From: Methylococcus geothermalis
GTDB lineage: Bacteria > Pseudomonadota > Gammaproteobacteria > Methylococcales > Methylococcaceae
DNA: 64,000 bases
Direction of reading: 5' to 3'
NCBI RefSeq assembly: GCF_012769535.1
Contig: NZ_CP046565.1
Coordinates: forward strand, 2,742,501-2,806,500
This document shows positions 1 to 64,000 of this stretch, piece after piece. Under the pieces are notes generated by a model that was not told the origin of the DNA, did not search any database, and saw nothing but the letters and a program-made list of their open reading frames with translations. Numbering within the stretch: position 1 is the stretch's first letter; every line of letters begins with the position of its first letter. The translations under genes were made by a program, and so were the position numbers.

Positions 1-359
1 GCGCCGGCTTCTTCCAGCTTCTTTTTGATGTCGTCGGCTTCCTGCTTGGAAATGCCTTCCTTGACGGTGGAGGGCACGCCCTCGACCAGATCTTTCGCTT
101 CCTTCAGCCCCAGACCGGTGATCTCGCGGATCGCCTTGATCACGTTGACCTTGTTGGCGCCGAAGCTGGTCAGGACCACATCGAATTCGGTCTTCTCCTC
201 AACCACAGGCGCTGCTGCGCCTGCCGCTGCAGGAGCCACCGCGACCGCGGCTGCCGCCGAAACGCCGAACTTCTCCTCCATCGCCGAGATGAGATCCACG
301 ACCTCCATCACGGTCATGTTGGAAATGGTCTCAAGGATGTCTTCTTTGGAAACTGCCAT
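1..359 (-). CDS. rplL: 50S ribosomal protein L7/L12 (3' end cut by the window)
   Basis: This is the ribosomal stalk protein that recruits and stimulates GTPase factors such as EF-Tu and EF-G on the large subunit. The 119 codons visible start with [12 protein letters not shown]. They show the N-terminal dimerisation helix, an Ala/Pro-rich hinge at about residues 37-51 and most of the C-terminal factor-binding domain ([20 protein letters not shown]). Family members are about 120-128 residues, so only a few codons lie outside the window. It is the last visible gene of the rplKAJL group and follows rplJ by 39 bases. It is probably co-transcribed and co-regulated with rplJ. Confidence 0.97.
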
Positions 360-398
360 GATAATTACTCCGAAATGTCTTTCTGCAAGCCCGGCGGA

Positions 399-926
399 TC
401 ACGCCGCCTGCTTCTGATCCCGAACCGCCGCCACGGTGCGCACGAACTTCGCGTGCGGTTCCGCCAGGGTACGGACGAACTTCTCGATCGGCGCCTTCAT
501 CGTGCCCATCAACATGCTGAGCGCCTGCTCGCGGTTCGGCAGCGATGCCAAACGCTCGAGCTCGGAAGGACCGTATTGTTTGCCGCCAACCGCCACCAAC
601 TTCACGACAAGCTTGTCGTTGGTCTTGGCGAATGCGCTGACTACGCGGGCTGCTGAGCCCGGGTCCTCAAGGGAAAACGCGAGAATCAAGGGACCTACCA
701 AGCCGTCCTGCATGCACTCGAAACTCGTGCCTTCAACGGCTTTGCGCGCCAAGGTGTTCTTGACCACGCGCAGGTAAACCCCAGACTCCCGCGCTTCCTT
801 GCGGAGCCGCGTCAGAGCGGAGACACTCAGTCCCCGGTACTCTGCCGCAACTGCGGAGTGCGCTTGCGCGGCAACGGCTGCAACCTCGGCGACGACCGCT
901 TTCTTGTCATCGAGTCTCAGTGCCAC
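399..926 (-). CDS. rplJ: 50S ribosomal protein L10
   Basis: L10 anchors L7/L12 dimers at the base of the ribosomal stalk, and in the E. coli paradigm the L10-L12 complex represses its own mRNA. The 175-residue product begins MALRLDDKK, has the usual L10 length, and contains the family segment RVVKNTLARKAVEGT near residues 53-67. The start is a GTG at 926, supported by a strong ribosome binding site (GGAGGT, five bases upstream on the minus strand). It lies between rplA (216 bases upstream) and rplL (39 bases downstream). Confidence 0.97.
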   Translation of the reverse strand: MALRLDDKKAVVAEVAAVAAQAHSAVAAEYRGLSVSALTRLRKEARESGVYLRVVKNTLARKAVEGTSFECMQDGLVGPLILAFSLEDPGSAARVVSAFAKTNDKLVVKLVAVGGKQYGPSELERLASLPNREQALSMLMGTMKAPIEKFVRTLAEPHAKFVRTVAAVRDQKQAA

Positions 927-1142
927 TCGTTACCTCCAGAAAAAGCTGAATAGTTTGGGAAACCATTCAGAGCCATGTCACCCCAACCGAGGCCGGGGAC
1001 TCTTGTAACGGCTCCCTTCGCCGATATTCGGCTTCAGTCACCGTCTGCGCAGGCTGGATCGATTAAGTGCACAAGGCACGCCTGCGGTCTTTGACGGTTA
1101 CCGGAAACCCGGCAACCCAAAGTTACATGATTTGTTACGGTT
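927..1142 (-). promoter_or_regulatory. rplJ leader, probable promoter and L10 autoregulatory region
   Basis: This 216-base gap between rplA and rplJ is the longest in the operon. In many bacteria the equivalent leader carries a promoter and an RNA structure bound by the L10-L12 complex. The sequence shows a GC-rich foldable stretch at about 983-1000 and the strong GGAGGT ribosome binding site just before rplJ. The regulatory role is inferred from position and family knowledge; I did not fold the RNA or identify the kink-turn. Confidence 0.45.
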
Positions 1143-1838
1143 CTACGCGGTCAGCGTGTTCTGGTCGACCGTCAGGCCGGGGCCCATGGTCGACGATACC
1201 GTGATCTTCTTGACATACACGCCCTTCGACGTGCTCGGCTTGAGCTTTTTGAGATCCACCAGCAAGGCTTCCAGATTCTCTTTCAGCGCCGCCGGCTCAA
1301 AGCTGAGTTTGCCGATCGTGCAATGGATGATGCCCTTCTTGTCGGTGCGGTAGCGGACTTGGCCAGCCTTGGCGTTCTTGACCGCCGTGGCGACATCCGG
1401 CGTGACGGTGCCGGTCTTGGGGTTCGGCATCAGTCCGCGCGGACCGAGAATCTGGCCCAACTGGCCCACGACGCGCATGGCATCCGGCGCCGCGATGACG
1501 ACGTCGAAATTCAGCTCACCGGCCTTCACCTGGGCACCCAGATCGTCCATGCCGACGATGTCCGCGCCCGCCGCCAAGGCGGCCTCGGCATTCGCCCCCT
1601 GGGCGAACACCGCCACCCGAACCGACTTGCCTGTCCCGTTGGGCAGCACGGTCGCACCGCGCACGGCCTGATCGGACTTGCGGGGATCGACGCCGAGATT
1701 GACGGCCACATCCACCGACTCGACGAATTTGACGGAGCTGACCGATTTCAGGACATTCAGCGCTTCCTCGATCGCATAAGCCTTGCCGGACTGAACCTGT
1801 TCTTTGATCGACTTGATCCGCTTGGTCAAACGAGCCAT
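1143..1838 (-). CDS. rplA: 50S ribosomal protein L1
   Basis: L1 forms the mobile L1 stalk next to the E site and in many bacteria represses translation of its own L11-L1 mRNA. The product is 231 residues from the ATG at 1838 ([15 protein letters not shown]) and carries the L1 signatures [15 protein letters not shown] and [12 protein letters not shown] immediately before (1841) could add one residue. I prefer the ATG because it overlaps the rplK stop by one base (TGATG), a typical translational coupling arrangement, and because it gives the usual N-terminus. Confidence 0.97.
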
Positions 1839-2269
1839 CACACACCCTCCACAATCAGACCCATGCTGGTCGCGCTACCCGCAATCGTACGCACGGCCGC
1901 GTCCATATCCGCCGCCGTCAAATCCGGCATCTTCATCTTGGCGATTTCCTCCAACTGGGCCCGCGTAACCGTTCCGACCTTGTCGGTGTTCGGCTTCGAG
2001 CTGCCGGATTTCAGTCCGAGCGCCTTCTTCAGCAACACGGAAGCCGGTGGCGTCTTGGTGATGAACGTGAAGCTGCGGTCGGCATACACCGTGATGACGA
2101 CGGGAAGCGGCAAGCCCTTCTCGACGTTCTGGGTCTGGGCATTGAATGCCTTGCAGAACTCCATGATATTGACACCGCGCTGACCGAGCGCCGGCCCGAC
2201 CGGCGGGCTCGGATTGGCTTCGCCAGCCTTGACCTGAAGCTTGATGTAGCCTGTGATTTTCTTTGCCAT
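1838..2269 (-). CDS. rplK: 50S ribosomal protein L11
   Basis: L11 binds the GTPase-associated centre of 23S rRNA and is needed for RelA activation. The 143-residue sequence is full length. It starts [16 protein letters not shown] and has the proline-rich substrate of PrmA methylation ([18 protein letters not shown]) in the N-terminal domain and the rRNA-binding C-terminal domain with KMPDL. The cognate methyltransferase gene prmA is in this same window at 16083-16964. The stop codon overlaps the rplA start. Confidence 0.97.
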
Positions 2270-2316
2270 TTTCTGACTCCTATGGGTACGAACGCCTGTG
2301 AGGCTCCCCTAAATAA

Positions 2317-2350
2317 ATAAAAAAGGGCCCGCGACGGCAGCCACGGCCCC
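2317..2350 (-). terminator. Terminator or attenuator between nusG and rplK
   Basis: Read on the minus strand, an imperfect GC-rich stem (outer arms GGGCC/GGCCC) is followed directly by TTTTTTATTTATTT. This has the form of an intrinsic terminator in the 99-base nusG-rplK gap. It would reduce read-through from secE-nusG into the ribosomal protein genes, which then need their own promoter. The stem is interrupted, so its strength is uncertain. Confidence 0.6.
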
Positions 2351-2368
2351 TGCTTGCAACCGCCTCGC

Positions 2369-2902
2369 CTAGCCTTTTTCGACCTGTCCGAATTCGAGCT
2401 CGACAGGCGTGGATCGTCCAAAAATGAGGACGGAAACTCTGAGCTTGCTCTTCTCGTAGTTGACTTCTTCGACGACGCCATTGAAGTCTTTGAACGGACC
2501 GTCGATGACGCGAACGACTTCGCCGACTTCGTAAAGCACCTTGTGCTTGGGCTTCTTGACCCCTTCCTCCACGCGCGCCAGAATCGCTTCCGCCTCGGCA
2601 TCGGTGATCGGCGCGGGATGGTCCGGCGTCCCGCCGACAAAACCCAACACCCGCGGCACGTCGCGCACCAGATGCCAAGTGTCGTCGTTCAACTCCATCT
2701 GGACCAGCACGTAGCCCGGGAAAAATTTCCGCTCGCCTTTACGCTGCTGGCCCTGCCGCATCTCGAGCACTTCCTCGGTGGGCACCAGAATTTTGCCGAA
2801 AAAGCGCTCCAGCCCGGCCCGGGCGATCCGCTCCTCCAAAGAGCGCTTCACGCGGTTCTCAAAATTCGAATAAGCTTGGATAACGTACCAGCGTAGCGCC
2901 AT
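2369..2902 (-). CDS. nusG: Transcription termination/antitermination factor NusG
   Basis: NusG binds RNA polymerase and links it to Rho or to the ribosome through NusE. The 177-residue protein has the N-terminal NGN domain ([19 protein letters not shown], then [19 protein letters not shown] and GFVGG) and a C-terminal KOW domain ([22 protein letters not shown]). It follows secE by nine bases, the normal secE-nusG pair. Length and domain order match the E. coli protein of 181 residues. Confidence 0.97.
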
Positions 2903-2911
2903 GACCGCCCC

Positions 2912-3286
2912 TTACCCCGTGATCGAGGTGATTGCCCAGAACAGGAGCATGTCGAGCAGCCAGAGGAAAATTCCGACAAAAAACACCAGCGCGACAACCA
3001 TCAAAGTAGCCTGAGCGGCCTCCTGCCTCGTCGGCCAGACCACTTTTCGCACTTCGATGCGCGATTCGCGGAAAAATCCGAGCAACGTCCGACCCTTGGC
3101 TGTTGTGGACACGAGTCCCGCCGCGAATACCCCGGCGCCGATGAGCCCAAGAGTGCGATAGACGATCGAATAATCGCCGAAATAGTAGTATCCGACGATG
3201 CCCGCGAATAGAAATACCAGCGCAAGAACGAGCTTGACGGTATCCAGACCGGAAACACCGGACTCTGAAGTAGTTTGAGTAGACAT
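2912..3286 (-). CDS. secE: Preprotein translocase subunit SecE
   Basis: SecE clamps SecY in the protein-conducting channel of the inner membrane. From the ATG at 3286 (MSTQTTSESGVSG) the protein has 124 residues and three hydrophobic segments, as in enterobacterial SecE: about 14-34, 43-58 and 92-120. The conserved amphipathic segment RIEVRKVVWPTRQEA precedes the last helix. The frame stays open for 12 more codons upstream, but those codons run into the hairpin behind tRNA-Trp and give no conserved sequence. Co-directional with nusG, nine bases downstream. Confidence 0.93.
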   Translation of the reverse strand: MSTQTTSESGVSGLDTVKLVLALVFLFAGIVGYYYFGDYSIVYRTLGLIGAGVFAAGLVSTTAKGRTLLGFFRESRIEVRKVVWPTRQEAAQATLMVVALVFFVGIFLWLLDMLLFWAITSITG

Positions 3287-3310
3287 GCGCCGGACTGCTA
3301 TGAAATAAAA

Positions 3311-3334
3311 GGGGGCGCCCATTACCGGGCGCCC
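3311..3334 (-). terminator. Hairpin between tRNA-Trp and secE
   Basis: An eight-base perfect inverted repeat (GGGCGCCC, loop of six) is followed on the minus strand by CCTTTTATTTC. It sits just after the tRNA-Trp 3' end and before the secE start. It could be an intrinsic terminator or attenuator limiting transcription from the tuf-tRNA unit into secE-nusG, or a processing signal. Confidence 0.55.
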
Positions 3335-3345
3335 ACATCATGTCG

Positions 3346-3421
3346 TGGCAGGCCAGGAGGGGCTCGAACCCCCAACCTGCGGTTTTGGAGACCGCTGCTC
3401 TACCAATTGAGCTACTGACCT
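3346..3421 (-). tRNA. tRNA-Trp (anticodon CCA)
   Basis: A 76-base cloverleaf on the minus strand, with acceptor arms AGGTCAG/CTGGCCT, a D-arm, anticodon loop CTCCAAA giving CCA, and a GGTTCGAGCC-type T-arm. The 3' CCA is encoded. It stands between tuf and secE, as in E. coli-like tufB loci. Confidence 0.97.
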
Positions 3422-3465
3422 AAATAAATATCGGATGCGAGCGAAACCCGTTCGCTCTGCCGCCC

Positions 3466-4656
<1,191 letters not shown>

Positions 4657-4722
4657 CCGCCAACACCCCTGATTCGGCTATTTCAATTTCAATTCAGTCA
4701 AAAACGATTCACAGATATACGA

Positions 4723-4798
<76 letters not shown>

Positions 4799-4828
4799 AA
4801 ATCAATTTGTAAAGCGCCATCACAACAC

Positions 4829-4902
<74 letters not shown>

Positions 4903-4918
4903 GTACCACAAAATCCAA

Positions 4919-5004
<86 letters not shown>

Positions 5005-5084
5005 TAAGCGGAAAGCGCGCATTCTTCCAGAGTCCTGCGGCCGTGTCAAGCAAACGTCAGTTTGTCTTCCCGCAGCGCACGCCT

Positions 5085-5648
5085 TCAAACGTGCAAGCGG
5101 TTCATCGCTTGGTCGACGTTACCCGCCAGCAACTCGGGCAGACAGCCCGCGGCTTTTTCGATCGCCCCGAATATGGCTTGGCGATCGACGGCGGAAGGTG
5201 CCGCCAGAACATAGTCCGCCACCGCCATGGGACCGACCGGGCGCCCGATTCCGATCCGCAACCGCATGAATTTCCCGCTTCCCAGTCGAGCCATGATGTC
5301 GCGGAGGCCGTTATGCCCGCCGTGACCACCGTCCCGCTTGATGCGAACCACCCCAGGCTCGAAATCGAGTTCGTCATGAACCACCAGGACATGCTCGGGC
5401 GCGATCTTGTAAAACCTGGCTATCGCTGCGACTGCGAGCCCGCTCCGGTTCATGAAGGTCAAAGGCTCCATGAGGTAGATGGGCTCGGCTGCCTCGATCG
5501 TGCCCACGCGGCCATGGAAACGGGATTCTTCCCGCAATACGCAGGCGTGGGCGGACGCCAGTCTGTCAACAAACCAAAACCCGGCATTATGCCGGGTTTT
5601 GTCATAGGCCGGACCCGGGTTGCCCAGGCCGACAATCAGCTTGACCAT
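5085..5648 (-). CDS. pth: Peptidyl-tRNA hydrolase
   Basis: Pth hydrolyses the ester bond of peptidyl-tRNAs that drop off ribosomes, recycling tRNA. The 187-residue sequence is full length for the family. It has the N-terminal signature VGLGNPGPAYDKTRHNAGF, which includes the catalytic histidine and substrate-binding asparagine, and the later motifs LTFMNRSG and HDELDFEPG. It follows rplY, a common pairing. An unusually perfect hairpin lies inside the coding sequence over the KTRHNAGFW codons (5576-5600). Confidence 0.97.
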   Translation of the reverse strand: MVKLIVGLGNPGPAYDKTRHNAGFWFVDRLASAHACVLREESRFHGRVGTIEAAEPIYLMEPLTFMNRSGLAVAAIARFYKIAPEHVLVVHDELDFEPGVVRIKRDGGHGGHNGLRDIMARLGSGKFMRLRIGIGRPVGPMAVADYVLAAPSAVDRQAIFGAIEKAAGCLPELLAGNVDQAMNRLHV

Positions 5649-5662
5649 CCCACCCGGACCGA

Positions 5663-6271
5663 TCAGCCCGCCTCGCCCTCGCCGCTTTCCGCGGTGCGCG
5701 GCGCATGCACGGAAACCACCGGAAGATCGTGGCCGGCACCCTGGGTCAGCGCATGGATTTCGACCCCGGCCGGCAGCTTCAGGTCGGAAAGATGGACGAT
5801 ATCGCCGATATCGAGCTGAGCCAGATCGACTTCGATGTACTCGGGCAGATCTTTGGAGAAGCAGTGCACCTCCACATCCACCATGCTATGGGATACGACC
5901 CCGCCCCTCTTGACGCCCACCGAAGATTCCTGATTGATGAAATGCAGCGGCACGTGCACGCGAATCTTGTCAGCCGCGTTGACACGCAGAAAATCCATGT
6001 GCATCACGATGGGCTTGGCGGGGTGGCGTTGCACGGCTTTCAAAATGGCGCTTTCTTCGCGACCGTCGAACCGAATCGTCAGCACGTGCGAGTATGTGGC
6101 TTCGTTTTCCAGACTCTTGACGACCTTGTGATGCTCCAGCAACAGCGGCACCGGCTCGCCGCCGCCGCCATAAAGCACCGCGGGGACCTTGCCGGCATGG
6201 CGCAGGCGGCGGGACGCACCCTTCCCCAACTGATGTCGCAACTCGGCTTCAAATTCGAAACTGCCTACCAT
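5663..6271 (-). CDS. rplY: 50S ribosomal protein L25/general stress protein Ctc
   Basis: L25 binds 5S rRNA. This is the long Ctc form (202 residues) with an N-terminal 5S-binding domain (about 1-95) and a C-terminal TL5-type beta domain. The ATG at 6271 (MVGSFEFEAELR) has a well placed ribosome binding site (GGAG, about six bases upstream). A TTG at 6283 would add four residues but lies inside that ribosome binding site region, so I reject it. It stands between prs and pth, the standard prs-rplY-pth order. Confidence 0.94.
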   Translation of the reverse strand: MVGSFEFEAELRHQLGKGASRRLRHAGKVPAVLYGGGGEPVPLLLEHHKVVKSLENEATYSHVLTIRFDGREESAILKAVQRHPAKPIVMHMDFLRVNAADKIRVHVPLHFINQESSVGVKRGGVVSHSMVDVEVHCFSKDLPEYIEVDLAQLDIGDIVHLSDLKLPAGVEIHALTQGAGHDLPVVSVHAPRTAESGEGEAG

Positions 6272-6319
6272 CTCTTTCTCCAAAATACTCTTAGCAGATA
6301 TTGAAAAACGGGGACGCCA

Positions 6320-7273
6320 TCAATCCACATACAGCGAACTGACCGACTCCCCCATGGCGATACGGCGGATGGTCTCCGCCAGCATTTCGGCAATGGTCAA
6401 TTGCCGGATTCTTCCGCAGGCTCGGGCCCGCTCCTGCAACGGGATCGTGTCGGTCACCACCAACTCATCGAGCATCGATGCCTCGATATTGTCGACAGCG
6501 GGTCCGGAAAGCACGGGGTGCGTGCAATACGCCACCACTTTTTCGGCGCCGTGCTCCTTCAAGGCACCGGCAGCTTTACATAGGGTGCCGGCGGTATCGA
6601 CGAGGTCGTCGACCATGACGCAGGTCCGCCCACGGACATCGCCGATGATGTTCATGACCTTCGCCTCGTTCGCGCGCGGACGGCGCTTGTCGATGATGGC
6701 CAGATCGGCGTCATCGAGCCGCTTGGCCAGCGCCCGGGCCCTGACCACCCCGCCGACGTCGGGCGACACCACCATGAGGTCGGGATATTTCTGGCGCCAG
6801 ACATCGCCGAGCAATATCGGCGAAGCATAGACGTTGTCCACAGGCACGTCGAAAAAGCCTTGAATCTGATCGGCGTGAAGGTCCACCGTCAGCACCCGAT
6901 CGGCACCGGCGGCGCAGATCATCTTGGCCACCAGTTTCGCAGTGATGGGAACCCTGGCGGAGCGAATGCGCCGATCCTGCCTCGCGTAGCCGAAATAGGG
7001 GATGACCGCGGTGATGACCGATGCGGACGACCGGCGCAAAGCGTCGATCATGACGAGAAGCTCCATGAGATTCTCGTTGATGGGCTGCGAGGTGGGCTGA
7101 ATGACGAACACTTCGCGCCCGCGCACGTGCTCCTCGATCTCGACCGCGATTTCGCCGTCACTGAACCGCCCCACGGTCGCCATGCCCAGGCGCATGTTGA
7201 GCTTGCGCACAACGCCTTCGGCAAGGGGGAGATTTGCATTACCCGAGAACACCATGAAGGAGGTGTCGGTCAT
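6320..7273 (-). CDS. prs: Ribose-phosphate pyrophosphokinase (PRPP synthase)
   Basis: The enzyme makes 5-phosphoribosyl-1-diphosphate from ribose-5-phosphate and ATP, the precursor for nucleotides, histidine and tryptophan. The 317-residue length is standard. Visible motifs include the flexible catalytic loop region ([18 protein letters not shown]), the PRPP-binding loop [13 protein letters not shown] at about 217-229, and [11 protein letters not shown]. The order ispE, tRNA-Gln, prs, rplY, pth is conserved in many gammaproteobacteria. Confidence 0.98.
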
Positions 7274-7306
7274 CGTGCACTCCAGATATCGACACAGACA
7301 GGGAGT

Positions 7307-7381
7307 TGGCTGGGGCGCCAGGATTCGAACCTGGGAATGCCGGGATCAAAACCCGGTGCCTTACCGCTTGGCTACGCCCCA
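7307..7381 (-). tRNA. tRNA-Gln (anticodon TTG)
   Basis: A 75-base tRNA on the minus strand with acceptor arms TGGGGCG/CGCCCCA, anticodon TTG in loop TTTTGAT and an encoded CCA end. It lies in the short gap between ispE and prs, a conserved location for a glutamine tRNA. Confidence 0.96.
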
Positions 7382-7387
7382 AAAAAA

Positions 7388-8251
7388 TCAAATGCAGGAT
7401 GACAGCCCGCTCAGCGCCTCGTAGAGAGGCGACAGGTTGCGGCCGGACGCCACCATGGCAGTCCAGGCGCCGGCCAACGCCTCATGCGAGGCTCTGGCCT
7501 CTTCCTCGCTGCCATGGACCGAATACACGCAGGCGCCGGTGCCCGTCAGACGGACATCCGGGGAATACTTCGCCAGCGCGCGCATCGCCTCGGCCACGAC
7601 CGGGTATCGACGCACGACGGCATCGAGACAATGATTCTCGTGGCTTCCCGCAAGGAAGTCGGCTATTGTGATCGGCTCATTATCCCTTGTCAAATCGGGG
7701 GCGCCAAAAATCTCGGCGGTCGAGACATGGCAAGGCGGCACGACGATGACGTACCAGGGCTCGGGCAGTTCCACGATCTGCAACCTTTCGCCCACCCCTT
7801 CCGCCCACGCGGCGTGGCCGAACACGAAGATGGGCACATCGGCTCCCAGCCGCAGACCGACACTCATCAGCGTCTCCCTATCCAGACCCAACGCCCACAA
7901 GCGGTTCAGCGCCACCAGCGTGGTCGCGGCATCCGAGCTTCCGCCACCCAGGCCGCCGCCCATCGGCAGGTTTTTTTCCAAGATGATATCCGCCCCGGCG
8001 GACACACCGGCGTAGTCTTTCAGCAACTGGGCAGCGCGGATGATCAGATTCTGCTCCGCCGGCACGCCTGCCAGCGGTTCCCGCAGCGCAAGCTCGCCGG
8101 AAGCATTGGCTCGAAACTCGAGCCAATCGCACCAATCCACGAACTGGAAGACCGTCTGCAGGTTATGGTAGCCGTCGGCGCGGCGACCCGTGATCCGGAG
8201 AGTCAGATTGAGCTTCGCCGGCGCAGGCAGGCGCAGAGAGGGCGACTTCAT
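7388..8251 (-). CDS. ispE: 4-diphosphocytidyl-2-C-methyl-D-erythritol kinase
   Basis: IspE phosphorylates CDP-ME in the methylerythritol phosphate route to isoprenoids, which would also supply precursors for the sterols handled by the operon at 47775-54266. The product is a GHMP kinase with the N-terminal PAPAKLNLTLRI segment, the ATP-binding loop PMGGGLGGGSSDAA and a C-terminal LTGTGACVYS motif. The start at 8251 (MKSPSLRLPAPAK, 287 residues) is chosen over the longer open frame because it overlaps the lolB stop by four bases (ATGA) and matches family length. Confidence 0.96.
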   Translation of the reverse strand: MKSPSLRLPAPAKLNLTLRITGRRADGYHNLQTVFQFVDWCDWLEFRANASGELALREPLAGVPAEQNLIIRAAQLLKDYAGVSAGADIILEKNLPMGGGLGGGSSDAATTLVALNRLWALGLDRETLMSVGLRLGADVPIFVFGHAAWAEGVGERLQIVELPEPWYVIVVPPCHVSTAEIFGAPDLTRDNEPITIADFLAGSHENHCLDAVVRRYPVVAEAMRALAKYSPDVRLTGTGACVYSVHGSEEEARASHEALAGAWTAMVASGRNLSPLYEALSGLSSCI

Positions 8252-8859
8252 ACCCGAGAATTCCCGATGGTCCATTCGTCCGCGAACAGCTTCAGCTTGA
8301 GCGAGCGCCCCTGGATCAGTACTTTCTGCGGCAGCACGAACCGGTCCCAGTCGCGATAGCGCTCGTAATCGAGGGACCATTCCGCCTGCTTCAGATGCTT
8401 GAGACGGCCATCCGGATACAGATCCATGTCTTCGCTTGCCTCACCCGGCGCCGATACGCCCAAAACCCAGTAGCGCAAGCTCTGCAGCGGAATGGAAAAT
8501 CCCAGTTTTTCCTTCAAAAGAGCGTCGGGATCACGGGAAATCCTTTCGTTCCCATGACCTTCGTTGATGAGAATCAGGTCGTCCTGGAGGACGATGGAAA
8601 CCGTCCCCTGATTCAAGGGGCCGGAAACCAGCAAGCGATCCTGGCGCCCGTCATGGTCCCAGGCCAGGCTGGCCTGCCAGGCATCGTCCGGGGTCTGCAC
8701 CGCGATGCGCCCTTCCAGCCGCCAACGCTCCAGGCCGGCCAGGTGCGCAGCATCCACCGCGGCAGGCCGAGTCTGCACCCGGGTGCAGCCGTGCAACCCA
8801 ATGACTATCGACAACACGACCAGGACCGCCGCGGCGCAAGAAAACCGATCAGGCATCAT
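8248..8859 (-). CDS. lolB: Outer-membrane lipoprotein LolB
   Basis: LolB receives lipoproteins from the periplasmic carrier LolA and inserts them into the outer membrane. The 203-residue protein has a lipoprotein signal (hydrophobic run to about residue 24 and Cys25 in the lipobox LHGC). The mature part has the LolB pattern WRLEGRIAV, LAWDHDG and the late LPQKVLIQG. It is translationally coupled on both sides: its start overlaps the stop of the TPR gene, and its stop overlaps ispE. ATG codons at 8859 and 8856 are both possible. Confidence 0.93.
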   Translation of the reverse strand: MMPDRFSCAAAVLVVLSIVIGLHGCTRVQTRPAAVDAAHLAGLERWRLEGRIAVQTPDDAWQASLAWDHDGRQDRLLVSGPLNQGTVSIVLQDDLILINEGHGNERISRDPDALLKEKLGFSIPLQSLRYWVLGVSAPGEASEDMDLYPDGRLKHLKQAEWSLDYERYRDWDRFVLPQKVLIQGRSLKLKLFADEWTIGNSRV

Positions 8860-10616
8860 GGAGCCAGCAGGTCCGGATAGCGCGCCTTGATCCGCTGCAT
8901 ATCCTCGTGCTCGGGCGCTTTCTTCCAGGCCTCGCGCAGAATTTTCCTGGCTTCCTGGCGCTTGCCCGACTCCAGCAGCACCTCGCCCAGGTGCGATGCG
9001 ATCTCCGGATCCTGAACCTTGTCGTAAGCCCGGCGCAGATATTCGACGGCTTCGGCGTAATTGTGCAGCCGGTACTGCAGCCAGCCATAGCTGTCGAGTA
9101 TCGCAGGATCGTCGGGCTTGAGCCGGATCGCCCGATCCAGATAACCCTTGGCCTCGTCCAGCCGCTCGCCTCGCTCGACGAGCGTGTAGCCCAATGCGTT
9201 CAAGGCATGGGGGTCATCGGGATTCTTCTCCAGCAATTGGCGCAGATCCGACTCCAGCACATCGAACCGGCCGACATTTTCCGCCACCAGGGCACGGGCA
9301 TAGAGCAGATCGGCCTGCCCCGGCCACTCCACCAGCGCCTCGGTCAGCAGGTTGAAGGCGTCTTCATAGTTTTTGTTCTTGGAAAGCAGCTCCGCTTCCA
9401 AAAGGTACAGCCGCACCGATTCGTTCGGAAAACGCTTGCGCACCTCGGCCAGCCGGGTTCGCGCCTCCGTCAGCCGGCCCAGGCTGATCAGGGCGGTAAT
9501 GCTGTTCACCCGAGCGTCGAACTCGGTCGGACCGGTCGTGACACGGTCGAACCAGCCCACCGCGTCGCTCAAGCGACCCTTGCGGGCATCGACCAGCCCC
9601 AGATAGAAGTACGCCTGAACCCGCCATTTCTCGGACGTCGCCAGTCCCGCGAACTCGCGCCGGGCCGCATCGAGCTGGCCCAAATCGATGAGCGCCAGGC
9701 CCAGCCCGAACCGCGCATCCTGATTGCCCGGCTCCTTGGCTACGATATGCGCCAACTCGCGCCGAGCGCCTTCGATATCGCCGGACTTGATCAGGAACTG
9801 CGAGTAGATGAGGCGCAATCTGGCATTATCGGGATCCCGTTTGAGCGCCCGCCGGATCATTTCGCCAGCCGCCGCCGAATCGCCCATTTGCGCCATGACC
9901 TGCGCCTGCAGCACCCGCGCCCGGCTCCAGTCCGGATGCAGCGCCAAGGCTTCCTCGGTTTCGCTCAACGCCCGTTGGAACTCCCCTTGATTGGCGGCGA
10001 GCAAGGCTGCTGCGAAATGAAGCTCGGCCATGCCCGGAAACGACCGAAGCAATGCATTCATGAATGCCGCCGCATCCTCTTTCGGCACCTCGCCGCCCAG
10101 CACTTTCACCAGCTCGATCAGGGTGTTCTCCAAGTCGGCGTCCGGCAGCGTCAGCAAGATCTTCATTTGCGCCACTGCCTCGTCACGCCTCCCAGCCTTT
10201 AGGTAAAGCAGGGCGGCCATGCGGCGTGCCACGGCATTGCGGGGTTCGCGCTCCAGCCAGAGCGATACGCTCTCGATCGCTTCCGGATACTTTTTCACGA
10301 ACAACGCGATCTGGGTCGCCCGCTCTGCGATGCGTGCATCGCGCGACAGGCGCGCGGCCTGAAGGTAGTGGTCGAGTGCGGCCTCGTACTGACCGCGCTG
10401 GCCGGCCAATTCCCCGGCCAACACCAGGTACACGAGCTGGGACTTGGGCGTCAGCGGTTTGACCGCCCCGCTGATTTCGGCCTCGTCGTTCCAGAATGTT
10501 TCATCTGCCGACTTGGTTCGATGACCCGCGCATCCAAATGCCAGCGCGATCAACAGCAATCCCGGCAAAGTACCTGCACCGCCGGGCCAGAGTTTTCGTA
10601 TCCGAATTTTAGGCAC
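8856..10616 (-). CDS. TPR-repeat lipoprotein
   Basis: A 586-residue protein built almost entirely of tetratricopeptide repeats (for example AEAVEYLRRAYDKVQDPEIASHLGEVL near the end), a scaffold for protein-protein contact. The GTG start at 10616 gives MPKIRIRKLW, a basic n-region, a hydrophobic run and a lipobox with Cys29 (LAFGC), so the protein is probably lipid-anchored and periplasm-facing. The frame is open 26 codons further, to 10694, but that would bury the signal peptide. It is coupled to lolB-ispE by overlap. Similar TPR proteins precede lolB in several gammaproteobacteria; the exact role is unknown. Confidence 0.85.
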   Translation of the reverse strand: MPKIRIRKLWPGGAGTLPGLLLIALAFGCAGHRTKSADETFWNDEAEISGAVKPLTPKSQLVYLVLAGELAGQRGQYEAALDHYLQAARLSRDARIAERATQIALFVKKYPEAIESVSLWLEREPRNAVARRMAALLYLKAGRRDEAVAQMKILLTLPDADLENTLIELVKVLGGEVPKEDAAAFMNALLRSFPGMAELHFAAALLAANQGEFQRALSETEEALALHPDWSRARVLQAQVMAQMGDSAAAGEMIRRALKRDPDNARLRLIYSQFLIKSGDIEGARRELAHIVAKEPGNQDARFGLGLALIDLGQLDAARREFAGLATSEKWRVQAYFYLGLVDARKGRLSDAVGWFDRVTTGPTEFDARVNSITALISLGRLTEARTRLAEVRKRFPNESVRLYLLEAELLSKNKNYEDAFNLLTEALVEWPGQADLLYARALVAENVGRFDVLESDLRQLLEKNPDDPHALNALGYTLVERGERLDEAKGYLDRAIRLKPDDPAILDSYGWLQYRLHNYAEAVEYLRRAYDKVQDPEIASHLGEVLLESGKRQEARKILREAWKKAPEHEDMQRIKARYPDLLAP

Positions 10617-10892
10617 TATCGTCCCGCGAGTTGCGCGTAGGAAATCCAAAGCTTGAGACAGAAGCAACCGGACAGGCTGAAGCTTTCCCTGCATCCCACC
10701 AGCGCCGATGTTCTGGGATATTTGGAGGAGGACGCGGGATTACCGATGTTGCTTGCGACGCTGGCCAGAACCGATTTTTCCGAGCGAAATTGTACCCTTT
10801 CCCGATAAGCCGGCAAGACTTAGGCATCGGTGAAATTGGATTAAGGGTGCATTTTCATTAAAATCGGCGTCTGTTTCAGCCACCTGCTCACC
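10617..10892. promoter_or_regulatory. Divergent promoter region, TPR lipoprotein / hemA
   Basis: These 276 bases separate the leftward TPR-lolB-ispE unit from the rightward hemA-prfA-prmC unit and must hold promoters for both. The stretch just before hemA is AT-richer than its surroundings (about 10791-10862). I see no clear consensus pair that I would assign. The first part also encodes the alternative N-terminal extension of the TPR protein. Confidence 0.5.
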
Positions 10893-12155
10893 ATGGCGAT
10901 CCTGACTTTAGGCGTCAATCACACCACCGCACCGGTTTCGATCAGGGAGCGTCTGGCCTTTCCCGCCGACCATTTGCAATTCGCCCTGCAAGACCTGATC
11001 GGCCTGCCGCAGGTGGGCGAAGCGGCCATCCTGTCGACCTGCAACCGCACCGAAGTGTATTGCGAACTCGAAGGGCGCGATCAGCGGCCCATCGTCGACT
11101 GGATACGCGGGCAGCGGCAGCTCGACGACCAGGACATCGCCCAATACCTTTACTCCCATGTCGATGCCGGCACGATCCGGCATATGTTCCGCGTCGCCTG
11201 CGGTCTGGACTCCATGATCCTGGGCGAGCCGCAGATCCTCGGCCAGATGAAGACCGCCTATCAGGCGGCCCGGGACGCCGGCACCGTCGGGAAGGTTCTG
11301 ACCAAGCTGTTCCACCACACCTTCGCCGCCGCCAAGAAGGTCCGCACCGACACGGCGATCGGCTGCAGCCCCGTATCGGTCGCCTTCGCCGCCATCCGCT
11401 TGGCCCAGCGCATCTTCGACGACCTGAGCGATCTGACCGCCATCCTCATCGGCGCAGGCGAGACCATCGAGCTGACGGCACGGCACTTGAGCGAAAACCG
11501 GATCGGCCACATCATCATCGCCAACCGGACTTTCGACCGGGCCCATACCCTGGCCCACCAGTTCGACGGCTTCGCGATCTCGCTGGAAGAGCTGCCCAAA
11601 CACCTCGCCAAGGCCGACATCATCGTGGCATCCACCGGCAGCCCCCTGCCCATCCTCGGCAAGGGCAGCATCGAGAGCGCGCTGCGCAGCCGCCGCCACA
11701 AGCCGATGTTCATCGTGGACTTGGCGGTACCGCGGGACATCGAGCCCGAGGTCGAGCAGCTCCCGGACGTCTATCTGTACACCGTCGACGACCTGCAGCA
11801 CACCGTCGAGGAAAACCTCAAGACCCGGCAGGAAGCCGCCCTCCAGGCGGAGGAAATCATCGACCTGGAGGTCGAGCATTTCCTGGCCTGGCTCCGGGCC
11901 CAGGCCGCGACCGACACCATCCGCGACGTCCGGAGCTACGCCGAGCAGCACCGCGACGCGGCCTTGGAGCGGGCGCTGCGGGAGCTGCGCCGTGGCAAGA
12001 GCGCCGAGGACACCCTGCGCTGGCTGGCGGAAACCCTGACCAACAAGATCATTCATGCGCCCAGTTCGCAAATCTGGCAGGCGGGCGTGAACGAACGCGC
12101 CGACATCGTCGCCGCGGCGCGCGAAATCTTTCAACTCAAAGACCCCGATACGTGA
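10893..12155 (+). CDS. hemA: Glutamyl-tRNA reductase
   Basis: HemA reduces glutamyl-tRNA to glutamate-1-semialdehyde, the first committed step of tetrapyrrole synthesis by the C5 route. The 420-residue protein has the N-terminal [17 protein letters not shown] segment, the catalytic cysteine motif [10 protein letters not shown] (Cys50) and the [11 protein letters not shown] substrate domain. An NADPH-binding fold around VDLAVPRDI and a C-terminal dimerisation helix follow. Its stop overlaps the prfA start (GTGA). The hemA-prfA-prmC order is conserved in gammaproteobacteria. Confidence 0.98.
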
Positions 12156-13234
12156 ATCCTTCCGTTCAGCAGAAACTCGAGAACCTGTCCCATCGCTTCG
12201 AAGAAATCACCGGCCTCCTGGCCACCCCGGAAGTCCAGAACGATCAAAACCGGTTCAAGGCCCTGAGCCGTGAATATGCCCAGCTGGAACCCTGCATCAA
12301 CTGCTTCCGGCAGTACCAGGAAACCCTGGAGAACATCAAATACGCACAAACCCTGCTCCAGGATAAGGATGCGGACGTCCGCAGCCTGGCGCGGGAAGAG
12401 CTCGATGCCGGCCGGAAACGCAGCGAAGCTCTGGAACTGGAGTTGCAGGTCCTGCTGCTGCCACGCGATCCCAACGACGAGCGCAACGTCTTTCTCGAAG
12501 TCCGTGCCGGCACCGGCGGTGCGGAAGCGGCGATCTTCGCCGGTGACCTGCAGCGCATGTACAGCCGCTATGCCGAACAGCGAGGCTGGAAGACCGAGAT
12601 CGTCAGCGAAAGCGAGGGTGAGCACGGCGGCTACAAGGAAGTCGTGATGCGCATCAGCGGCCAGAACGTCTATTCGCGGCTCAAATTCGAAGCTGGCACC
12701 CACCGCGTGCAGCGGGTCCCCGCCACTGAGGCCCAGGGCCGCATCCACACCTCGGCTTGTACGGTGGCGATCCTGCCGGAAGTCGACGAGGTCGAGATCG
12801 ACATCAACCCCGCCGACCTCCGCGTCGACACCTTTCGCGCCTCCGGGGCCGGCGGCCAGCACGTGAATCGGACCGATTCGGCCATACGCATCACCCACAT
12901 CCCGACCGGCACCGTGGTGGAGTGCCAGGACGAACGCTCCCAGCACAAGAACCGGGCGCGCGCCATGTCCCTGCTTCAGGCTCGTATTCTGGCCGCGGCT
13001 CAGGACAAGCAGAATTCCGACATCGCTGCATCGCGCAGACTGCAGGTCGGCAGCGGCGACCGCTCCGAACGCATCCGCACCTACAACTTCCCGCAAGGGC
13101 GGCTCACCGATCACCGCATCAATCTCACTTTGTACCGGCTGGACGCCATCATGGAAGGCGATCTCGACCCGGTGATCGATCCCCTGATGCAGGAACATCA
13201 GGCCGACATGCTGGCCAGCCTGGCAGAAACCTGA
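12152..13234 (+). CDS. prfA: Peptide chain release factor 1
   Basis: RF1 recognises UAA and UAG stop codons and triggers peptide release. From the GTG at 12152 the protein is 360 residues, exactly the usual length. It carries the GGQ motif in [19 protein letters not shown] and the segments [14 protein letters not shown] and GTHRVQRVP. The start overlaps the hemA stop by four bases. The next gene, prmC, encodes the methyltransferase that modifies the glutamine of the GGQ motif. Confidence 0.97.
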
Positions 13235-13239
13235 AGGCT

Positions 13240-14097
13240 GTGGCGACACTCTCCATCGAAGCGGCCCTGGCCTATGCCATCGGGCTGCTGGGCGCTGTCA
13301 GCGACACGGCCCGGCTCGATGCCGAGGTGCTGCTGGCGCACTCGATCGGGAAAAACCGTGCCTTTCTGCGCGCCTGGCCCGAGCGCCTGCTCCGGCCGGA
13401 GGACCAACGATGCTTTCTGGACCACGTCGCCCAGCGCGCTCGCGGTGTCCCGGTCGCCTATCTGACGGGGGAGCGGGAGTTCTGGTCCAGATCCTTCCAT
13501 GTCTCCCCCGAAGTGCTGATTCCGCGGCCGGAGACAGAGCTGCTGGTGGAACTGGCCATCGAGGCGATTCGCCGCGAAGACCGGCCCCGCATCCTCGATC
13601 TGGGCACCGGCAGCGGCGCCATCGCCGTGACTTTGGCGCTGGAATGTCCAGAGGCGGAAGTCTGGGCCGTGGACGTCAGTGAACCCGCTCTTGCGGTCGC
13701 CCGCCGCAACGCCGCCCAACTCGGCGCCAAGGCGATCCGATTCCTGCAGGGATGCTGGCTCGCGCCTTTGCCGGCCAATGTCCGCTTCGACCTGATCGTC
13801 AGCAACCCGCCCTATATCGGCCCCGCCGACCCGCATCTGCTGAACGGCGATGTCCGGTACGAGCCGCGCCAGGCCTTGGTGTCCGCTGGCGACGGCCTGC
13901 AGGACATCACCCTGATCGCCGAAAGCGCCCGCCAGGCGCTGACATCCGGCGGCGGGCTGATGTTCGAGCACGGCTACGACCAGGCCGCCAGAGTCGCGGA
14001 CATCCTCACCGACTTGGGCTACCGCGACATCCACCACTACCGGGACATGCAGGGCCACGAGCGCGTCACCGCGGCGAGGCGCGGCGCCCGGGATTGA
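13240..14097 (+). CDS. prmC: Release factor glutamine methyltransferase PrmC (HemK)
   Basis: PrmC methylates the GGQ glutamine of RF1 and RF2 using S-adenosylmethionine. The 285-residue product has the N-terminal helical substrate-binding domain, the SAM-binding DLGTGSGAIAVTLA and the catalytic NPPY in DLIVSNPPYI. The start is set at the GTG at 13240 (MATLSIEAALAYAIG), five bases after the prfA stop. No ATG exists near a sensible N-terminus, and an in-frame CTG at 13231 is less likely. Confidence 0.94.
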   Translation: MATLSIEAALAYAIGLLGAVSDTARLDAEVLLAHSIGKNRAFLRAWPERLLRPEDQRCFLDHVAQRARGVPVAYLTGEREFWSRSFHVSPEVLIPRPETELLVELAIEAIRREDRPRILDLGTGSGAIAVTLALECPEAEVWAVDVSEPALAVARRNAAQLGAKAIRFLQGCWLAPLPANVRFDLIVSNPPYIGPADPHLLNGDVRYEPRQALVSAGDGLQDITLIAESARQALTSGGGLMFEHGYDQAARVADILTDLGYRDIHHYRDMQGHERVTAARRGARD

Positions 14098-14107
14098 AAG
14101 ATGCCGC

Positions 14108-15307
14108 CTACAGCGGCATCGACAGATGGCAGAAGAAGGTCTTCAAGTATTCGGTCTCCGGAATGGCGGGATGGACCGGATGGTCCGGCCCCTGCCAGCC
14201 TTGGCCCAGGATCACCAGATGCCGGTCCAGATGCCGGCTGCTGGTGCGCAGGATGTCATGCAGCGTGGGGCGCGGGAGGTTGAAGGAACAGGAGGCCGAA
14301 ACCAGAACTCCGCCGGGGTTCAGCACCTGCATGGCGGCCTGGTTGAGGCGGTGATAAGCCTCCACGCCCGCCTTGATGTCCTTCTTGCGCTTGATGAGGG
14401 CGGGTGGGTCCACCACGATCAGATCGTAGCGCTGGCGCTTGTGCCTGAGCTGCTTGAGAAACTCGAAAACATCCTGCCGGATGAAGGCCATCCGGTCCGC
14501 CACGCCATTAAGCCGGGCGTTCTCGGCGGCGAGCGCCAGGGCCGACTCGGAACTGTCCACGCAGTCCACCGATTCGGCCCCGCCCAAGGCCGCCTGCACG
14601 CCCCAGCCGCCGGTATAGGAGAACAGGTCGAGCACACGCTGGCATTTGGCCAACTGCGCCACGGTTGCCCGGTTCTGGCGATGGTCGAAGAACCAGCCGG
14701 TCTTCTGCCCTGCCACCGGATCGACCAGGAAGCGGGCACCGTTCTCCTCGATCCCGATCGGACCCTCGAGCGGTGCGCCCAGCACCCGCACGTAATTCTC
14801 GAGCTTCTCGAACTGGCGCAGGCTGGAGGTATTCTTCAGCACCATGGTGCGGGGCGAGAGCAATTTTTCGAGCACCTCCATCACCGGCTCCTGGAGCCGC
14901 TCTGCCCCGAGCGTGCTGGCCTGGAGCACCAGGACATCGCCCAGGCGGTCGATCACCAGACCGGGCAATCCGTCGCTTTCGCCATACAGCAAGCGGTAAT
15001 AGGGCTTGTCGAAAAGCATTTCGCGCAGATGCAACGCCCGGCTCAGGCGCTTCAACAGGAAGGTCTGATCGATCCCGATACGGTGGTCGCGGCTCAAGAG
15101 CCGCGCGCAGATCAGCGATTCGGGGTTGACGTAGGCTAGCCCCAAGGGCTGCTGGCGGGAGTCCTCCACCACGACGTATTCGCCCGGCGCGAACCGCTTG
15201 AGCGGCGTCTTTTCGCCATCCACTTCATTGCTGAAGACCCACAGGTGCCCCGCCCGCAGACGGCGATCCTCGTTCTTCTTCAGCCGCAATACCGACAATT
15301 CAGACAT
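14108..15307 (-). CDS. rlmI: 23S rRNA methyltransferase of the RlmI family (PUA plus Rossmann domains)
   Basis: In E. coli RlmI makes 5-methylcytosine at position 1962 of 23S rRNA. The 399-residue protein starts MSELSVLRLKKNEDRRLR at 15307 and has an N-terminal PUA RNA-binding domain (about 1-85), a central linker domain and a SAM-dependent methyltransferase domain. Characteristic stretches are DHRQNR, VLDLFSYTGGWGVQA, VDCVDSSESAL, DLIVVDPPAL and SCSFNL, the last holding the likely catalytic cysteine. The longer open frame upstream is not conserved in character. It converges on prmC, ten bases apart. Confidence 0.9.
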   Translation of the reverse strand: MSELSVLRLKKNEDRRLRAGHLWVFSNEVDGEKTPLKRFAPGEYVVVEDSRQQPLGLAYVNPESLICARLLSRDHRIGIDQTFLLKRLSRALHLREMLFDKPYYRLLYGESDGLPGLVIDRLGDVLVLQASTLGAERLQEPVMEVLEKLLSPRTMVLKNTSSLRQFEKLENYVRVLGAPLEGPIGIEENGARFLVDPVAGQKTGWFFDHRQNRATVAQLAKCQRVLDLFSYTGGWGVQAALGGAESVDCVDSSESALALAAENARLNGVADRMAFIRQDVFEFLKQLRHKRQRYDLIVVDPPALIKRKKDIKAGVEAYHRLNQAAMQVLNPGGVLVSASCSFNLPRPTLHDILRTSSRHLDRHLVILGQGWQGPDHPVHPAIPETEYLKTFFCHLSMPL

Positions 15308-15391
15308 ACAGTCGACAACCCAAGCGCCACCGGTCCCTGGAGAATAAAAAGAGAAGGCGGTTCCCGACCGGGAAGCGCCTGGATACACGTG

Positions 15392-16081
15392 TCAGATCAA
15401 TTCGAAGGTGAAACCGCTGATGTCCCGATCCGGCTTCGCCAAATCCAGACGGACTTCAAGAGACTTGCCGACCGGCATCATGGACAGGCCACTCCCCTTC
15501 GGGAGGTACTCTGCCGGCGAAAACACCCTCCCGGCGGCAGGCTTCCCCTGCCGGTCGACGACTCGCAGGACGATGGACGGGAACACCTGGGCCGCCGTGG
15601 ACTGGTTGGCCATGACCAGCCGGAATTCATAGCCGCCGGTGGCGGGCACCGGCCGCAGGGTGCGCTCCACGATCTGGATCGACTCGACGTCGCTGTACGG
15701 TGGGACTTGGCAACCCACCGCATCGCACAACATCACCAGCCATGGCCGCATGGCCTCGTCCTGGGCAAAGCGCATGCTGCCGAAATACGCCACCTGGCCG
15801 AGCAGGACGATCGTCAAGACGATACTGCCGACGCTCCATACCAGCCGCAAAAACAAACCCGGACGGGCAGGCTCGTCGTAGCCCCGCCTCCCTCCCCCGA
15901 ACCAGCGTCCCGACACGCCTTTCGGCGGCTGCGAGAACGAATCGGGGACGCTCTCCTCCAGTCCCGGCAGGGCATTGAAAACGCGGCCGCAATGATCGCA
16001 GAGCATGACACCGCGCCCTTCCCGGAGCTGGCGCACCGAGATGCCGTAAGCCGTACCGCAGGAAGGACAGCGGGTAAACAC
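15392..16081 (-). CDS. Zinc-ribbon membrane protein (DUF3426-type)
   Basis: The 229-residue protein begins with an MJ0042-type zinc finger, CPSCG at 5-9 and CDHCG at 28-32. A variable linker and one hydrophobic segment at about 77-101 follow, and then an extracytoplasmic beta-rich domain of about 110 residues (RTLRPVPATGGYEFRLVMANQS). This is the usual architecture of DUF3426 proteins, which typically sit next to prmA and accBC as here, with a one-base gap to prmA. The function is unknown. GTG start at 16081. Confidence 0.85.
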   Translation of the reverse strand: MFTRCPSCGTAYGISVRQLREGRGVMLCDHCGRVFNALPGLEESVPDSFSQPPKGVSGRWFGGGRRGYDEPARPGLFLRLVWSVGSIVLTIVLLGQVAYFGSMRFAQDEAMRPWLVMLCDAVGCQVPPYSDVESIQIVERTLRPVPATGGYEFRLVMANQSTAAQVFPSIVLRVVDRQGKPAAGRVFSPAEYLPKGSGLSMMPVGKSLEVRLDLAKPDRDISGFTFELI

Positions 16082-16082
16082 C

Positions 16083-16964
16083 TTAGGCCCGTCTTACCCC
16101 GGCGAGTCGGGCCCAGCCTTCGCCGAGCACGGCGGGCTCCATTTCAAAGCCTTTCCCCGCATAAACGGAGGCCACGGCATCCGCCTGCTCGGCCAGGATG
16201 CCGGAGAGCACGATCCGACCGCCGAGGCGTACCCGCAACCGCAATTCATCGGCCAGTTCCATCAACGGATTGGCGAGGATATTCGCCAATACGATGTCGC
16301 TCTCGAAAGAGGACAGCCGGTCCGGCGGGGAAGTCTCGATCTTGTCCTCGACGGCGTTCTTCCGCGCGTTGTCGACGGTAGCCACCAGCGCCTGCGGATC
16401 GATGTCGACGGCATGGACGGAGGAGGCGCCCAGCAGCGCCGCGCCGATGCCGAGGATGCCGGAACCGCAACCGTAGTCCACCACGGTCGCACCGTCCAAA
16501 TCCGCCGCATCCAGCCATGCCAGGCACAAAGCGGTGGTGGGATGTGTGCCGGTGCCGAAAGCCAGACCGGGATCCAGCAGCATCACCACCGCGCCGGGTT
16601 CCTCGACCGTGAATCCGGTCGGACACACCCACAGCCGGCGGCCGAAACGCATGGGGCGGAAATGTTCGAGCCAGGCACGTTCCCAAACCTGGTCCGCCAG
16701 CGTCTCCTCGCTCCAGTCCCGCAGCCGCCCTTCGCCGAAACGCTGGCCGAGCGCCGAGCGGACCGCGGCCAGATCGCCGCCCTCCTCGAACAATCCGACC
16801 ACCCGTGTTTGCGCCCACACCGGCGTCGTTCCGAGCGGAGGCTCGAACAGCGGCTGATCGCCGGCATCCAGGAAACTGACGGACAAAGCACCGGCGTCCA
16901 TCAGCGCGTCCGATATTTCCTCGGCCTGATCCTCGTCGACGGTCACCATCAACTGATGCCACAT
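16083..16964 (-). CDS. prmA: Ribosomal protein L11 methyltransferase
   Basis: PrmA trimethylates L11 (rplK, also in this window). The 293-residue enzyme has the small N-terminal substrate-recognition domain (MWHQLMVTVDEDQAEEISDALMDAGA), a linker helix and a SAM-binding domain. Visible motifs are LAFGTGTHPTTALCLAWLD, VVDYGCGSGILGIGAAL and DIVLANILANPL. It follows accC with a four-base gap, so accB-accC-prmA-zinc-ribbon gene is likely one transcript. Confidence 0.96.
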   Translation of the reverse strand: MWHQLMVTVDEDQAEEISDALMDAGALSVSFLDAGDQPLFEPPLGTTPVWAQTRVVGLFEEGGDLAAVRSALGQRFGEGRLRDWSEETLADQVWERAWLEHFRPMRFGRRLWVCPTGFTVEEPGAVVMLLDPGLAFGTGTHPTTALCLAWLDAADLDGATVVDYGCGSGILGIGAALLGASSVHAVDIDPQALVATVDNARKNAVEDKIETSPPDRLSSFESDIVLANILANPLMELADELRLRVRLGGRIVLSGILAEQADAVASVYAGKGFEMEPAVLGEGWARLAGVRRA

Positions 16965-16968
16965 AGGT

Positions 16969-18315
16969 TTAGTGCTTGAGCCCCAGCTTCTGCTCCAGAT
17001 AATGAATGTTCTGTCCTCCCGCCTCGAAGGCGCAGTCGTTGACGATGTCGAGCAGCAGCGGGATGTTGCACTTGATCCCGCCGATCACCATCTCGTTCAG
17101 GGCCGTACGCATCCGGGCAATCGCCCCGCTACGGGTTTCCCCGTGCGCGATCAGTTTGCCGATCATGGAGTCGTAATAAGGCGGCACACGGTAGCCGTTG
17201 TAGATATGGGTCTCGACGCGGATGCCCGGGCCGCCCGGCATGTGGAACTGTTCGATCAATCCCGGCGACGGCGTGAATTTGACAGGGTCCTCGGCGTTGA
17301 TACGGCATTCGATGGCATGCCCGCGCATTTCCACCTCGGCCTGGCGGATCGACAACGGCTCGCCGGCGGCGATCCGCAACTGCTCCTTCACGATGTCGAA
17401 GCCGGTGACCATTTCGGTCACGGGATGTTCCACCTGGACCCGGGTGTTCATTTCGATGAAATAGAACCGGCCATCCTGGTACAGGAACTCGAAGGTGCCG
17501 GCGCCGAGATAGCCGATCTCCTTGCAAGCCTGCACGCAGCGCATGCCCATCTCGTCCCGCTGCGCCTGGGTGATGCCGGGCGCCGGCGCCTCTTCCACGA
17601 CCTTCTGGTGGCGGCGCTGGGTGGAGCAGTCTCGCTCACCCAGATGGACCACATTGCCGTGAGAATCCGCGATCACCTGAAACTCGATGTGGCGGGGGTT
17701 TTCCAGGAACTTCTCCATGTAGACCATGTCGTTTCCGAACGCGGCGCCGGCCTCGCTCCGGGTCAGTTCGATGGAGGCGGCGAGATTGGCCTCGCTGTGC
17801 ACGACCCGCATCCCGCGCCCGCCGCCGCCGCCCGAGGCCTTGATGATGATCGGAAAACCGATGCGCCTGGCGATCGCCAGATTCTCCTCCTCATCGTCGC
17901 CGAGTGGACCGTCCGAGCCCGGCAGGGTGGGAATCCCGGCCTTTTTCATCGCTTCGATGGCCGAGACCTTGTCGCCCATGAGACGGATGGTTTCCGGCTT
18001 CGGGCCGATGAAGATGAATCCGCTCTGGATCACCTTTTCGGCGAAATCGGCGTTTTCCGACAAAAAGCCGTAGCCGGGGTGGATTGCTAGAGAATCGGTG
18101 ACCTCGGCGGCGCTGATGATGGCGGGAACGTTCAGATAGCTGTCGCGCGACGCAGCCGGGCCGATGCAGACCGACTCGTCGGCCAGACGCACGTGTTTCA
18201 GATCGCGGTCCGCTTCGGAATGCACGGCGACGGCCTTGATGCCCAGTTCGCGGCAGGCCCGGAGGATGCGCAGGGCGATTTCGCCGCGATTGGCGATGAC
18301 GACTTTACCTAGCAT
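16969..18315 (-). CDS. accC: Biotin carboxylase subunit of acetyl-CoA carboxylase
   Basis: AccC carboxylates the biotin on AccB using ATP and bicarbonate, the first half-reaction of malonyl-CoA formation. The 448-residue protein starts [19 protein letters not shown] and shows the ATP-grasp features [22 protein letters not shown] and [18 protein letters not shown] three codons upstream (18324) is possible, but the ATG gives the standard N-terminus and E. coli length (449). It is 42 bases downstream of accB. Confidence 0.98.
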
Positions 18316-18357
18316 GGTGAGCACCTTGGGAGACTGTTGAGCCAGAGCGGGCCGGGG

Positions 18358-18813
18358 CTATTCGATCACGAACAGCGGCTGGTTGTACTCCACGGGCTGG
18401 CCGTTCTCCACCAGAATCCTGGTCACTATGCCGGCCTTGTCGGCTTCGATCTGATTGAGGATTTTCATCGCCTCGATGATGCACAGCGTGTCGCCGACTT
18501 CGACCCGCTGGCCGACTTCCACGAACGCCTTGGAACCCGGCGACGGCGCCCGATAGAAGGTGCCCACCATGGGCGAGCGCACCTCGTGGCCGGTGAATTC
18601 CCTGGGCGCTTCGGCCGCGGTGGCCGCCGGCTGCCCGGCGATCACCTGGGGAGCTGCCGCAGGCATCACCGGTGCCGTCACGGCGACAGGAGTCGTGACG
18701 CTGGAAGCATAGCGGCTGATGCGGACGGATTCCTCCCCTTCGCGAATCTCGATTTCCGCGATACCCGATTCCTCGATGATTTCGATCAGTTTTTTTATTT
18801 TTCTAATATCCAT
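18358..18813 (-). CDS. accB: Biotin carboxyl carrier protein of acetyl-CoA carboxylase
   Basis: AccB carries the covalently attached biotin between carboxylase and transferase. The 151-residue protein has the N-terminal helix [18 protein letters not shown], an Ala/Pro/Thr-rich linker, and a C-terminal biotinyl domain with the lysine motif EAMKI (usual consensus EAMKM). The thumb region is around [12 protein letters not shown]. It directly abuts the aroQ stop and precedes accC, the conserved aroQ-accB-accC order. Confidence 0.97.
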
Positions 18814-19260
18814 CTATAACGACCTTTGTGTCATTTGCAGGGCGGCTTGCAGCGCCAGTTCGTAGCCCAGGGGACCCAATCCGCAGATGACCCCTTGGGC
18901 GATATCGGAAAGATAGGAATGGCGACGGAACGACTCGCGCGCATGCACGTTGGAAATATGTACTTCGATGAAAGGAATGGCGGTGGCCAGCAGCGCATCG
19001 CGCAAGGCGACGCTGGTATGGGTGAATGCCCCCGGGTTGATGATGACCATGTCGACCGCGTCGCGAAACGCCTGGTGAATGCGTTCGATCAGAGCATGCT
19101 CGGCATTGCTCTGGAAAAAATCGATCGGTATGCCCGCCGCTCCGGCCCGCGCGCCGAGGCGCGATTCGATATCGGAAAGCGTATCGCTGCCATAGATACC
19201 GGGCTCACGCACCCCCAGCAGATTGAGGTTAGGCCCATTCAGCACCAAGATACCCGCCAT
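18814..19260 (-). CDS. aroQ: 3-dehydroquinate dehydratase, type II
   Basis: The enzyme dehydrates 3-dehydroquinate in the shikimate pathway. The 148-residue product has the type II signature [21 protein letters not shown], with the catalytic tyrosine in the last part. It also has [16 protein letters not shown] and [14 protein letters not shown], with the catalytic histidine. It immediately precedes accB. Confidence 0.97.
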
Positions 19261-19370
19261 TGCGCGCGCCCGTTCATGAATCGATCAAATCGCCTAAATA
19301 GGCGGCGGTATTCTGCCGAAATGGGGCTATTTTGTCCACAAATGCGGACAAGACGCTCAAATGAGGGCTC

Positions 19371-19892
19371 TCATCGGGAGGGTGCGAGCCGAGGCTCGAT
19401 ATCAGCCAGGAGCCGGGGCCGCGTCTGGGGACCCAGATGAGTCGCGAGCACCCTGCCGCTGGCATCGAACACCACGCTGAAAGGCAACCCTCCCCCGGCA
19501 TTGCCGAGGCGCGCCGCCAACGCGTCGCCGCCATGCTCGCCGACCAGGATGGGATAGCCGACCGGAAACTTCCGCAGAAACGCTGCGACCCCTTCCCGGC
19601 TCTCCAGCGCGATGCCTACGATCCTGAGCCCGCGCGGCCTGAACTCCGCATACAGTCGGTCCAGCACCGGCATTTCCTCCCGGCACGGCTCGCACCAACT
19701 GGCCCAGAAATTCAGCATGAGCACTTCGGAGCGTTCATCCGACAGGCGCACGGGTTTCCCCGAGAGGTCCGGGAACACGGCTTCCGGCCCCTGCCATTCG
19801 ACCGAACCGGCGGACAGCCAGCGTTGCGCCGCCACTCCCCCCATGACGGCCAGCACGGCGACTGCGATCAGGACGATCCTATCGGACACCAT
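19371..19892 (-). CDS. TlpA/ResA-like membrane-anchored thioredoxin
   Basis: The 173-residue protein starts MVSDRIVLIAVAVLAV, giving a single N-terminal membrane anchor. A periplasmic thioredoxin fold follows with the active site WCEPC (ASWCEPCREEMPVLD) and a later cis-proline region (GGLPFSVV). Such proteins reduce specific periplasmic disulfides, for example in cytochrome c maturation, and draw electrons from DsbD-type transporters. The gene overlaps the 3' end of dsbD by 14 bases, so the two are almost certainly co-expressed and probably work together. The open frame further upstream is the overlapped dsbD region. Confidence 0.88.
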   Translation of the reverse strand: MVSDRIVLIAVAVLAVMGGVAAQRWLSAGSVEWQGPEAVFPDLSGKPVRLSDERSEVLMLNFWASWCEPCREEMPVLDRLYAEFRPRGLRIVGIALESREGVAAFLRKFPVGYPILVGEHGGDALAARLGNAGGGLPFSVVFDASGRVLATHLGPQTRPRLLADIEPRLAPSR

Positions 19893-22098
19893 CGAACACC
19901 CGGTCGAGGTGGTGGAGGAACTTTTCGGGCTCCGTGAACCCCACCAGCCGGAACGGTTTCCGTTCGCTCCGATCGGGGCCGAAAAACAGGGTCGCCGGCG
20001 GACCGACCAGGCCGAAGCGTTGCAGCAGCGCCTGATCGTTGTCGCCGTTTTCGGTGACATCGGCCTTGAGCAGCACGATGTCTTTCAGCTTCGCCTTGAC
20101 CGCGGGATCACTGAAGGTGTAACGATCCATCTCCTTGCAGGACACACACCAGTCCGCGTAGAAATCCAGCATCGCCCAGCGTCCGGCGGCGGCGGCCTCG
20201 CCCAGGCGAGCCTCCAGTTCGTCGACGCTCGCAACCCTGGCGAAAGACACCGGACCGGCATCGGCGGCGGCGCCGGACGAGCCGACCACACCCCGCAAGG
20301 GCTGCAAGGGATCCCGGCTGTCGGCCGCCACCCCCAGCAGCATGAACACCCCATAGGCGGCCATGGCCACTCCCAGCCCTTTCCACAACTTGCGCCAACC
20401 GGAAGCGCCCGCCGGCAGCGCGTCGAGCGCCCCCATGTACACGGACGATACGACGAGCAGCAGTCCCCACAGGAGCATGGCCACGGACAGAGGCACGATC
20501 CGCTCCAGCATCGACACCGCGACCGCCAGCATGGCCACGCCGAACACCGATTTGACCGCATTCATCCACATGCCCGCCTTGGGCAGCAGCTTGCCGGCCG
20601 AGGTACCGATCGCCAGCAGCGGCAGTCCCATGCCCAGCCCCAGGGAGAACAGCGCGAGCCCGCCGAGCAGCGCATCGCCGCTCCGGCCGATGTAGATCAA
20701 TGCCCCCGCGAGCGGCGCCGCCACGCAGGGCCCCACCAGCCCCGCCGACAGCAGCCCCATCACGGCCGCACCGGCCAAGCTGCCGGCATGCTGCTTGGAA
20801 CTGAGTGCGGCAATCCGCGACTGCACGGCGGGGGGAAGCTGGAGCTGGTAGAAGCCGAACATGGACAGCGCCAGTACCACGAACAGGGCGCTGAAAGCTC
20901 CGATGGCCCAGGGATTCTGCAGCGCGGCCTGGAGGTTCGCACCGAACAGCGCGGCCAACACGCCGAAACACGTATAAGCCAGGGCATGGGCGAGCACATA
21001 GGCCAGCGACAGTGAAAACGCCCGGCGCGTGGTGATCGCATGACCGTGGCCGACGATGACGCCGGAAAGAATCGGGATCATCGGAAAAATGCAGGGCGTG
21101 AAGGCGAGCAGGATGCCGAAGCCCAGGAAGCTGAGCATGTTGAGCCAGAGCGAGCCACGCCAGAGCCTGTCGGCGATGCGGTCCTGTTCAGTGATGACGG
21201 TCGCCCCGGCGATCGCGGACACCCCCCCCTCAGCCGCCGCGGGCAGTTCAAGCTCGACCGTCTTCAGCATAGGCGGGTAGCAAACGCCTCTCTCGGCGCA
21301 ACCCTGGAATCCGGCCTCCAGGGTGATGGCGTGCGAACCGCCGCCGGTCCGGAGCAAGGGGATGTCGACAGACACCTCGCCATGGAAGACCTCCACCGCC
21401 CCGAACGCTTCGTCGATCTTCGGCTCGCCGCGCGGGAAGGCATGGCCGCCCAGAGCCACGCCCTCGGAATCGCGCAAGGCGACGCGGAATTTTTCCCGGT
21501 AGAGATAATACCCGGGCGCGATCTGCCAGCTCAGCCGCACGGTATCCGGGCTCGGCGCATCGGCGAAGAAGCGGAATGCCTGGTCCGCCGGCAACAGATC
21601 ACCCGCCGCCGGACCGGCTCCGATGCCCGGGAGCGCGCCGGCCAGGCGCGTGAGCGCACCCACGCCGCTCGTCGCAGCGGTTTTCACTTCGAGCGATCGC
21701 TGGTACGGCGGGAAGCAGACGCCGGCATCGGCGCAACCCTGCACGGTCACTTCCAGTCCCAGCGTCTCCGGCAGCGCGGTTTCCGCCACGAGCGGCAGCC
21801 GCACCTCGATGTGTCCCCGATAGATTTCGACTTCGCCGAAAAACTCATCCTGCTTCTTGTGGCCCTCCGGGAAGACCGGCTCGCCCAGACGGATACCGGC
21901 GGCGCGCGATGCGAACTTGAACTTGCTCCGGTAGAGATAATAGCCATCGGCGATGTCCCAGGACAGCACGGCCGTGCCGGAACCCTCGAGCCGCGTCGCC
22001 ACCGGAAATGCCCGCTCCGGCGGCAAAAGGTCACGGCTGTCGATGGCGAAGGCCGGCATTCCGGCCAGGCATAAGACCAGCAGCAGATAAATCCGCAT
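19879..22098 (-). CDS. dsbD: Thiol:disulfide interchange protein DsbD with two N-terminal alpha domains
   Basis: DsbD passes electrons from cytoplasmic thioredoxin across the inner membrane to periplasmic oxidoreductases. At 739 residues it is much longer than the E. coli protein (about 565) because the periplasmic alpha domain is duplicated. Copy 1 (about 19-145) has the pair Cys122/Cys128 (CADAGVCFPP) and copy 2 (about 165-290) has Cys267/Cys273 (CAERGVCYPP). An eight-helix membrane domain follows with Cys336 (FTPC) and Cys458 (VGPC), then a C-terminal thioredoxin-like gamma domain with WCVSC (Cys651/Cys654). The signal peptide is MRIYLLLVLCLAGMPAFA. The start overlaps the cutA stop (TGATG). 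Confidence 0.95.
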   Translation of the reverse strand: MRIYLLLVLCLAGMPAFAIDSRDLLPPERAFPVATRLEGSGTAVLSWDIADGYYLYRSKFKFASRAAGIRLGEPVFPEGHKKQDEFFGEVEIYRGHIEVRLPLVAETALPETLGLEVTVQGCADAGVCFPPYQRSLEVKTAATSGVGALTRLAGALPGIGAGPAAGDLLPADQAFRFFADAPSPDTVRLSWQIAPGYYLYREKFRVALRDSEGVALGGHAFPRGEPKIDEAFGAVEVFHGEVSVDIPLLRTGGGSHAITLEAGFQGCAERGVCYPPMLKTVELELPAAAEGGVSAIAGATVITEQDRIADRLWRGSLWLNMLSFLGFGILLAFTPCIFPMIPILSGVIVGHGHAITTRRAFSLSLAYVLAHALAYTCFGVLAALFGANLQAALQNPWAIGAFSALFVVLALSMFGFYQLQLPPAVQSRIAALSSKQHAGSLAGAAVMGLLSAGLVGPCVAAPLAGALIYIGRSGDALLGGLALFSLGLGMGLPLLAIGTSAGKLLPKAGMWMNAVKSVFGVAMLAVAVSMLERIVPLSVAMLLWGLLLVVSSVYMGALDALPAGASGWRKLWKGLGVAMAAYGVFMLLGVAADSRDPLQPLRGVVGSSGAAADAGPVSFARVASVDELEARLGEAAAAGRWAMLDFYADWCVSCKEMDRYTFSDPAVKAKLKDIVLLKADVTENGDNDQALLQRFGLVGPPATLFFGPDRSERKPFRLVGFTEPEKFLHHLDRVFDGVR

Positions 22099-22424
22099 CA
22101 CGAAGGTGTCACGCATGTTCCGATCCATTCGAGATATTCCGGCAGACCACTTTGTATGGGAATCGCGATGATTTCGGGAAGTTCATAAGGGTGGTGCTCT
22201 TTCAGCCAGGCTTGCAGTTCCGGCAGGCGGGATTCCAAGGTTTTGGCCAGGAGCAGGCATTCCGCCGATTTCTCGAGGGCGCCCTGCCACAGATAAACCG
22301 ACCGGACCCCGGAAACGATGTTTACGCAGGCCGCCAGCCGTCCCTCGACCAGCCCCTCCGCCAGGATACCGGCGGATTCTTCGTCCGGACAACTACAAAG
22401 CACTAGACAGTAGACCGATGTCAT
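22098..22424 (-). CDS. cutA: CutA1 divalent cation tolerance protein
   Basis: A 108-residue trimeric ferredoxin-like-fold protein linked to copper tolerance in E. coli; its molecular role is unsettled. The sequence has LAACVNIVSGVRSVYLWQG and the C-terminal HHPYELPEIIAIPI, both family hallmarks. cutA-dsbD is a common gammaproteobacterial pair (E. coli cutA1-dsbD), and here the genes are translationally coupled by overlap. It is divergent from fxsA with about 40 bases between the starts. Confidence 0.95.
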   Translation of the reverse strand: MTSVYCLVLCSCPDEESAGILAEGLVEGRLAACVNIVSGVRSVYLWQGALEKSAECLLLAKTLESRLPELQAWLKEHHPYELPEIIAIPIQSGLPEYLEWIGTCVTPS

Positions 22425-22465
22425 GGCAGAAAGTGCGCCACTTCAATTGCAGAAACACTGCGTCG

Positions 22466-22888
22466 ATGAATCCGTTGAAACTTGCCATCCTGGCGCTCCT
22501 GCTGTTGCCGATCGCCGAAATCTACGTCCTGATCCATGTCGGCGGCCTGCTCGGCTTCCTTCCCACCATTCTGCTGCTGGGCTGCGCGGCGCTGACCGGC
22601 ACCTATCTGCTGCAAACCCAGGGACTGAAGACCTTCGGCCGCATCCAGCAGAGCCTGGATGCCGGACGCCTTCCCGCGCAGGACATGATCGAGGGCGGCC
22701 TGATCTTCGCCGCCGGCATCCTGCTGCTGATACCCGGCTTCATTTCCGACGGGATGAGCCTTTTCCTGCTGCTGCCGGCCTCGCGCCGCTGGCTGGCGGG
22801 CTACCTCGTCGATCACGCGCTCCAGGGTCTCCAGTCGCCCGATTCCGGCTCCCGCACGATCGAAGGCCAGTGCCGGCGAGAGGACTAG
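22466..22888 (+). CDS. fxsA: FxsA family membrane protein
   Basis: A 140-residue cytoplasmic membrane protein of the FxsA family, known in E. coli for reducing F plasmid exclusion of phage T7. The start at 22466 (MNPLKLAILALLLLPIAEIYVLI) leads straight into the first hydrophobic helix. The conserved glutamate of that helix and the GTYLLQTQGLKTFGRIQQSLDAGRLPAQDMIEGGLIFAAG core are present. The final 20 residues are hydrophilic. It is divergent from cutA. Confidence 0.9.
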   Translation: MNPLKLAILALLLLPIAEIYVLIHVGGLLGFLPTILLLGCAALTGTYLLQTQGLKTFGRIQQSLDAGRLPAQDMIEGGLIFAAGILLLIPGFISDGMSLFLLLPASRRWLAGYLVDHALQGLQSPDSGSRTIEGQCRRED

Positions 22889-22926
22889 CCGGGGCGCCTC
22901 CTTGCGCCAGCAGAAACCGCCGTCCT

Positions 22927-23193
22927 TTAGTGGGATTCAGTATCGGAATGGGGGCAACCACCGCCGGCCGTCGGCTCATTCGGGTCTACGGTGCTCTTGG
23001 ACAGACCGGAATACACTGGGCACCAGCGCATGAACGCAGTCGCCACGAGGACGATGCCGATCAGCAGCAGGACAATGTTTCCCATGAAGACAGAAAGCAG
23101 CAGCGCCGCGGCGCCGCCTATCATGCGGTACTGGCGATCTTTCAGGCCGACGTTGAGCTCACGCTTTAGCATTTTCTTATAATCAAAAGCCAT
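22927..23193 (-). CDS. Small inner-membrane protein, DUF2892 type
   Basis: An 88-residue protein (MAFDYKKMLKRELNVGLKD...) with a short amphipathic N-terminus and two adjacent hydrophobic segments at about 24-38 and 39-55. The motif FMRWCPVYSGL after the second helix matches the YgaP-like DUF2892 family, which in other proteins is fused to rhodanese domains. The function is unknown. It stands between fxsA (convergent) and uvrD (divergent) with no operon partner. The open frame extends upstream of 23193, but only this part resembles a known family. Confidence 0.8.
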   Translation of the reverse strand: MAFDYKKMLKRELNVGLKDRQYRMIGGAAALLLSVFMGNIVLLLIGIVLVATAFMRWCPVYSGLSKSTVDPNEPTAGGGCPHSDTESH

Positions 23194-23349
23194 GTCATAA
23201 CCTCCTCTTAAACGTGCAGTTCGCGTAGCAAAAACCCTTCCCCCAAGGGGCTGGGCGAGGAAAACGGCCATGGCGCGGGCCGCCATCGCCGTCGAGTAGA
23301 GCCTCGCGATTGTGCAGGCTCCCCAGGTATTGCGCAAGACAGGTGTAAA

Positions 23350-25521
23350 ATGCCCGTCATGGACATCACCGACATCATCGCCCCCCTCAACGAGGCCCAG
23401 CGCGAGGCCGTCACCGCCCCGGAGCGCTCCCTGCTGGTGCTGGCCGGTGCCGGCAGCGGCAAGACCCGCGTCCTGGTGCACCGCATCGCCTGGCTGTTCA
23501 AGGCCGAAGGCGTGTCACCGCATGCCGTCCTCGCCGTGACCTTCACCAACAAGGCGGCGAACGAGATGAAAGCGCGTATCGAGTCGCTGCTCGACCTGCC
23601 GACCCAGGGCCTTTGGGTCGGCACCTTCCACGGCCTGGCGCACCGCTTCCTACGCCGACATGCGGCCGAGGCCGGGCTGCCCGACGGTTTCCAGATTCTC
23701 GATTCCGATGACCAGTACCGGCTGATCCGCCGGCTGCTCAAGACCCTGGAACTGGACGAGGCGCGCTGGCCGCCGCGCCAGATCCAGTGGTACATCAACG
23801 CCCAGAAGGACGAAGGCCGCCGGGCCAGGAACCTGCCAGACTCCTACGACCCGTTCGAGAAGCAGATGCGGCGGATCTATCTGGCCTACGAGGCACTGTG
23901 CGAGCGCTCCGGCCTGGTCGATTTCGCCGAGTTGCTGCTGCGCACCCACGAATTCCTCCGCGACAACGCCGACGTCCTTGCGCACTACCAGGAACGCTTT
24001 CAGCACGTGCTGGTCGACGAATTCCAGGACACCAACAGCGTCCAGTACGCCTGGCTGCGGCTTTTGACTCAGGAACGGGACAACCTCAGCGTAGTGGGCG
24101 ACGACGATCAGTCCATCTACGGCTGGCGCGGCGCCAAGATCGAGAACCTGCACCGCTTCCGCCAGGATTATCCGCGCCACCGGCTGGTCCGCCTGGAGCA
24201 GAACTACCGATCCACCGGCAACATTCTCAGCGCTGCAAACGCGCTGATCGCCAAGAACGAGAGCCGGCTGGGCAAGAATCTGTGGACGCAGGGCGGCGCG
24301 GGCGAGCCGATCTCGGTCTATGCCGCGTTCAACGAACAGGAAGAGGCCTATTTCGTGGTCGAGCGGATCCGCCGCTGGGTCGAGGAAGGCGGCCGGCGCA
24401 GCGACGCGGCCATCCTCTACCGCTCCAACGCCCAGTCGCGCCAATTCGAGGAAAAGCTGCTCGCTCTCGGCATACCCTACCGGGTTTACGGCGGCCAGCG
24501 CTTCTTCGAGCGCGCCGAGATCAAGGATGCCCTGGCCTACCTACGGATGATGGCGAACCGCCACGATGATCCCGGTTTCGAGCGGGTCATCAACACGCCG
24601 ACCCGCGGCATCGGCGCCAAGACCCTCGATCTGATCCGCGATCTGGCGCGGTTCGAGCAGCTGTCGTTGTGGGCCGCCGCGGAGAAGCTGATCGGCAGCG
24701 GCACGCTGCCCGCCCGGGCAGCCGGCGCCCTGGCCGGATTCCTGGAGCTCGTCGACGCCATGGCGACGGCGGCACAGGGGCAGGCGCTGTGGGAACAGGT
24801 GCAGCTCGCGGTCAACGGCTCGGGATTGCTGGAGTATTACCGCAAGGAAAAAGGCGAACAGGCGGAAGCCAGGGTAGAGAACCTGGAGGAACTGATCGGC
24901 GCCGCCCGCCAGTTCGAGCTGGAACCGCTGATCGATCCCGAACTGGGCGGCCTCGACCAGTTCCTCGCCCATGCGGCGCTGGAAGCCGGCGAGAACCAGG
25001 GCGAAAGCTTCGAGGACTGTGTCCAGCTCATGACCCTGCATGCCGCCAAAGGCTTGGAATTCGATCTGGTGTTTCTGGTCGGGCTGGAAGAAGGCTTGTT
25101 TCCCAGCCTGCAATCGCTGGAAGACCCGACCCGGCTGGAAGAAGAACGCCGGCTCTGCTACGTCGGCATCACCCGGGCGCGGCGCAAGCTCTATATCACC
25201 CATGCGGAGTGCCGGCGGCTCTACGGCAAGGAGACCTACCCGCGGCCTTCCCGCTTCCTGCGCGAACTGCCGCCGGATTGTCTGGAAGACATCAGGATGA
25301 AGGGAGGCGTCAGCCGGCCCGTCGCATCACCATCGACTCAGCCGGCTGCCAGCGCTCCCGGAGGGCTAAGACTGGGCCAGCGGGTTCGCCACGGCAAATT
25401 CGGCGAGGGCGTGATTCTGCAGCAGGAGGGCGACGGGGCCCAGGCTCGGGTCCACGTCAATTTCGCGGATGCGGGCGCCAAATGGCTGATGCTGGCTTAT
25501 GCCAACCTGGAACCGATCTGA
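23350..25521 (+). CDS. uvrD: DNA helicase II (UvrD)
   Basis: A superfamily 1A 3'-5' helicase acting in mismatch and nucleotide excision repair. The 723-residue length matches UvrD (E. coli 720). Motifs seen in order: Walker A AGAGSGKTR, Ia TFTNKAANEMK, II VDEFQDTN, III GDDDQSIYGWRGA, IV LEQNYRS, V LMTLHAAKGLEFD and VI VGITRAR. The C-terminal extension ends in a Tudor-like segment (GQRVRHGKFGEGVIL) used by UvrD to bind RNA polymerase, which supports UvrD over Rep. ATG codons at 23350 and 23359 are both possible. Confidence 0.95.
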   Translation: MPVMDITDIIAPLNEAQREAVTAPERSLLVLAGAGSGKTRVLVHRIAWLFKAEGVSPHAVLAVTFTNKAANEMKARIESLLDLPTQGLWVGTFHGLAHRFLRRHAAEAGLPDGFQILDSDDQYRLIRRLLKTLELDEARWPPRQIQWYINAQKDEGRRARNLPDSYDPFEKQMRRIYLAYEALCERSGLVDFAELLLRTHEFLRDNADVLAHYQERFQHVLVDEFQDTNSVQYAWLRLLTQERDNLSVVGDDDQSIYGWRGAKIENLHRFRQDYPRHRLVRLEQNYRSTGNILSAANALIAKNESRLGKNLWTQGGAGEPISVYAAFNEQEEAYFVVERIRRWVEEGGRRSDAAILYRSNAQSRQFEEKLLALGIPYRVYGGQRFFERAEIKDALAYLRMMANRHDDPGFERVINTPTRGIGAKTLDLIRDLARFEQLSLWAAAEKLIGSGTLPARAAGALAGFLELVDAMATAAQGQALWEQVQLAVNGSGLLEYYRKEKGEQAEARVENLEELIGAARQFELEPLIDPELGGLDQFLAHAALEAGENQGESFEDCVQLMTLHAAKGLEFDLVFLVGLEEGLFPSLQSLEDPTRLEEERRLCYVGITRARRKLYITHAECRRLYGKETYPRPSRFLRELPPDCLEDIRMKGGVSRPVASPSTQPAASAPGGLRLGQRVRHGKFGEGVILQQEGDGAQARVHVNFADAGAKWLMLAYANLEPI

Positions 25522-25816
25522 CGACCCCCAAAAAAAGCTGGCGGCAAGCGGCGCATCCTTGCGCAGATCTCCGTTCAAAAACACTCGACCGCCAGACAAA
25601 GTGAGGTTATGCGCCATATGTGATGCAACCCGGATGCCAAGCCCTGCAGCCCTGGAATTTCCTAGGTTTCCCGATCGGCGGCCGATCGCTCTTCCCGCCT
25701 GGCGAGTCAAAACTCGTAATGTTGATGGCTTTTCACACAGCATCCTGTCGCCATTCCATGCCGGCAGGAACCTATGCCATCATCGCCCCTCCACGAATAC
25801 AGCCCCTGGTGAAACC

Positions 25817-26131
25817 ATGCCCGATGCGACTGCCGGCGCTCCACGATTCTTCCTGACCTACAGCGGCGTGAGCCTGCCCCTCAACCTGATGACCGAACTG
25901 GAACCGCAACAGATCGGCCACCGGAATACCTACTTTCAGGGCCATTTCGACGACCAGGGCCGTCTGGTCGGTCTGCGGAAGATGGTTTACGGGGAAGTCG
26001 AAATGGAACACCGTTACGCCTATCACCAGAACGGCAAACTCAAGCGGGCGGAAATCACCGACGCCGACGGCGAACTCACCGTATTGGATTTCGACGAAGC
26101 GGGCCTGCGCCTCACCGCCGCCGCGGACTGA
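25817..26131 (+). CDS. Small protein of unknown function (104 residues)
   Basis: The product begins MPDATAGAPRFFLTYSG and has no signal peptide or membrane segment. It contains a run of short beta-hairpin-like units (NRNTYFQGHFDDQGRL-like and YHQNGKLKRAEITDADGE) reminiscent of MORN or YD-type repeats. It resembles uncharacterised proteins of about 100 residues from other gammaproteobacteria, perhaps DUF6156, but I cannot confirm the family. It converges on the spermidine-synthase-like gene with a single base between the stops. The 295 bases between uvrD and this gene hold nothing I can identify. Confidence 0.65.
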   Translation: MPDATAGAPRFFLTYSGVSLPLNLMTELEPQQIGHRNTYFQGHFDDQGRLVGLRKMVYGEVEMEHRYAYHQNGKLKRAEITDADGELTVLDFDEAGLRLTAAAD

Positions 26132-26132
26132 A

Positions 26133-26951
26133 TCAGCCGAAGAGGGCGCGGTTCGACTGCTGCAGGGCGCGTAGGAAACGACTGAATTCGATGCCCAGGC
26201 CGGCTTCGAGCCGCCGGGCCCGCTGCGCCATCGCCCTGGCAGTCGCCGGTTCCGGTTCGGACCCAAGCGCAAACCCGATCAGGTTGCCCCGGCCCGGAAC
26301 CGCCAATCGGAAGGAGGGCCCGTCGAAGGCTGTCGCCATCATCCCCAGCACCCGCTTGCAGGCCATGGCTTGTGTGCCCCAGAGATTGATGCCGAACACG
26401 CCTTCCCTCCGCAGCGCGCCGGCGCAGTCCAGATAGAGCGGCTCGTCTCCCACCAGGGGCGCCATGCCTTGTGCATCGAACAGATCCACAAGAATGAGAT
26501 CGTAGGAGCAGGGCCGTTCCGTCCTCGCCTCTTTCACGAACTCGGCGGCATCCCCGACCGTGACCGACAAGCGCGGATCCTCCGGCAGACCGAAGAAACG
26601 GTGAGCGGCCTGGACGACCATCTCGCGCTGCTCCACCACGTCGATGCGGCTCGCCGGCAAGTGCTGGAACAAGGCCTTCGCCAAAGAGCCGCCGCCGAGT
26701 CCGAGCAGCAGAATGGCGGCGGGCTCCGGCTGGAACAGCAGCGCGCTCAGCAGGGCGCGGACATACGGCAGCTCCACCCTGTCCGGCTCCTGAAGGCACA
26801 TGGCGCTCTGGCGAGCCGGCGTCCCGAAATGCAGGGTCCTCACGCCGAAGGCGTCAACCACTTCGATGGAACCGTATCCATCGCGGGCGAAGTGGACGAG
26901 GGACCCGCCGAACTTCTGCGGTGTCGGATCATTTTTCGGCAAAGGCATCAA
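26133..26951 (-). CDS. Spermidine-synthase-like methyltransferase-fold protein
   Basis: The 272-residue protein has the SpeE-type fold: a short N-terminal beta segment (GSIEVVDAFGVRTLHFG), the nucleotide-binding LLLGLGGGSLAKALF at about 80-94 and the acidic DVVEQREMVV. The catalytic-loop region DLILVDLFDAQGMAP follows at about 152-166. True spermidine synthases have a catalytic aspartate in the D-S/A-D-P region. Here DLFDAQG keeps acidic residues but not the usual context, so the substrate is unclear. No adenosylmethionine decarboxylase is nearby. Confidence 0.75.
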   Translation of the reverse strand: MMPLPKNDPTPQKFGGSLVHFARDGYGSIEVVDAFGVRTLHFGTPARQSAMCLQEPDRVELPYVRALLSALLFQPEPAAILLLGLGGGSLAKALFQHLPASRIDVVEQREMVVQAAHRFFGLPEDPRLSVTVGDAAEFVKEARTERPCSYDLILVDLFDAQGMAPLVGDEPLYLDCAGALRREGVFGINLWGTQAMACKRVLGMMATAFDGPSFRLAVPGRGNLIGFALGSEPEPATARAMAQRARRLEAGLGIEFSRFLRALQQSNRALFG

Positions 26952-27286
26952 CGCTCCCGGTAAGGATGCGCCGGGTCATATCCCACAGAAACTGAGGCGA
27001 TTGCCTCAGTCTCGCGCTTCCCCGACGCCCTCGTGTGGCCGTTGTCCCGGACTGCGCGCCGCCTGCAGGGAGAGGCACGGCTTTTGCGTAAAGTAACCAC
27101 CGAACACTTTGCCTTTTCTGGGGTAGACCAGGGACCGACACACTTCTTCTTCGCGAAGACTGCATTCTCCTCTCCCAAGTCTTGCACTCACGTCCTCTCC
27201 ATCGACTGCTCGTCCCTGGTTCATTTTCCCCCTAAGGGGGCTCGTGTTCCGGCTGTATAATCCGGGGCCATCCATTCTCTCACCGC
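26952..27286. other. Intergenic region with a palindrome and a -10-like box
   Basis: These 335 bases have no supportable gene. Near the right end is the short palindrome CCCCCTAAGGGGG (27228-27240), followed by a perfect TATAAT (27256-27261) placed 25 bases before the alpha/beta hydrolase ATG. The hexamer 17 bases upstream of that box (TAAGGG) does not look like a sigma-70 -35 element. If this is the promoter, it would need an activator or a different sigma factor. The remainder is featureless to me. Confidence 0.4.
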
Positions 27287-28306
27287 ATGTCCGCCATGCA
27301 CCGCCGTTTCCGCTTCAGGTCCAGTCATGCCCTGGTTTGCCTGGCACTCCTCGCGATGCAGACAGCCTGCGCCCCGCTGATCAATCGCCCCGGCCCGGAA
27401 GCGACGGTGCCGCGGCTGCACACCGCGCATTTCGTCGCCGCCGACGGAGCGGTGTTGCCGGTCCGGCACTGGCTGCCACGCGCTGCGCGCCCCAAGGCCG
27501 TGATCGTCGCCCTGCATGGCTTCAACGACTACAGCCACGCGTTCGAACCTTTGGGAAGCTACCTGGAGATCCGCGGCATCGGCTGCTATGCCTACGACCA
27601 GCGCGGCTTCGGCCTGGCGCCGGGGCGCGGGCTCTGGGCCGGTGTCGAGGCCTACGCCCGCGATCTCGAGGCCATCGTCGGACAGGTCCGGGCACGGCAT
27701 CCCGGCGTACCCGTCTACGTGCTCGGAGAAAGCATGGGCGGCGCCGTGGCCATCGTCGCCATGACTTCCGCCCTGCCTCCGCGGGCCGACGGCCTCATCC
27801 TGTCGGCGCCGGCAGTGTGGTCGCGGGAGACCATGCCCTGGTACCAGCGCTCCCTGCTGGCCTTGAGTTCGCATACCGTGCCCTGGCTCCGTCTCACCGG
27901 CGAAGGACTGGGGGTGATGGCGTCGGACAATATCGAGATGCTCCGCGGCCTGGGGCGCGACCCCAATGTCATCAAGGCCACCCGGGTCGACGCGATCCAC
28001 GGCCTGGCGGACCTGATGGACGCCGCCCAGGAGCGGGTCGCGGCGCTGCGGACGCCGACCCTGGTCCTCTACGGCGAACGCGACGAAATCATTCCGCGGC
28101 CACCGGTCATGGCCCTGCTGGGCAAGCTCCCGCCTGGCACCCGCTTCGCCTATTACCGGCAGGGCTATCATCTGCTGCTGCGAGACCTGCAGGCCGACAA
28201 ACCCTGGCGCGACATCGCGGCCTGGGTGACGGCGCCATCGGAACCGCTACCGTCCGGCGCCGAAAGGCAGGCAGCCGAAGGCTTCCCCGCGCCGGACGAC
28301 ACCTGA
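27287..28306 (+). CDS. Alpha/beta hydrolase lipoprotein, monoacylglycerol-lipase-like
   Basis: The 339-residue protein has a lipoprotein signal ending in the lipobox QTAC (Cys28), so it is likely anchored in an envelope membrane. The hydrolase core shows the oxyanion region ALHGFNDYS, the nucleophile elbow GESMGG with the catalytic serine, and a late YGERDEIIP with the acid. The histidine is in YRQGYHLLL. The pattern is closest to serine aminopeptidase/monoglyceride lipase (Hydrolase_4) proteins. The substrate is unknown. It converges on tex with ten bases between stops. Confidence 0.85.
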   Translation: MSAMHRRFRFRSSHALVCLALLAMQTACAPLINRPGPEATVPRLHTAHFVAADGAVLPVRHWLPRAARPKAVIVALHGFNDYSHAFEPLGSYLEIRGIGCYAYDQRGFGLAPGRGLWAGVEAYARDLEAIVGQVRARHPGVPVYVLGESMGGAVAIVAMTSALPPRADGLILSAPAVWSRETMPWYQRSLLALSSHTVPWLRLTGEGLGVMASDNIEMLRGLGRDPNVIKATRVDAIHGLADLMDAAQERVAALRTPTLVLYGERDEIIPRPPVMALLGKLPPGTRFAYYRQGYHLLLRDLQADKPWRDIAAWVTAPSEPLPSGAERQAAEGFPAPDDT

Positions 28307-28316
28307 AACACAAAAC

Positions 28317-30620
28317 TCAAGGCCCCCGCTTCAAAGCCTGCGCCAACGCCTCGGCCATGGCGCCTTGCGGGGCCGCCTGCGGCGCGGGCTTGCGCGACCT
28401 TCCGGCCGGCTCACCTGCTTCCCGGCGCGGCTGGGACGCGTCGCCCTTGACGGCCGGCGCCGCGTCACTGCGCATGGACAGGGCGATCCGCTTGCGCGGA
28501 ATGTCCACCTCCACCACCTTCACCTTGACCACGTCCCCGGTCTTGACCACTTCGCGCGGATCGCGCACGAACTTGTCCGCCAGATGGGAGATGTGGACCA
28601 GGCCGTCCTGATGCACGCCGATGTCGACGAAAGCGCCGAAATTGGTGACGTTGGTCACCACGCCTTCCAGCCTCATGCCGGGCTCGAGGTCCTTGAGCTC
28701 GGTGACGCCTTCCTTGAAACGGGCCATCGTGAACGCCGGGCGGGGATCGCGGCCGGGCTTTTCCAGTTCGCGGAAGATGTCGGTGACGGTCGGCAAGCCG
28801 AAACGCTCGTCCGTGAACTGCTCGGCGTTCACACTGCGCAGGAAGGCCGCGTTGCCGATCAGCTCGCGGATGTCCTTGCCGGTACGCTGGATGATCTTCT
28901 CTACCACGGGATAGGCCTCCGGGTGTACGGCCGAGGTATCCAGCGGATTTTCGCCGTTGGCGATGCGCAGGAAGCCGGCGGCCTGCTCGAAAGCCTTGGG
29001 GCCGAGCCGCGAGACCTTCTTCAGCTGCTCGCGGTTGGTGAAGGGGCCGTGCTGGTTGCGGTATTCCACGATGTTCTGCCCCAGGCTCTGCGACAGGCCG
29101 GAGACATAGCGCAGCAGCGACACCGATGCGGTGTTGACGTCCACGCCCACGGCGTTCACGCAGTCCTCGACCACTGCGTCGAGGCTGCGGCCGAGCTGGG
29201 TCGGGTTGACGTCGTGCTGGTATTGGCCGACGCCGATCGACTTGGGATCGATCTTGACCAGCTCCGCCAGCGGATCCTGCAGACGGCGGGCGATCGAGAC
29301 CGCGCCGCGCAGGGATACGTCGAGATCGGGAAGCTCGCGCGCCGCCAGTTCCGAAGCCGAATACACCGAAGCCCCCGCCTCCGACACCACGATCCGGGTG
29401 ATCGGCAATGCCGGATGCCGCTGCATCAGCTCCGCCACCAACCGGTCGGTCTCGCGTGAGGCGGTACCGTTGCCGATGCTCACCAGATTAACGCCGTGAC
29501 GGGCGATCAGCGCCGCCAGCGTGGCGATGGACTGGTCCCACTGGTTTCTGGGCACGTGCGGATAAATCGTATCGGTCGCCACCAGTTTGCCGGTACCGTC
29601 GACGACGGCGACCTTGACCCCGGTGCGCAGCCCCGGATCCAACCCCATCGTGGCGCGCTGGCCCGCCGGCGCGGCCAGCAGCAGGTCCTTCAAATTGCTG
29701 GCAAAGACTCGGATGGCCTCGGCCTCCGCCGCCTCGCGCAGGCGCTGCATCAGATCGAGTTCGATACGGGTCAGGAGCTTCACCTTCCAAGCCAACCGCA
29801 CGGTTTCCAACAACCAGGAGTCGGCCGGACGGCCGCGGTCGGCGATGCCGAAGGTGCCGGCGATGCGATGCTCGGCGAAACGGCGACCGGCTTCCTCGTC
29901 CTTGGCCACCCGCAAATCCAGCAGCAGGACGTCTTCGTTGCGTCCCCGCAGCAGGGCCAGTGCCCGGTGCGAGGGAATCCTGGCAAGCGCCTCCTCGTAT
30001 TCGAAATAGTCCTTGAACTTCGCGCCTTCCTGCTCCTTTCCCGAAGCCAGGGATGAAACCAGGATTCCCTCGTTCCAGACCTTCTCGCGCAGCTCGCCGG
30101 CCAGGGCCGCATCCTCGGCGAAGCGCTCCATCAGGATCTGGCGGGCGCCATCCAGCGCCGCCACGGCATCGGCCACGCCCTTGCCGGCGTCGACGTAGCC
30201 GGCCGCCATGGCGATCGGATCGAGCCCGGGATCGGCCAGCAGCGCATCGGCCAGGGGTTCCAGGCCGGCTTCGCGGGCGATCTGGGCCTTGGTGCGCCGC
30301 TTCGGTTTGTAGGGCAGATAAAGGTCTTCCAGCAAGGTCTTGGTGTCGGCCTCGCGGATGGCCCGTTCCAACGCCGGCGTCAGCTTGCCCTGCTCGGCGA
30401 TGCTGGCCAGGACGGCCTCGCGCCGGTCGTTCAGCTCCCGTAGGTAGATCAGCCGGACCTCCAGCGTGCGCAGTTGGGTGTCATCCAGCCCGCCGGTCGC
30501 CTCTTTTCGGTAGCGCGCAATGAAAGGCACGGTGGCGCCTTCGTCCAGCAGCGACGCCGCCGCCCGCACCTGGCGCGCCTGGACGCCGAGTTCCTCCGCG
30601 ATGCGAACGATCACATCCAT
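28317..30620 (-). CDS. tex: RNA-binding transcription accessory protein Tex
   Basis: Tex is a conserved nucleic-acid-binding protein related to Spt6. The 767-residue protein has the N-terminal helical region ([26 protein letters not shown]), a YqgF/RNase-H-like domain ([24 protein letters not shown]), a helix-hairpin-helix region ([24 protein letters not shown]) and a C-terminal S1 RNA-binding domain ([31 protein letters not shown]). After S1 comes a basic Pro/Ala-rich tail. Length and order match E. coli YhgF. Confidence 0.95.
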
Positions 30621-30887
30621 CGTCTTAGATCCTTGAGAACCAGTGAAAGGGGTCGAATTTTAGCAGTCCCGTCCGGCATGACACAGCCGGAACAGCCCCC
30701 TTTGGGACGGCGCGCGTTCGACACCGCCCCGAACCAATGCAATAATGCGCAATTAGGTTGCGGTTTAAAGCGCGCCTCGCGACCGGGAAGAGCGGGCCGG
30801 TTCGGCATGAACGCGAAAATAACGAAGGATTTCGGCCCAACGCCTTTTCCCTGATCATACTCATTCAAAAAGTTATCGGGATCGATT

Positions 30888-31247
30888 ATGCAAGTACCTC
30901 TGGAGATTACGTTTCGTGGCATTCCACACTCCGACGCGGTGGAAGCCAAGATTCGCGAAAAAGCCGGCAAGCTGGAGCAGTTCTGCGACCACATCATCAG
31001 TTGCCGGGTGGCCGTGGAAGCCGATCACCACCACCAGCACCAAGGCAATCTCTACCATGTGCGCATCGACCTTGCGGTTCCGAACAAGCATCTCGTGGTG
31101 AGCCGGGAACATCACGACAAGCAGGCGCACGAAGACCTCTACGTCGCATTGCGCGACGCCTTCGATGCGCTCAAGCGCCAGCTCGAAGAATACGTCCGCA
31201 TCCAGCGCGGCGAAGTGAAAAACCATCAGGCGCCGCAGGCGATCTGA
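30888..31247 (+). CDS. hpf: Ribosome hibernation promoting factor, HPF/RaiA family
   Basis: A 119-residue protein of the sigma-54 modulation/S30AE family, which binds the 30S decoding region and silences ribosomes in stationary phase. It starts MQVPLEITFRGIPHSDAVEAKIREKAGKLEQF and contains HVRIDLAVPNKHLVV and the late DALKRQLEEYVRIQRGEVK. It is the short form without a dimerisation domain. The usual rpoN-hpf-ptsN neighbours are absent, so this is a solitary copy. A terminator hairpin follows. Confidence 0.93.
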   Translation: MQVPLEITFRGIPHSDAVEAKIREKAGKLEQFCDHIISCRVAVEADHHHQHQGNLYHVRIDLAVPNKHLVVSREHHDKQAHEDLYVALRDAFDALKRQLEEYVRIQRGEVKNHQAPQAI

Positions 31248-31254
31248 CGTCTCA

Positions 31255-31285
31255 GGACCCGCCGCCCCGGCGGTCGGGTCCCTTT
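31255..31285 (+). terminator. Intrinsic-type terminator after hpf
   Basis: GGACCCG and CGGGTCC flank an inner CCGCC/GGCGG stem with one bulged T, followed by CCTTTCC. It begins eight bases after the hpf stop. The T-tract is short, so efficiency is uncertain. Confidence 0.6.
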
Positions 31286-31384
31286 CCGAATCCGTCCTTG
31301 GCGGGAACCCACCGCTAATTGTAATACGGGCGGATTAGCCTGTTAGGCTTGACGACGATCAGTCCTGACCTACAGGAGCCTTGC

Positions 31385-32521
31385 ATGAGGGACATCCTCG
31401 ACCCTGCCGACGCGTTCGGCCCCGCCCGCATCATCCATGTCTGGGAGCCTTCGCTCGCACTGAAGGCCACCGTCATCATCGACAACAACGCCTTGGGCCC
31501 GGCGATCGGGGGGTTGCGGATCGCGCCCGCGGCGACCACCGGCGAGTGTTGCAGGCTCGCCCGCACCATGACCCTCAAGAGTGCGGCCGCCGACCTTCCC
31601 CATGGCGGCGGCGTCGCTGTGCTCCACACATCGCCGGAAGACCTCCAGACCGCCCGCAGACAGCATCTTGTCCGGGCGCTCGCGGCCGCGCTGCGCAACG
31701 AAGACCAGTTCATCTTCGCGCCGGATCTGGGATCGGATGAAACCACCATGGCCTGGATCCGGGATGAACACGCCCGAGCGGTCGGTTTGCCGCGCGAACT
31801 GGGCGGCATCGCTTTGAGCCGTATCGGCGCGGCCGGCTGGGGACTCTTCCATGCCACCGAGGTCGCGCTGCTGTATTGCGACTTCAAGCTCGAAGACGCA
31901 AGGGTGGTCATCCAGGGATTCGGCGCGGTTGGCCAGAACGCCGCGCGCTACCTCGCCGAAAACGGCGCCCTCGTGGTGGGCGTCTCCGACAGGGGCGGGA
32001 CGCTCTACCACCCGAGAGGACTCGATATCGGGGACCTGATCGAACTCAAGAAAAACGGCGGCAGCGTGGCCGACTCGACCGAAGGCGAGCGCCTGGAGCG
32101 GGACGCGGCGGTCGATCTGGCCTGTGACATCTGGATACCGGCTGCCGGAGCCGACGCCCTCACCCAGGATAACGTCGCCCGGCTCAAGGCTCGCCTGGTG
32201 GTCGAAGGTGCCGACGCTTCTCTTTCGCCGTCGGCGGAACGCTATCTGCACGAAAAAGGGGTCATCTGCATCCCCGACTTCATCGCCAACGCCGGCGGGC
32301 TGATCGGAGCGGCATTGGAATACCGGGGCGCCAACAAAGCCCAGGTCCTCAGCGCCATCAAGGAAAAAATCCGGCGCAACACGGAAAAGATATTGGAAGC
32401 CGTCGAAACCGACGGCAGCCTGCCGCGCCAGGCGGCGGCCCAGCTTGCGGAAAAGCCGATTGCGAAGGCCATGGGATACCGTCGTTGGAGCGGGCTTTCC
32501 GGCGATCCGGCGTCGGCCTGA
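31385..32521 (+). CDS. Glu/Leu/Phe/Val dehydrogenase-family protein without the catalytic lysine
   Basis: The 378-residue product is built like leucine dehydrogenase: an N-terminal substrate domain (GPAIGGLRIAP, TMTLKSAAADLPHGGG) and a C-terminal Rossmann domain (VVIQGFGAVGQNAARYL). Lys65 (TLK) matches the carboxylate-binding lysine (Lys68 of leucine dehydrogenase). The position 12 residues later, where the family has the catalytic lysine of GGGK, is Val77 (GGGVAV, codon GTC). The aspartate region APDLGSDE is present. Normal deamination chemistry is therefore doubtful; it may be a regulator, bind substrate only, or use other chemistry. The start at 31385 follows a good AGGAG. Confidence 0.85.
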   Translation: MRDILDPADAFGPARIIHVWEPSLALKATVIIDNNALGPAIGGLRIAPAATTGECCRLARTMTLKSAAADLPHGGGVAVLHTSPEDLQTARRQHLVRALAAALRNEDQFIFAPDLGSDETTMAWIRDEHARAVGLPRELGGIALSRIGAAGWGLFHATEVALLYCDFKLEDARVVIQGFGAVGQNAARYLAENGALVVGVSDRGGTLYHPRGLDIGDLIELKKNGGSVADSTEGERLERDAAVDLACDIWIPAAGADALTQDNVARLKARLVVEGADASLSPSAERYLHEKGVICIPDFIANAGGLIGAALEYRGANKAQVLSAIKEKIRRNTEKILEAVETDGSLPRQAAAQLAEKPIAKAMGYRRWSGLSGDPASA

Positions 32522-32554
32522 GGACCCGCCCACGGCCTCCTTCCGCGAGTTTTC

Positions 32555-32590
32555 ACACGGTGTACACTGTGTTCGCGGTTGTGCTATAAA
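32555..32590 (+). promoter_or_regulatory. Palindromic operator candidate overlapping a promoter
   Basis: ACACGGTGTACACTGTGT (32555-32572) is an 18-base palindrome with one mismatched pair. It is followed by TATAAA at 32585-32590, about 95 bases before the lipoprotein start. The layout (dyad just upstream of a -10-like box) suggests a repressor or activator site for the lipoprotein gene at 32683. The binding factor is unknown. Confidence 0.4.
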
Positions 32591-32682
32591 ACCACCCGAT
32601 CCGTCGCGCGTGTCGCGAGCCTACCCTACGGACATTACGCTGGTCTGACGAACAGACCATTCATCCCTGTTCTAGACGGAAA

Positions 32683-33342
32683 GTGGTTAACACAAACATG
32701 GCGATGCAGAATTCCAAGAACGCATTTCATCTCATGAAAGCCGGCGCCCTTTCGCTGGCCTTGGCCGGAATGATGGCGGGCTGCGGCGATAACGGCAGCG
32801 CCATCCCCGCCACTTCGACCTCGGAAGCCCGGATCAGCGGAAACGTGAGCGACCAGACCGGTCCGATCGACGAAGGACGATTGCAGGTCACCGACAAGAA
32901 CGGGGCGGTCATCACCTCATTCGATCTGAACGGCACCAACCATTTCGAACTGACCATCCCGGCCGGCACGGCCTATCCGATCGTCATCACCGTGACTCCC
33001 ACCTCGCCGAACGCGGCATCCACGGCCCCGGTCAAAGCGGTGGTCACCAGCGACATCGCCGACCGCCAGGACGTGACCGCCGTTTCGACGATCGTGGTCG
33101 ACTCAGCCATCGCCCTCGGGGGACTAACGGCAGAGAACATAGCGAAAGCCTCGGGCGGGGCCATCGGCCTGCGGCAAAGCGCGGGGGTCAGCGCAGGAGC
33201 CGGCGGCGGCGGTGCGGGTCCGGGCCAAAGTGGTGGTGGGACGGGGCGCGGCGGCCACGGTGGACATGGCGCGAGCGAAGGCTCCCATGGCGCTCACTCG
33301 GCAGCCACACCCGTGCCGGGCGCGCAACCCATGCAGCACTGA
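32683..33342 (+). CDS. Lipoprotein with a Gly/His-rich C-terminal tail
   Basis: The 219-residue protein has a lipoprotein signal (ALSLALAGMMAGC), a central domain of about 110 residues resembling a carboxypeptidase-regulatory/Ig-like beta sandwich (ARISGNVSDQTGPIDEGRLQV), and a low-complexity tail. The tail is rich in Gly and then His (GRGGHGGHGASEGSHGAHS), which could bind metal. The GTG at 32683 and the ATG at 32698 are both possible starts; neither has a strong ribosome binding site. No known function. An intrinsic terminator follows and a palindrome lies in its upstream region. Confidence 0.75.
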   Translation: MVNTNMAMQNSKNAFHLMKAGALSLALAGMMAGCGDNGSAIPATSTSEARISGNVSDQTGPIDEGRLQVTDKNGAVITSFDLNGTNHFELTIPAGTAYPIVITVTPTSPNAASTAPVKAVVTSDIADRQDVTAVSTIVVDSAIALGGLTAENIAKASGGAIGLRQSAGVSAGAGGGGAGPGQSGGGTGRGGHGGHGASEGSHGAHSAATPVPGAQPMQH

Positions 33343-33363
33343 TCGGCGCGCTCCGCGCCTGGC

Positions 33364-33403
33364 AAGCCGCTCAACCGGCCGATGCCGGTTCGGCGGCTTT
33401 TCT
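33364..33403 (+). terminator. Intrinsic terminator after the lipoprotein gene
   Basis: A long GC-rich hairpin (outer AGCCGC/GCGGCT, inner AACCGG/CCGGTT) is followed by TTTTCTGTTTGT. It starts 22 bases after the stop codon. This is a typical strong rho-independent terminator. Confidence 0.85.
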
Positions 33404-33434
33404 GTTTGTCCCATCTGCGTGTAGCCCGCTCCGT

Positions 33435-34406
33435 TTGCCGCCGTTCCTTCCTTTCCCCAAACGCCACGCCAAAACAGAGACACGCCGGCGCCGGGCCGCA
33501 TCCCGCCCGGACCGTTTCCTCGCCGCGCGTCTTCGCGCCCCGGCACTGGGTCTGGCTCTGGTCGTTGCGCTGGCCGAATACGCCCATGAGGTCTTGTATG
33601 CGAGGCCCCGCATGGCCTATCTGGGCGTCCCCCGCGCGATCGACCGGCAACAGCCGTACACCTGGACTCATGTGCTCCGCAACCACGGTTTCATGCTCGG
33701 GTACTCGGAACTGCGCGGCAATCCGCTGTGGGTTACCTTCGCTCTGCGGCCGGTCGTGCACGCCGGGGCCGGCCACCACCGCCCCGCCCGTTTCAGCGTG
33801 GACTGGCGCAACCTGACAAGGATAGCCCCCGAGGACTACACCGGCAGCGGCTATGACCGCGGACATATGGCGCCCAACCACGCCATGGATCTCCTGTTCG
33901 GCCGCCCGGGACAGCTCGATAGTTTCTTGATGACCAACGTCACTCCGCAGAAACCGGAACTGAACCGGAAGCTGTGGGAGCGCCTCGAAGAGGTCGAACT
34001 CGACCATTTCACCCGCCGGTTCGACCGCGTCTGGGTCATCACCGGCCCTGTGTTCGACGCCCGGACCGAGCGGCTGAAATCGGCCTTCCGGATCGAAATC
34101 CCCGATGCCTTCTTCCGCATCTATGCCGCTCCCGGCACGGCGGACGAGCCGTACCTGCTGGCCTTCGTGGTTCCACAGGAAGCCGCCGGCAACGAGCCGC
34201 TGGACCGTTTCCTGACCAGCGTCGACGCCGTAGAAGCGCTCTCCGGCCTGGACTTTTTCCACGAACTCGAGGATGCCGCGGAAGAACGTCTGGAAGCGGA
34301 AATAGCGCCGGAACCCTGGGGCATCCGGGAAGCCGCCCGGCGGCCAGGACGATTTTCCGCAGAGCACCGCCGGCGAGCGCCGGCCTCACCCTCCCCCGAA
34401 CCATGA
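33435..34406 (+). CDS. DNA/RNA non-specific endonuclease (NUC1 family)
   Basis: The product has an N-terminal hydrophobic segment (ALGLALVVALAEY, about 37-50) after a basic stretch, which could be a signal peptide or anchor. A beta-beta-alpha-metal nuclease domain follows with the DRGHMAPN catalytic motif (Asp-Arg-Gly-His). Downstream pieces typical of the family are FLMTNVTPQKPELNRKLW and VWVITGPVF. Such enzymes cut DNA and RNA with Mg2+ and are usually secreted or periplasmic. The TTG start at 33435 (323 residues) is uncertain because no good ribosome binding site is visible. The PepSY gene follows ten bases after the stop, suggesting an operon. Confidence 0.82.
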   Translation: MPPFLPFPKRHAKTETRRRRAASRPDRFLAARLRAPALGLALVVALAEYAHEVLYARPRMAYLGVPRAIDRQQPYTWTHVLRNHGFMLGYSELRGNPLWVTFALRPVVHAGAGHHRPARFSVDWRNLTRIAPEDYTGSGYDRGHMAPNHAMDLLFGRPGQLDSFLMTNVTPQKPELNRKLWERLEEVELDHFTRRFDRVWVITGPVFDARTERLKSAFRIEIPDAFFRIYAAPGTADEPYLLAFVVPQEAAGNEPLDRFLTSVDAVEALSGLDFFHELEDAAEERLEAEIAPEPWGIREAARRPGRFSAEHRRRAPASPSPEP

Positions 34407-34416
34407 GAGGCAAGGA

Positions 34417-35733
34417 ATGACCATCGACCGGCGGCGCCGTCGCCAGCACTGGCTCAGGATCCATTCGACTCTCGCCTTGAGCCTCGGGCTGTTGTTCGTC
34501 CTCATAGGTTTCACCGGCAGCCTGAACGTGGTCGGCCCCGAACTCGACCGCTGGCTCAATCCGGAACTGTCGGTGACCGCCCGCCCCGGTGCCGAACGCT
34601 CGCCGGACACGTTGATGGCGGCCGTGAAAGCCGCTCATCCCCGGCGCTTCGGCGCCTGGCGGCTGCAATTCCCGGAATCGCCCGACCGCCCGGCGATCGC
34701 CTGGTACGACAAACCGGTCGAAACCAGCGAGGAGTCGTATGCGCCGCTCATGGTCGCCCTCGATCCCTATACGGGGAAAATACTGGCGAACCGGTTCTGG
34801 GGACATACGTCCGCGAGCTGGATCTACCGCCTGCACTCCCAATGGCTGCTCGGCGGGTTCGGCCGGACGCTCGTCGGACTGACCGGATTGGCGTGGCTGG
34901 TCAGCCTGGTCACCGGCCTGAGGCTAGGGCTGCCCGGCAGGCACCGCCTGCGCCAGGCGCTGACCCTGAAATCCCGGGCGAGCTTCAAACGCAGGATTTT
35001 CGATCTCCACCGGGTTGCCGGGATTTACAGCCTGCCCCTTCTGCTGACCGCAGTCCTCACCGGCCTGCACCTGGCATTTCCCACGGTCCTGACGACCGCG
35101 ATCGGCGCTGCGGACTTCGGCCATCACGAAGCGCCCGAAGCGGAAGAAATCGCCGGCTCGACCGCCGTTTCGGGCACTCCGCTGAATCTGGCCCAAGCCA
35201 TATTGATGGCGCGCGGACTGTTCCCGAACGCCGCCGTCGACAGCGTGACGACGCCGCGTGCAAGCAACGGCCTGTACCGGGTGGACTTCCGCCGGCCCGG
35301 AGAGCATCACGCCCTGACCGCCGTCTGGGTGGACCCCTACAGCGGCCAGATCCGCCAGGCCCGCAACTCCGCCCATTTCGGCCGGGGGCAGCGCTTCGTC
35401 AACGCGATTCGCCCCTTGCACAACGGCAGCCTGTTGGGCGCGCCCGGCCGGACGATGGCATTTCTGGCCGGTTTCGTGCCCTTCGCACTCTTCCTGACCG
35501 GCATCATTCACTGGCTGCACAAGCGACGGGTCGAGGTAGTCCGCTATTGTCCCCGCCTCCCCCCGGCATGGCTCCGGCTTTGGCACCGCCATGGGCCGCA
35601 GGCGCGCGGCTTGGCGTCGGCTCTCATCCGCAATATCGTCGTAGTCATCGCTCACGTCTCATCTATCCTGATCCGCAGGCTGCGGGCACTTTGGGCGCAA
35701 CGGCAGCGCCACCGGACACCGCCGCACGGCTGA
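34417..35733 (+). CDS. PepSY-associated transmembrane protein
   Basis: A 438-residue inner-membrane protein with four hydrophobic segments: about 20-41 (STLALSLGLLFVLIGFTGSL), 145-165, 198-220 and 345-365. The large extracytoplasmic loops contain PepSY-like motifs (DPYTGKILANRFWGH, DPYSGQIRQARNS). It belongs to the PiuB/FpvG-type family, often linked to siderophore-iron reduction or flavin/heme handling. Histidines in the helices (HSTLALS, LHSQW, DLHRVAGIYS) fit a heme-binding membrane reductase. No iron receptor gene is adjacent, so the substrate is an open question. Confidence 0.85.
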   Translation: MTIDRRRRRQHWLRIHSTLALSLGLLFVLIGFTGSLNVVGPELDRWLNPELSVTARPGAERSPDTLMAAVKAAHPRRFGAWRLQFPESPDRPAIAWYDKPVETSEESYAPLMVALDPYTGKILANRFWGHTSASWIYRLHSQWLLGGFGRTLVGLTGLAWLVSLVTGLRLGLPGRHRLRQALTLKSRASFKRRIFDLHRVAGIYSLPLLLTAVLTGLHLAFPTVLTTAIGAADFGHHEAPEAEEIAGSTAVSGTPLNLAQAILMARGLFPNAAVDSVTTPRASNGLYRVDFRRPGEHHALTAVWVDPYSGQIRQARNSAHFGRGQRFVNAIRPLHNGSLLGAPGRTMAFLAGFVPFALFLTGIIHWLHKRRVEVVRYCPRLPPAWLRLWHRHGPQARGLASALIRNIVVVIAHVSSILIRRLRALWAQRQRHRTPPHG

Positions 35734-35769
35734 GCCAGCTCCGGCCGTCACAATGACGTGTACGACGCC

Positions 35770-35851
35770 AAAACCAAATCTTGTTATATTGGTTTTCAGG
35801 GTTTTCTCGTGACGAAAACCAAAACTTTCTTCCGTCCACTTTCGGAAAGTG
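35770..35851. repeat. Cluster of inverted repeats upstream of the 145-residue protein gene
   Basis: Three short inverted repeats lie close together: AAAACCAA (35770-35777) with TTGGTTTT (35789-35796), which also pairs with a second AAAACCAA (35815-35822); GGTTTTC (35800-35806) with GAAAACC (35814-35820); and the perfect palindrome CACTTTC-G-GAAAGTG (35837-35851). The stretch is AT-richer than its surroundings and ends 48 bases before the ATG at 35899. The arms can form alternative, mutually exclusive stems, so a regulatory leader or multi-site operator is possible. Confidence 0.4.
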
Positions 35852-35898
35852 TGGCGGCGGAAAAATCGGCTCAACTGTGTTGGCAGGAGAACGCATTC

Positions 35899-36336
35899 AT
35901 GGCAAAGAGACCTTCATCCCGAGCTTCCGAAAGTACAGGTGCCGAAAGCGCCGTTGAAACCTCGCCCGAATTTTCTGCAACGGAAACTTCAGAGGAAGCC
36001 ACATCCGAAACCGAAACCTCCAAGTCCACCGCGCTCACGGCGGTCGCCGTCGCCGTGGAAGGTCTGAAGGAGGGCGCCAGCCAGGCGCGCAAGGCCGCGG
36101 GAGCATTCGGTCCCGCCGTGGGCCGGACCGTCTCCAAGGCCGTCTACACGGGCTGCTACGGCATCACCTACGGCGTCGTGTTCGGTGGCCTGATGATCGG
36201 CAGCCTGATTCCCCGGAACAGCGTCCTGGCCAAAGGCGTACGCGACGGTGCGGATTCGGCAGTCAAAGCCTTCGCCAAAAGGAAGGAAGCAAAGGCCGCG
36301 ATCGCCTCTTCCGAGGAAGGCCTGGCGGCCACCTGA
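35899..36336 (+). CDS. Small acidic/alanine-rich protein with one hydrophobic segment
   Basis: The 145-residue product starts MAKRPSSRASES at 35899 behind a clear AGGAGA ribosome binding site. The N-terminal 45 residues are Ser/Thr/Glu-rich and probably disordered. A helix (ALTAVAVAVEGLKEGASQARKAAG) and a hydrophobic stretch around 95-112 (YGITYGVVFGGLMIGSLIP) follow, and the C-terminal 30 residues are Lys/Ala-rich and helical. It recalls small phasin-like or membrane-associated stress proteins, but I cannot name a family. It has its own leader and a strong terminator, so it is monocistronic. Confidence 0.7.
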   Translation: MAKRPSSRASESTGAESAVETSPEFSATETSEEATSETETSKSTALTAVAVAVEGLKEGASQARKAAGAFGPAVGRTVSKAVYTGCYGITYGVVFGGLMIGSLIPRNSVLAKGVRDGADSAVKAFAKRKEAKAAIASSEEGLAAT

Positions 36337-36363
36337 TTTGGTCCTTCGCGGACGCCATTCCCT

Positions 36364-36394
36364 CTATCCCCGCATCCTGCGGGGATAGTTTTTT
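36364..36394 (+). terminator. Strong intrinsic terminator
   Basis: A perfect 11-base stem CTATCCCCGCA/TGCGGGGATAG with a three-base loop is followed by six T residues, 28 bases after the stop at 36336. Confidence 0.92.
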
Positions 36395-36490
36395 CCGCCC
36401 CATGCGAGCGCGTCGGATTGAATTCATCGTTCTGTAACAGCTGGGGCGCAGACTGCAGAGCTCCAGGTTCCAAACATCCGGCAATCACCC

Positions 36491-36853
36491 GTGGCAACGC
36501 GACAAGCCCAGGCAAAGGCAGTTTCCGAAGACCGCCGGGAGATTCCCATCGTCGAATCCCGGCTCCCCGTGTGTATCGATCCGCCCGAGCCCGGAACCGT
36601 CGTTCGTTATCTCGAAAGCCTGCCGCGTGATGTCGGCTGGCTGCTGGTGACCGCCGGCATCGTCGCCGAAGTGGCGCCGGGCGTCATCGGTACGCCCTTC
36701 TGGATCGCGGGCATGCTCATTCTCTGGCCGCGGATGGGCCACCGTATGGAACGCTGGATGCACCGCCGCGCGCCCAAGCTCCTTTACGGAGGGCTCAGAC
36801 AGATCGATCGTTTCCTCACCGACCTGGAGCGACGCTATCCGCGGTCCCCTTGA
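36491..36853 (+). CDS. Small membrane protein of unknown function
   Basis: A 120-residue protein with two hydrophobic segments (GWLLVTAGIVAEVAPGVIG at about 49-67 and FWIAGMLILWP at 70-80), a basic stretch (RMGHRMERWMHRRAPK) and a cytoplasmic-looking tail ending LERRYPRSP. The start is a GTG at 36491 without a strong ribosome binding site, so the exact N-terminus is uncertain. The coding character and hydrophobic pattern support a real gene. I recognise no family. Confidence 0.6.
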   Translation: MATRQAQAKAVSEDRREIPIVESRLPVCIDPPEPGTVVRYLESLPRDVGWLLVTAGIVAEVAPGVIGTPFWIAGMLILWPRMGHRMERWMHRRAPKLLYGGLRQIDRFLTDLERRYPRSP

Positions 36854-37110
36854 GTGCGAGGAAAGGCATCGGGGGAACCAGCGCGATTTCCCACGTTCCT
36901 GGGTGAAGCCACACAGCGGACGTCATACTCCCTTAAATTCCGAACGCTATCCTGATCCCCTATCCTGCGGTCTCGGCGGCCCGAAACGGCCGGCGGCGAC
37001 CATGGCACTTAAATTGCTGAATGGAATCTCGAACGGGCGTGATCGCATGTCCGTCCGAAGCACGCGCAGGTCCACCTGCCACCCCCCGCTGAAAGAATAC
37101 GGAGCCGCAT

Positions 37111-37557
37111 ATGTCTGATCCCTCCACCGGCCTCAATCCAGGACATCTGCACCCGCCGCACGTTCCGCCGCCAAGCGGCCCCATGAAGCATGGGGTAGCG
37201 CTTGGCCTGGAAGCCTTATGCGAACGCCTCGACCTCCTCGCCCATATCGGTCTGCCTTGCATGGTTTATTTGAACGGCCGGGGTGTGGGGCAGTTGTTCA
37301 TGGGCCCCTTGCGCCGATGCGTGCGGGAAAACGGACGCATCGTGATCGAAAGCGATCAGTTCAGCCTCGGGCTGGAAGAACGAATGATGGGACGAATTTA
37401 CCTGGCGGACCAGGACGACGACGGCCAATCCGGAGCCGCGGTCGAGCTCTATCACCGCGAAGGAGGTCTGATCACGCGCATCTGCGGACTCCCGGACCCC
37501 GTGGTTGGCGCGGTCTGGCAGGACCTCATGGACGCTTTCTCGCACTCCACCTTGTGA
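37111..37557 (+). CDS. Uncharacterised soluble protein (148 residues)
   Basis: The ATG at 37111 is preceded by GGAG six bases upstream. The N-terminus is Pro/His-rich (HLHPPHVPPPSGP) and the rest is a compact alpha/beta domain (VALGLEALCERLDLLAHIGLPCMVYLNGRG, MMGRIYLADQ, AAVELYHREGGLITRICGLPDP). The ending resembles heme- or metal-handling ChuX/HutX-like domains in general pattern only; I would not assign that function. The 257 bases before it carry nothing I recognise. The peroxiredoxin gene lies 153 bases downstream. Confidence 0.6.
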   Translation: MSDPSTGLNPGHLHPPHVPPPSGPMKHGVALGLEALCERLDLLAHIGLPCMVYLNGRGVGQLFMGPLRRCVRENGRIVIESDQFSLGLEERMMGRIYLADQDDDGQSGAAVELYHREGGLITRICGLPDPVVGAVWQDLMDAFSHSTL

Positions 37558-37710
37558 ATGCCGGCGTTAGCCTATCTCTGAGTATTTTTGTGTACAATTC
37601 GGTTGCCGATTTCAGGCTCTCTCTCAAGATTTGCACGGTAGCCGGGACTGCGTAAGGCTTCGCCCGGCACCGCGAGTCAACACCGTCCATCATTCAAAGG
37701 AGATTTGTAA

Positions 37711-38316
37711 ATGAGCGTTCTCGTAGGCAAACCGGCCCCGGACTTCAAGGCGGCGGCGGTCCTCGGCTGCGGCACCATCGTCGACAGCTACTGGTTCTCG
37801 AAGGAAACCAAGGGCAAGTATGCCGCCATCGTGTTCTACCCGCTGGATTTCACCTTCGTCTGTCCTTCGGAGCTGATCGCGCTGGATCACCGCGTCGATG
37901 AACTGAAGAAACGCGGCGTGGAAGTGATCGGCGTGTCCGTGGACTCCCAGTTCACCCACAATGCATGGCGCAACACCCCGGTCGACAAGGGCGGCATCGG
38001 CCCGGTCAGGTACACCCTGGTCGCCGACGTCAGCCATGCGATTGCCAAGGCTTACGACGTCGAAGTCGAAGGCGCGGCCGTGGCCTATCGCGGCACCTTC
38101 CTGATCGACAAGTCCGGCATCGTACGCCACCAGGTCGTCAACGACCTGCCGCTGGGCCGCAACATGGACGAACTGATTCGCATGGTGGACGCCCTGCAGT
38201 TCCACGAGGAGCATGGCGAAGTCTGCCCGGCAGGCTGGAACAAGGGCCAGAGCGGCATGAAGGCCAACCCGGAAGGGGTTGCCGCCTACCTGAGCCAGAA
38301 CGCCGACAAGCTTTAA
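37711..38316 (+). CDS. Typical 2-Cys peroxiredoxin
   Basis: An AhpC/Prx1-type thiol peroxidase that reduces hydrogen peroxide and organic peroxides. The 201-residue protein has the peroxidatic Cys51 in FTFVCPSE and the resolving Cys172 in GEVCPAGW. The C-terminal extension is characteristic of the typical 2-Cys class, and Arg127 sits in AVAYRGTF. A strong AAGGAG ribosome binding site precedes the ATG. No reductase gene (AhpF) is adjacent, so a thioredoxin system probably regenerates it. It is followed by a strong terminator. Confidence 0.95.
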   Translation: MSVLVGKPAPDFKAAAVLGCGTIVDSYWFSKETKGKYAAIVFYPLDFTFVCPSELIALDHRVDELKKRGVEVIGVSVDSQFTHNAWRNTPVDKGGIGPVRYTLVADVSHAIAKAYDVEVEGAAVAYRGTFLIDKSGIVRHQVVNDLPLGRNMDELIRMVDALQFHEEHGEVCPAGWNKGQSGMKANPEGVAAYLSQNADKL

Positions 38317-38340
38317 ACCAGCCGAGGCAAGGTTCAAACA

Positions 38341-38378
38341 AAAGCACGGGCGGAGCCGGTCTCCGCCCGTGCTTTTTC
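38341..38378 (+). terminator. Intrinsic terminator after the peroxiredoxin gene, probably bidirectional
   Basis: A 14-base perfect stem (AAGCACGGGCGGAG/CTCCGCCCGTGCTT) with a five-base loop is flanked by A residues on the left and TTTTTC on the right. It lies between convergent genes and can serve both strands. Confidence 0.9.
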
Positions 38379-38383
38379 TTGGC

Positions 38384-38668
38384 TCAGCTGTTGGTCGGAG
38401 CCCGCAGCAAGAAATAATGGCGAACGGCGACGGCGACCAAGGCGCCGACCACCACGGATGAATGCCCGATCACGCCGGCCATCATGACGGCCGATCTGGC
38501 ATGGAACTCGGCCATCAGGGGTTTGGCCACGACCAGGCTCCAGATGAAATGAGGTACGTAATAGGCCAGCAGGCCGGCAAATGCCCATTGCACCGCGGGC
38601 AACCCGCGACCTTCCGCCGAACGGTAGAACCAGATCGCAATCAGAATTGCGACTATGCCGCCGATCAT
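38384..38668 (-). CDS. Small three-helix membrane protein of unknown function
   Basis: A 94-residue protein with three hydrophobic segments (IGGIVAILIAIWFY at 2-15, WAFAGLLAYYVPHFIWSLVVA at 28-48, VMMAGVIGHSSVVVGALVAVAV at 61-82) and a short C-terminus. No motif or family is recognised. It stands alone, converging on the peroxiredoxin terminator, with cysK further upstream on the same strand about 100 bases away. Confidence 0.65.
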   Translation of the reverse strand: MIGGIVAILIAIWFYRSAEGRGLPAVQWAFAGLLAYYVPHFIWSLVVAKPLMAEFHARSAVMMAGVIGHSSVVVGALVAVAVRHYFLLRAPTNS

Positions 38669-38770
38669 AACTTCTCCTCCATCGTTTTCTTATTTCGACA
38701 CGGGCCTTCGCCCCACCGGACCGATAAGATACAGGACTCGCAGCCTCGGTTCACGCCGCGATCCAAGCTT

Positions 38771-39703
<933 letters not shown>

Positions 39704-39878
39704 GGATCTGGCACTCAAAATAGTCCGGGATGCTGAGGTCTTGAGCGGGCTACGTACCGCCCGTCGCGGAATTCTATATCCCCAGAGGCCAAGTGGGTTA
39801 TTTCTTTTGCGAAGCGCTGCATTGCCTGCCAACCATCAGCGGCGCAAGGCGCCATCCGTTAAACTTGAGGCCCTTTGA

Positions 39879-41060
39879 ATGACTCCGGGAGGACACCGGG
39901 TGGCTTCGGACTTCGACCTCGAAATCCCGCGCGCGGGCACCGCATCCGTCAAATACGAGGGGCGCGGCGCCTATTTCGGCAGCGACGACGTGATCCCGCT
40001 GTGGATCGCAGACATGGACTTCGCCGCGCCACCGGCGATCACGCGGGCCTTGATGGAACGCGCGGCCCATCCGATTTACGGCTACACACTCTGCCCGGAC
40101 AGCCTGTACGAGGCGCTGATCGCCTGGATGAAGAAACGCCACGGCTGGGAAATCCGGCGGGAATGGATACTCCTTTCCCCCGGCGTGGTGCCCTCGCTCC
40201 ATGCCGCGGTGATGGCCTTCACCCAACCCGGCGACCCCGTGGTGATCCAGCCGCCCGTGTACCATCCGTTCTTTACGGCGGTCACCGTTCCCGGCCGCCG
40301 GCTGGCGTTGAATCCATTGCGCCTGGAACAGAACCGTTACCGGATGGACTACGAGGGGCTGGAGCGCTGGGCCGCCGAGGGCGCCCGGCTCATGATCCTG
40401 TGCTCGCCGCACAATCCGGTCGGGCGGGTGTGGACACGGGACGAGCTGGGGGAAGTGCTGCGCATCGCCGAGCGCTACGGGATGATCGTGCTGTCCGACG
40501 AGATCCACCACGACCTGGTCTATCCAGGCTTCCGCCACACGCCGCTGGCCGCGCTGGCGGACAATCCTCCCCATGTCCTGACCGCGGTCGCTCCCTCCAA
40601 GACCTTCAATGTGCCGGGGCTGGGGCTGTCCGCCCTCATCGTACCGGATGCCGGCCGGCGCAAGGCCCTGCGCGAGGTCTTCGACCTCTTCCACATCGGC
40701 GCCGCGACGCCTTTCGGCATCACCGCGTTCGAAGCCGCCTACCGCGAGGGCGAAGACTGGCTGGACCGTTTGCTGCCCTATCTCGCCGAGACCCGCGACT
40801 TCGTGGCCGACTTCCTCGACCGCCACGCTCCGGCCATCCAGCCCCTTCCGGCCGAAGGCACTTACCTGCTCTGGCTGGATTGCCGCGAACTGGGAATGAG
40901 CGATGCGGAGCTGAAGCAGTTCTTCGTGCACAAGGCCCGCGTCGGCATGAACCCCGGCATCAGCTTCGGCGAGGCCGGCAGCGGGTTCATGCGCCTCAAC
41001 ATCGGCGCGCCGCGGCTGGTCGTCAAGGAAGCCTTGGAGCGTATCGCCGACGCGCTCTGA
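39879..41060 (+). CDS. PatB/MalY-type C-S lyase (cystathionine beta-lyase-like aminotransferase fold)
   Basis: A 393-residue fold-type I PLP enzyme. Visible are the N-terminal VIPLWIADMDFAAPPAI segment, HPIYGYT, the CSPHNPVGRVW motif with the PLP-contacting asparagine, LSDEIHHDLVYPG and the PLP lysine 241 in APSKTFNVPGL. An arginine for the substrate carboxylate is in FMRLNIG. PatB-family members cleave cystathionine or other cysteine thioethers to pyruvate, ammonia and a thiol. Divergent from cysK. The alternative role, a plain aminotransferase, is less likely given the IADMDF hallmark. Confidence 0.9.
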   Translation: MTPGGHRVASDFDLEIPRAGTASVKYEGRGAYFGSDDVIPLWIADMDFAAPPAITRALMERAAHPIYGYTLCPDSLYEALIAWMKKRHGWEIRREWILLSPGVVPSLHAAVMAFTQPGDPVVIQPPVYHPFFTAVTVPGRRLALNPLRLEQNRYRMDYEGLERWAAEGARLMILCSPHNPVGRVWTRDELGEVLRIAERYGMIVLSDEIHHDLVYPGFRHTPLAALADNPPHVLTAVAPSKTFNVPGLGLSALIVPDAGRRKALREVFDLFHIGAATPFGITAFEAAYREGEDWLDRLLPYLAETRDFVADFLDRHAPAIQPLPAEGTYLLWLDCRELGMSDAELKQFFVHKARVGMNPGISFGEAGSGFMRLNIGAPRLVVKEALERIADAL

Positions 41061-41069
41061 AATCGACGG

Positions 41070-41531
41070 TCAGACGCCGATCCCTTCGATCCGGGCCGAT
41101 GGCTGCCCAGAGACGATGTCGATGATCGCCACGCTGACCGGCAGCTTGAAACGCCGCGGACCGGCGCTGCCGGGATTCAGATAGAGCACTCCGCCGCTTT
41201 CGCGGATTTTGGCGCGATGGGAATGGCCGGAGACCACGACGCCGAAACCCTCGGCCACCGGATCGATCGCCAGCATCCGCAGGTCGTGCAGGACATAGCA
41301 GGCAAGGCCGGCGCATTCGGCGACCGCGGTCTCGGGGAGATTCTCGGCCCAGGCGCCACGGTCGTTGTTGCCGCGCACGGCCACCACCGGCGCCAATTCG
41401 CGCAGGCGGTCGAGAATCCCGGGATGGCCGATATCGCCGGCATGGACGATGAGGTCGCTTCCTTCCAGCAGTGCGACGGCTTCGGGCCGCAGCAGACCGT
41501 GAGTGTCGGCGATGAATCCGATGCGCTTCAC
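41070..41531 (-). CDS. YfcE/MJ0936-type metallophosphoesterase
   Basis: A 153-residue calcineurin-like phosphoesterase with the metal-binding motifs FIADTHG (DxH), HAGDIG (GDxxH-type), RGNND (GNHD-type) and SGHSH. Members hydrolyse phosphodiesters or small phosphates. The physiological substrate is unknown. GTG start at 41531. It is downstream of zwf on the same strand by 18 bases and may be co-transcribed with gndA-zwf. Confidence 0.9.
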   Translation of the reverse strand: MKRIGFIADTHGLLRPEAVALLEGSDLIVHAGDIGHPGILDRLRELAPVVAVRGNNDRGAWAENLPETAVAECAGLACYVLHDLRMLAIDPVAEGFGVVVSGHSHRAKIRESGGVLYLNPGSAGPRRFKLPVSVAIIDIVSGQPSARIEGIGV

Positions 41532-41549
41532 TGCCGCGACGGGTCCGGG

Positions 41550-43064
41550 TCAGAGCGGATTCGCCCAGTGCCGGCCGTCCTCTTCCAGCAGCTCATCGGC
41601 TTCTTTCGGCCCCCAGCTTCCGGCGGCATAGTTGGGAAACGCGCGCGGCGGCAGCGCCTTCCAGACATCGAGTATCGGCTGGATGACGCTCCAGCCGGCC
41701 TCGACCATGTCGGCGCGCTGGAACAGCGTGGCATCGCCCGTCATGCAGTCGTGCAGCAGCCGTTCGTAGCCGGTGCTGGAGCTGGTGCCGAAATAGTCCT
41801 CGTAGTCGAAATCCATCTTGACCGCGCCCAGCTTCATGACCGGGCCGGGCACCTTGGCACCGAACTGGAGCGAGATGCCTTCGTTCGGCTGCAGATGGAT
41901 CACCAGCCGGTTGGTCTGCAACTGCTCGATCTGGGTGTTCCGGAACAGCACCAAGGGGGCGCGCCGGAACTGGATCGCGATCTCCGTCACCCGCTTGGGC
42001 ATGCGCTTGCCGGTGCGCAGATAGAATGGCACCCCCGCCCAGCGCCAATTGTCCAGGTTCAGCTTCAGGGCCACGAAGGTCTCGGTATGCGAATCCGGCG
42101 CCACATTGGGCTCGGCGCGGTAGGCCGGCACCGGCTCACCGTCCACCGAACCCTCGCGATACTGGCCGCGGGCCATCCTGCTGAGCACTTCCTCCGGCGT
42201 CGGCGCCTGGATGGCGCGCAGCACCTTGGTCTGCTCATCCCGCACCGCATCGGCCTCGAACGAGATCGGCGGCTCCATGGCCGTCAGCGACAGCAGCTGG
42301 AACAGGTGGTTGGGCACCATGTCGCGCATGCAGCCGGCATTCTCGTAATAGCCGCCGCGCCGTTCGACGCCGACGGTTTCGGCGGCGGTGATCTGCACGT
42401 GGTCGATGTAGCGGCGGTTCCAGATCGGCTCGAAAATGCTGTTGGCGAAGCGGAACACCATGATGTTCTGCACGGTTTCCTTGCCGAGATAATGGTCGAT
42501 ACGGTAGATCTGGCGCTCATGCAGCACCTGCCGGATGTCGGCGTTCAGCGCTCTGGCCGAATCCAGGTCACGCCCGAACGGCTTTTCGATGATGACCCGC
42601 CGCCAGTGGCCGGCCGGCTCCTGCGCCATGCCTGCCCGGCCGAGCTGCTGCACGATTTCGCCGAAGAAGGCCGGCGCGGTCGCCAAGTAATAGAAATGGT
42701 TGTCCTCGATGCCGAGTTCGCCCCGGACCCGCTCGCACAGGTCCTTCAGGCGGCGGTAGTAATCGGCGTCGCGGAAATCGCCCTGAGCGAAAAAAATGCG
42801 CTCCTCCAGTCCGGTCCACAACGCATCGTCCAGCTCGATGGCGGCGAACTCGTGGATCGCGTCGGAAAGGTGCCGGCGGAAACCCTCCGTGTCCATGTCG
42901 TCGAAGGCCGCGCCGATCACCGCGAACTTCTTCGCGAGCAGCCCCGCCTTGGCGAGGTTATACAAGGCCGGGACGAGCTTGCGCTTGGTCAGGTCGCCGG
43001 TGGCCCCGAAGATGACCATGACGCAGGAATCGCCGGTATGCACCGGCGTCATGTCGGCGCTCAT
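41550..43064 (-). CDS. zwf: Glucose-6-phosphate 1-dehydrogenase
   Basis: Zwf oxidises glucose-6-phosphate to 6-phosphogluconolactone and makes NADPH. The 504-residue protein has the nucleotide-binding [13 protein letters not shown], the active-site RIDHYLGKE, and [11 protein letters not shown] and MVQNHLFQL-type segments. The start codon ATG at 43064 overlaps the gndA stop by four bases. In ribulose-monophosphate methanotrophs the pair zwf-gnd completes the oxidative cycle in which formaldehyde-derived hexose phosphate is burned to CO2. That pathway role is inferred. Confidence 0.97.
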
Positions 43065-44071
43065 CGCTTTTCCTCATGGCCGCCGAATGCGAAGCGCATC
43101 GCGGACAGGATCTTGCGGGCGAACTCGTCCTCGCCCTGGGAAGAAAAGCGCTGGTACAGCGCCGCGCTGAGCACCGGCGCAGGGGTACCCTGGTCGATGG
43201 CTGTCGCGACCGTCCAGCGGCCCTCGCCGGAATCGGACACGCGGCCGCTGAAGCGCGCCAGGTCGGGATCGCGGCCCAGGACCTCGGCGGTGAGGTCGAG
43301 CAGCCACGAGGACACCACGCTGCCGCGCCGCCACAATTCGGCGATGTCGGCGATCGGCAGGTCATAGCGGTAATGCTCGGGGTGACGGAGCGGCGCGGTT
43401 TCGGCATCCGAGGCTTTGCCGGCCTTGCCGATGTTGGCGCGGCTGAGAATGTTGAACCCTTCGGAGTAGGCCGCCATCAGGCCATACTCGATGCCGTTGT
43501 GAACCATCTTGACGAAATGCCCGGCGCCGGCAGGCCCGCAATGGAGATAGCCCTGTTCGGCGGTGCTGCGGCCGTCCTTGCGGCTGGCGGTCCCGGCGAT
43601 TTCACCCTTGCCCGGCGCCAAGGCCTGGAAGATGGGACCCAGATGCGCCACGGACGCCGGTTCGCCGCCTATCATCAGGCAATAGCCTCGCTCCAACCCC
43701 CAGACGCCGCCGCTGGTCCCCACGTCCACGTAGTGCAGCCCGCGCTCGGCCAGACGTTCCGCACGCCGGATGTCATCGACGTAATGGGAATTGCCGCCGT
43801 CGATCAGGATGTCCCCGGCTTCCAGCACGCCGGCGAGCTGCTCCGCCATGCGATCCACCACGACGGCCGGCAGCATCAGCCAAACCGGCCGCGGCGGGGT
43901 CAACGCCGCCACGAATTCTTCAAGCGAGGATGCGCCGGTCGCGCCTTCCGCCGCCAAGGCCTCGACCGCCGCCTGGTCGAGATCGAACACCACGCACTCA
44001 TGGCCGGCGCGCAGCAGCCGCCGGACCATGTTCGCCCCCATTCGGCCCAAACCGATCATTCCCAATCGCAT
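43061..44071 (-). CDS. gnd: 6-phosphogluconate dehydrogenase, short (GndA/YqeC-type) form
   Basis: The enzyme oxidatively decarboxylates 6-phosphogluconate to ribulose-5-phosphate, the formaldehyde acceptor of the ribulose monophosphate cycle. At 336 residues it belongs to the short class rather than the 470-residue E. coli class. It has the N-terminal dinucleotide-binding [16 protein letters not shown], the substrate signature [31 protein letters not shown] with the catalytic lysine, and a compact C-terminal domain. Short forms are often NAD-dependent. It is first in the gnd-zwf-phosphoesterase run. Confidence 0.95.
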
Positions 44072-44185
44072 CTCAAACCTCCCGTTGAATGTCCGCGGTC
44101 AGCCTGCCTGCATCTGCACGCGCTCGACGACCAAAGCCTATCGCCGGAATATGAAACTTTGGGTCCCTTCGACCGCGTAGGCGAG

Positions 44186-45691
44186 CTAGGGCGATTCTTG
44201 CGACGGCTCCGGGCCTGGCTCGACCTCGTCCAGGATCGCTGGAACCGGTTCGGCCACAGACGCGATTTCCAGCGGTGAAACCGTCTCGACCGGCCCCACT
44301 GTTTCCGACCTGCCCGACGGATTCGTGTACAAATCGTTCAGCGACTGGATCGATTCCTTGCAGCGCTGACGGATCGCGGACAACTGAATCTCGCAGCGCC
44401 GGCTCCAGCCCATCAGGCCCGGCTTGCGGAAAAACGGCCAAGGCACGGCATTCGCCCGGAAACCGCGAACCATGTCCCAGCGGATGTTGAGCGCCTTCTG
44501 GCGTTTTTTGAGGGTCCGCACGCCGAACGCCGCAAAAATCTTGCTCAGCACGACATGGACCCGCGACCATAGCAATATCAGCCCCGCCAGCACGCCCGAT
44601 CCCGCCATCACCAAGAGGTTCGGCTCCAGCGGCACGAATTCCACCATGCCGTAGCCGGCGGCCCCCAGCACCGGCAGGAAGGTCGCGCAGTCGGTCCGGA
44701 TCAGGCGCTTGCGGTAGGTCTTGAAGACCTTCTCGATTTCCGGCAATGCCACGTCCTGGAACTCCTCGACCAGACGTTCCAGGGTACCGAGGATGCGGTA
44801 AGAACGCTCAATTTCGAGCTGCTGGATGCGTGCGTTGATCTCCGCCCAGTCGCGGTCGCGGCGCTGGAGATAGCGCTGGCGCAGGGTCTCGTCGGCAATG
44901 GGCACGGAGACGTCGGGCGAGAAGATCGTGTAGAACCGGCCGGTGACCAGTCCCGATTCCGCCAGAGCCCGGTGCCAGGCCGCCACCACCTCCTCCGGAT
45001 TGTCCTCCCGCGCCGTCGTGTCCATCTGGTTGAGGATGAACAGGAACTTGTTGGAGTCGTGGCGCTTGATGGTTTCGGTCACCAGATAGCGCAAGGTGTC
45101 CTTCATCGCACCGGGTTCGGGATGGCGGGCGTCGAAAAACACCAGCACGAGGTCCGAGATGTCGATGATGTGCTTGGTGATCGCCAGGATGGTGTCGCGC
45201 TGCGGATCGGCGTCGAATCCGGGCGAGTCGATAATGATCTTGCCCTTGAGGAAGGGGCTGCCGCAGGTCTTAAGCTGCAGGTAGGCGTTGATGCGGTCGC
45301 CCTCGCCCTGCAGCACCTGGTCGATTTCCTTGCTGATCTGGAAGAAAGGGAAGCGGGGATCGGCATCCAGGGCGATGCCCGGCAGTGTCCGGGATTCCGT
45401 ATCGTCGGAATAGCTCAGGACCGTGAACTTGTCGTCCACGGCCTGATTGCCGGTGCGCTGGATCTTGGTTTGCAGCAAGTGGTTTATGAAGGTTGACTTG
45501 CCGGCGGAAAACGTACCCAACACCGAAATCACCGGCCACCAGGATATCTGGCCGGCGCTGGCGTATTCCGGGTCGATCAGGCCCAGTTCGCGGGCGATGC
45601 TGTCCAATTCCTCGAAACTCCGCGCCGCGCCCAGCAGCACCGGATTTTCCTGGGTGAGATGCCTTTCGAGATTTTCGGAGTAGTTGGTCAT
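44186..45691 (-). CDS. Bacterial dynamin-like GTPase
   Basis: The 501-residue protein has a dynamin-type GTPase domain: P-loop GTFSAGKST at 59-67, a switch/G3 DSPGFD and G4 NQMD. A helical region follows. A pair of adjacent hydrophobic segments (about 318-350, CATFLPVLGAAGYGMVEFV and LLVMAGSGVLAGLILLW) may insert into the inner membrane. The C-terminal tail is acidic and Pro/Glu-rich. Bacterial dynamin-like proteins remodel or repair membranes, often as paired genes. This one is single, so it may act as a homo-oligomer. A role linked to intracytoplasmic membranes is speculation. Confidence 0.82.
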   Translation of the reverse strand: MTNYSENLERHLTQENPVLLGAARSFEELDSIARELGLIDPEYASAGQISWWPVISVLGTFSAGKSTFINHLLQTKIQRTGNQAVDDKFTVLSYSDDTESRTLPGIALDADPRFPFFQISKEIDQVLQGEGDRINAYLQLKTCGSPFLKGKIIIDSPGFDADPQRDTILAITKHIIDISDLVLVFFDARHPEPGAMKDTLRYLVTETIKRHDSNKFLFILNQMDTTAREDNPEEVVAAWHRALAESGLVTGRFYTIFSPDVSVPIADETLRQRYLQRRDRDWAEINARIQQLEIERSYRILGTLERLVEEFQDVALPEIEKVFKTYRKRLIRTDCATFLPVLGAAGYGMVEFVPLEPNLLVMAGSGVLAGLILLWSRVHVVLSKIFAAFGVRTLKKRQKALNIRWDMVRGFRANAVPWPFFRKPGLMGWSRRCEIQLSAIRQRCKESIQSLNDLYTNPSGRSETVGPVETVSPLEIASVAEPVPAILDEVEPGPEPSQESP

Positions 45692-45870
45692 GGCTTCCTG
45701 TTTGCGGAACCGGCTTGCACGGTGCCGATAGTTCGAGACCGCGACACTTTACGTGTTCCGGGCCCGCAAGTCGACGCCAAGCCTTGTCCAATGACACATG
45801 AGCCTGAACGAGGGTGCGTATTTCCAGCGTGAGATGAGCCTGAAGGGGCGTAGGTTGGGATCAGGCAGAC

Positions 45871-46085
45871 ATGATCGTGACCTTACCGACCCCAAACCTT
45901 CGAACCCTCGCCCAGGTGCGGGCCTTCGTGGCCGGTGCCGAGGCGGTTTCCTTTTGACCGATCGGGAAAGCGCCTACGCCTGGATGGCCGATGTGCTCGC
46001 CCGCTTTCGCTATCCGCATGCTGCCGCCCCGACAAAGGCGTGCTACGCCTACCTGGCCAAGGTGTCGGGACTGTCGCGGCGATAG
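45871..46085 (+). pseudogene. Decayed transposase (integrase-core insertion sequence), N-terminal fragment
   Basis: The frame from the ATG at 45871 (MIVTLPTPNLRTLAQVRAFVAGAEAVSF) meets a TGA after 28 codons. The homology pattern resumes in another frame (DRESAYAWMADVLARF, AYLAKVSGLSRR) and ends at a stop at 46083-46085. The order 'TLxQVRAFxxG... DRxSAYxx... YLxKVxGLSR' is the N-terminus of a common family of rve-type transposases. The helix-turn-helix and DDE catalytic parts are gone. It is thus a frameshifted and truncated relic. Confidence 0.75.
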
Positions 46086-46215
46086 CCCAAGCCGCCCCGC
46101 CGCCTGGGCAACTTTCATCCGCTTGGCGCCACCTCTCGCACCACTTCCAGGCGATCCAATTCCTTCCCGCTCGTCGTCACCATCCTCTCGGTCATCTCGC
46201 CCCCTCCAAAACCCA

Positions 46216-46261
46216 AAAGGGGACATCTCTATCTTGCCGAAAGGGGACATTACAACTTTGC
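46216..46261 (+). repeat. Two direct repeat units at the end of the decayed insertion sequence
   Basis: Two 22-base units, 46216-46237 and 46240-46261, share the pattern AAAGGGGACAT followed by an 11-base tail ending TTGC. Repeated GGACAT...TTGC units are typical of the terminal region of rve-type insertion sequences, where the transposase binds. This probably marks the right end of the relic whose coding part is at 45871-46085. The stretch 45692-45870 to the left holds no gene that I can support. Confidence 0.6.
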
Positions 46262-46351
46262 TCTTACACTGGATTGGAAAATACTGTCAACGATCCCTCA
46301 CCCGGATAAAATGAGCGCCTCGGCTCGGGGCCGAAGACAGGGAGAACCAGC

Positions 46352-47797
46352 GTGAACGACATTGCAACTGCACCCGTAACCCGGACGTCGACCGGCCGAG
46401 TGCTGGTCGGCGTGCTGGCGATGGCGGCAACCGCTCTGCTTGCCGTGGAACTGCGCGCCCGCCTCTTCCCCTTCGGCATGGTGACGCATCCGGCGAATGG
46501 CGCCTCCCTGGCCGATCCGCGCCAGGGCATCACTGTGGAACCGCTCGGCGTGGGCACCCGGATCGCGGCTGTGGAACTGCGGGAAGACGGGGGGGCGATA
46601 GTGGCGGCTGCCCAAGGGCTGGACCGTTTCGAGCTCGACAGGCCCTTGGCTTTCGGTAAGCACTACACCTTGACCGCGACGGTGGAGCGTTCCTGGTCCG
46701 ACCAGCGGCAGACCGAAGTGCTGGAATTTTCGACCGTGGGCATCCCCACACTGGAGGGGCCGGCGGATCGCAGCCTGGCGCCGGACGCATCGGTGACGCT
46801 CCGGTTTGATCAGCCGGTGGGCAAACTCGAACCCGTCGGCGAGCTGAACCTTGCCGTTCAACCGGACGAGACCCGCACCGCCTTCCGGCTTTCCGCCGCC
46901 GACTACGCCCAAGGCCAAACCTACCCGACGCAGATTCGCTGGGAAACGACCACCGGCGTGCCGCTGCCACCGTTCGAGCTGCGCATCTCGACCCCGCCGC
47001 CGGTGTCGGCGGAAGTCAACCTGCGCGGCGCGGACAATCTCGGCACGGCGATGCCTTTGCAGATCGCCTTCAGCGAGCCTTTGGCCGAACGCGACGACGC
47101 GGGCCGGCAGGTACGGATCCAGACGCAGGACGGAACCGACGTCGCCGGACGATGGGGCTGGATCGGCAAGACCCGCCTGCAATTCACGCCGCGCAACGGC
47201 TGGCCGCCCTCCAGCGTGATACGGGTCAGCGCAGAACCCGGCGCATTCCGCAGCACCCAGGGAGGCTTTCTCGAACCCCCGCTGGATTTGAGCTTCTCCA
47301 CCGGAACCGACCGGAAAATCTTCGTCTACCTCGATACCCAGACCATGACGGCGGTGGAAAACGGCCAGACCGTGCGTACCTTCAAGGTCAGCACCGGCAA
47401 ACCGAAGACGCCCACGGTCACCGGCTCGTTCTACATCTACGCCCGCTTCCCCACAAAGACCATGAAAAGCAGGGCCAAGAAAGGGGAAAAGGGCCATTAC
47501 ATCGTGGAGAACGTCCCTTACGCGCAGTATTTCCATGCCGACTACGCATTTCACGGCGCCTGGTGGCACAACGGCTTCGGGCGTCCCGCCAGCCACGGCT
47601 GCGTCAACATGTCGACGCAGCGGCACAACGCCCGCTGGCCTCAGGCGCCGGAGGATGCCGGCTGGCTGTATCAATGGGCCTCGCTGGGCGTACCGGTGAC
47701 GGTGCTGCACTCGCCGGCGCCGTCTGCCTCGACGCGGATCGCCCTGGACGAGCAGCGCCGGGAACAACCCGGCCTCAAATCATCCCCCGCTCCCTGA
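46352..47797 (+). CDS. L,D-transpeptidase (YkuD) with N-terminal Ig-like domains
   Basis: A 481-residue membrane-anchored cell-wall enzyme. A single hydrophobic helix (VLVGVLAMAATALLAVELRA, about 17-36) is followed by two or three Ig-like/SbsA-type beta domains (to about 320), then a YkuD domain. The catalytic block has FHGAWWHNGFGRPASHGCVNMS, with the nucleophile Cys417 and its histidines. These enzymes make 3-3 peptidoglycan cross-links or attach lipoproteins to peptidoglycan. GTG start at 46352 after GGAGAA. Its 3' end overlaps the convergent sdmB gene by 23 bases. Confidence 0.92.
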   Translation: MNDIATAPVTRTSTGRVLVGVLAMAATALLAVELRARLFPFGMVTHPANGASLADPRQGITVEPLGVGTRIAAVELREDGGAIVAAAQGLDRFELDRPLAFGKHYTLTATVERSWSDQRQTEVLEFSTVGIPTLEGPADRSLAPDASVTLRFDQPVGKLEPVGELNLAVQPDETRTAFRLSAADYAQGQTYPTQIRWETTTGVPLPPFELRISTPPPVSAEVNLRGADNLGTAMPLQIAFSEPLAERDDAGRQVRIQTQDGTDVAGRWGWIGKTRLQFTPRNGWPPSSVIRVSAEPGAFRSTQGGFLEPPLDLSFSTGTDRKIFVYLDTQTMTAVENGQTVRTFKVSTGKPKTPTVTGSFYIYARFPTKTMKSRAKKGEKGHYIVENVPYAQYFHADYAFHGAWWHNGFGRPASHGCVNMSTQRHNARWPQAPEDAGWLYQWASLGVPVTVLHSPAPSASTRIALDEQRREQPGLKSSPAP

Positions 47798-48761
47798 ACC
47801 AAGCCACCGCGTCGGCGAAAGCCTCGCGAGTGGAAGTCGGTATCAAGCCCAGTTCGCGCCGGATGCGGGAGGAGTCGCCGCGCTTGCCCGAGTTGAGCAG
47901 GCGGATCGAGTGGTAGTTGAAACGTGGGGCCTTGTGCGGGAAGAAACGCCGCTCCAGCGGATCCTTCAACAGCGCGATGCCCTGCATGAGGCGGGGCGGC
48001 ACGGCAAGCTTCGGGCGCGGCCGTCCGGTCAATTCCTCCAGCCACCGCAGGATTTCTCCGATGCTGCGGTACTCGCCGGTGACGAGATAGCGCTCGCCGC
48101 GGATGCCCTTGTCCATGGCCAGCAACTCCGCGGCGACCACATCGCGCATGGGCACGAAGTCGAAGGCGCCGGGGACGAAGGCCTTCATCCGGCCTTGGGC
48201 AAAATCGAGTATGGTGCGGCCGATCAGGCTGGGACGGAAGTCCCACGGGCCGACGATGGCGGCCGGATTGACGATGGTCACGTCCAAGCCGCGCACGGCT
48301 TCAAGAAGCACATCGTGTTCCGATACCGCCTTGGTCCGTTCGTAGTCGGTGCCGAGCTCGAACGGACTCACCGTCCAGCCTTCGTTCGAAGCGCCCTCGG
48401 GATTGATGCCGACGGCACCGAACGAGCTGGTGTGCACCACCCGCCGGACGCCGGCCCGCCTCGCCTCCTGCATGAGCATCCGGGTGCCGATGACGTTGAC
48501 GTCGAACAGCTCCTGGCGATCGCCGTTGCGGATGCTGACGAAAGCGGCGGTATGGTACAGCCGTTCCACGCCCTCCAGCGCTTCCCGGATCGAGCGGCGG
48601 TCGCGCAGATCGCCACAGGCCCGCTCGACGTCCAATCCCTCGAGCGCCGCGGTATCGCTTTGCGTCCTGACGAAGGCCCGGACCTTCTCGCCGCGGGCGA
48701 GCAATGCCCGCACCAGGTTGGCGCCCAGATGGCCGGTGGCGCCGGTGACTAGCGTGGTCAC
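47775..48761 (-). CDS. sdmB: NAD(P)-dependent sterol dehydrogenase of C-4 demethylation (SdmB-type)
   Basis: A 328-residue extended short-chain dehydrogenase of the 3-beta-hydroxysteroid dehydrogenase type. The cofactor site is TGATGHLG at 6-13 and the active-site pair Tyr140/Lys144 (DYERTK) is preceded by the serine-containing VVHTSSFG. In Methylococcus capsulatus the pair SdmA/SdmB has been shown to remove one C-4 methyl of sterols. SdmB is thought to dehydrogenate and decarboxylate the 4-carboxy sterol made by SdmA. The GTG start overlaps the sdmA stop (GTGA), so translation is coupled. Assignment rests on fold plus adjacency; close SDR relatives exist. Confidence 0.85.
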   Translation of the reverse strand: MTTLVTGATGHLGANLVRALLARGEKVRAFVRTQSDTAALEGLDVERACGDLRDRRSIREALEGVERLYHTAAFVSIRNGDRQELFDVNVIGTRMLMQEARRAGVRRVVHTSSFGAVGINPEGASNEGWTVSPFELGTDYERTKAVSEHDVLLEAVRGLDVTIVNPAAIVGPWDFRPSLIGRTILDFAQGRMKAFVPGAFDFVPMRDVVAAELLAMDKGIRGERYLVTGEYRSIGEILRWLEELTGRPRPKLAVPPRLMQGIALLKDPLERRFFPHKAPRFNYHSIRLLNSGKRGDSSRIRRELGLIPTSTREAFADAVAWFRERGMI

Positions 48762-49867
48762 GCAGGGTCCGTCGCCGGCTTGGGGTCATCCATCGGTGAA
48801 GACTGCTGATAGGCTTTCCATTTCTCCAGCGATAGCTTCTGGAAGGAAGGGATGGCCGGATTGAGTTCGATCTGGGGCGCGTCGGGGTAACGCTCGAAAC
48901 CGTCCTGTTCCAGTTCGAGCGCCCATTTGTCCTCGCCCAGCAGGGGTTCGATATACCACTTGTTGGTGAACCACAGGATAGGTTTGCGCAGGAATTCGGG
49001 CATCTTCCAATTCAGGATCGGGATGTGGATCGGCCCGAACAGGAAAACGAAGAAACAGCGTGTCGTGCACTCATCCTCCGGCAGCATGAACAGCCAGTGG
49101 ATGTATTTGCCCCCGATATCGGAACCCTGATAAGGGTATTGGTACCAGATTTCTATCTCATTGAGGTCGCGTGCCCCGCCTTCCATGAAGAGCTTGGCGA
49201 CCGGGCTCCCGTCGAAGCGGGTGTCGTAGTAGACCCGCACGCTGTCGCCATCCTGCTTCCACTCGCGCAACGTCGGCTGCAAGAACGGACGCTTATGCCG
49301 GTGCAGGTATTCGTGGTTGAAGTCGCAGACATTCTCCACGATCATCGAAAAATGCGACCGGATGGTCACGTCGATCGGGAAGAAGGGCCAGGGCTTGTCC
49401 CCTTCGAGTTGCGGAATCGTCGGCAGCGGCACGCTGTCCGCCAGCGCCGGGTCGCCCGGAAACAGCCAGATCAGTCCCCACTGCGCCTTGACCGGATACG
49501 TCCGGATGCGGATTTTGGGCAGCTTGGATCGGCCTTTGCCGAGTTCGTGGTGAATGTCGGTGCATCTGCCGCAGCCGTCGAATTTCCAGCCGTGATAAGT
49601 GCACACCAGATTTCCGTCCTCGACGAAGCCTTGCGACAGCGCCAGTTGCCGATGCGGGCAGCGGTCTTCCACGGCATGCAGTTTGCCGCCGGCATCGCGG
49701 AACAGCGCGATGTCCTGGCTCCAGAACCGCACCCGCTTGACCTGCCGCGGCTTGAGTTTGCCGTCGACCTCGACCACATACCAGTAATTGCCGCTGAGGC
49801 CGATGGTACGGACTTGGCGGCGGCGGGGCAGCTCGGGGATAGCCTGATTTTCGGTCGATCGGTTCAT
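48758..49867 (-). CDS. sdmA: Rieske oxygenase of sterol C-4 demethylation (SdmA-type)
   Basis: The 369-residue protein has an N-terminal Rieske [2Fe-2S] domain with ligands Cys70/His72 (CPH) and Cys89/His92 (CTYH). A catalytic domain follows with the mononuclear iron motif NVCDFNHEYLHRH (Asp182, His185 and His189 or His191). This layout is that of Rieske monooxygenases such as steroid 9-alpha-hydroxylases and SdmA, which oxidises a sterol C-4 methyl group. The C-terminal part is rich in aromatic residues and may touch the membrane. The ATG at 49867 is used; the frame upstream overlaps bstC. The electron-supplying reductase is not in the window. Confidence 0.87.
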   Translation of the reverse strand: MNRSTENQAIPELPRRRQVRTIGLSGNYWYVVEVDGKLKPRQVKRVRFWSQDIALFRDAGGKLHAVEDRCPHRQLALSQGFVEDGNLVCTYHGWKFDGCGRCTDIHHELGKGRSKLPKIRIRTYPVKAQWGLIWLFPGDPALADSVPLPTIPQLEGDKPWPFFPIDVTIRSHFSMIVENVCDFNHEYLHRHKRPFLQPTLREWKQDGDSVRVYYDTRFDGSPVAKLFMEGGARDLNEIEIWYQYPYQGSDIGGKYIHWLFMLPEDECTTRCFFVFLFGPIHIPILNWKMPEFLRKPILWFTNKWYIEPLLGEDKWALELEQDGFERYPDAPQIELNPAIPSFQKLSLEKWKAYQQSSPMDDPKPATDPA

Positions 49868-49898
49868 TTTCGGCGTCGTGGAAAGGCGAAGGAGAAGT

Positions 49899-50687
49899 CT
49901 ACCGGACAGGCTCGCCGATCTCCTCGCGCAGATCGGCAAACTCCTGCTTCCAGGGTTTTTTGTTGTATCCCCAGTGTCCGGACTCCAGCAGTTTCATCCC
50001 GGCAGCCATCTCTTCCTTGACGCGCCTGCCCTCGCCGTTCACTTCCCACAGCGCCTGGGCGTAGAAAAGATGGTTGAGCGGATGCGCCGGATGTTTGTCC
50101 ACGGCCCGCTGGAGCAGATCGAGCGCCTTGTCGCCGTCGCCGATCCCGGCCGGCCAGGGCGGGGCCTTGAGGTACAGCATGCCCAAGAGCCGCAGCGGGC
50201 CGCCATCGTCGACATCGGGGCTCAACCTCACCGCCGCCTCGAACTCGTCTTCCAGCCGGTGCAGATTGGCCATTGCCACCGTCATGTCGTCGCGGACCGC
50301 CAGCCCCAGATTTGCGGCCAGATAATAATGGACGGCGCCGTCATCTTTTCCGCCTTGCGCCAGCGCGGTTTCGGCGAGCTTCACGCCTTCCCAGGCAAAG
50401 CGCTCGCGCTCTGCCGGGTCGGAATCCCGTTCGGCAAGATGCAGGCAAAGCCGGCTGCCCAGGGAACTCCGGCGCAGAACGGGATCGTCCGACCCGCGCA
50501 CGAAACCCAAAGCGCATTCCAGCTCCGGCGTTGCGCTCGACGGCCCGAGGGCGTCCTGGTTGGCGATCAAGGCTGCTGCGGTCTGCCGGGGGCAACCGGC
50601 AGGCTGGCCGGCCGGTACGGCATCCCTGTGCAAGCCGCCGCAACCGGCCAGGACTGCCGACAACAGGCCGGACGCGAACAGGCGCAC
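49899..50687 (-). CDS. bstC: TPR-type sterol-binding lipoprotein (BstC-type)
   Basis: From the GTG at 50687 the product has 262 residues with a short lipoprotein signal MRLFASGLLSAVLAGC (Cys16). A helical, TPR-like domain follows (DGAVHYYLAANLGLAVRDD, GPLRLLGMLYLKAPPW, NHLFYAQALWEVNGEG). This fits BstC, the outer-membrane-associated member of the bacterial sterol transport set BstABC described in Methylococcus. A TTG at 50696 is a possible alternative start; the longer open frame upstream is the overlapped bstB region. It follows bstB by 13 bases and precedes sdmA by 31 bases. Confidence 0.82.
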   Translation of the reverse strand: MRLFASGLLSAVLAGCGGLHRDAVPAGQPAGCPRQTAAALIANQDALGPSSATPELECALGFVRGSDDPVLRRSSLGSRLCLHLAERDSDPAERERFAWEGVKLAETALAQGGKDDGAVHYYLAANLGLAVRDDMTVAMANLHRLEDEFEAAVRLSPDVDDGGPLRLLGMLYLKAPPWPAGIGDGDKALDLLQRAVDKHPAHPLNHLFYAQALWEVNGEGRRVKEEMAAGMKLLESGHWGYNKKPWKQEFADLREEIGEPVR

Positions 50688-50700
50688 GGTAGGCAAGGCT

Positions 50701-51546
50701 TCAGTTCCCCGCCAGCCAGAGCTTGGCCATGGGGTCGAATATCGCCGGATCCACCGCCACGAAGGACTGGATGCCGAACAGATCACATAGCTTTTTGCCG
50801 TCGGCGTCGCCGCACATGGTTTCCAGCGCCTTGCCAAATCGCGCCCGGTCCTGTGCCGTGGCGAGCTTGCCATTCGCCACCACGCCCATCAGCGGAATCT
50901 CCGCCGAGGTGAAGACCGCCTCCACCGGATTGGCGAGCTGCAACGCGCTCAGGCCCGCGAATTGTTGTTCGTTGAGCATGACCGCGTCCAGCTCCCCTTT
51001 GTCCAGCGAACGCAGGGCGCGGATCGCCTGCCGCGAGGGCTGGAGGGCGAAATCCTTTTCCGGGTCGAATTTACCGGCAAACACGATCCTGCCGATGAAG
51101 GCCGGCTCATCCAGCACGGTGCCGCCCAGCGATCTGCCCTTGAGTTCGTCCATGCCATGGAACCTCCCCTTCTGCACCACGACCCGGTAACGCTCGCTGG
51201 TCCGCCCGTCGATCCGGGGCTGAACCACCGGCACCAGATCGTATGGGCCGCGCATGTCCAGATACAGCCCCAGCGATGTGATCGCGAAAGCGGGCTTTTT
51301 CTCTGCCATGAGTTTTCCGCAATCGGCCGCCTTCGCAGTAAACACGCTGCTGAAACTCTTCTGGGGCCACTGCCCTACCCGTTCCACCACCCGGAGCATG
51401 GCGTCCATGGCCTGACCGGCGTCGCGCTCGTTCACGGGTCCCCCCGGATAACAGACGACCACCGGGGCGGGACCGCCGGCCGAAGCCGGGACGAGGGGAG
51501 CCAGCAGGACCGCCAACAGCAAAGCGCGCGAAATCTTGTATGTCAT
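50701..51546 (-). CDS. bstB: Periplasmic sterol-binding protein (BstB-type, PhnD-like fold)
   Basis: The 281-residue protein has a cleavable signal peptide (MTYKISRALLLAVLLAPLVPASA). It then has a two-lobed periplasmic binding protein fold of the phosphate/phosphonate type, recognisable from VVVCYPGGP, the hinge region LKGRSLGGTVLDEPAF and LDAVMLNEQQFAGL. No ABC transporter genes are adjacent; the partner is the RND protein encoded upstream. This is the BstB arrangement, in which the binding protein carries sterols through the periplasm. The ATG at 51546 overlaps the bstA stop by four bases. Confidence 0.85.
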   Translation of the reverse strand: MTYKISRALLLAVLLAPLVPASAGGPAPVVVCYPGGPVNERDAGQAMDAMLRVVERVGQWPQKSFSSVFTAKAADCGKLMAEKKPAFAITSLGLYLDMRGPYDLVPVVQPRIDGRTSERYRVVVQKGRFHGMDELKGRSLGGTVLDEPAFIGRIVFAGKFDPEKDFALQPSRQAIRALRSLDKGELDAVMLNEQQFAGLSALQLANPVEAVFTSAEIPLMGVVANGKLATAQDRARFGKALETMCGDADGKKLCDLFGIQSFVAVDPAIFDPMAKLWLAGN

Positions 51547-54266
51547 GGTTTCCTTCTTGAATCGAGAAGCTGCCCGATGGCCGGCGCAACCCACAGCGTC
51601 GCGGACAGACAGCAGAGCAGGCCGATGGTGATGTTGACGCCCAGGGTGGACACGCCGCGGTAGTTCGCCAGGGTGATCGCCCCGAGACCGGCCAGCTCGG
51701 TGCCGGCGGCAAGTCCGATCACCCGTCCGGCCACCCGGTTGAGCTGCCTCAGTGAATGGTCCTCCAGCTCGAACCAGCGCTGGCTGAACCACACCCCGTA
51801 ATCCACCGCCAAGGCGATCACCAGCGGCAGCGCGATGATATTGGCATAGTTGTAACGGATACCGCCCAGCGCCATCAGCCCCAACATCCAGCCGCCGCCG
51901 ATCAGCAAGGGCATGGATGCGAGCACAAAACCGCGCCAGCTGCGCAGGACGAGCGCCAGCCACAGCAGGCAGACCGCTACCGCCGCGCGGGTTCCGTGGG
52001 TGAAGCTCTCCACCACGGACTTGGAAAATACCTGATGGGTCGCCGGGAAACCGGTCGCTTCGGGCGATACCGCATAAATCTCCTGCATCAGCCTATCGAG
52101 GTTGGCGGGATCATACACAGTTTTTGCGGGAAACGCGTACACCGCGACCGTGCCGTCGGCAGCGAAAAACCGGTCCCGCAAGGCCGGCGGGAGTTGCTCC
52201 GGAGTCAGCGGACGAGCCCTCCGCCAGTCTTCCAGCAGCGCTCCGCCCCGCGCGGCAGCCGAAAGCAGCACGCGGAAAAACCGTTCGCTGCGCTGCCTGG
52301 CCCGCACGGGATCGGCGTCGATGCCGGCCCGGACCGCATCCAGCCGCTCCCGTACTTGTTCCAGCGCCGCCACCAATCCGGAATGGCCCGCGGAAAAAGC
52401 CAGTTCCTGCGACTGGTCGATGAAGTCGCCCGCCCGCTCCAGAACCGCACGCACCCGACCGAAGGTTCGATCCGGCAGGCCGATGCCGGCAAGCCCGGCC
52501 GCCTTCGCCGCATAGGCGCCGGCGGCGGCAAGCTCGCCGACGCGCCGGGCATTTCGAGCCCTCGCGTCGGCGTCCGGCGGAAACAGGTCCGCGAGAGACT
52601 GCACTTTCGCCACGCTGCCCAGCTTGGCCGCGTCCGCCGCGATACGCCGGGCCTCGGCCATATCCCTGGCGGTAAAGATGACCACCTCCGCCTGGTAGTC
52701 ACTTTCCGCGACCATTCGGCTCTGGTAATGCGCTGCCTCGGAATCTTTCGGCAACAGCGAAAGTACGTCGTAATCGAAGGGCAGCTCGTAGCCCCAGACG
52801 ATGCCAAAGACCGCCGCGGCCAGCGATCCCGCGACCAGGGTGGCGGCAATGCTTCCCCGGTACGGCCACCGGCCCGGCTTGATCTCCCGAGCCGAAGCCG
52901 CGACCGGCAAGGGCTGCAACCTGGGCGGCAGCAAAGCGTACAGCGCCGGCTGGACCATCCAAGTGCTGACCAGAATCAGCAGTACGCCCTTGGCCGCCAC
53001 CAGCCCCAGCTCGGAGAAACCAGGGAAGTCCACCGTGGCCAACGCGCCGAAAATCATCACCGAGGCCCCGCCGGCGGTGAATACCGCTTGGAACGAAGCG
53101 CCGATCCCCGCGCCGATCGCTTCGGCCAGCGGCTTGCCGCTATGCCGCTCCTCGGCGATGCGTGCCGACGTGAAGATGCCGTAATCCGCACCGAGGCCGA
53201 ACAGGATGGCGATGAAACTGGCGGTGATGAGAGTCAGATGGCCGACGGTCACCAGCACCAAGCCCAAGCTCCACAGCACCCCGAGCCCCATGGGAACGAA
53301 GATGACCAGCGCCCAGCGCCAGCTCCGCACCACCGCCAGGATCAGGAGGACGATCAGGCCGGCCGACGAGCCGACGACCAGAGCGATGTCGTGACGGATG
53401 CTGACGTGCTCTTCGTACTCGATGGCCGGCAGCCCGGTCAGCCCCACCTTGGGCGCGGCCCGGCCGGCTGCCCGAGTCTTCGCCGCCTGCGTTGCCGCCA
53501 CGGCTCTCACCTTTTCGATGAACGGCCCGGTGGTGGTGAAATCCTCCGAAGCGCTCGCCGGGTGCACGAACAGGAAGTACATACGCCCGTCGCGCGAGAC
53601 GAAATAGCCTTCATTGGCGACCTCGCTTCCGCCCTGGCCGGCCAGCAGCCGTCCCCAGTCGAGCGCCGCCGGCACCTCATCCGCGGCGAGCCAGCGGCGC
53701 CACTCGTCGAGCAGCACCGCCAGCAGTTTCAGCCCGGTCTCGGCGGTGGGGATGTCGATGCCCGCATCAGGCGCGGCGGGCGCCTCGTCGAGGCGCTCGC
53801 GAAGCCGGTCCAAAGCCGCATCGATCTGCGAGGCATCGCTGGGGATGGGCGCTCCCGCCAACCTGTCGAGTGCGCCCGCCAGCGCTTTGAGCCGATCTTC
53901 GGGTACCGCCAGATAGGCGTGCTCCAGCAGAAAATCCAGATCGACCCGGGCCGTCGCCTGGGCGATTTCGGGCTCGGCAGCGAGAGCCGCCGCCAGTTCG
54001 TCGGCGAATGTCTTCAGCTCATCGGACGGCGCCCCTTCCAAGACGACGATCAGATCGGAAGCGGCGCCGAATTTTTTCAGAAAACCGTCGAAACGCGCGG
54101 CGACCGCGTTGTCGTGCGGCAGCAGCGCTTGACGGGACGTGTAGACCGGCAGTTGGGAAACCGCCCAGAGAGAGAGAACCGAGAACGCGACGGCAACGGC
54201 CAGAATCCACCACGGCCGGCGGGCGAAACGTTCGGCCACCGTAGCGGCCCATTGAGGAATATTCAC
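51543..54266 (-). CDS. bstA: RND-family sterol transporter (BstA-type, HpnN-related)
   Basis: A 907-residue inner-membrane protein with the RND/MMPL duplication. One helix near the N-terminus (WWILAVAVAFSVLSLWAV) is followed by a large periplasmic loop, then five clustered helices (about 293-425). A second half has another periplasmic loop and a final helix group (about 760-900). The first cluster resembles sterol-sensing-domain proteins. Relatives include HpnN (hopanoid transport) and MmpL. As BstA it would extract sterols from the inner membrane and hand them to BstB. GTG start at 54266 without a clear ribosome binding site. First gene of the bstABC-sdmAB operon. Confidence 0.88.
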   Translation of the reverse strand: MNIPQWAATVAERFARRPWWILAVAVAFSVLSLWAVSQLPVYTSRQALLPHDNAVAARFDGFLKKFGAASDLIVVLEGAPSDELKTFADELAAALAAEPEIAQATARVDLDFLLEHAYLAVPEDRLKALAGALDRLAGAPIPSDASQIDAALDRLRERLDEAPAAPDAGIDIPTAETGLKLLAVLLDEWRRWLAADEVPAALDWGRLLAGQGGSEVANEGYFVSRDGRMYFLFVHPASASEDFTTTGPFIEKVRAVAATQAAKTRAAGRAAPKVGLTGLPAIEYEEHVSIRHDIALVVGSSAGLIVLLILAVVRSWRWALVIFVPMGLGVLWSLGLVLVTVGHLTLITASFIAILFGLGADYGIFTSARIAEERHSGKPLAEAIGAGIGASFQAVFTAGGASVMIFGALATVDFPGFSELGLVAAKGVLLILVSTWMVQPALYALLPPRLQPLPVAASAREIKPGRWPYRGSIAATLVAGSLAAAVFGIVWGYELPFDYDVLSLLPKDSEAAHYQSRMVAESDYQAEVVIFTARDMAEARRIAADAAKLGSVAKVQSLADLFPPDADARARNARRVGELAAAGAYAAKAAGLAGIGLPDRTFGRVRAVLERAGDFIDQSQELAFSAGHSGLVAALEQVRERLDAVRAGIDADPVRARQRSERFFRVLLSAAARGGALLEDWRRARPLTPEQLPPALRDRFFAADGTVAVYAFPAKTVYDPANLDRLMQEIYAVSPEATGFPATHQVFSKSVVESFTHGTRAAVAVCLLWLALVLRSWRGFVLASMPLLIGGGWMLGLMALGGIRYNYANIIALPLVIALAVDYGVWFSQRWFELEDHSLRQLNRVAGRVIGLAAGTELAGLGAITLANYRGVSTLGVNITIGLLCCLSATLWVAPAIGQLLDSRRKP

Positions 54267-54333
54267 TCGAAACGATCGGGTTCAAGGCTTGCGGCACGGC
54301 GTCCGACTCGAAGCAGTGGTGGAGTGCGAACGC

Positions 54334-54360
54334 AAAAAAAGCACTCGGCGGCAGTGCTTT
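54334..54360 (-). terminator. Intrinsic terminator upstream of bstA
   Basis: On the minus strand an eight-base stem AAAGCACT/AGTGCTTT with a seven-base GC-rich loop runs into a seven-T tract. It lies between the sterol desaturase gene and bstA, 67 bases before the bstA start. It either ends the desaturase transcript or, if the operon promoter lies upstream of it, acts as an attenuator. Confidence 0.82.
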
Positions 54361-54430
54361 CGAGGCATAGTCTAATTGTGCGAGTGCCCTAAAACAAAAC
54401 CTTAGCCTTGGCCCCAAGCGTCACGGCTTT

Positions 54431-54468
54431 TCGGGCCATTTTCCGACAAACGCCGGAAAATGGCCCGA
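54431..54468. repeat. Perfect 15-base inverted repeat behind the sterol desaturase gene
   Basis: Arms 54431-54445 and 54454-54468 (TCGGGCCATTTTCCG and its complement) enclose an eight-base loop, beginning 12 bases after the desaturase stop. There is no T-tract on the minus strand, so it is not a classical intrinsic terminator. It may stabilise the 3' end of the desaturase mRNA or bind a protein. Confidence 0.6.
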
Positions 54469-54479
54469 TTCCCCGACCG

Positions 54480-55472
54480 TTACGACGCCTGCCGTACCGT
54501 GCCGGCATGGCGATTGCGGCCACCAGCCATCCGTTCCACGATTTCGCGCTCCGCGGCCAGCCAGTCGAACATCTCGAAACCTGGGACGAACCCGCGCTTT
54601 TCAGCCCGGAAATAGGCGGCTTCAGCTATCATCGGCTCCAAGGGCCGTGGAGCCGGCGCATAGGCGTAGGTGAAACCGAATTTCAACGATTCGACAAAAC
54701 CCAGGGCATCCACCTCGCGCAATCCGATCTGCGCCGGACGGGCCTCCATCAGCGTACCGAACAGCCGGTCCCAGATGGAAAACAGCGCGCCATAATTGCG
54801 ATCGTGCTCGCCGCGCAACGCCGAGTGATGCACACGGTGCAGGCTGGGCACGATGAGGACTCGGCCAAGTTTCCGCTCGCCGCGGAACGAAATATCGGCA
54901 TGATGGAACAGCACGGCCAGCGTGATCAGCGCCTCGCCGAACAACACCTGGGCAGCATGCACGCCGGTGACGACGATGAAGGCAGCCTTGACCAGAACCG
55001 TCAGCAGGACTTCCACGAAATGCAACCGGAAACCGGTGGTCACGTTCATCGAGCGGTCGCTATGGTGCACCTTGTGAAACAGCCACAGCCAAGGCAGCCG
55101 ATGGCTGGCCCAGTGCCACAAATACAGCACGAGATCGAGCAGGAGCAGTCCCAGCAAACCGCGAAGCCACGGGTTGCTCACGCCGGCCAGGAGTCCACCG
55201 CCGGCGTGGCGCTCCGCCAAAACCAGCAGGGAGGACACGGACAGCGCGGACATCAGCAGGTCGTTGAACAAGAACAGGCATAGATTCGTGCGGTACGACC
55301 TTCGTACCACGGACCTGCCGCGCACGCCCCGGCCGCGGCGGATCTCGAACGCCATCAAGCAGGCGAACGTCAGCAGGATCGCCGCCGACAACACGTCCTG
55401 GACCGTCACATCGGGCCACAGACGGTCGATGCCGGGAAATTTCAGATGCCATGTCAGATTGTTCAGGATCAT
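54480..55472 (-). CDS. Sterol desaturase/fatty acid hydroxylase superfamily protein
   Basis: A 330-residue integral membrane di-iron oxygenase with five or so hydrophobic segments. It has the three histidine boxes HWASH (HxxxH), HKVHH (HxxHH) and HRVHH (HxxHH), the hallmark of the C-5 sterol desaturase/C-4 methyl oxidase superfamily. It lies directly upstream of the sterol transport and demethylation operon on the same strand, so a sterol substrate is attractive. Many bacterial members act on other lipids. The terminator at 54334-54360 shows it can be expressed separately. Confidence 0.85.
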   Translation of the reverse strand: MILNNLTWHLKFPGIDRLWPDVTVQDVLSAAILLTFACLMAFEIRRGRGVRGRSVVRRSYRTNLCLFLFNDLLMSALSVSSLLVLAERHAGGGLLAGVSNPWLRGLLGLLLLDLVLYLWHWASHRLPWLWLFHKVHHSDRSMNVTTGFRLHFVEVLLTVLVKAAFIVVTGVHAAQVLFGEALITLAVLFHHADISFRGERKLGRVLIVPSLHRVHHSALRGEHDRNYGALFSIWDRLFGTLMEARPAQIGLREVDALGFVESLKFGFTYAYAPAPRPLEPMIAEAAYFRAEKRGFVPGFEMFDWLAAEREIVERMAGGRNRHAGTVRQAS

Positions 55473-55690
55473 GATCTTTCCTCCGCACGAATGCTGTCTG
55501 GAGCAGGCCTTGGCTGCGCACGGCGGGTCCCGATCAAGGGATCGGTGAGAGTTATCGGCGCCGCCCTGGCGTATCCAAGGGCGCTTTCAGCCTATCCCCT
55601 GAAGGCGGCGCCGACAACAAAGCACGGAGTAACAAACTGTTGCGCGAAAAGAACGACGGCGCACCGAAAGCCGGCAAGGCCGAGCGGCCG

Positions 55691-57055
55691 TCAGCCCCGT
55701 TTGCCGCCACCCTGGCTGCGCAATCCGTCGCCCCCCCGCCGCTGTTGCGGCTTCGGCGAATGCCGGGCGGCGCTACGAGTCCCCAAACTCGCCCGTGCCT
55801 TCGGCTGGCTTCCGGGAGACTGCCGTCCACCCGCATCGCGCGCCTCTTGCGGGCGCCGTGGCCGATCGTCCCTGCGCTCGATCTGCGGACGGGGCGGCGG
55901 ATTGAAGCCGTCCGCGATCCCGCGCTGGATCGGCCGCTTGATCAAACGCTCGATCCCGCTCAGCAGCTTCAGCTCATCCTTCGCCACCAGCGACACCGCC
56001 GAACCGGCGTTGCCGGCACGCCCCGTGCGTCCGATGCGATGGACATAATCCTCGGGCACATTCGGCAACTCGAAATTCACCACGTGCGGCAACTGGTCGA
56101 TATCCAGGCCGCGCGCGGCGATGTCGGTCGCTACCAGGACCGGCACCCGGCCGTCCTTGAAGTCTGCCAGCGCCTTGGTGCGCGCCGCCTGGCTCTTGTT
56201 GCCATGGATCGCCGCGGCCGGAATGCCGTCTTCGGCCAGTTTCTCCGCCAGCCGGTTCGCACCGTGCTTGGTCCGGGTGAACACCAGCACCTGACGCCAG
56301 TCGTGCCGGCGAATCAAATGGGTCAGCAAATCGCGCTTGTGCTCCTGGGCCACCAGGTGGACGGTCTGGTCCACCAGATCGGAAGCCGCGTTGCGGCGCG
56401 CCACTTCGACGTAGCCGGGATTGTTCAGCAGGCCGTCGGCGAGCGCCCGGATTTCGTCCGAGAAGGTGGCCGAAAACAACATGTTCTGCCGCCGTTTCGG
56501 CAGCAGCCCCAAAATCCGTCGGATGTCGCGAATGAACCCCATGTCCAGCATGCGGTCCGCCTCGTCGAGCACGAAGATTTCCACACCGGAAAGATCGACG
56601 GTCTTCTGCCCACAGTGATCGAGCAGCCGGCCCGGTGTGGCAACGAGGATGTCGACCCCGTGTTCCAGGGCACGAATCTGCGGGTTGAGTCCCACCCCAC
56701 CGAACATGACCGTGGATTTCAGCGGAACGTGTTTGCCGTAGGTTTCGACCGATGCCTGAACCTGCGCCGCCAGTTCGCGGGTCGGCGTCAAAATGAGGCA
56801 GCGCGGGCGGCGGCTGCGGCGAGGAGCCTGGTTTTCGAGTAAGCGGTGCAGAATCGGCAAGGTGAAACCGGCGGTCTTGCCGGTTCCGGTCTGGGCCGCG
56901 GCGAGCAGATCGCCACCGGCGAGCAGCAACGGTATGGCCTGAGCCTGGATGGGCGTGGGATTGACGTAGCCCGCTTCGGAAACCGCGCGCAAAAGGGGTT
57001 GAGCCAGCCCCAAATCGGCGAACGCCGGGCCGGCAGAATTCAGTTCTGATGACAT
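55691..57055 (-). CDS. rhlE: DEAD-box RNA helicase, RhlE-type
   Basis: A 454-residue ATP-dependent RNA helicase starting [17 protein letters not shown]. Motifs: Q-motif region [21 protein letters not shown], Ia [10 protein letters not shown] (MFGGVG), Ib [18 protein letters not shown] (DEAD), [30 protein letters not shown] and [12 protein letters not shown]. The C-terminal 80 residues are basic and Arg/Gly/Pro-rich, typical of RNA-tethering tails. Such helicases act in ribosome assembly and mRNA decay, often at low temperature. Divergent from an RRM protein gene. Confidence 0.93.
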
Positions 57056-57341
57056 ATTAAGGTAAGTGTCCTGCGACGGCCTGCCGCATCGCAAGCAAGG
57101 CGGCACCAATCGAGGCAGACGAATCAATGTATTGGGAGGGAATGACGAGCAGACGGCACGGTGATTGGTTGAACGTGCCACGGATGATTATAGGGGGATC
57201 CGGCGTCGATGTCACCCAGCAAATGCCCTCCCTCCCGTTCGCCTGCGAACATCCCCCGTACAGCGCGGGAAACGATGAATATTTCTCTTTTTCCCCCTGT
57301 CGAATGGAGCATTTTTGTTTTATTGTTGACCGCGGGTTTTC
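57056..57341. promoter_or_regulatory. Divergent region between the DEAD-box helicase and the RRM protein gene
   Basis: These 286 bases must contain promoters and leaders for both divergent RNA-binding protein genes. The part nearest the RRM gene (about 57272-57345) is AT- and pyrimidine-rich (TTTCTCTTTTTCCCCC, ATTTTTGTTTTATTGTTGAC). TTGTTGAC at about 57322-57329 could be a -35-like element. I cannot place a convincing -10 partner. Long leaders would be in keeping with cold-inducible regulation, but this is conjecture. Confidence 0.4.
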
Positions 57342-57668
57342 ATGAACCTCGACGGGGGGTCTTTCGTGGGCAGCAAGCTATATGTAGGCAACTTGAACTA
57401 TCGTGTCGGCGACGCCGATCTGGAACGGACCTTCGCGGCGTATGGCACCGTGAAATCGGCACAGGTGGTGATGGATCGCGCCACCGGCCGGTCCAGGGGA
57501 TTCGGGTTCGTGGAAATGGGCAGCGACCAGGAGGCGCAAGCCGCCATCGCCGGGCTCAACGGCAAGGATATGGATGGACGCAATCTGATGGTCAATGAAG
57601 CTCGTCCGCCGGAAAGGCGCGGCGGCGGTGGCGACGTCAAGCGGGGCGGCGGCGGTAGGCGGTACTGA
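57342..57668 (+). CDS. Small RNA-binding protein with one RRM domain
   Basis: A 108-residue protein with a single RNA recognition motif. RNP2 is KLYVGNL and RNP1 is RGFGFVEM (RSRGFGFVEM). A short Arg/Gly-rich tail (RRGGGGDVKRGGGGRRY) follows. This class of RRM-Gly proteins is found in cyanobacteria and many proteobacteria and is often cold-induced. The ATG at 57342 is annotated. The GTG at 57366 (MGSKLYVGNLNY) has a G-rich ribosome-binding-like stretch seven bases upstream and may be the real start. Confidence 0.9.
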   Translation: MNLDGGSFVGSKLYVGNLNYRVGDADLERTFAAYGTVKSAQVVMDRATGRSRGFGFVEMGSDQEAQAAIAGLNGKDMDGRNLMVNEARPPERRGGGGDVKRGGGGRRY

Positions 57669-57747
57669 CCGGGAACGGCACCATTGCAGGCTCGGAATCG
57701 GGTACCCTGCCGGCCATCCGTCACGCGGAAGGCCGGCATGCCCCGCA

Positions 57748-58377
57748 TCACGAAGCCTGCCGCAGCCGATACTTGGTGATACGCTCGAGTAGAAGCGCCG
57801 CGTGATAGCAGGAATCCGTGGTTTTTTCCAGGATTCCCAGAATCTCGGTCCAGTCCGATTCGGCCAGGAGCGACAGGGTGCTGTAACGCCGGTGTGACTT
57901 CCGCCATGCGTGATACACCAGGTCCGCGCTCGCCTCCGACGCCTTGAGCTCCTCCCTGCATTGCTTGATGCTCGCGAGTTCGTTTCGCGGATAGTGGTCC
58001 ATTTCCGCCGACAACCGCCGGACCATCGAAAGGGTAATCGCGAGAAGATCGAGGGCGGCGGCTTCCGCCTGCTGCGGCGTGAAAATGTCGATCACCCGGG
58101 CGGTGTCGTTCAGGCCGTCCAGAATGTCGTCGACATGCCTGGCGAATTGCTGGATCAACAGCACCAGTTCGGAATAGGGCGCGATCTCCAATGCATCATA
58201 GGCTTCGCGCATCAGCGCATCGCCTTTTTCTTCGAGCTGCCGGATCAGGCCGATATGCGGTTCGGCGGCGTCGAGGTCGGCAAAAAGCCTTTCCAGAGCC
58301 CGACCGCATTCGAGGCTGCAGCTCAGATGATCCTGGAATATTTTCTTGAGTGAACGGTCGGCGTGATCGAAATTCAT
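57748..58377 (-). CDS. PhoU-like protein (DUF47 family)
   Basis: A 209-residue all-helical protein of the DUF47/TIGR00153 family, distantly related to PhoU. It has the typical metal-binding-helix pattern EEKGDALMREAYDAL and ILDGLNDTARVIDIF. Relatives usually precede a PiT phosphate transporter and modulate it. Here no transporter gene is adjacent, so it is an orphan copy or works with a transporter elsewhere. Confidence 0.88.
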   Translation of the reverse strand: MNFDHADRSLKKIFQDHLSCSLECGRALERLFADLDAAEPHIGLIRQLEEKGDALMREAYDALEIAPYSELVLLIQQFARHVDDILDGLNDTARVIDIFTPQQAEAAALDLLAITLSMVRRLSAEMDHYPRNELASIKQCREELKASEASADLVYHAWRKSHRRYSTLSLLAESDWTEILGILEKTTDSCYHAALLLERITKYRLRQAS

Positions 58378-58484
58378 ATCGAATTCAGCATGGGAACGAA
58401 ACGGCGGGATACGGGAAATATAGCCCGCTACAAACTACCATGATGAATCGCCGGCTTCCGCTTCCGGGGCGTTACCGTTTCGCG

Positions 58485-59141
58485 TCAATTCCGTGAAACT
58501 GAGCAGCTGCCATTCAAATGAAGCAGCGCCAGCAGAAAAAACGACGAGCCCGACATTTCCAGCAATTCCTCGACAGGCACCAGATAGAGATATCCGGCTA
58601 AGGGAATCTCGCTCTCCGCCCCCCATCCCCATTCGGCGGCCTCCAACAGTTGGGATGCCGCCCATGCCCCTGCGCCGGCGGCCCATAATCGCTTTTGCCA
58701 ACGATCCGGCAACTGGGCAAAGAGAAAAAGCCAGCCGATGCCGGCAAAGGCCATGACCGGCAGGTAAAGGATCTGCCAGTCGACGCCGACGGCCTGCTCG
58801 ATTCGCTCGTGGATCATCAGGAGTTCATCGAATCCCATCTCGAAAAACAGGGCCGCGAGCGCGAATGCCCAGGCATCGAGACGCCTGGAAGATGCCGCGC
58901 GAAAGGATTCCCACGCAGCCGCCAGGAGCAAACCGCCCGAAAACAGCGTGGGGACGGTGTACTCGCGGTCCAGGTCGAAATACTTGAGCCAAGTTCCCGG
59001 GCGAAGGTCGGCGAACACCCCGACCAGACCCAGCAGCAGGATCGTACCGAAAAGGAGGAAAACCATGTTGCCGAAAGCGATCCGATATTTGAGCCGGTCG
59101 ATCCTGGCAAGAAATGCCGCATCCGTGGCCTTGTCTTTCAT
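58485..59141 (-). CDS. Multi-pass membrane protein of unknown function
   Basis: The 218-residue protein has about six hydrophobic segments: 22-44 (IAFGNMVFLLFGTILLLGLVGVF), 64-80, 90-105, 125-143, 150-165 and 195-210. The third contains acidic and histidine residues in FEMGFDELLMIHERIEQ, which could form a metal or active site within the membrane. Another acidic group is VPVEELLEMSG near the end. No family recognised. The gene is 107 bases upstream of the PhoU-like gene on the same strand. Confidence 0.7.
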   Translation of the reverse strand: MKDKATDAAFLARIDRLKYRIAFGNMVFLLFGTILLLGLVGVFADLRPGTWLKYFDLDREYTVPTLFSGGLLLAAAWESFRAASSRRLDAWAFALAALFFEMGFDELLMIHERIEQAVGVDWQILYLPVMAFAGIGWLFLFAQLPDRWQKRLWAAGAGAWAASQLLEAAEWGWGAESEIPLAGYLYLVPVEELLEMSGSSFFLLALLHLNGSCSVSRN

Positions 59142-59335
59142 GTGGCAAGTCGCTTGGCGGAAAACCCTGGGAGTTCATGATACTTGGCCGCACGGCTTCT
59201 AATGCAATCGGCGGTTGGCGCCCGTCCCCGGCGGCAGACCTCGATTCGACAAGGTCCGGACGCTCGGGCGGATGCGGCCAAGGAATGGCAGTATCCTTAA
59301 AATACCGTCCCTGTCGCAACCTCGAGGCCAAGCAA

Positions 59336-61768
59336 ATGGAAACGGTCAAATCATTTTCCGAATTCCTGGATGAAATGGTCGGCCGTTACGGCTCCCGGCT
59401 CGCGATGCAGTACCGTCCGCGCTACCGCACTCTCCGCTGGAGCTACCAGGAGCTCGGAGCCCGGGTCCAGCATCTGTCATCGTTGCTGGCCGAAGGTGGC
59501 GTCGGGACCGGCGACCGGGTTTTCCTTTTCGCCGAAAATTCGCCTCACTGGGTGGCGGCATTCTTCGCCGTTGCCGCGCGTGGCGCGGTCGTGGTTCCGC
59601 TCAATCCCAAAAGTCCTCCGGAACAGCTCGACCGCCTGGTGCAATCGGCCGAACCCCGGCTGGTTCTGGCTTCGCCCCGCTGCCGCTGGGAAGCGTTCCC
59701 TCTGCCCGTCATCGACATCGAACGTCCCGGCGCGGCGAAATCCGATCGGCCCGGCGATCCCGCCGCTCCCAGCCGGCTCGCCGAGATCATCTATACCTCG
59801 GGCACCACGGGCGACCCCAAGGGCGTCATGCTCACCCACGCGAACTTGCTGTCCGATCTGGACGCGGTTTCCCGCGCCGTTCCGCTCGAACCGGACGACC
59901 ACGTGGTGAGCCTGGTGCCGTTGTTCCATGTCTATGGCCAGATGACCAGCCTGTTCTGCCCGCTCTCCGCCGGCTGTTCGGTCAGCTACCTCGCGGCACC
60001 GACCACCCGCAGCGTGCTCGAAGCCCTGGCGTTTACCCCCGCCACCCATCTGGTCGCCGTGCCGGAAGTCCTCAAGACCATGATGGACCGGCTGGAGGCC
60101 CGCATCGGCAGGATTCCCGGCTTCCTGCGCCCGTTGCTGCGCGGCCGGATCCGTGCGCGGATTTCCAGCTCTTTGCGGACCATCGTCTGCGGCGGCGCCC
60201 CGCTCGATCCGGTCGTCGAAGAGAAATGGTGGGCGCTGGGCTTCGAAGTGCTGCAGGGCTACGGCCTCACCGAAACCAGTCCGGTGATCGCCGCCAACAC
60301 CCCCAAGGATCACCGCATCGGCTCGGTCGGCAAGCCACTGGCAGGGGTCGAACTGCGGATCGCCCCCGACGGTGAAATCCTGGTGAAGGGCCCCATGGTC
60401 ATGGCCGGCTATTTCCGCGACCCGAAGCGCACCGAGGCGGCTTTCATCGACGGCTGGCTGAAGACCGACGACGCCGGCCATCTCGACGCCGACGGCTTCC
60501 TGTACGTCTCGGGCAGGAAGCGTTACATGATCCTGGGGCCGGGAGGGGAAAATGTGTTTCCCGAGGATCTGGAGGCCGTGCTCAACCGGATTCCGGGCGT
60601 CGCCGACAGCGCCGTGGTGGGACTGGAGACCGGCGGGCGCACGCTGATCCACGCCGTACTGTTGTGCGAAGCAACACGGACCGCCGACATCGTCGCGGAG
60701 GCCAACCGCCACTTGGCGCCGCATCAGCGCATCATGAGCTGGTCGGTATGGCCGGAGCCGGACTTCCCCCGCTCGGTCACCCGCAAGGTCAAGAAAGACG
60801 AGGTCTTGCGCCGGCTGCGGCGGGAGCCGGCGGCTGCAGCGGTCTCGCCCGGCCGGACGACGCCGCTCCGGCAACTCTTGGCCCATGTTGTCGGGCCCGA
60901 GGCCGGCCCGTTGAGCGCCGAGACCCGGCTGGTCTCCGATCTGGGACTCGATTCGCTGCTCCGTATCGAACTCGTGGCCCGTATCGAAGAAGATCTCGGC
61001 GTCTGCCTGGATGAAACCGATATCGGCCCACTGACGACCGTGGCCGATCTCGAAAACCTGCTGGTACGGCGCCAAGGCCGGCTGCCGAGGCTCGCCGCCT
61101 ATCCTCGCTGGTCGCTGTCATCCTGGGCCTCGAAACTGCGTCCCCTGGCGCAGAAGATTTTCCTGCAGTGGTGGATCACACCGTTCTGCCGGCTTCAGGT
61201 CCACGGCCAGGAGCATCTGGCGGCGCTGGAAGGCCCGGTGATCTTCATGGCCAACCATCGCAGTTATCTCGACTCCGCCATCGCCAGCTTCGCCCTGCCC
61301 CACCGCTTCCGCTACCGCCTCGCCATCGCCGCGGCGACCGGCGTGCTGTACACCCGTTACCGCTGGGCCGTGCCGATCGGCGAACTCTCGCTCAACGCCT
61401 TCCCCCTGCCCAGCGGCCCCGACGAGAACATCCGCCCCGGCCTCGAACTCATCGGCCGCCTGCTGGACGACGGCTGGAACGTGCTGATCTTCCCGGAAGG
61501 CCAGATGAACCGCGGCGGACTGGGCATTCAGCCGCTCCGCCGGGGTGCCGGCACCATCGCGGTCGACATGGGCGTGCCCGTCGTGCCCATGGTGATCGAG
61601 GGCACCGAGAAAGTCATGCCGCCGGACAGGATCGTGCCGCGCGCCGTAGCGACCGTGAGTGTGCGCTTCGGCGCCCCCTTGCGGGCGGGAGTGACGGAAA
61701 CCCACGGGCAGATGCTCAGCCGGATCGAAGCGGCACTGGGGAGCTTGCTGAAAAATCCTGCGTTGTGA
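59336..61768 (+). CDS. Fused AMP-ligase / acyl carrier protein / acyltransferase
   Basis: An 810-residue three-part protein. (1) Residues 1 to about 500 are an acyl-activating AMP-ligase (YTSGTTGDPKGV at 153-164, GYGLTETSP, GWLKTDDAGHLDADGFLYVSGRKR). (2) About 505-580 is an acyl carrier domain with the phosphopantetheine serine in DLGLDSLLRI (Ser540). (3) About 600-810 is a PlsC-type 1-acylglycerophosphate acyltransferase with NHRSYLD (His641) and FPEGQMNRGG (719-728). It resembles Aas-type acyl-ACP synthetase/acyltransferases but carries its own carrier protein between the halves. The ATG at 59336 follows GAGG by eight bases. The substrate is unknown. Confidence 0.88.
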   Translation: METVKSFSEFLDEMVGRYGSRLAMQYRPRYRTLRWSYQELGARVQHLSSLLAEGGVGTGDRVFLFAENSPHWVAAFFAVAARGAVVVPLNPKSPPEQLDRLVQSAEPRLVLASPRCRWEAFPLPVIDIERPGAAKSDRPGDPAAPSRLAEIIYTSGTTGDPKGVMLTHANLLSDLDAVSRAVPLEPDDHVVSLVPLFHVYGQMTSLFCPLSAGCSVSYLAAPTTRSVLEALAFTPATHLVAVPEVLKTMMDRLEARIGRIPGFLRPLLRGRIRARISSSLRTIVCGGAPLDPVVEEKWWALGFEVLQGYGLTETSPVIAANTPKDHRIGSVGKPLAGVELRIAPDGEILVKGPMVMAGYFRDPKRTEAAFIDGWLKTDDAGHLDADGFLYVSGRKRYMILGPGGENVFPEDLEAVLNRIPGVADSAVVGLETGGRTLIHAVLLCEATRTADIVAEANRHLAPHQRIMSWSVWPEPDFPRSVTRKVKKDEVLRRLRREPAAAAVSPGRTTPLRQLLAHVVGPEAGPLSAETRLVSDLGLDSLLRIELVARIEEDLGVCLDETDIGPLTTVADLENLLVRRQGRLPRLAAYPRWSLSSWASKLRPLAQKIFLQWWITPFCRLQVHGQEHLAALEGPVIFMANHRSYLDSAIASFALPHRFRYRLAIAAATGVLYTRYRWAVPIGELSLNAFPLPSGPDENIRPGLELIGRLLDDGWNVLIFPEGQMNRGGLGIQPLRRGAGTIAVDMGVPVVPMVIEGTEKVMPPDRIVPRAVATVSVRFGAPLRAGVTETHGQMLSRIEAALGSLLKNPAL

Positions 61769-61899
61769 TTTCACCGGCCGATCGCGCCGCTCTGGCCCAT
61801 TGTCTGCAATCCACGGACAATGAGCAGAGCTCCCGTAACGGCACAGAACTTGTCTCATTTCGGGGATGGTCACACCAGTTCGGGCTTTCCTGAAGCAAA

Positions 61900-62063
61900 T
61901 CTTTCCGGCTTCAATTCTGTTAGCCCATTTCCGGAGCGTCTCGACGGTACACCCGATCTTGCTGGCAATCGAGCCGATCTTCGACCCCTGACCCACGGTA
62001 TTCAAACACCAACCGGACAGCCCGCTCGCGAACCTCCGGTGAAAATCTCGATATCTTGTTCAT
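61900..62063 (-). pseudogene. Remnant of an IS3-family OrfA (transposase helix-turn-helix subunit)
   Basis: On the minus strand the frame from the ATG at 62063 gives MNKISRFSPEVRERAVRLVFEYRG, the N-terminus of an IS3-group OrfA. The recognisable continuation (SKIGSIASKIGCTVETLRKWA) is in another frame, with the middle of the helix-turn-helix shortened. After about 61900 the resemblance ends and no OrfB is present. It is a frameshifted fragment. Confidence 0.75.
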
Positions 62064-62136
62064 GACTCCATCCTCTCAAGAAATAGAGTATCCGAAAAAC
62101 CCGGTTCACTTACTCGCTGCTCGAAATATCTGGGCT

Positions 62137-62171
62137 AGGTGTTTTGCCGCACAAGGTACGGCAAAACACCT
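62137..62171. repeat. Perfect 13-base inverted repeat
   Basis: AGGTGTTTTGCCG (62137-62149) and its complement (62159-62171) flank a nine-base loop. No T-tract follows on either strand, so it is not a clear terminator. It lies between an IS3 remnant and the frameshifted secreted-protein gene and may be an insertion-sequence end, a small mobile repeat, or an mRNA structure. Confidence 0.6.
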
Positions 62172-62597
62172 ATAAGACCTAGGTGAGGGAGTCGTCATTC
62201 ACTCACTCAGCGATTCGTCCGCTCGGGCTCGAAGAATCAAGCCATTGAAGGACAATCTTCTTGCGGCATAAATCGTGCTACATTGACATGCCGAGGCGAG
62301 CCATTTTTTGGGCGCGTTACTTGATTCGGCATATCTTTGCATAAATTCTGAGTCCGAAAAGCGGTCGTCATCTGGGTGTTTCTTAAACTCAAGAGCGAGG
62401 CCGAACACTCATGCGTCAGACGCATCCCCGGCTTTCCCGCTCGCCGTGTTTGGGATTCGACGCCTTATTCACTCGGACCAGAGCCCGATATGGAATAAGG
62501 CACTCAGCACCCCCCCGCCCGGAAACATTAACGACGTGAGCCGTTTGAAAGAGGGGCGGGCCATTACTTCCAACTTATAATACAGGAGCATCTGTTC
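62172..62597. other. Gene-free stretch before the frameshifted secreted protein
   Basis: These 426 bases are less GC-rich than the rest of the window. Several short open frames exist on both strands, but none shows a ribosome binding site or family pattern that I would defend. The right end has AGGAG (62584-62588) serving the gene at 62598. The TATAAT at 62576-62581 is too close to that start to be its -10 box. Confidence 0.4.
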
Positions 62598-63379
62598 ATG
62601 TCGGGCACGACAATTTCCAAAAAGTTAAGCGCACTTGCAGTGGCTGGCATTTTACATGGCATCACAGCAAGCGTATGGGCTCACTCGCTGATCATCGTTC
62701 CCAACGGCGAGATCGTCGAAGAGTGGGTAACCGCCAAGTACCGTATTCAACACGGCTGTGAGGAGCAACTCCGCGGTGCTAAGCCGCGCCCAATCATTGC
62801 TCAAAGCTTTTTGTTGCCGACGGTCAATCCTGTCCTCAGTCGCGACGACGGTGGCCAGATTCAGGACACGGACGGAAATGGAATCGTCGATCTGAACGAT
62901 GTCATCCAAGGCGGCTCATTGATAGGTCAGGTGACACCCTTGGTCGACAGTAGCGTATTCAAGAACCGAAGGCCAATAACTGATGCGTTGGGTAATGTGC
63001 TCGGCTTCAACTCGACCAATGGGAAAGTCCCTCCGGGCGGCCGTATTTACGCCGAAGTCCCCTTCGTCGTCACCCCAGTCTTTTTCGTCGAGGCGTCCTG
63101 TGCAACTCGTCTGGTGGTGCATCCTGTGGGCGCAGACATATGCAAGCTTGGGGTCACCCCCAACTCGGCGATGCGAACATTTGGATCGCCGAGCCCACCG
63201 CGAAGTTTCCTAATGCCGTACATGGCATCGGCGAAAATGAATTGCGGATCGAGTTCAAACGTGGTCCCAGTTCAGGGGTACTGCCTGCCGCCTGCGGCGA
63301 TGGTTACACCGTTCATGTCAACGCCTCCAAGGAAGACATAGACGCCAATCTCCCGATTCCTGGGAAATGGCCGAAATAA
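62598..63379 (+). pseudogene. Secreted protein with an EF-hand-like loop, interrupted by a frameshift
   Basis: The start at 62598 has a good AGGAG. The first frame encodes a signal peptide (LSALAVAGILHGITASVWA) and a mature part with HSLIIVPNGEIVEEWVTAKY, HGCEEQL, and a calcium-loop-like DTDGNGIVDLND. Around 63149-63163 (GGGG and CCCCC runs) the sensible reading jumps to another frame, giving NIWIAEPTAKFPNAV, GENELRIEFKR and VHVNASKEDIDANLPIPG to the stop at 63379. The first frame continues to 63341 with unrelated sequence. Either one base is missing (pseudogene or sequencing error), or a -1 shift occurs. Total about 260 residues; family unknown to me. Confidence 0.7.
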
Positions 63380-63398
63380 CACACCGTAAGTTAAATCA

Positions 63399-63468
63399 CC
63401 CCCGGCAAAGCCGGGGGCTTATTGGGTGAGCGCCTCAAAGGCGCCTTAAAATCGGGAGCCGCCCAAGG
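63399..63468. repeat. Three consecutive hairpins at one end of the IS200-type element
   Basis: The first is the subterminal CCCCCGGC/GCCGGGGG hairpin. Inward of it are GCGCC/GGCGC (about 63426-63442) and GCCGCC/GGCGGC (about 63454-63468). They lie just downstream of the tnpA stop on the minus strand. The outer one is probably a transposase recognition hairpin; the inner ones may insulate tnpA from outside transcription. Confidence 0.65.
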
Positions 63469-63475
63469 CGGCTAC

Positions 63476-63907
63476 CTACAGCCCCGGCTTGATCAGGTCG
63501 TAACGCTCATCCTCCTGTTCCTGCCGGCGGATATATGCCCGAACCCTAGCTTCATCCAGTCCCACGGTAGAAACAAAGTAGCCCCTGGCCCAGAAATTCT
63601 CTCCGCTGAAATTCCTTTGACGACCGCCAAACTTTCGGGCAATTTGAATCGCGCTCTTACCCTTGATGTAACCCACCACGTTCGACACCGCGTACTTCGG
63701 CGGGATGCTGATGCACATGTGAACGTGGTCCGCCATCAGATGACCCTCCACGATCTTCGAATCCTTGTGCCCGGCAAGCTCATGGCACAGTTCGCCCAAA
63801 TGCCGCTTCAGCGCCCCAAAAAGCTGCTTCTTCCGCCTCTTGGGAATGAACACCACGTGATACTTACAATCCCATCGCGTGTGGGAAAGACTCTGGTACT
63901 CTTTCAT
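63476..63907 (-). CDS. tnpA: IS200/IS605-family Y1 transposase TnpA
   Basis: A 143-residue HUH-type single-strand transposase. It has the family start YQSLSHTRWDCKYHVVFIPKRRKK, the HUH histidine pair in ADHVHMCISIP and the catalytic tyrosine in the late helix RVRAYIRRQEQED. The length fits IS200 TnpA and the frame is intact, so the element may be active. Confidence 0.93.
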   Translation of the reverse strand: MKEYQSLSHTRWDCKYHVVFIPKRRKKQLFGALKRHLGELCHELAGHKDSKIVEGHLMADHVHMCISIPPKYAVSNVVGYIKGKSAIQIARKFGGRQRNFSGENFWARGYFVSTVGLDEARVRAYIRRQEQEDERYDLIKPGL

Positions 63908-63977
63908 CGTGAACCTCTATCTCTTGGTCGAGATTTCAGGTTCACGGCGACCGCCGCATAGGTCAAACCCCGTGAGC

Positions 63978-63996
63978 CCCCCGGCAGAGCCGGGGG
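63978..63996. repeat. Subterminal hairpin at the other end of the IS200-type element
   Basis: CCCCCGGC, loop AGA, GCCGGGGG. It differs from the hairpin at 63399-63417 only in the loop, supporting its role as the second transposase recognition site. Confidence 0.75.
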
Positions 63997-64000
63997 ACTC

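Follow-up and report, generated by a model that had tools for sequence, protein, structure and literature searches.

The window, a 64,000-nucleotide stretch of Methylococcus geothermalis DNA, carries five minus-strand genes between 54266 and 47775 that were re-derived from the sequence in the order bstA–bstB–bstC–sdmA–sdmB. The first, bstA (51543..54266; GTG start, 907 aa), encodes a putative RND/MMPL inner-membrane sterol transporter, followed by bstB (50701..51546; ATG start) for a sterol-binding periplasmic protein whose N-terminus resembles a signal peptide and bstC (49899..50687; GTG start) for a TPR-type putative outer-membrane lipoprotein. The remaining two, both of the lineage termed type I below, encode a Rieske oxygenase annotated as a 4β-methylsterol monooxygenase (sdmA, 48758..49867; ATG start) and a 3β-HSD-like SDR annotated as a decarboxylating dehydrogenase/ketoreductase (sdmB, 47775..48761; GTG start). 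bstA and bstB overlap by four bases (ATGA), as do sdmA and sdmB (GTGA), and spacers of 13 and 31 bases separate bstB from bstC and bstC from sdmA, respectively; the five tightly packed genes described in the initial annotation were thus recovered exact to the base. The starts of bstB, bstC and sdmA are shorter than in the raw ORF list, and those chosen for bstB and bstC are the starts of the published M. capsulatus proteins; bstC could also begin at a TTG at 50696.

Among the 201 genomes of the order that were searched, gene order and the single strand were kept in all six Methylococcus genomes (the window's own included), with differing exact intergenic distances, ruling out a chance adjacency of bst and sdm. 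In the same six, sdmB and a convergent gene for an L,D-transpeptidase overlap by 23 bp. Judging from the sequence, the five genes probably form one transcription unit. The leader upstream of bstA (54267..54479, minus strand) combines a block rich in A and T, TTTTGTTTT...TTAGACTATG, with a hairpin, GAAAGCACT...AGTGCTTTT, that comes with a run of T (54361-54337). It is largely kept in all six Methylococcus genomes, even in G003, whose upstream gene sits about 3 kb off. Counting this hairpin, 12 terminator-like sites fall between 47700 and 54700, where shuffled sequences gave 5.5 ± 2.4, and a strict sigma-70 promoter search of this interval returned zero matches. No Rfam family scored above its gathering score in 44000-58000, and a plasmid collection held no near matches to the locus.

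Protein identities and the sterol pathway

The names of the five proteins were confirmed using profile searches, in which every one exceeded its NCBIfam equivalog cut-off: BstA (NF045600, 1606.6 bits; cut-off 1400), BstB (NF045601, 475.7; 350), BstC (NF045602, 433.7; 350), SdmA (NF052579, 695.4; 600) and SdmB (NF052578, 671; 600). BstA contains an MMPL domain (PF03176), and its nearest solved structures are those of HpnN (6wu0, 5khn). The nearest solved chains are PDB 7t1m for BstB (E 1.5e-149) and 7t1s for BstC (E 3.7e-132), and the hydrophobic N-terminus of BstC is followed by an LAGC lipobox, as read from the sequence. The BstB and BstC families are best known from import. SdmA contains a Rieske domain (PF00355), and its motifs C-x-H...C-x-YHGW and D-x-x-H-x-x-x-H, whose Cys and His residues are presumably the iron ligands, were invariant in 15 aligned SdmA sequences; likewise, TG-x-x-GHLG and Y-x-x-x-K were invariant in 14 aligned SdmB sequences.

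In M. capsulatus, the same five gene families have been described as one putative bstABC–sdmAB operon (Zhai 2024 eLife, PMC10942540, where Lee 2018 is cited), with solved structures of BstB and BstC; the operon is therefore already known. The window's copy displayed only species-level sequence divergence, BstB sharing 84.3% identity with its published M. capsulatus counterpart and SdmA 90% with that of G017, which was taken as M. capsulatus Texas. The initial annotation agrees with that paper (section 5 and Figure 1 legend) on which genes these are, on their operon-like arrangement and on the reading as sterol demethylation and transport. Lee 2026 (PMC13277303, Fig. 1b legend) gives examples of sterol clusters from other Methylococcales; they have the bstA–bstB–bstC order in common with the window, and an SdmA/SdmB pair adjoins bst in eight genomes of the present sample.

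A lack of sterol-synthesis genes had been named beforehand as evidence against the sterol reading. An OSC gene lies at C1:728723 (1095.8 bits), with a squalene epoxidase ORF (PF08491) about 70 bp downstream, and a P450-ferredoxin homologue at C1:3045492 (62% identical) is what we take to be CYP51. A homologue of 8,14-Bsr (68% identical) lies at C1:613258, its name following the fold, place and distribution given in PMC13277303; all four were thus present. The bst–sdm operon is 2.06 Mb from OSC on the contig as numbered, or 1.30 Mb if the contig is circular. A gene of 200 aa that lies between CYP51 and OSC gave zero Pfam or NCBIfam hits; it occurs in 76 of the 201 genomes, and 74 of these belong to the 78 scored OSC-positive. 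Its candidacy as a new sterol enzyme was dropped because it fits, compared by description, the NTF2-fold 8,14-sterol reductase that appeared in print in May 2026.

BstA shares the RND/MMPL family with the hopanoid transporter HpnN. In a rival reading, the RND, binding-protein and TPR set serves hopanoids rather than sterols. BstA does score 354.3 bits with the HpnN model (TIGR03480) and SdmB 274 bits with the HpnA model, but both fall below the cut-offs of these models (751.85 for HpnN) while exceeding their Bst and Sdm cut-offs, so that the best hits to HpnN named in advance as contrary evidence did not appear. Moreover, the genome has two further HpnN genes over the cut-off, one beside a squalene-hopene-type cyclase, and published pull-downs favoured sterols in a hopanoid-containing mixture (PMC10942540). 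The hopanoid reading, rejected on the profile scores, is extremely improbable.

Distribution of OSC, Sdm and BstB in Methylococcales

A genome was scored OSC-positive if it reached at least 440 bits against TIGR03463, a threshold set by hand; 78 of 201 did so, with OSC partial in G091 and G176. The curated cut-off of 851 was exceeded by 32 of the 201, and the top-scoring row assigned to squalene-hopene cyclase reached 274 bits. SdmA hits needed at least 283 bits (16 exceed 600) and SdmB hits E ≤ 1e-75 (15 exceed 600), and BstB had to score over its own cut-off (43 of 201). The 78 comprised 34 genomes with both Sdm and BstB, 8 with BstB only, 13 with Sdm only and 23 with neither. The 34 include G055, which has BstB without BstA or BstC, and G107 was counted BstB-negative because its BstB is a contig-edge fragment (its BstC is over the cut-off). 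G109 (Sdm, partial BstA) and G130 (BstB), both without OSC, fall outside the 78. Within the OSC-positive set, Sdm and BstB tended to occur together (odds ratio 7.5, p 7e-5, ignoring phylogeny); this association beyond chance makes a degree of functional coupling likely, though not an obligate one. A BstB search of 398 genomes across the phylum (E ≤ 1e-15) matched only the window's own genome.

Sdm was missing from 8 of the 42 genomes with OSC and BstB, and BstB from 13 of the 47 with OSC and Sdm. Six BstB-only genomes have squalene epoxidase ahead of bstA without an intact sdmBA between them, and one, G190, retains a decayed sdmBA remnant beside a kept bst; in two of the eight, G097 and G101, the absence of Sdm is weak since these are fragmented drafts. 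Conversely, seven Methyloprofundus genomes, mussel symbionts included, contained OSC and SdmAB and no BstB; six of them have a second HpnN-family RND, adjoining sterol genes in four. The printed claims that Bst occurs in all sdmAB methanotrophs and is always co-localised with osc, sdmA and sdmB therefore fail in the present genome sample. In related species, trimming and transport are often linked, and some have retained only one of the two.

Two SdmAB lineages adjoin bst from opposite sides in different families: type I lies downstream in Methylococcus, and type II, whose pairs are probably also C-4 demethylases, lies directly upstream of bstA in eight genomes of another family (f8). The fullest locus (L118) reads CYP51, 8,14-Bsr, OSC, squalene epoxidase, sdmB, sdmA, bstA, bstB, bstC; the Sdm proteins of this lineage are 39-46% identical to those of the window, with reversed gene order. 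A quick SdmA tree of 101 rows grouped type II with cyanobacteria (support 92), whereas a careful tree of 65 of these rows, leaving out long branches and many outside rows, kept the SdmA sequences of Methylococcales together, split from the rest by a branch supported at 56/91. In view of this value we do not argue that the lineages came from outside separately; our claim is limited to types I+Ib and type II forming distinct clades (support 100/100 and 100/98). Neither the Methyloprofundus pattern nor the placement of SdmAB lineages on opposite sides of bst was found in the literature searched.

Sterol transport and C-4 demethylation

Transport of sterols across the bacterial envelope is largely an open question, and the locus is a sister-species copy of the one proposed system. 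We consider it very likely that it is a member of the known bstABC–sdmAB operon and co-produces five proteins without gating export by methylation state. SdmA would oxidise one C-4 methyl of a cytosol-made 4,4-dimethyl sterol, and SdmB would decarboxylate the product and reset the C-3 hydroxyl, yielding a 4-monomethyl sterol. BstA would then pick the sterol out of the inner membrane, BstB would ferry it across the periplasm with its pocket gripping the hydroxyl end, and BstC would accept it at the outer membrane. The direction, the route and the lack of gating are all deduced. M. capsulatus SdmAB, when expressed in E. coli, has been reported to remove one C-4 methyl.

Bst might instead run in reverse or both ways, retrieving sterol from the outer membrane. 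The RND family is known for export, however, and BstA is an RND protein with HpnN as its nearest characterised relative; in addition, 42 of the 43 BstB-positive genomes were OSC-positive, and published work describes cytosolic synthesis of sterols that then reside in the outer membrane. The case for uptake comes from BstB, a member of a phosphonate-binding importer family, and from BstC, placed for M. capsulatus in the TRAP T-component superfamily, which is thought to aid import (PMC10942540). Export itself is an inference in print, and we regard retrieval as unlikely.

The initial annotation had further proposed that perhaps only the demethylated sterol is exported, modification and export being one obligate step. 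The tight packing with its two 4-bp overlaps, the association of Sdm with BstB and their linkage on either side in two families all point that way. However, the periplasmic domain of M. capsulatus BstA, as well as BstB and BstC, bound both 4-monomethyl and 4,4-dimethyl sterol (PMC10942540), and both kinds are present in M. capsulatus Texas (Wei 2016 Table 3). SdmAB is said to be non-essential (PMC13277303), whereas attempts to delete bst and osc in M. capsulatus failed (PMC10942540). The docking/sterol-pocket residues Y120 and N192 were invariant in all 43 BstB sequences (E118 in 40), nine of which come from genomes without Sdm. With the BstB-only and Sdm-only genomes, the six loci lacking an intact sdmBA and the decayed remnant in G190, this evidence speaks against such a gate, which is highly unlikely.

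At the other extreme, bst and sdm could be neighbours by descent in Methylococcus only, functionally uncoupled, as their positions on separate contigs or far apart in other genera of the family (G041, G067, G089, G029, G064, G033 and others) would allow. The different SdmAB lineage directly upstream of bstA in another family, together with co-occurrence beyond chance, makes this distinctly unlikely.

The genome comparison predicts that, in species with bst and without sdm, 4,4-dimethyl sterol is carried by Bst. Tentatively, and with somewhat less than even confidence, BstABC may be a free-standing sterol carrier module blind to C-4 methylation, which two long-separated SdmAB lineages joined independently of each other, one on either side and with their gene orders reversed, and beside which Sdm was lost at least once (G190); in Methyloprofundus, a sterol-linked HpnN-family RND and a BstC-like TPR protein would replace it. 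The comparison also singles out Methyloprofundus as a genus whose predicted sterol makers lack Bst. The symbionts of Bathymodiolus are proposed in print to supply sterol intermediates to the mussel, and their sterol export route becomes a testable question.

Identity and surroundings of the bst–sdm operon

The source genome of Methylococcus geothermalis is one contig of 3,371,031 bases, of which the window spans positions 2742501–2806500. The initial annotation had placed five tightly packed genes on its minus strand, and this placement was borne out by the coordinates of bstA (54266–51543), bstB (51546–50701), bstC (50687–49899), sdmA (49867–48758) and sdmB (48761–47775), by the bstA/bstB and sdmA/sdmB overlaps (ATGA and GTGA, respectively) and by gaps of 13 bases between bstB and bstC and 31 bases between bstC and sdmA. 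The proposed identities were likewise upheld, as all five proteins scored above the curated cut-offs of their NCBIfam equivalog models: BstA, 1606.6 bits (cut-off 1400); BstB, 475.7 (350); BstC, 433.7 (350); SdmA, 695.4 (600); and SdmB, 671 (600). The nearest solved chains were 7t1m for BstB and 7t1s for BstC, and the window BstB shares 84.3% identity with its published counterpart from M. capsulatus. The HpnN model also matched BstA, yet far under the HpnN cut-off, and this identity was rejected.

Several features flank the operon. The 3′ end of sdmB overlaps a convergent L,D-transpeptidase gene by 23 bp (47775–47797), as in all six Methylococcus genomes. Upstream of bstA, 213 bp away and likewise on the minus strand, is a gene of the fatty-acid hydroxylase family carrying a DUF2934 tail (54480–55472); it adjoins bstA in five of the six genomes and is about 3 kb away in G003, and the remaining loci examined gave no match next to bst. 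A hairpin followed by a T run (54337–54361) lies between the bstA start and a conserved AT-rich block; it is largely conserved across the six genomes and is a candidate terminator, attenuator or mRNA-end stem.

Sterol synthesis genes, whose absence would have spoken against a sterol operon, are present in the genome: an OSC gene at C1:728723 with a squalene epoxidase ORF beginning ~70 bp downstream, a CYP51-type P450 gene at C1:3045492 and, at C1:613258 (L244 9226–9861), an NTF2-like gene taken to be a homologue of the published 8,14-sterol reductase (8,14-Bsr), homologues of which occur in 74 of 78 OSC-positive genomes. Two HpnN genes elsewhere in the genome scored above the cut-off, one adjoining a squalene-hopene-type cyclase gene. 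A second HpnN-type RND gene, with an adjoining sulfotransferase homologue (L273, C1:92000–102999), is located away from the sterol genes.

The five-gene operon is already known from published work: Zhai 2024 (PMC10942540), which describes it as a putative operon of M. capsulatus and in which BstB Y120 and N192 were docked to the sterol hydroxyl; a figure legend in Lee 2026 (PMC13277303), presenting methanotroph clusters that carry transport genes; and sections of Wei 2016 (PMC4919349), listing M. capsulatus Texas with 4,4-dimethyl and 4-methyl sterols and M. alcaliphilum with 4,4-dimethyl sterol only. Among open-licence papers, no prior notice of bst/sdm decoupling or of Methyloprofundus sterol transport was found.

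Association and decoupling of bst and sdm

BstB exceeded its cut-off in 43 of 201 evenly drawn genomes of the order, accompanied by BstA (full or in pieces) in 42; the exception, G055, carries bstB at L148 4628–5467, with neither bstA nor bstC above cut-off. SdmA at 283 bits or more and SdmB at E ≤ 1e-75, thresholds set by hand, were found in an identical set of 48 genomes, and no genome had both Sdm types. The 78 OSC-positive genomes comprised 34 with Sdm and BstB, 13 with Sdm only, 8 with BstB only and 23 with neither (Fisher odds ratio 7.5, p 7e-5, phylogeny ignored). Among the 16 genomes that pass the curated threshold for SdmA, 7 still lacked BstB. The printed statements that Bst occurs in "all" sdmAB methanotrophs and is "always" co-localised with osc, sdmA and sdmB do not hold at this sampling.

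The arrangement of the genes also varied. In all six Methylococcus genomes, bstC is followed by the type I pair in the order sdmA–sdmB, and the type II pair, whose proteins are 39–46% identical to those of the window, precedes bstA as sdmB–sdmA in eight genomes of family f8. In G041, G067 and G089, the type I pair and bst are on different contigs. In G127, G128, G141, G181, G051 and G190, bstA is directly preceded by squalene epoxidase, and no intact sdmBA intervenes. In the three-contig genome G190, the interval that separates squalene epoxidase from its intact bstA (L125 6236–6916) still contains the last codons of sdmB and a 143-codon sdmA start, in whose Rieske C-x-H motif the otherwise invariant histidine is replaced by tyrosine, indicating that sdm has decayed while bst was retained and that demethylation would have been lost beside kept transport. 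On a BstABC tree of 40 rows, in which 11 of 37 inner branches are open, Sdm absence implies at least eight changes, direction not given; of the nine rows lacking Sdm, three (G097, G101 and G130) come from drafts or short contigs.

The suggested obligate gate, in which only demethylated sterol is exported, was not supported. The simplest reading is that bst and sdm would be co-expressed modules that often travel together, because the M. capsulatus Bst proteins bind both 4-monomethyl and 4,4-dimethyl sterols, SdmAB is reported in Lee 2026 to be dispensable, and Y120 and N192 are invariant in all 43 BstB proteins, including nine from genomes without Sdm.

A candidate sterol carrier in Methyloprofundus

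All seven sampled genomes of genus g24 carry OSC and SdmAB (clade Ib, grouping with type I), and BstB matches were found in none of the seven. Four (G161, G098, G020 and G069) match database records whose titles read Bathymodiolus methanotrophic symbiont or Methyloprofundus; the other three are assigned to the genus by their genus code and by the SdmA tree. An HpnN-family RND gene adjoins a squalene-hopene-type cyclase gene in all seven, and six have two such RND genes, the second forming its own clade (support 99, in a quick tree with long-branch warnings). This second RND gene is surrounded by genes for TPR proteins, sulfotransferases or glycosyltransferases; the loci compared were L137 (G113; 3344–19738), L164, L139, L140, L144, L261 and L262. 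OSC or sdm genes are close to it in G113, G174, G161 and G137, as well as in the named locus L164; in the genomes G020 and G069, it is again accompanied by the TPR and sulfotransferase genes, on contigs other than that of OSC. G098 keeps the TPR and glycosyltransferase genes by OSC, and its sole RND gene is the cyclase-side one. The G174 TPR protein gave a 41-bit match to the window BstC and a sub-threshold TAtT hit.

This gene neighborhood offers a lead, with the second HpnN-family RND as a candidate replacement sterol carrier. Counting against replacement, BstC-model hits as strong as that of the G174 TPR protein occur in 152 of the 201 genomes (E ≤ 0.001), and a sulfotransferase homologue in the window's genome adjoins another HpnN gene, away from the sterol genes. 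Separately, Methyloprofundus-type sdmA genes were detected in MAGs labelled Cytophagales (L160, sister to the clade) and Methylomonas (L163, within it), which may reflect transfer, contamination or mislabelling.
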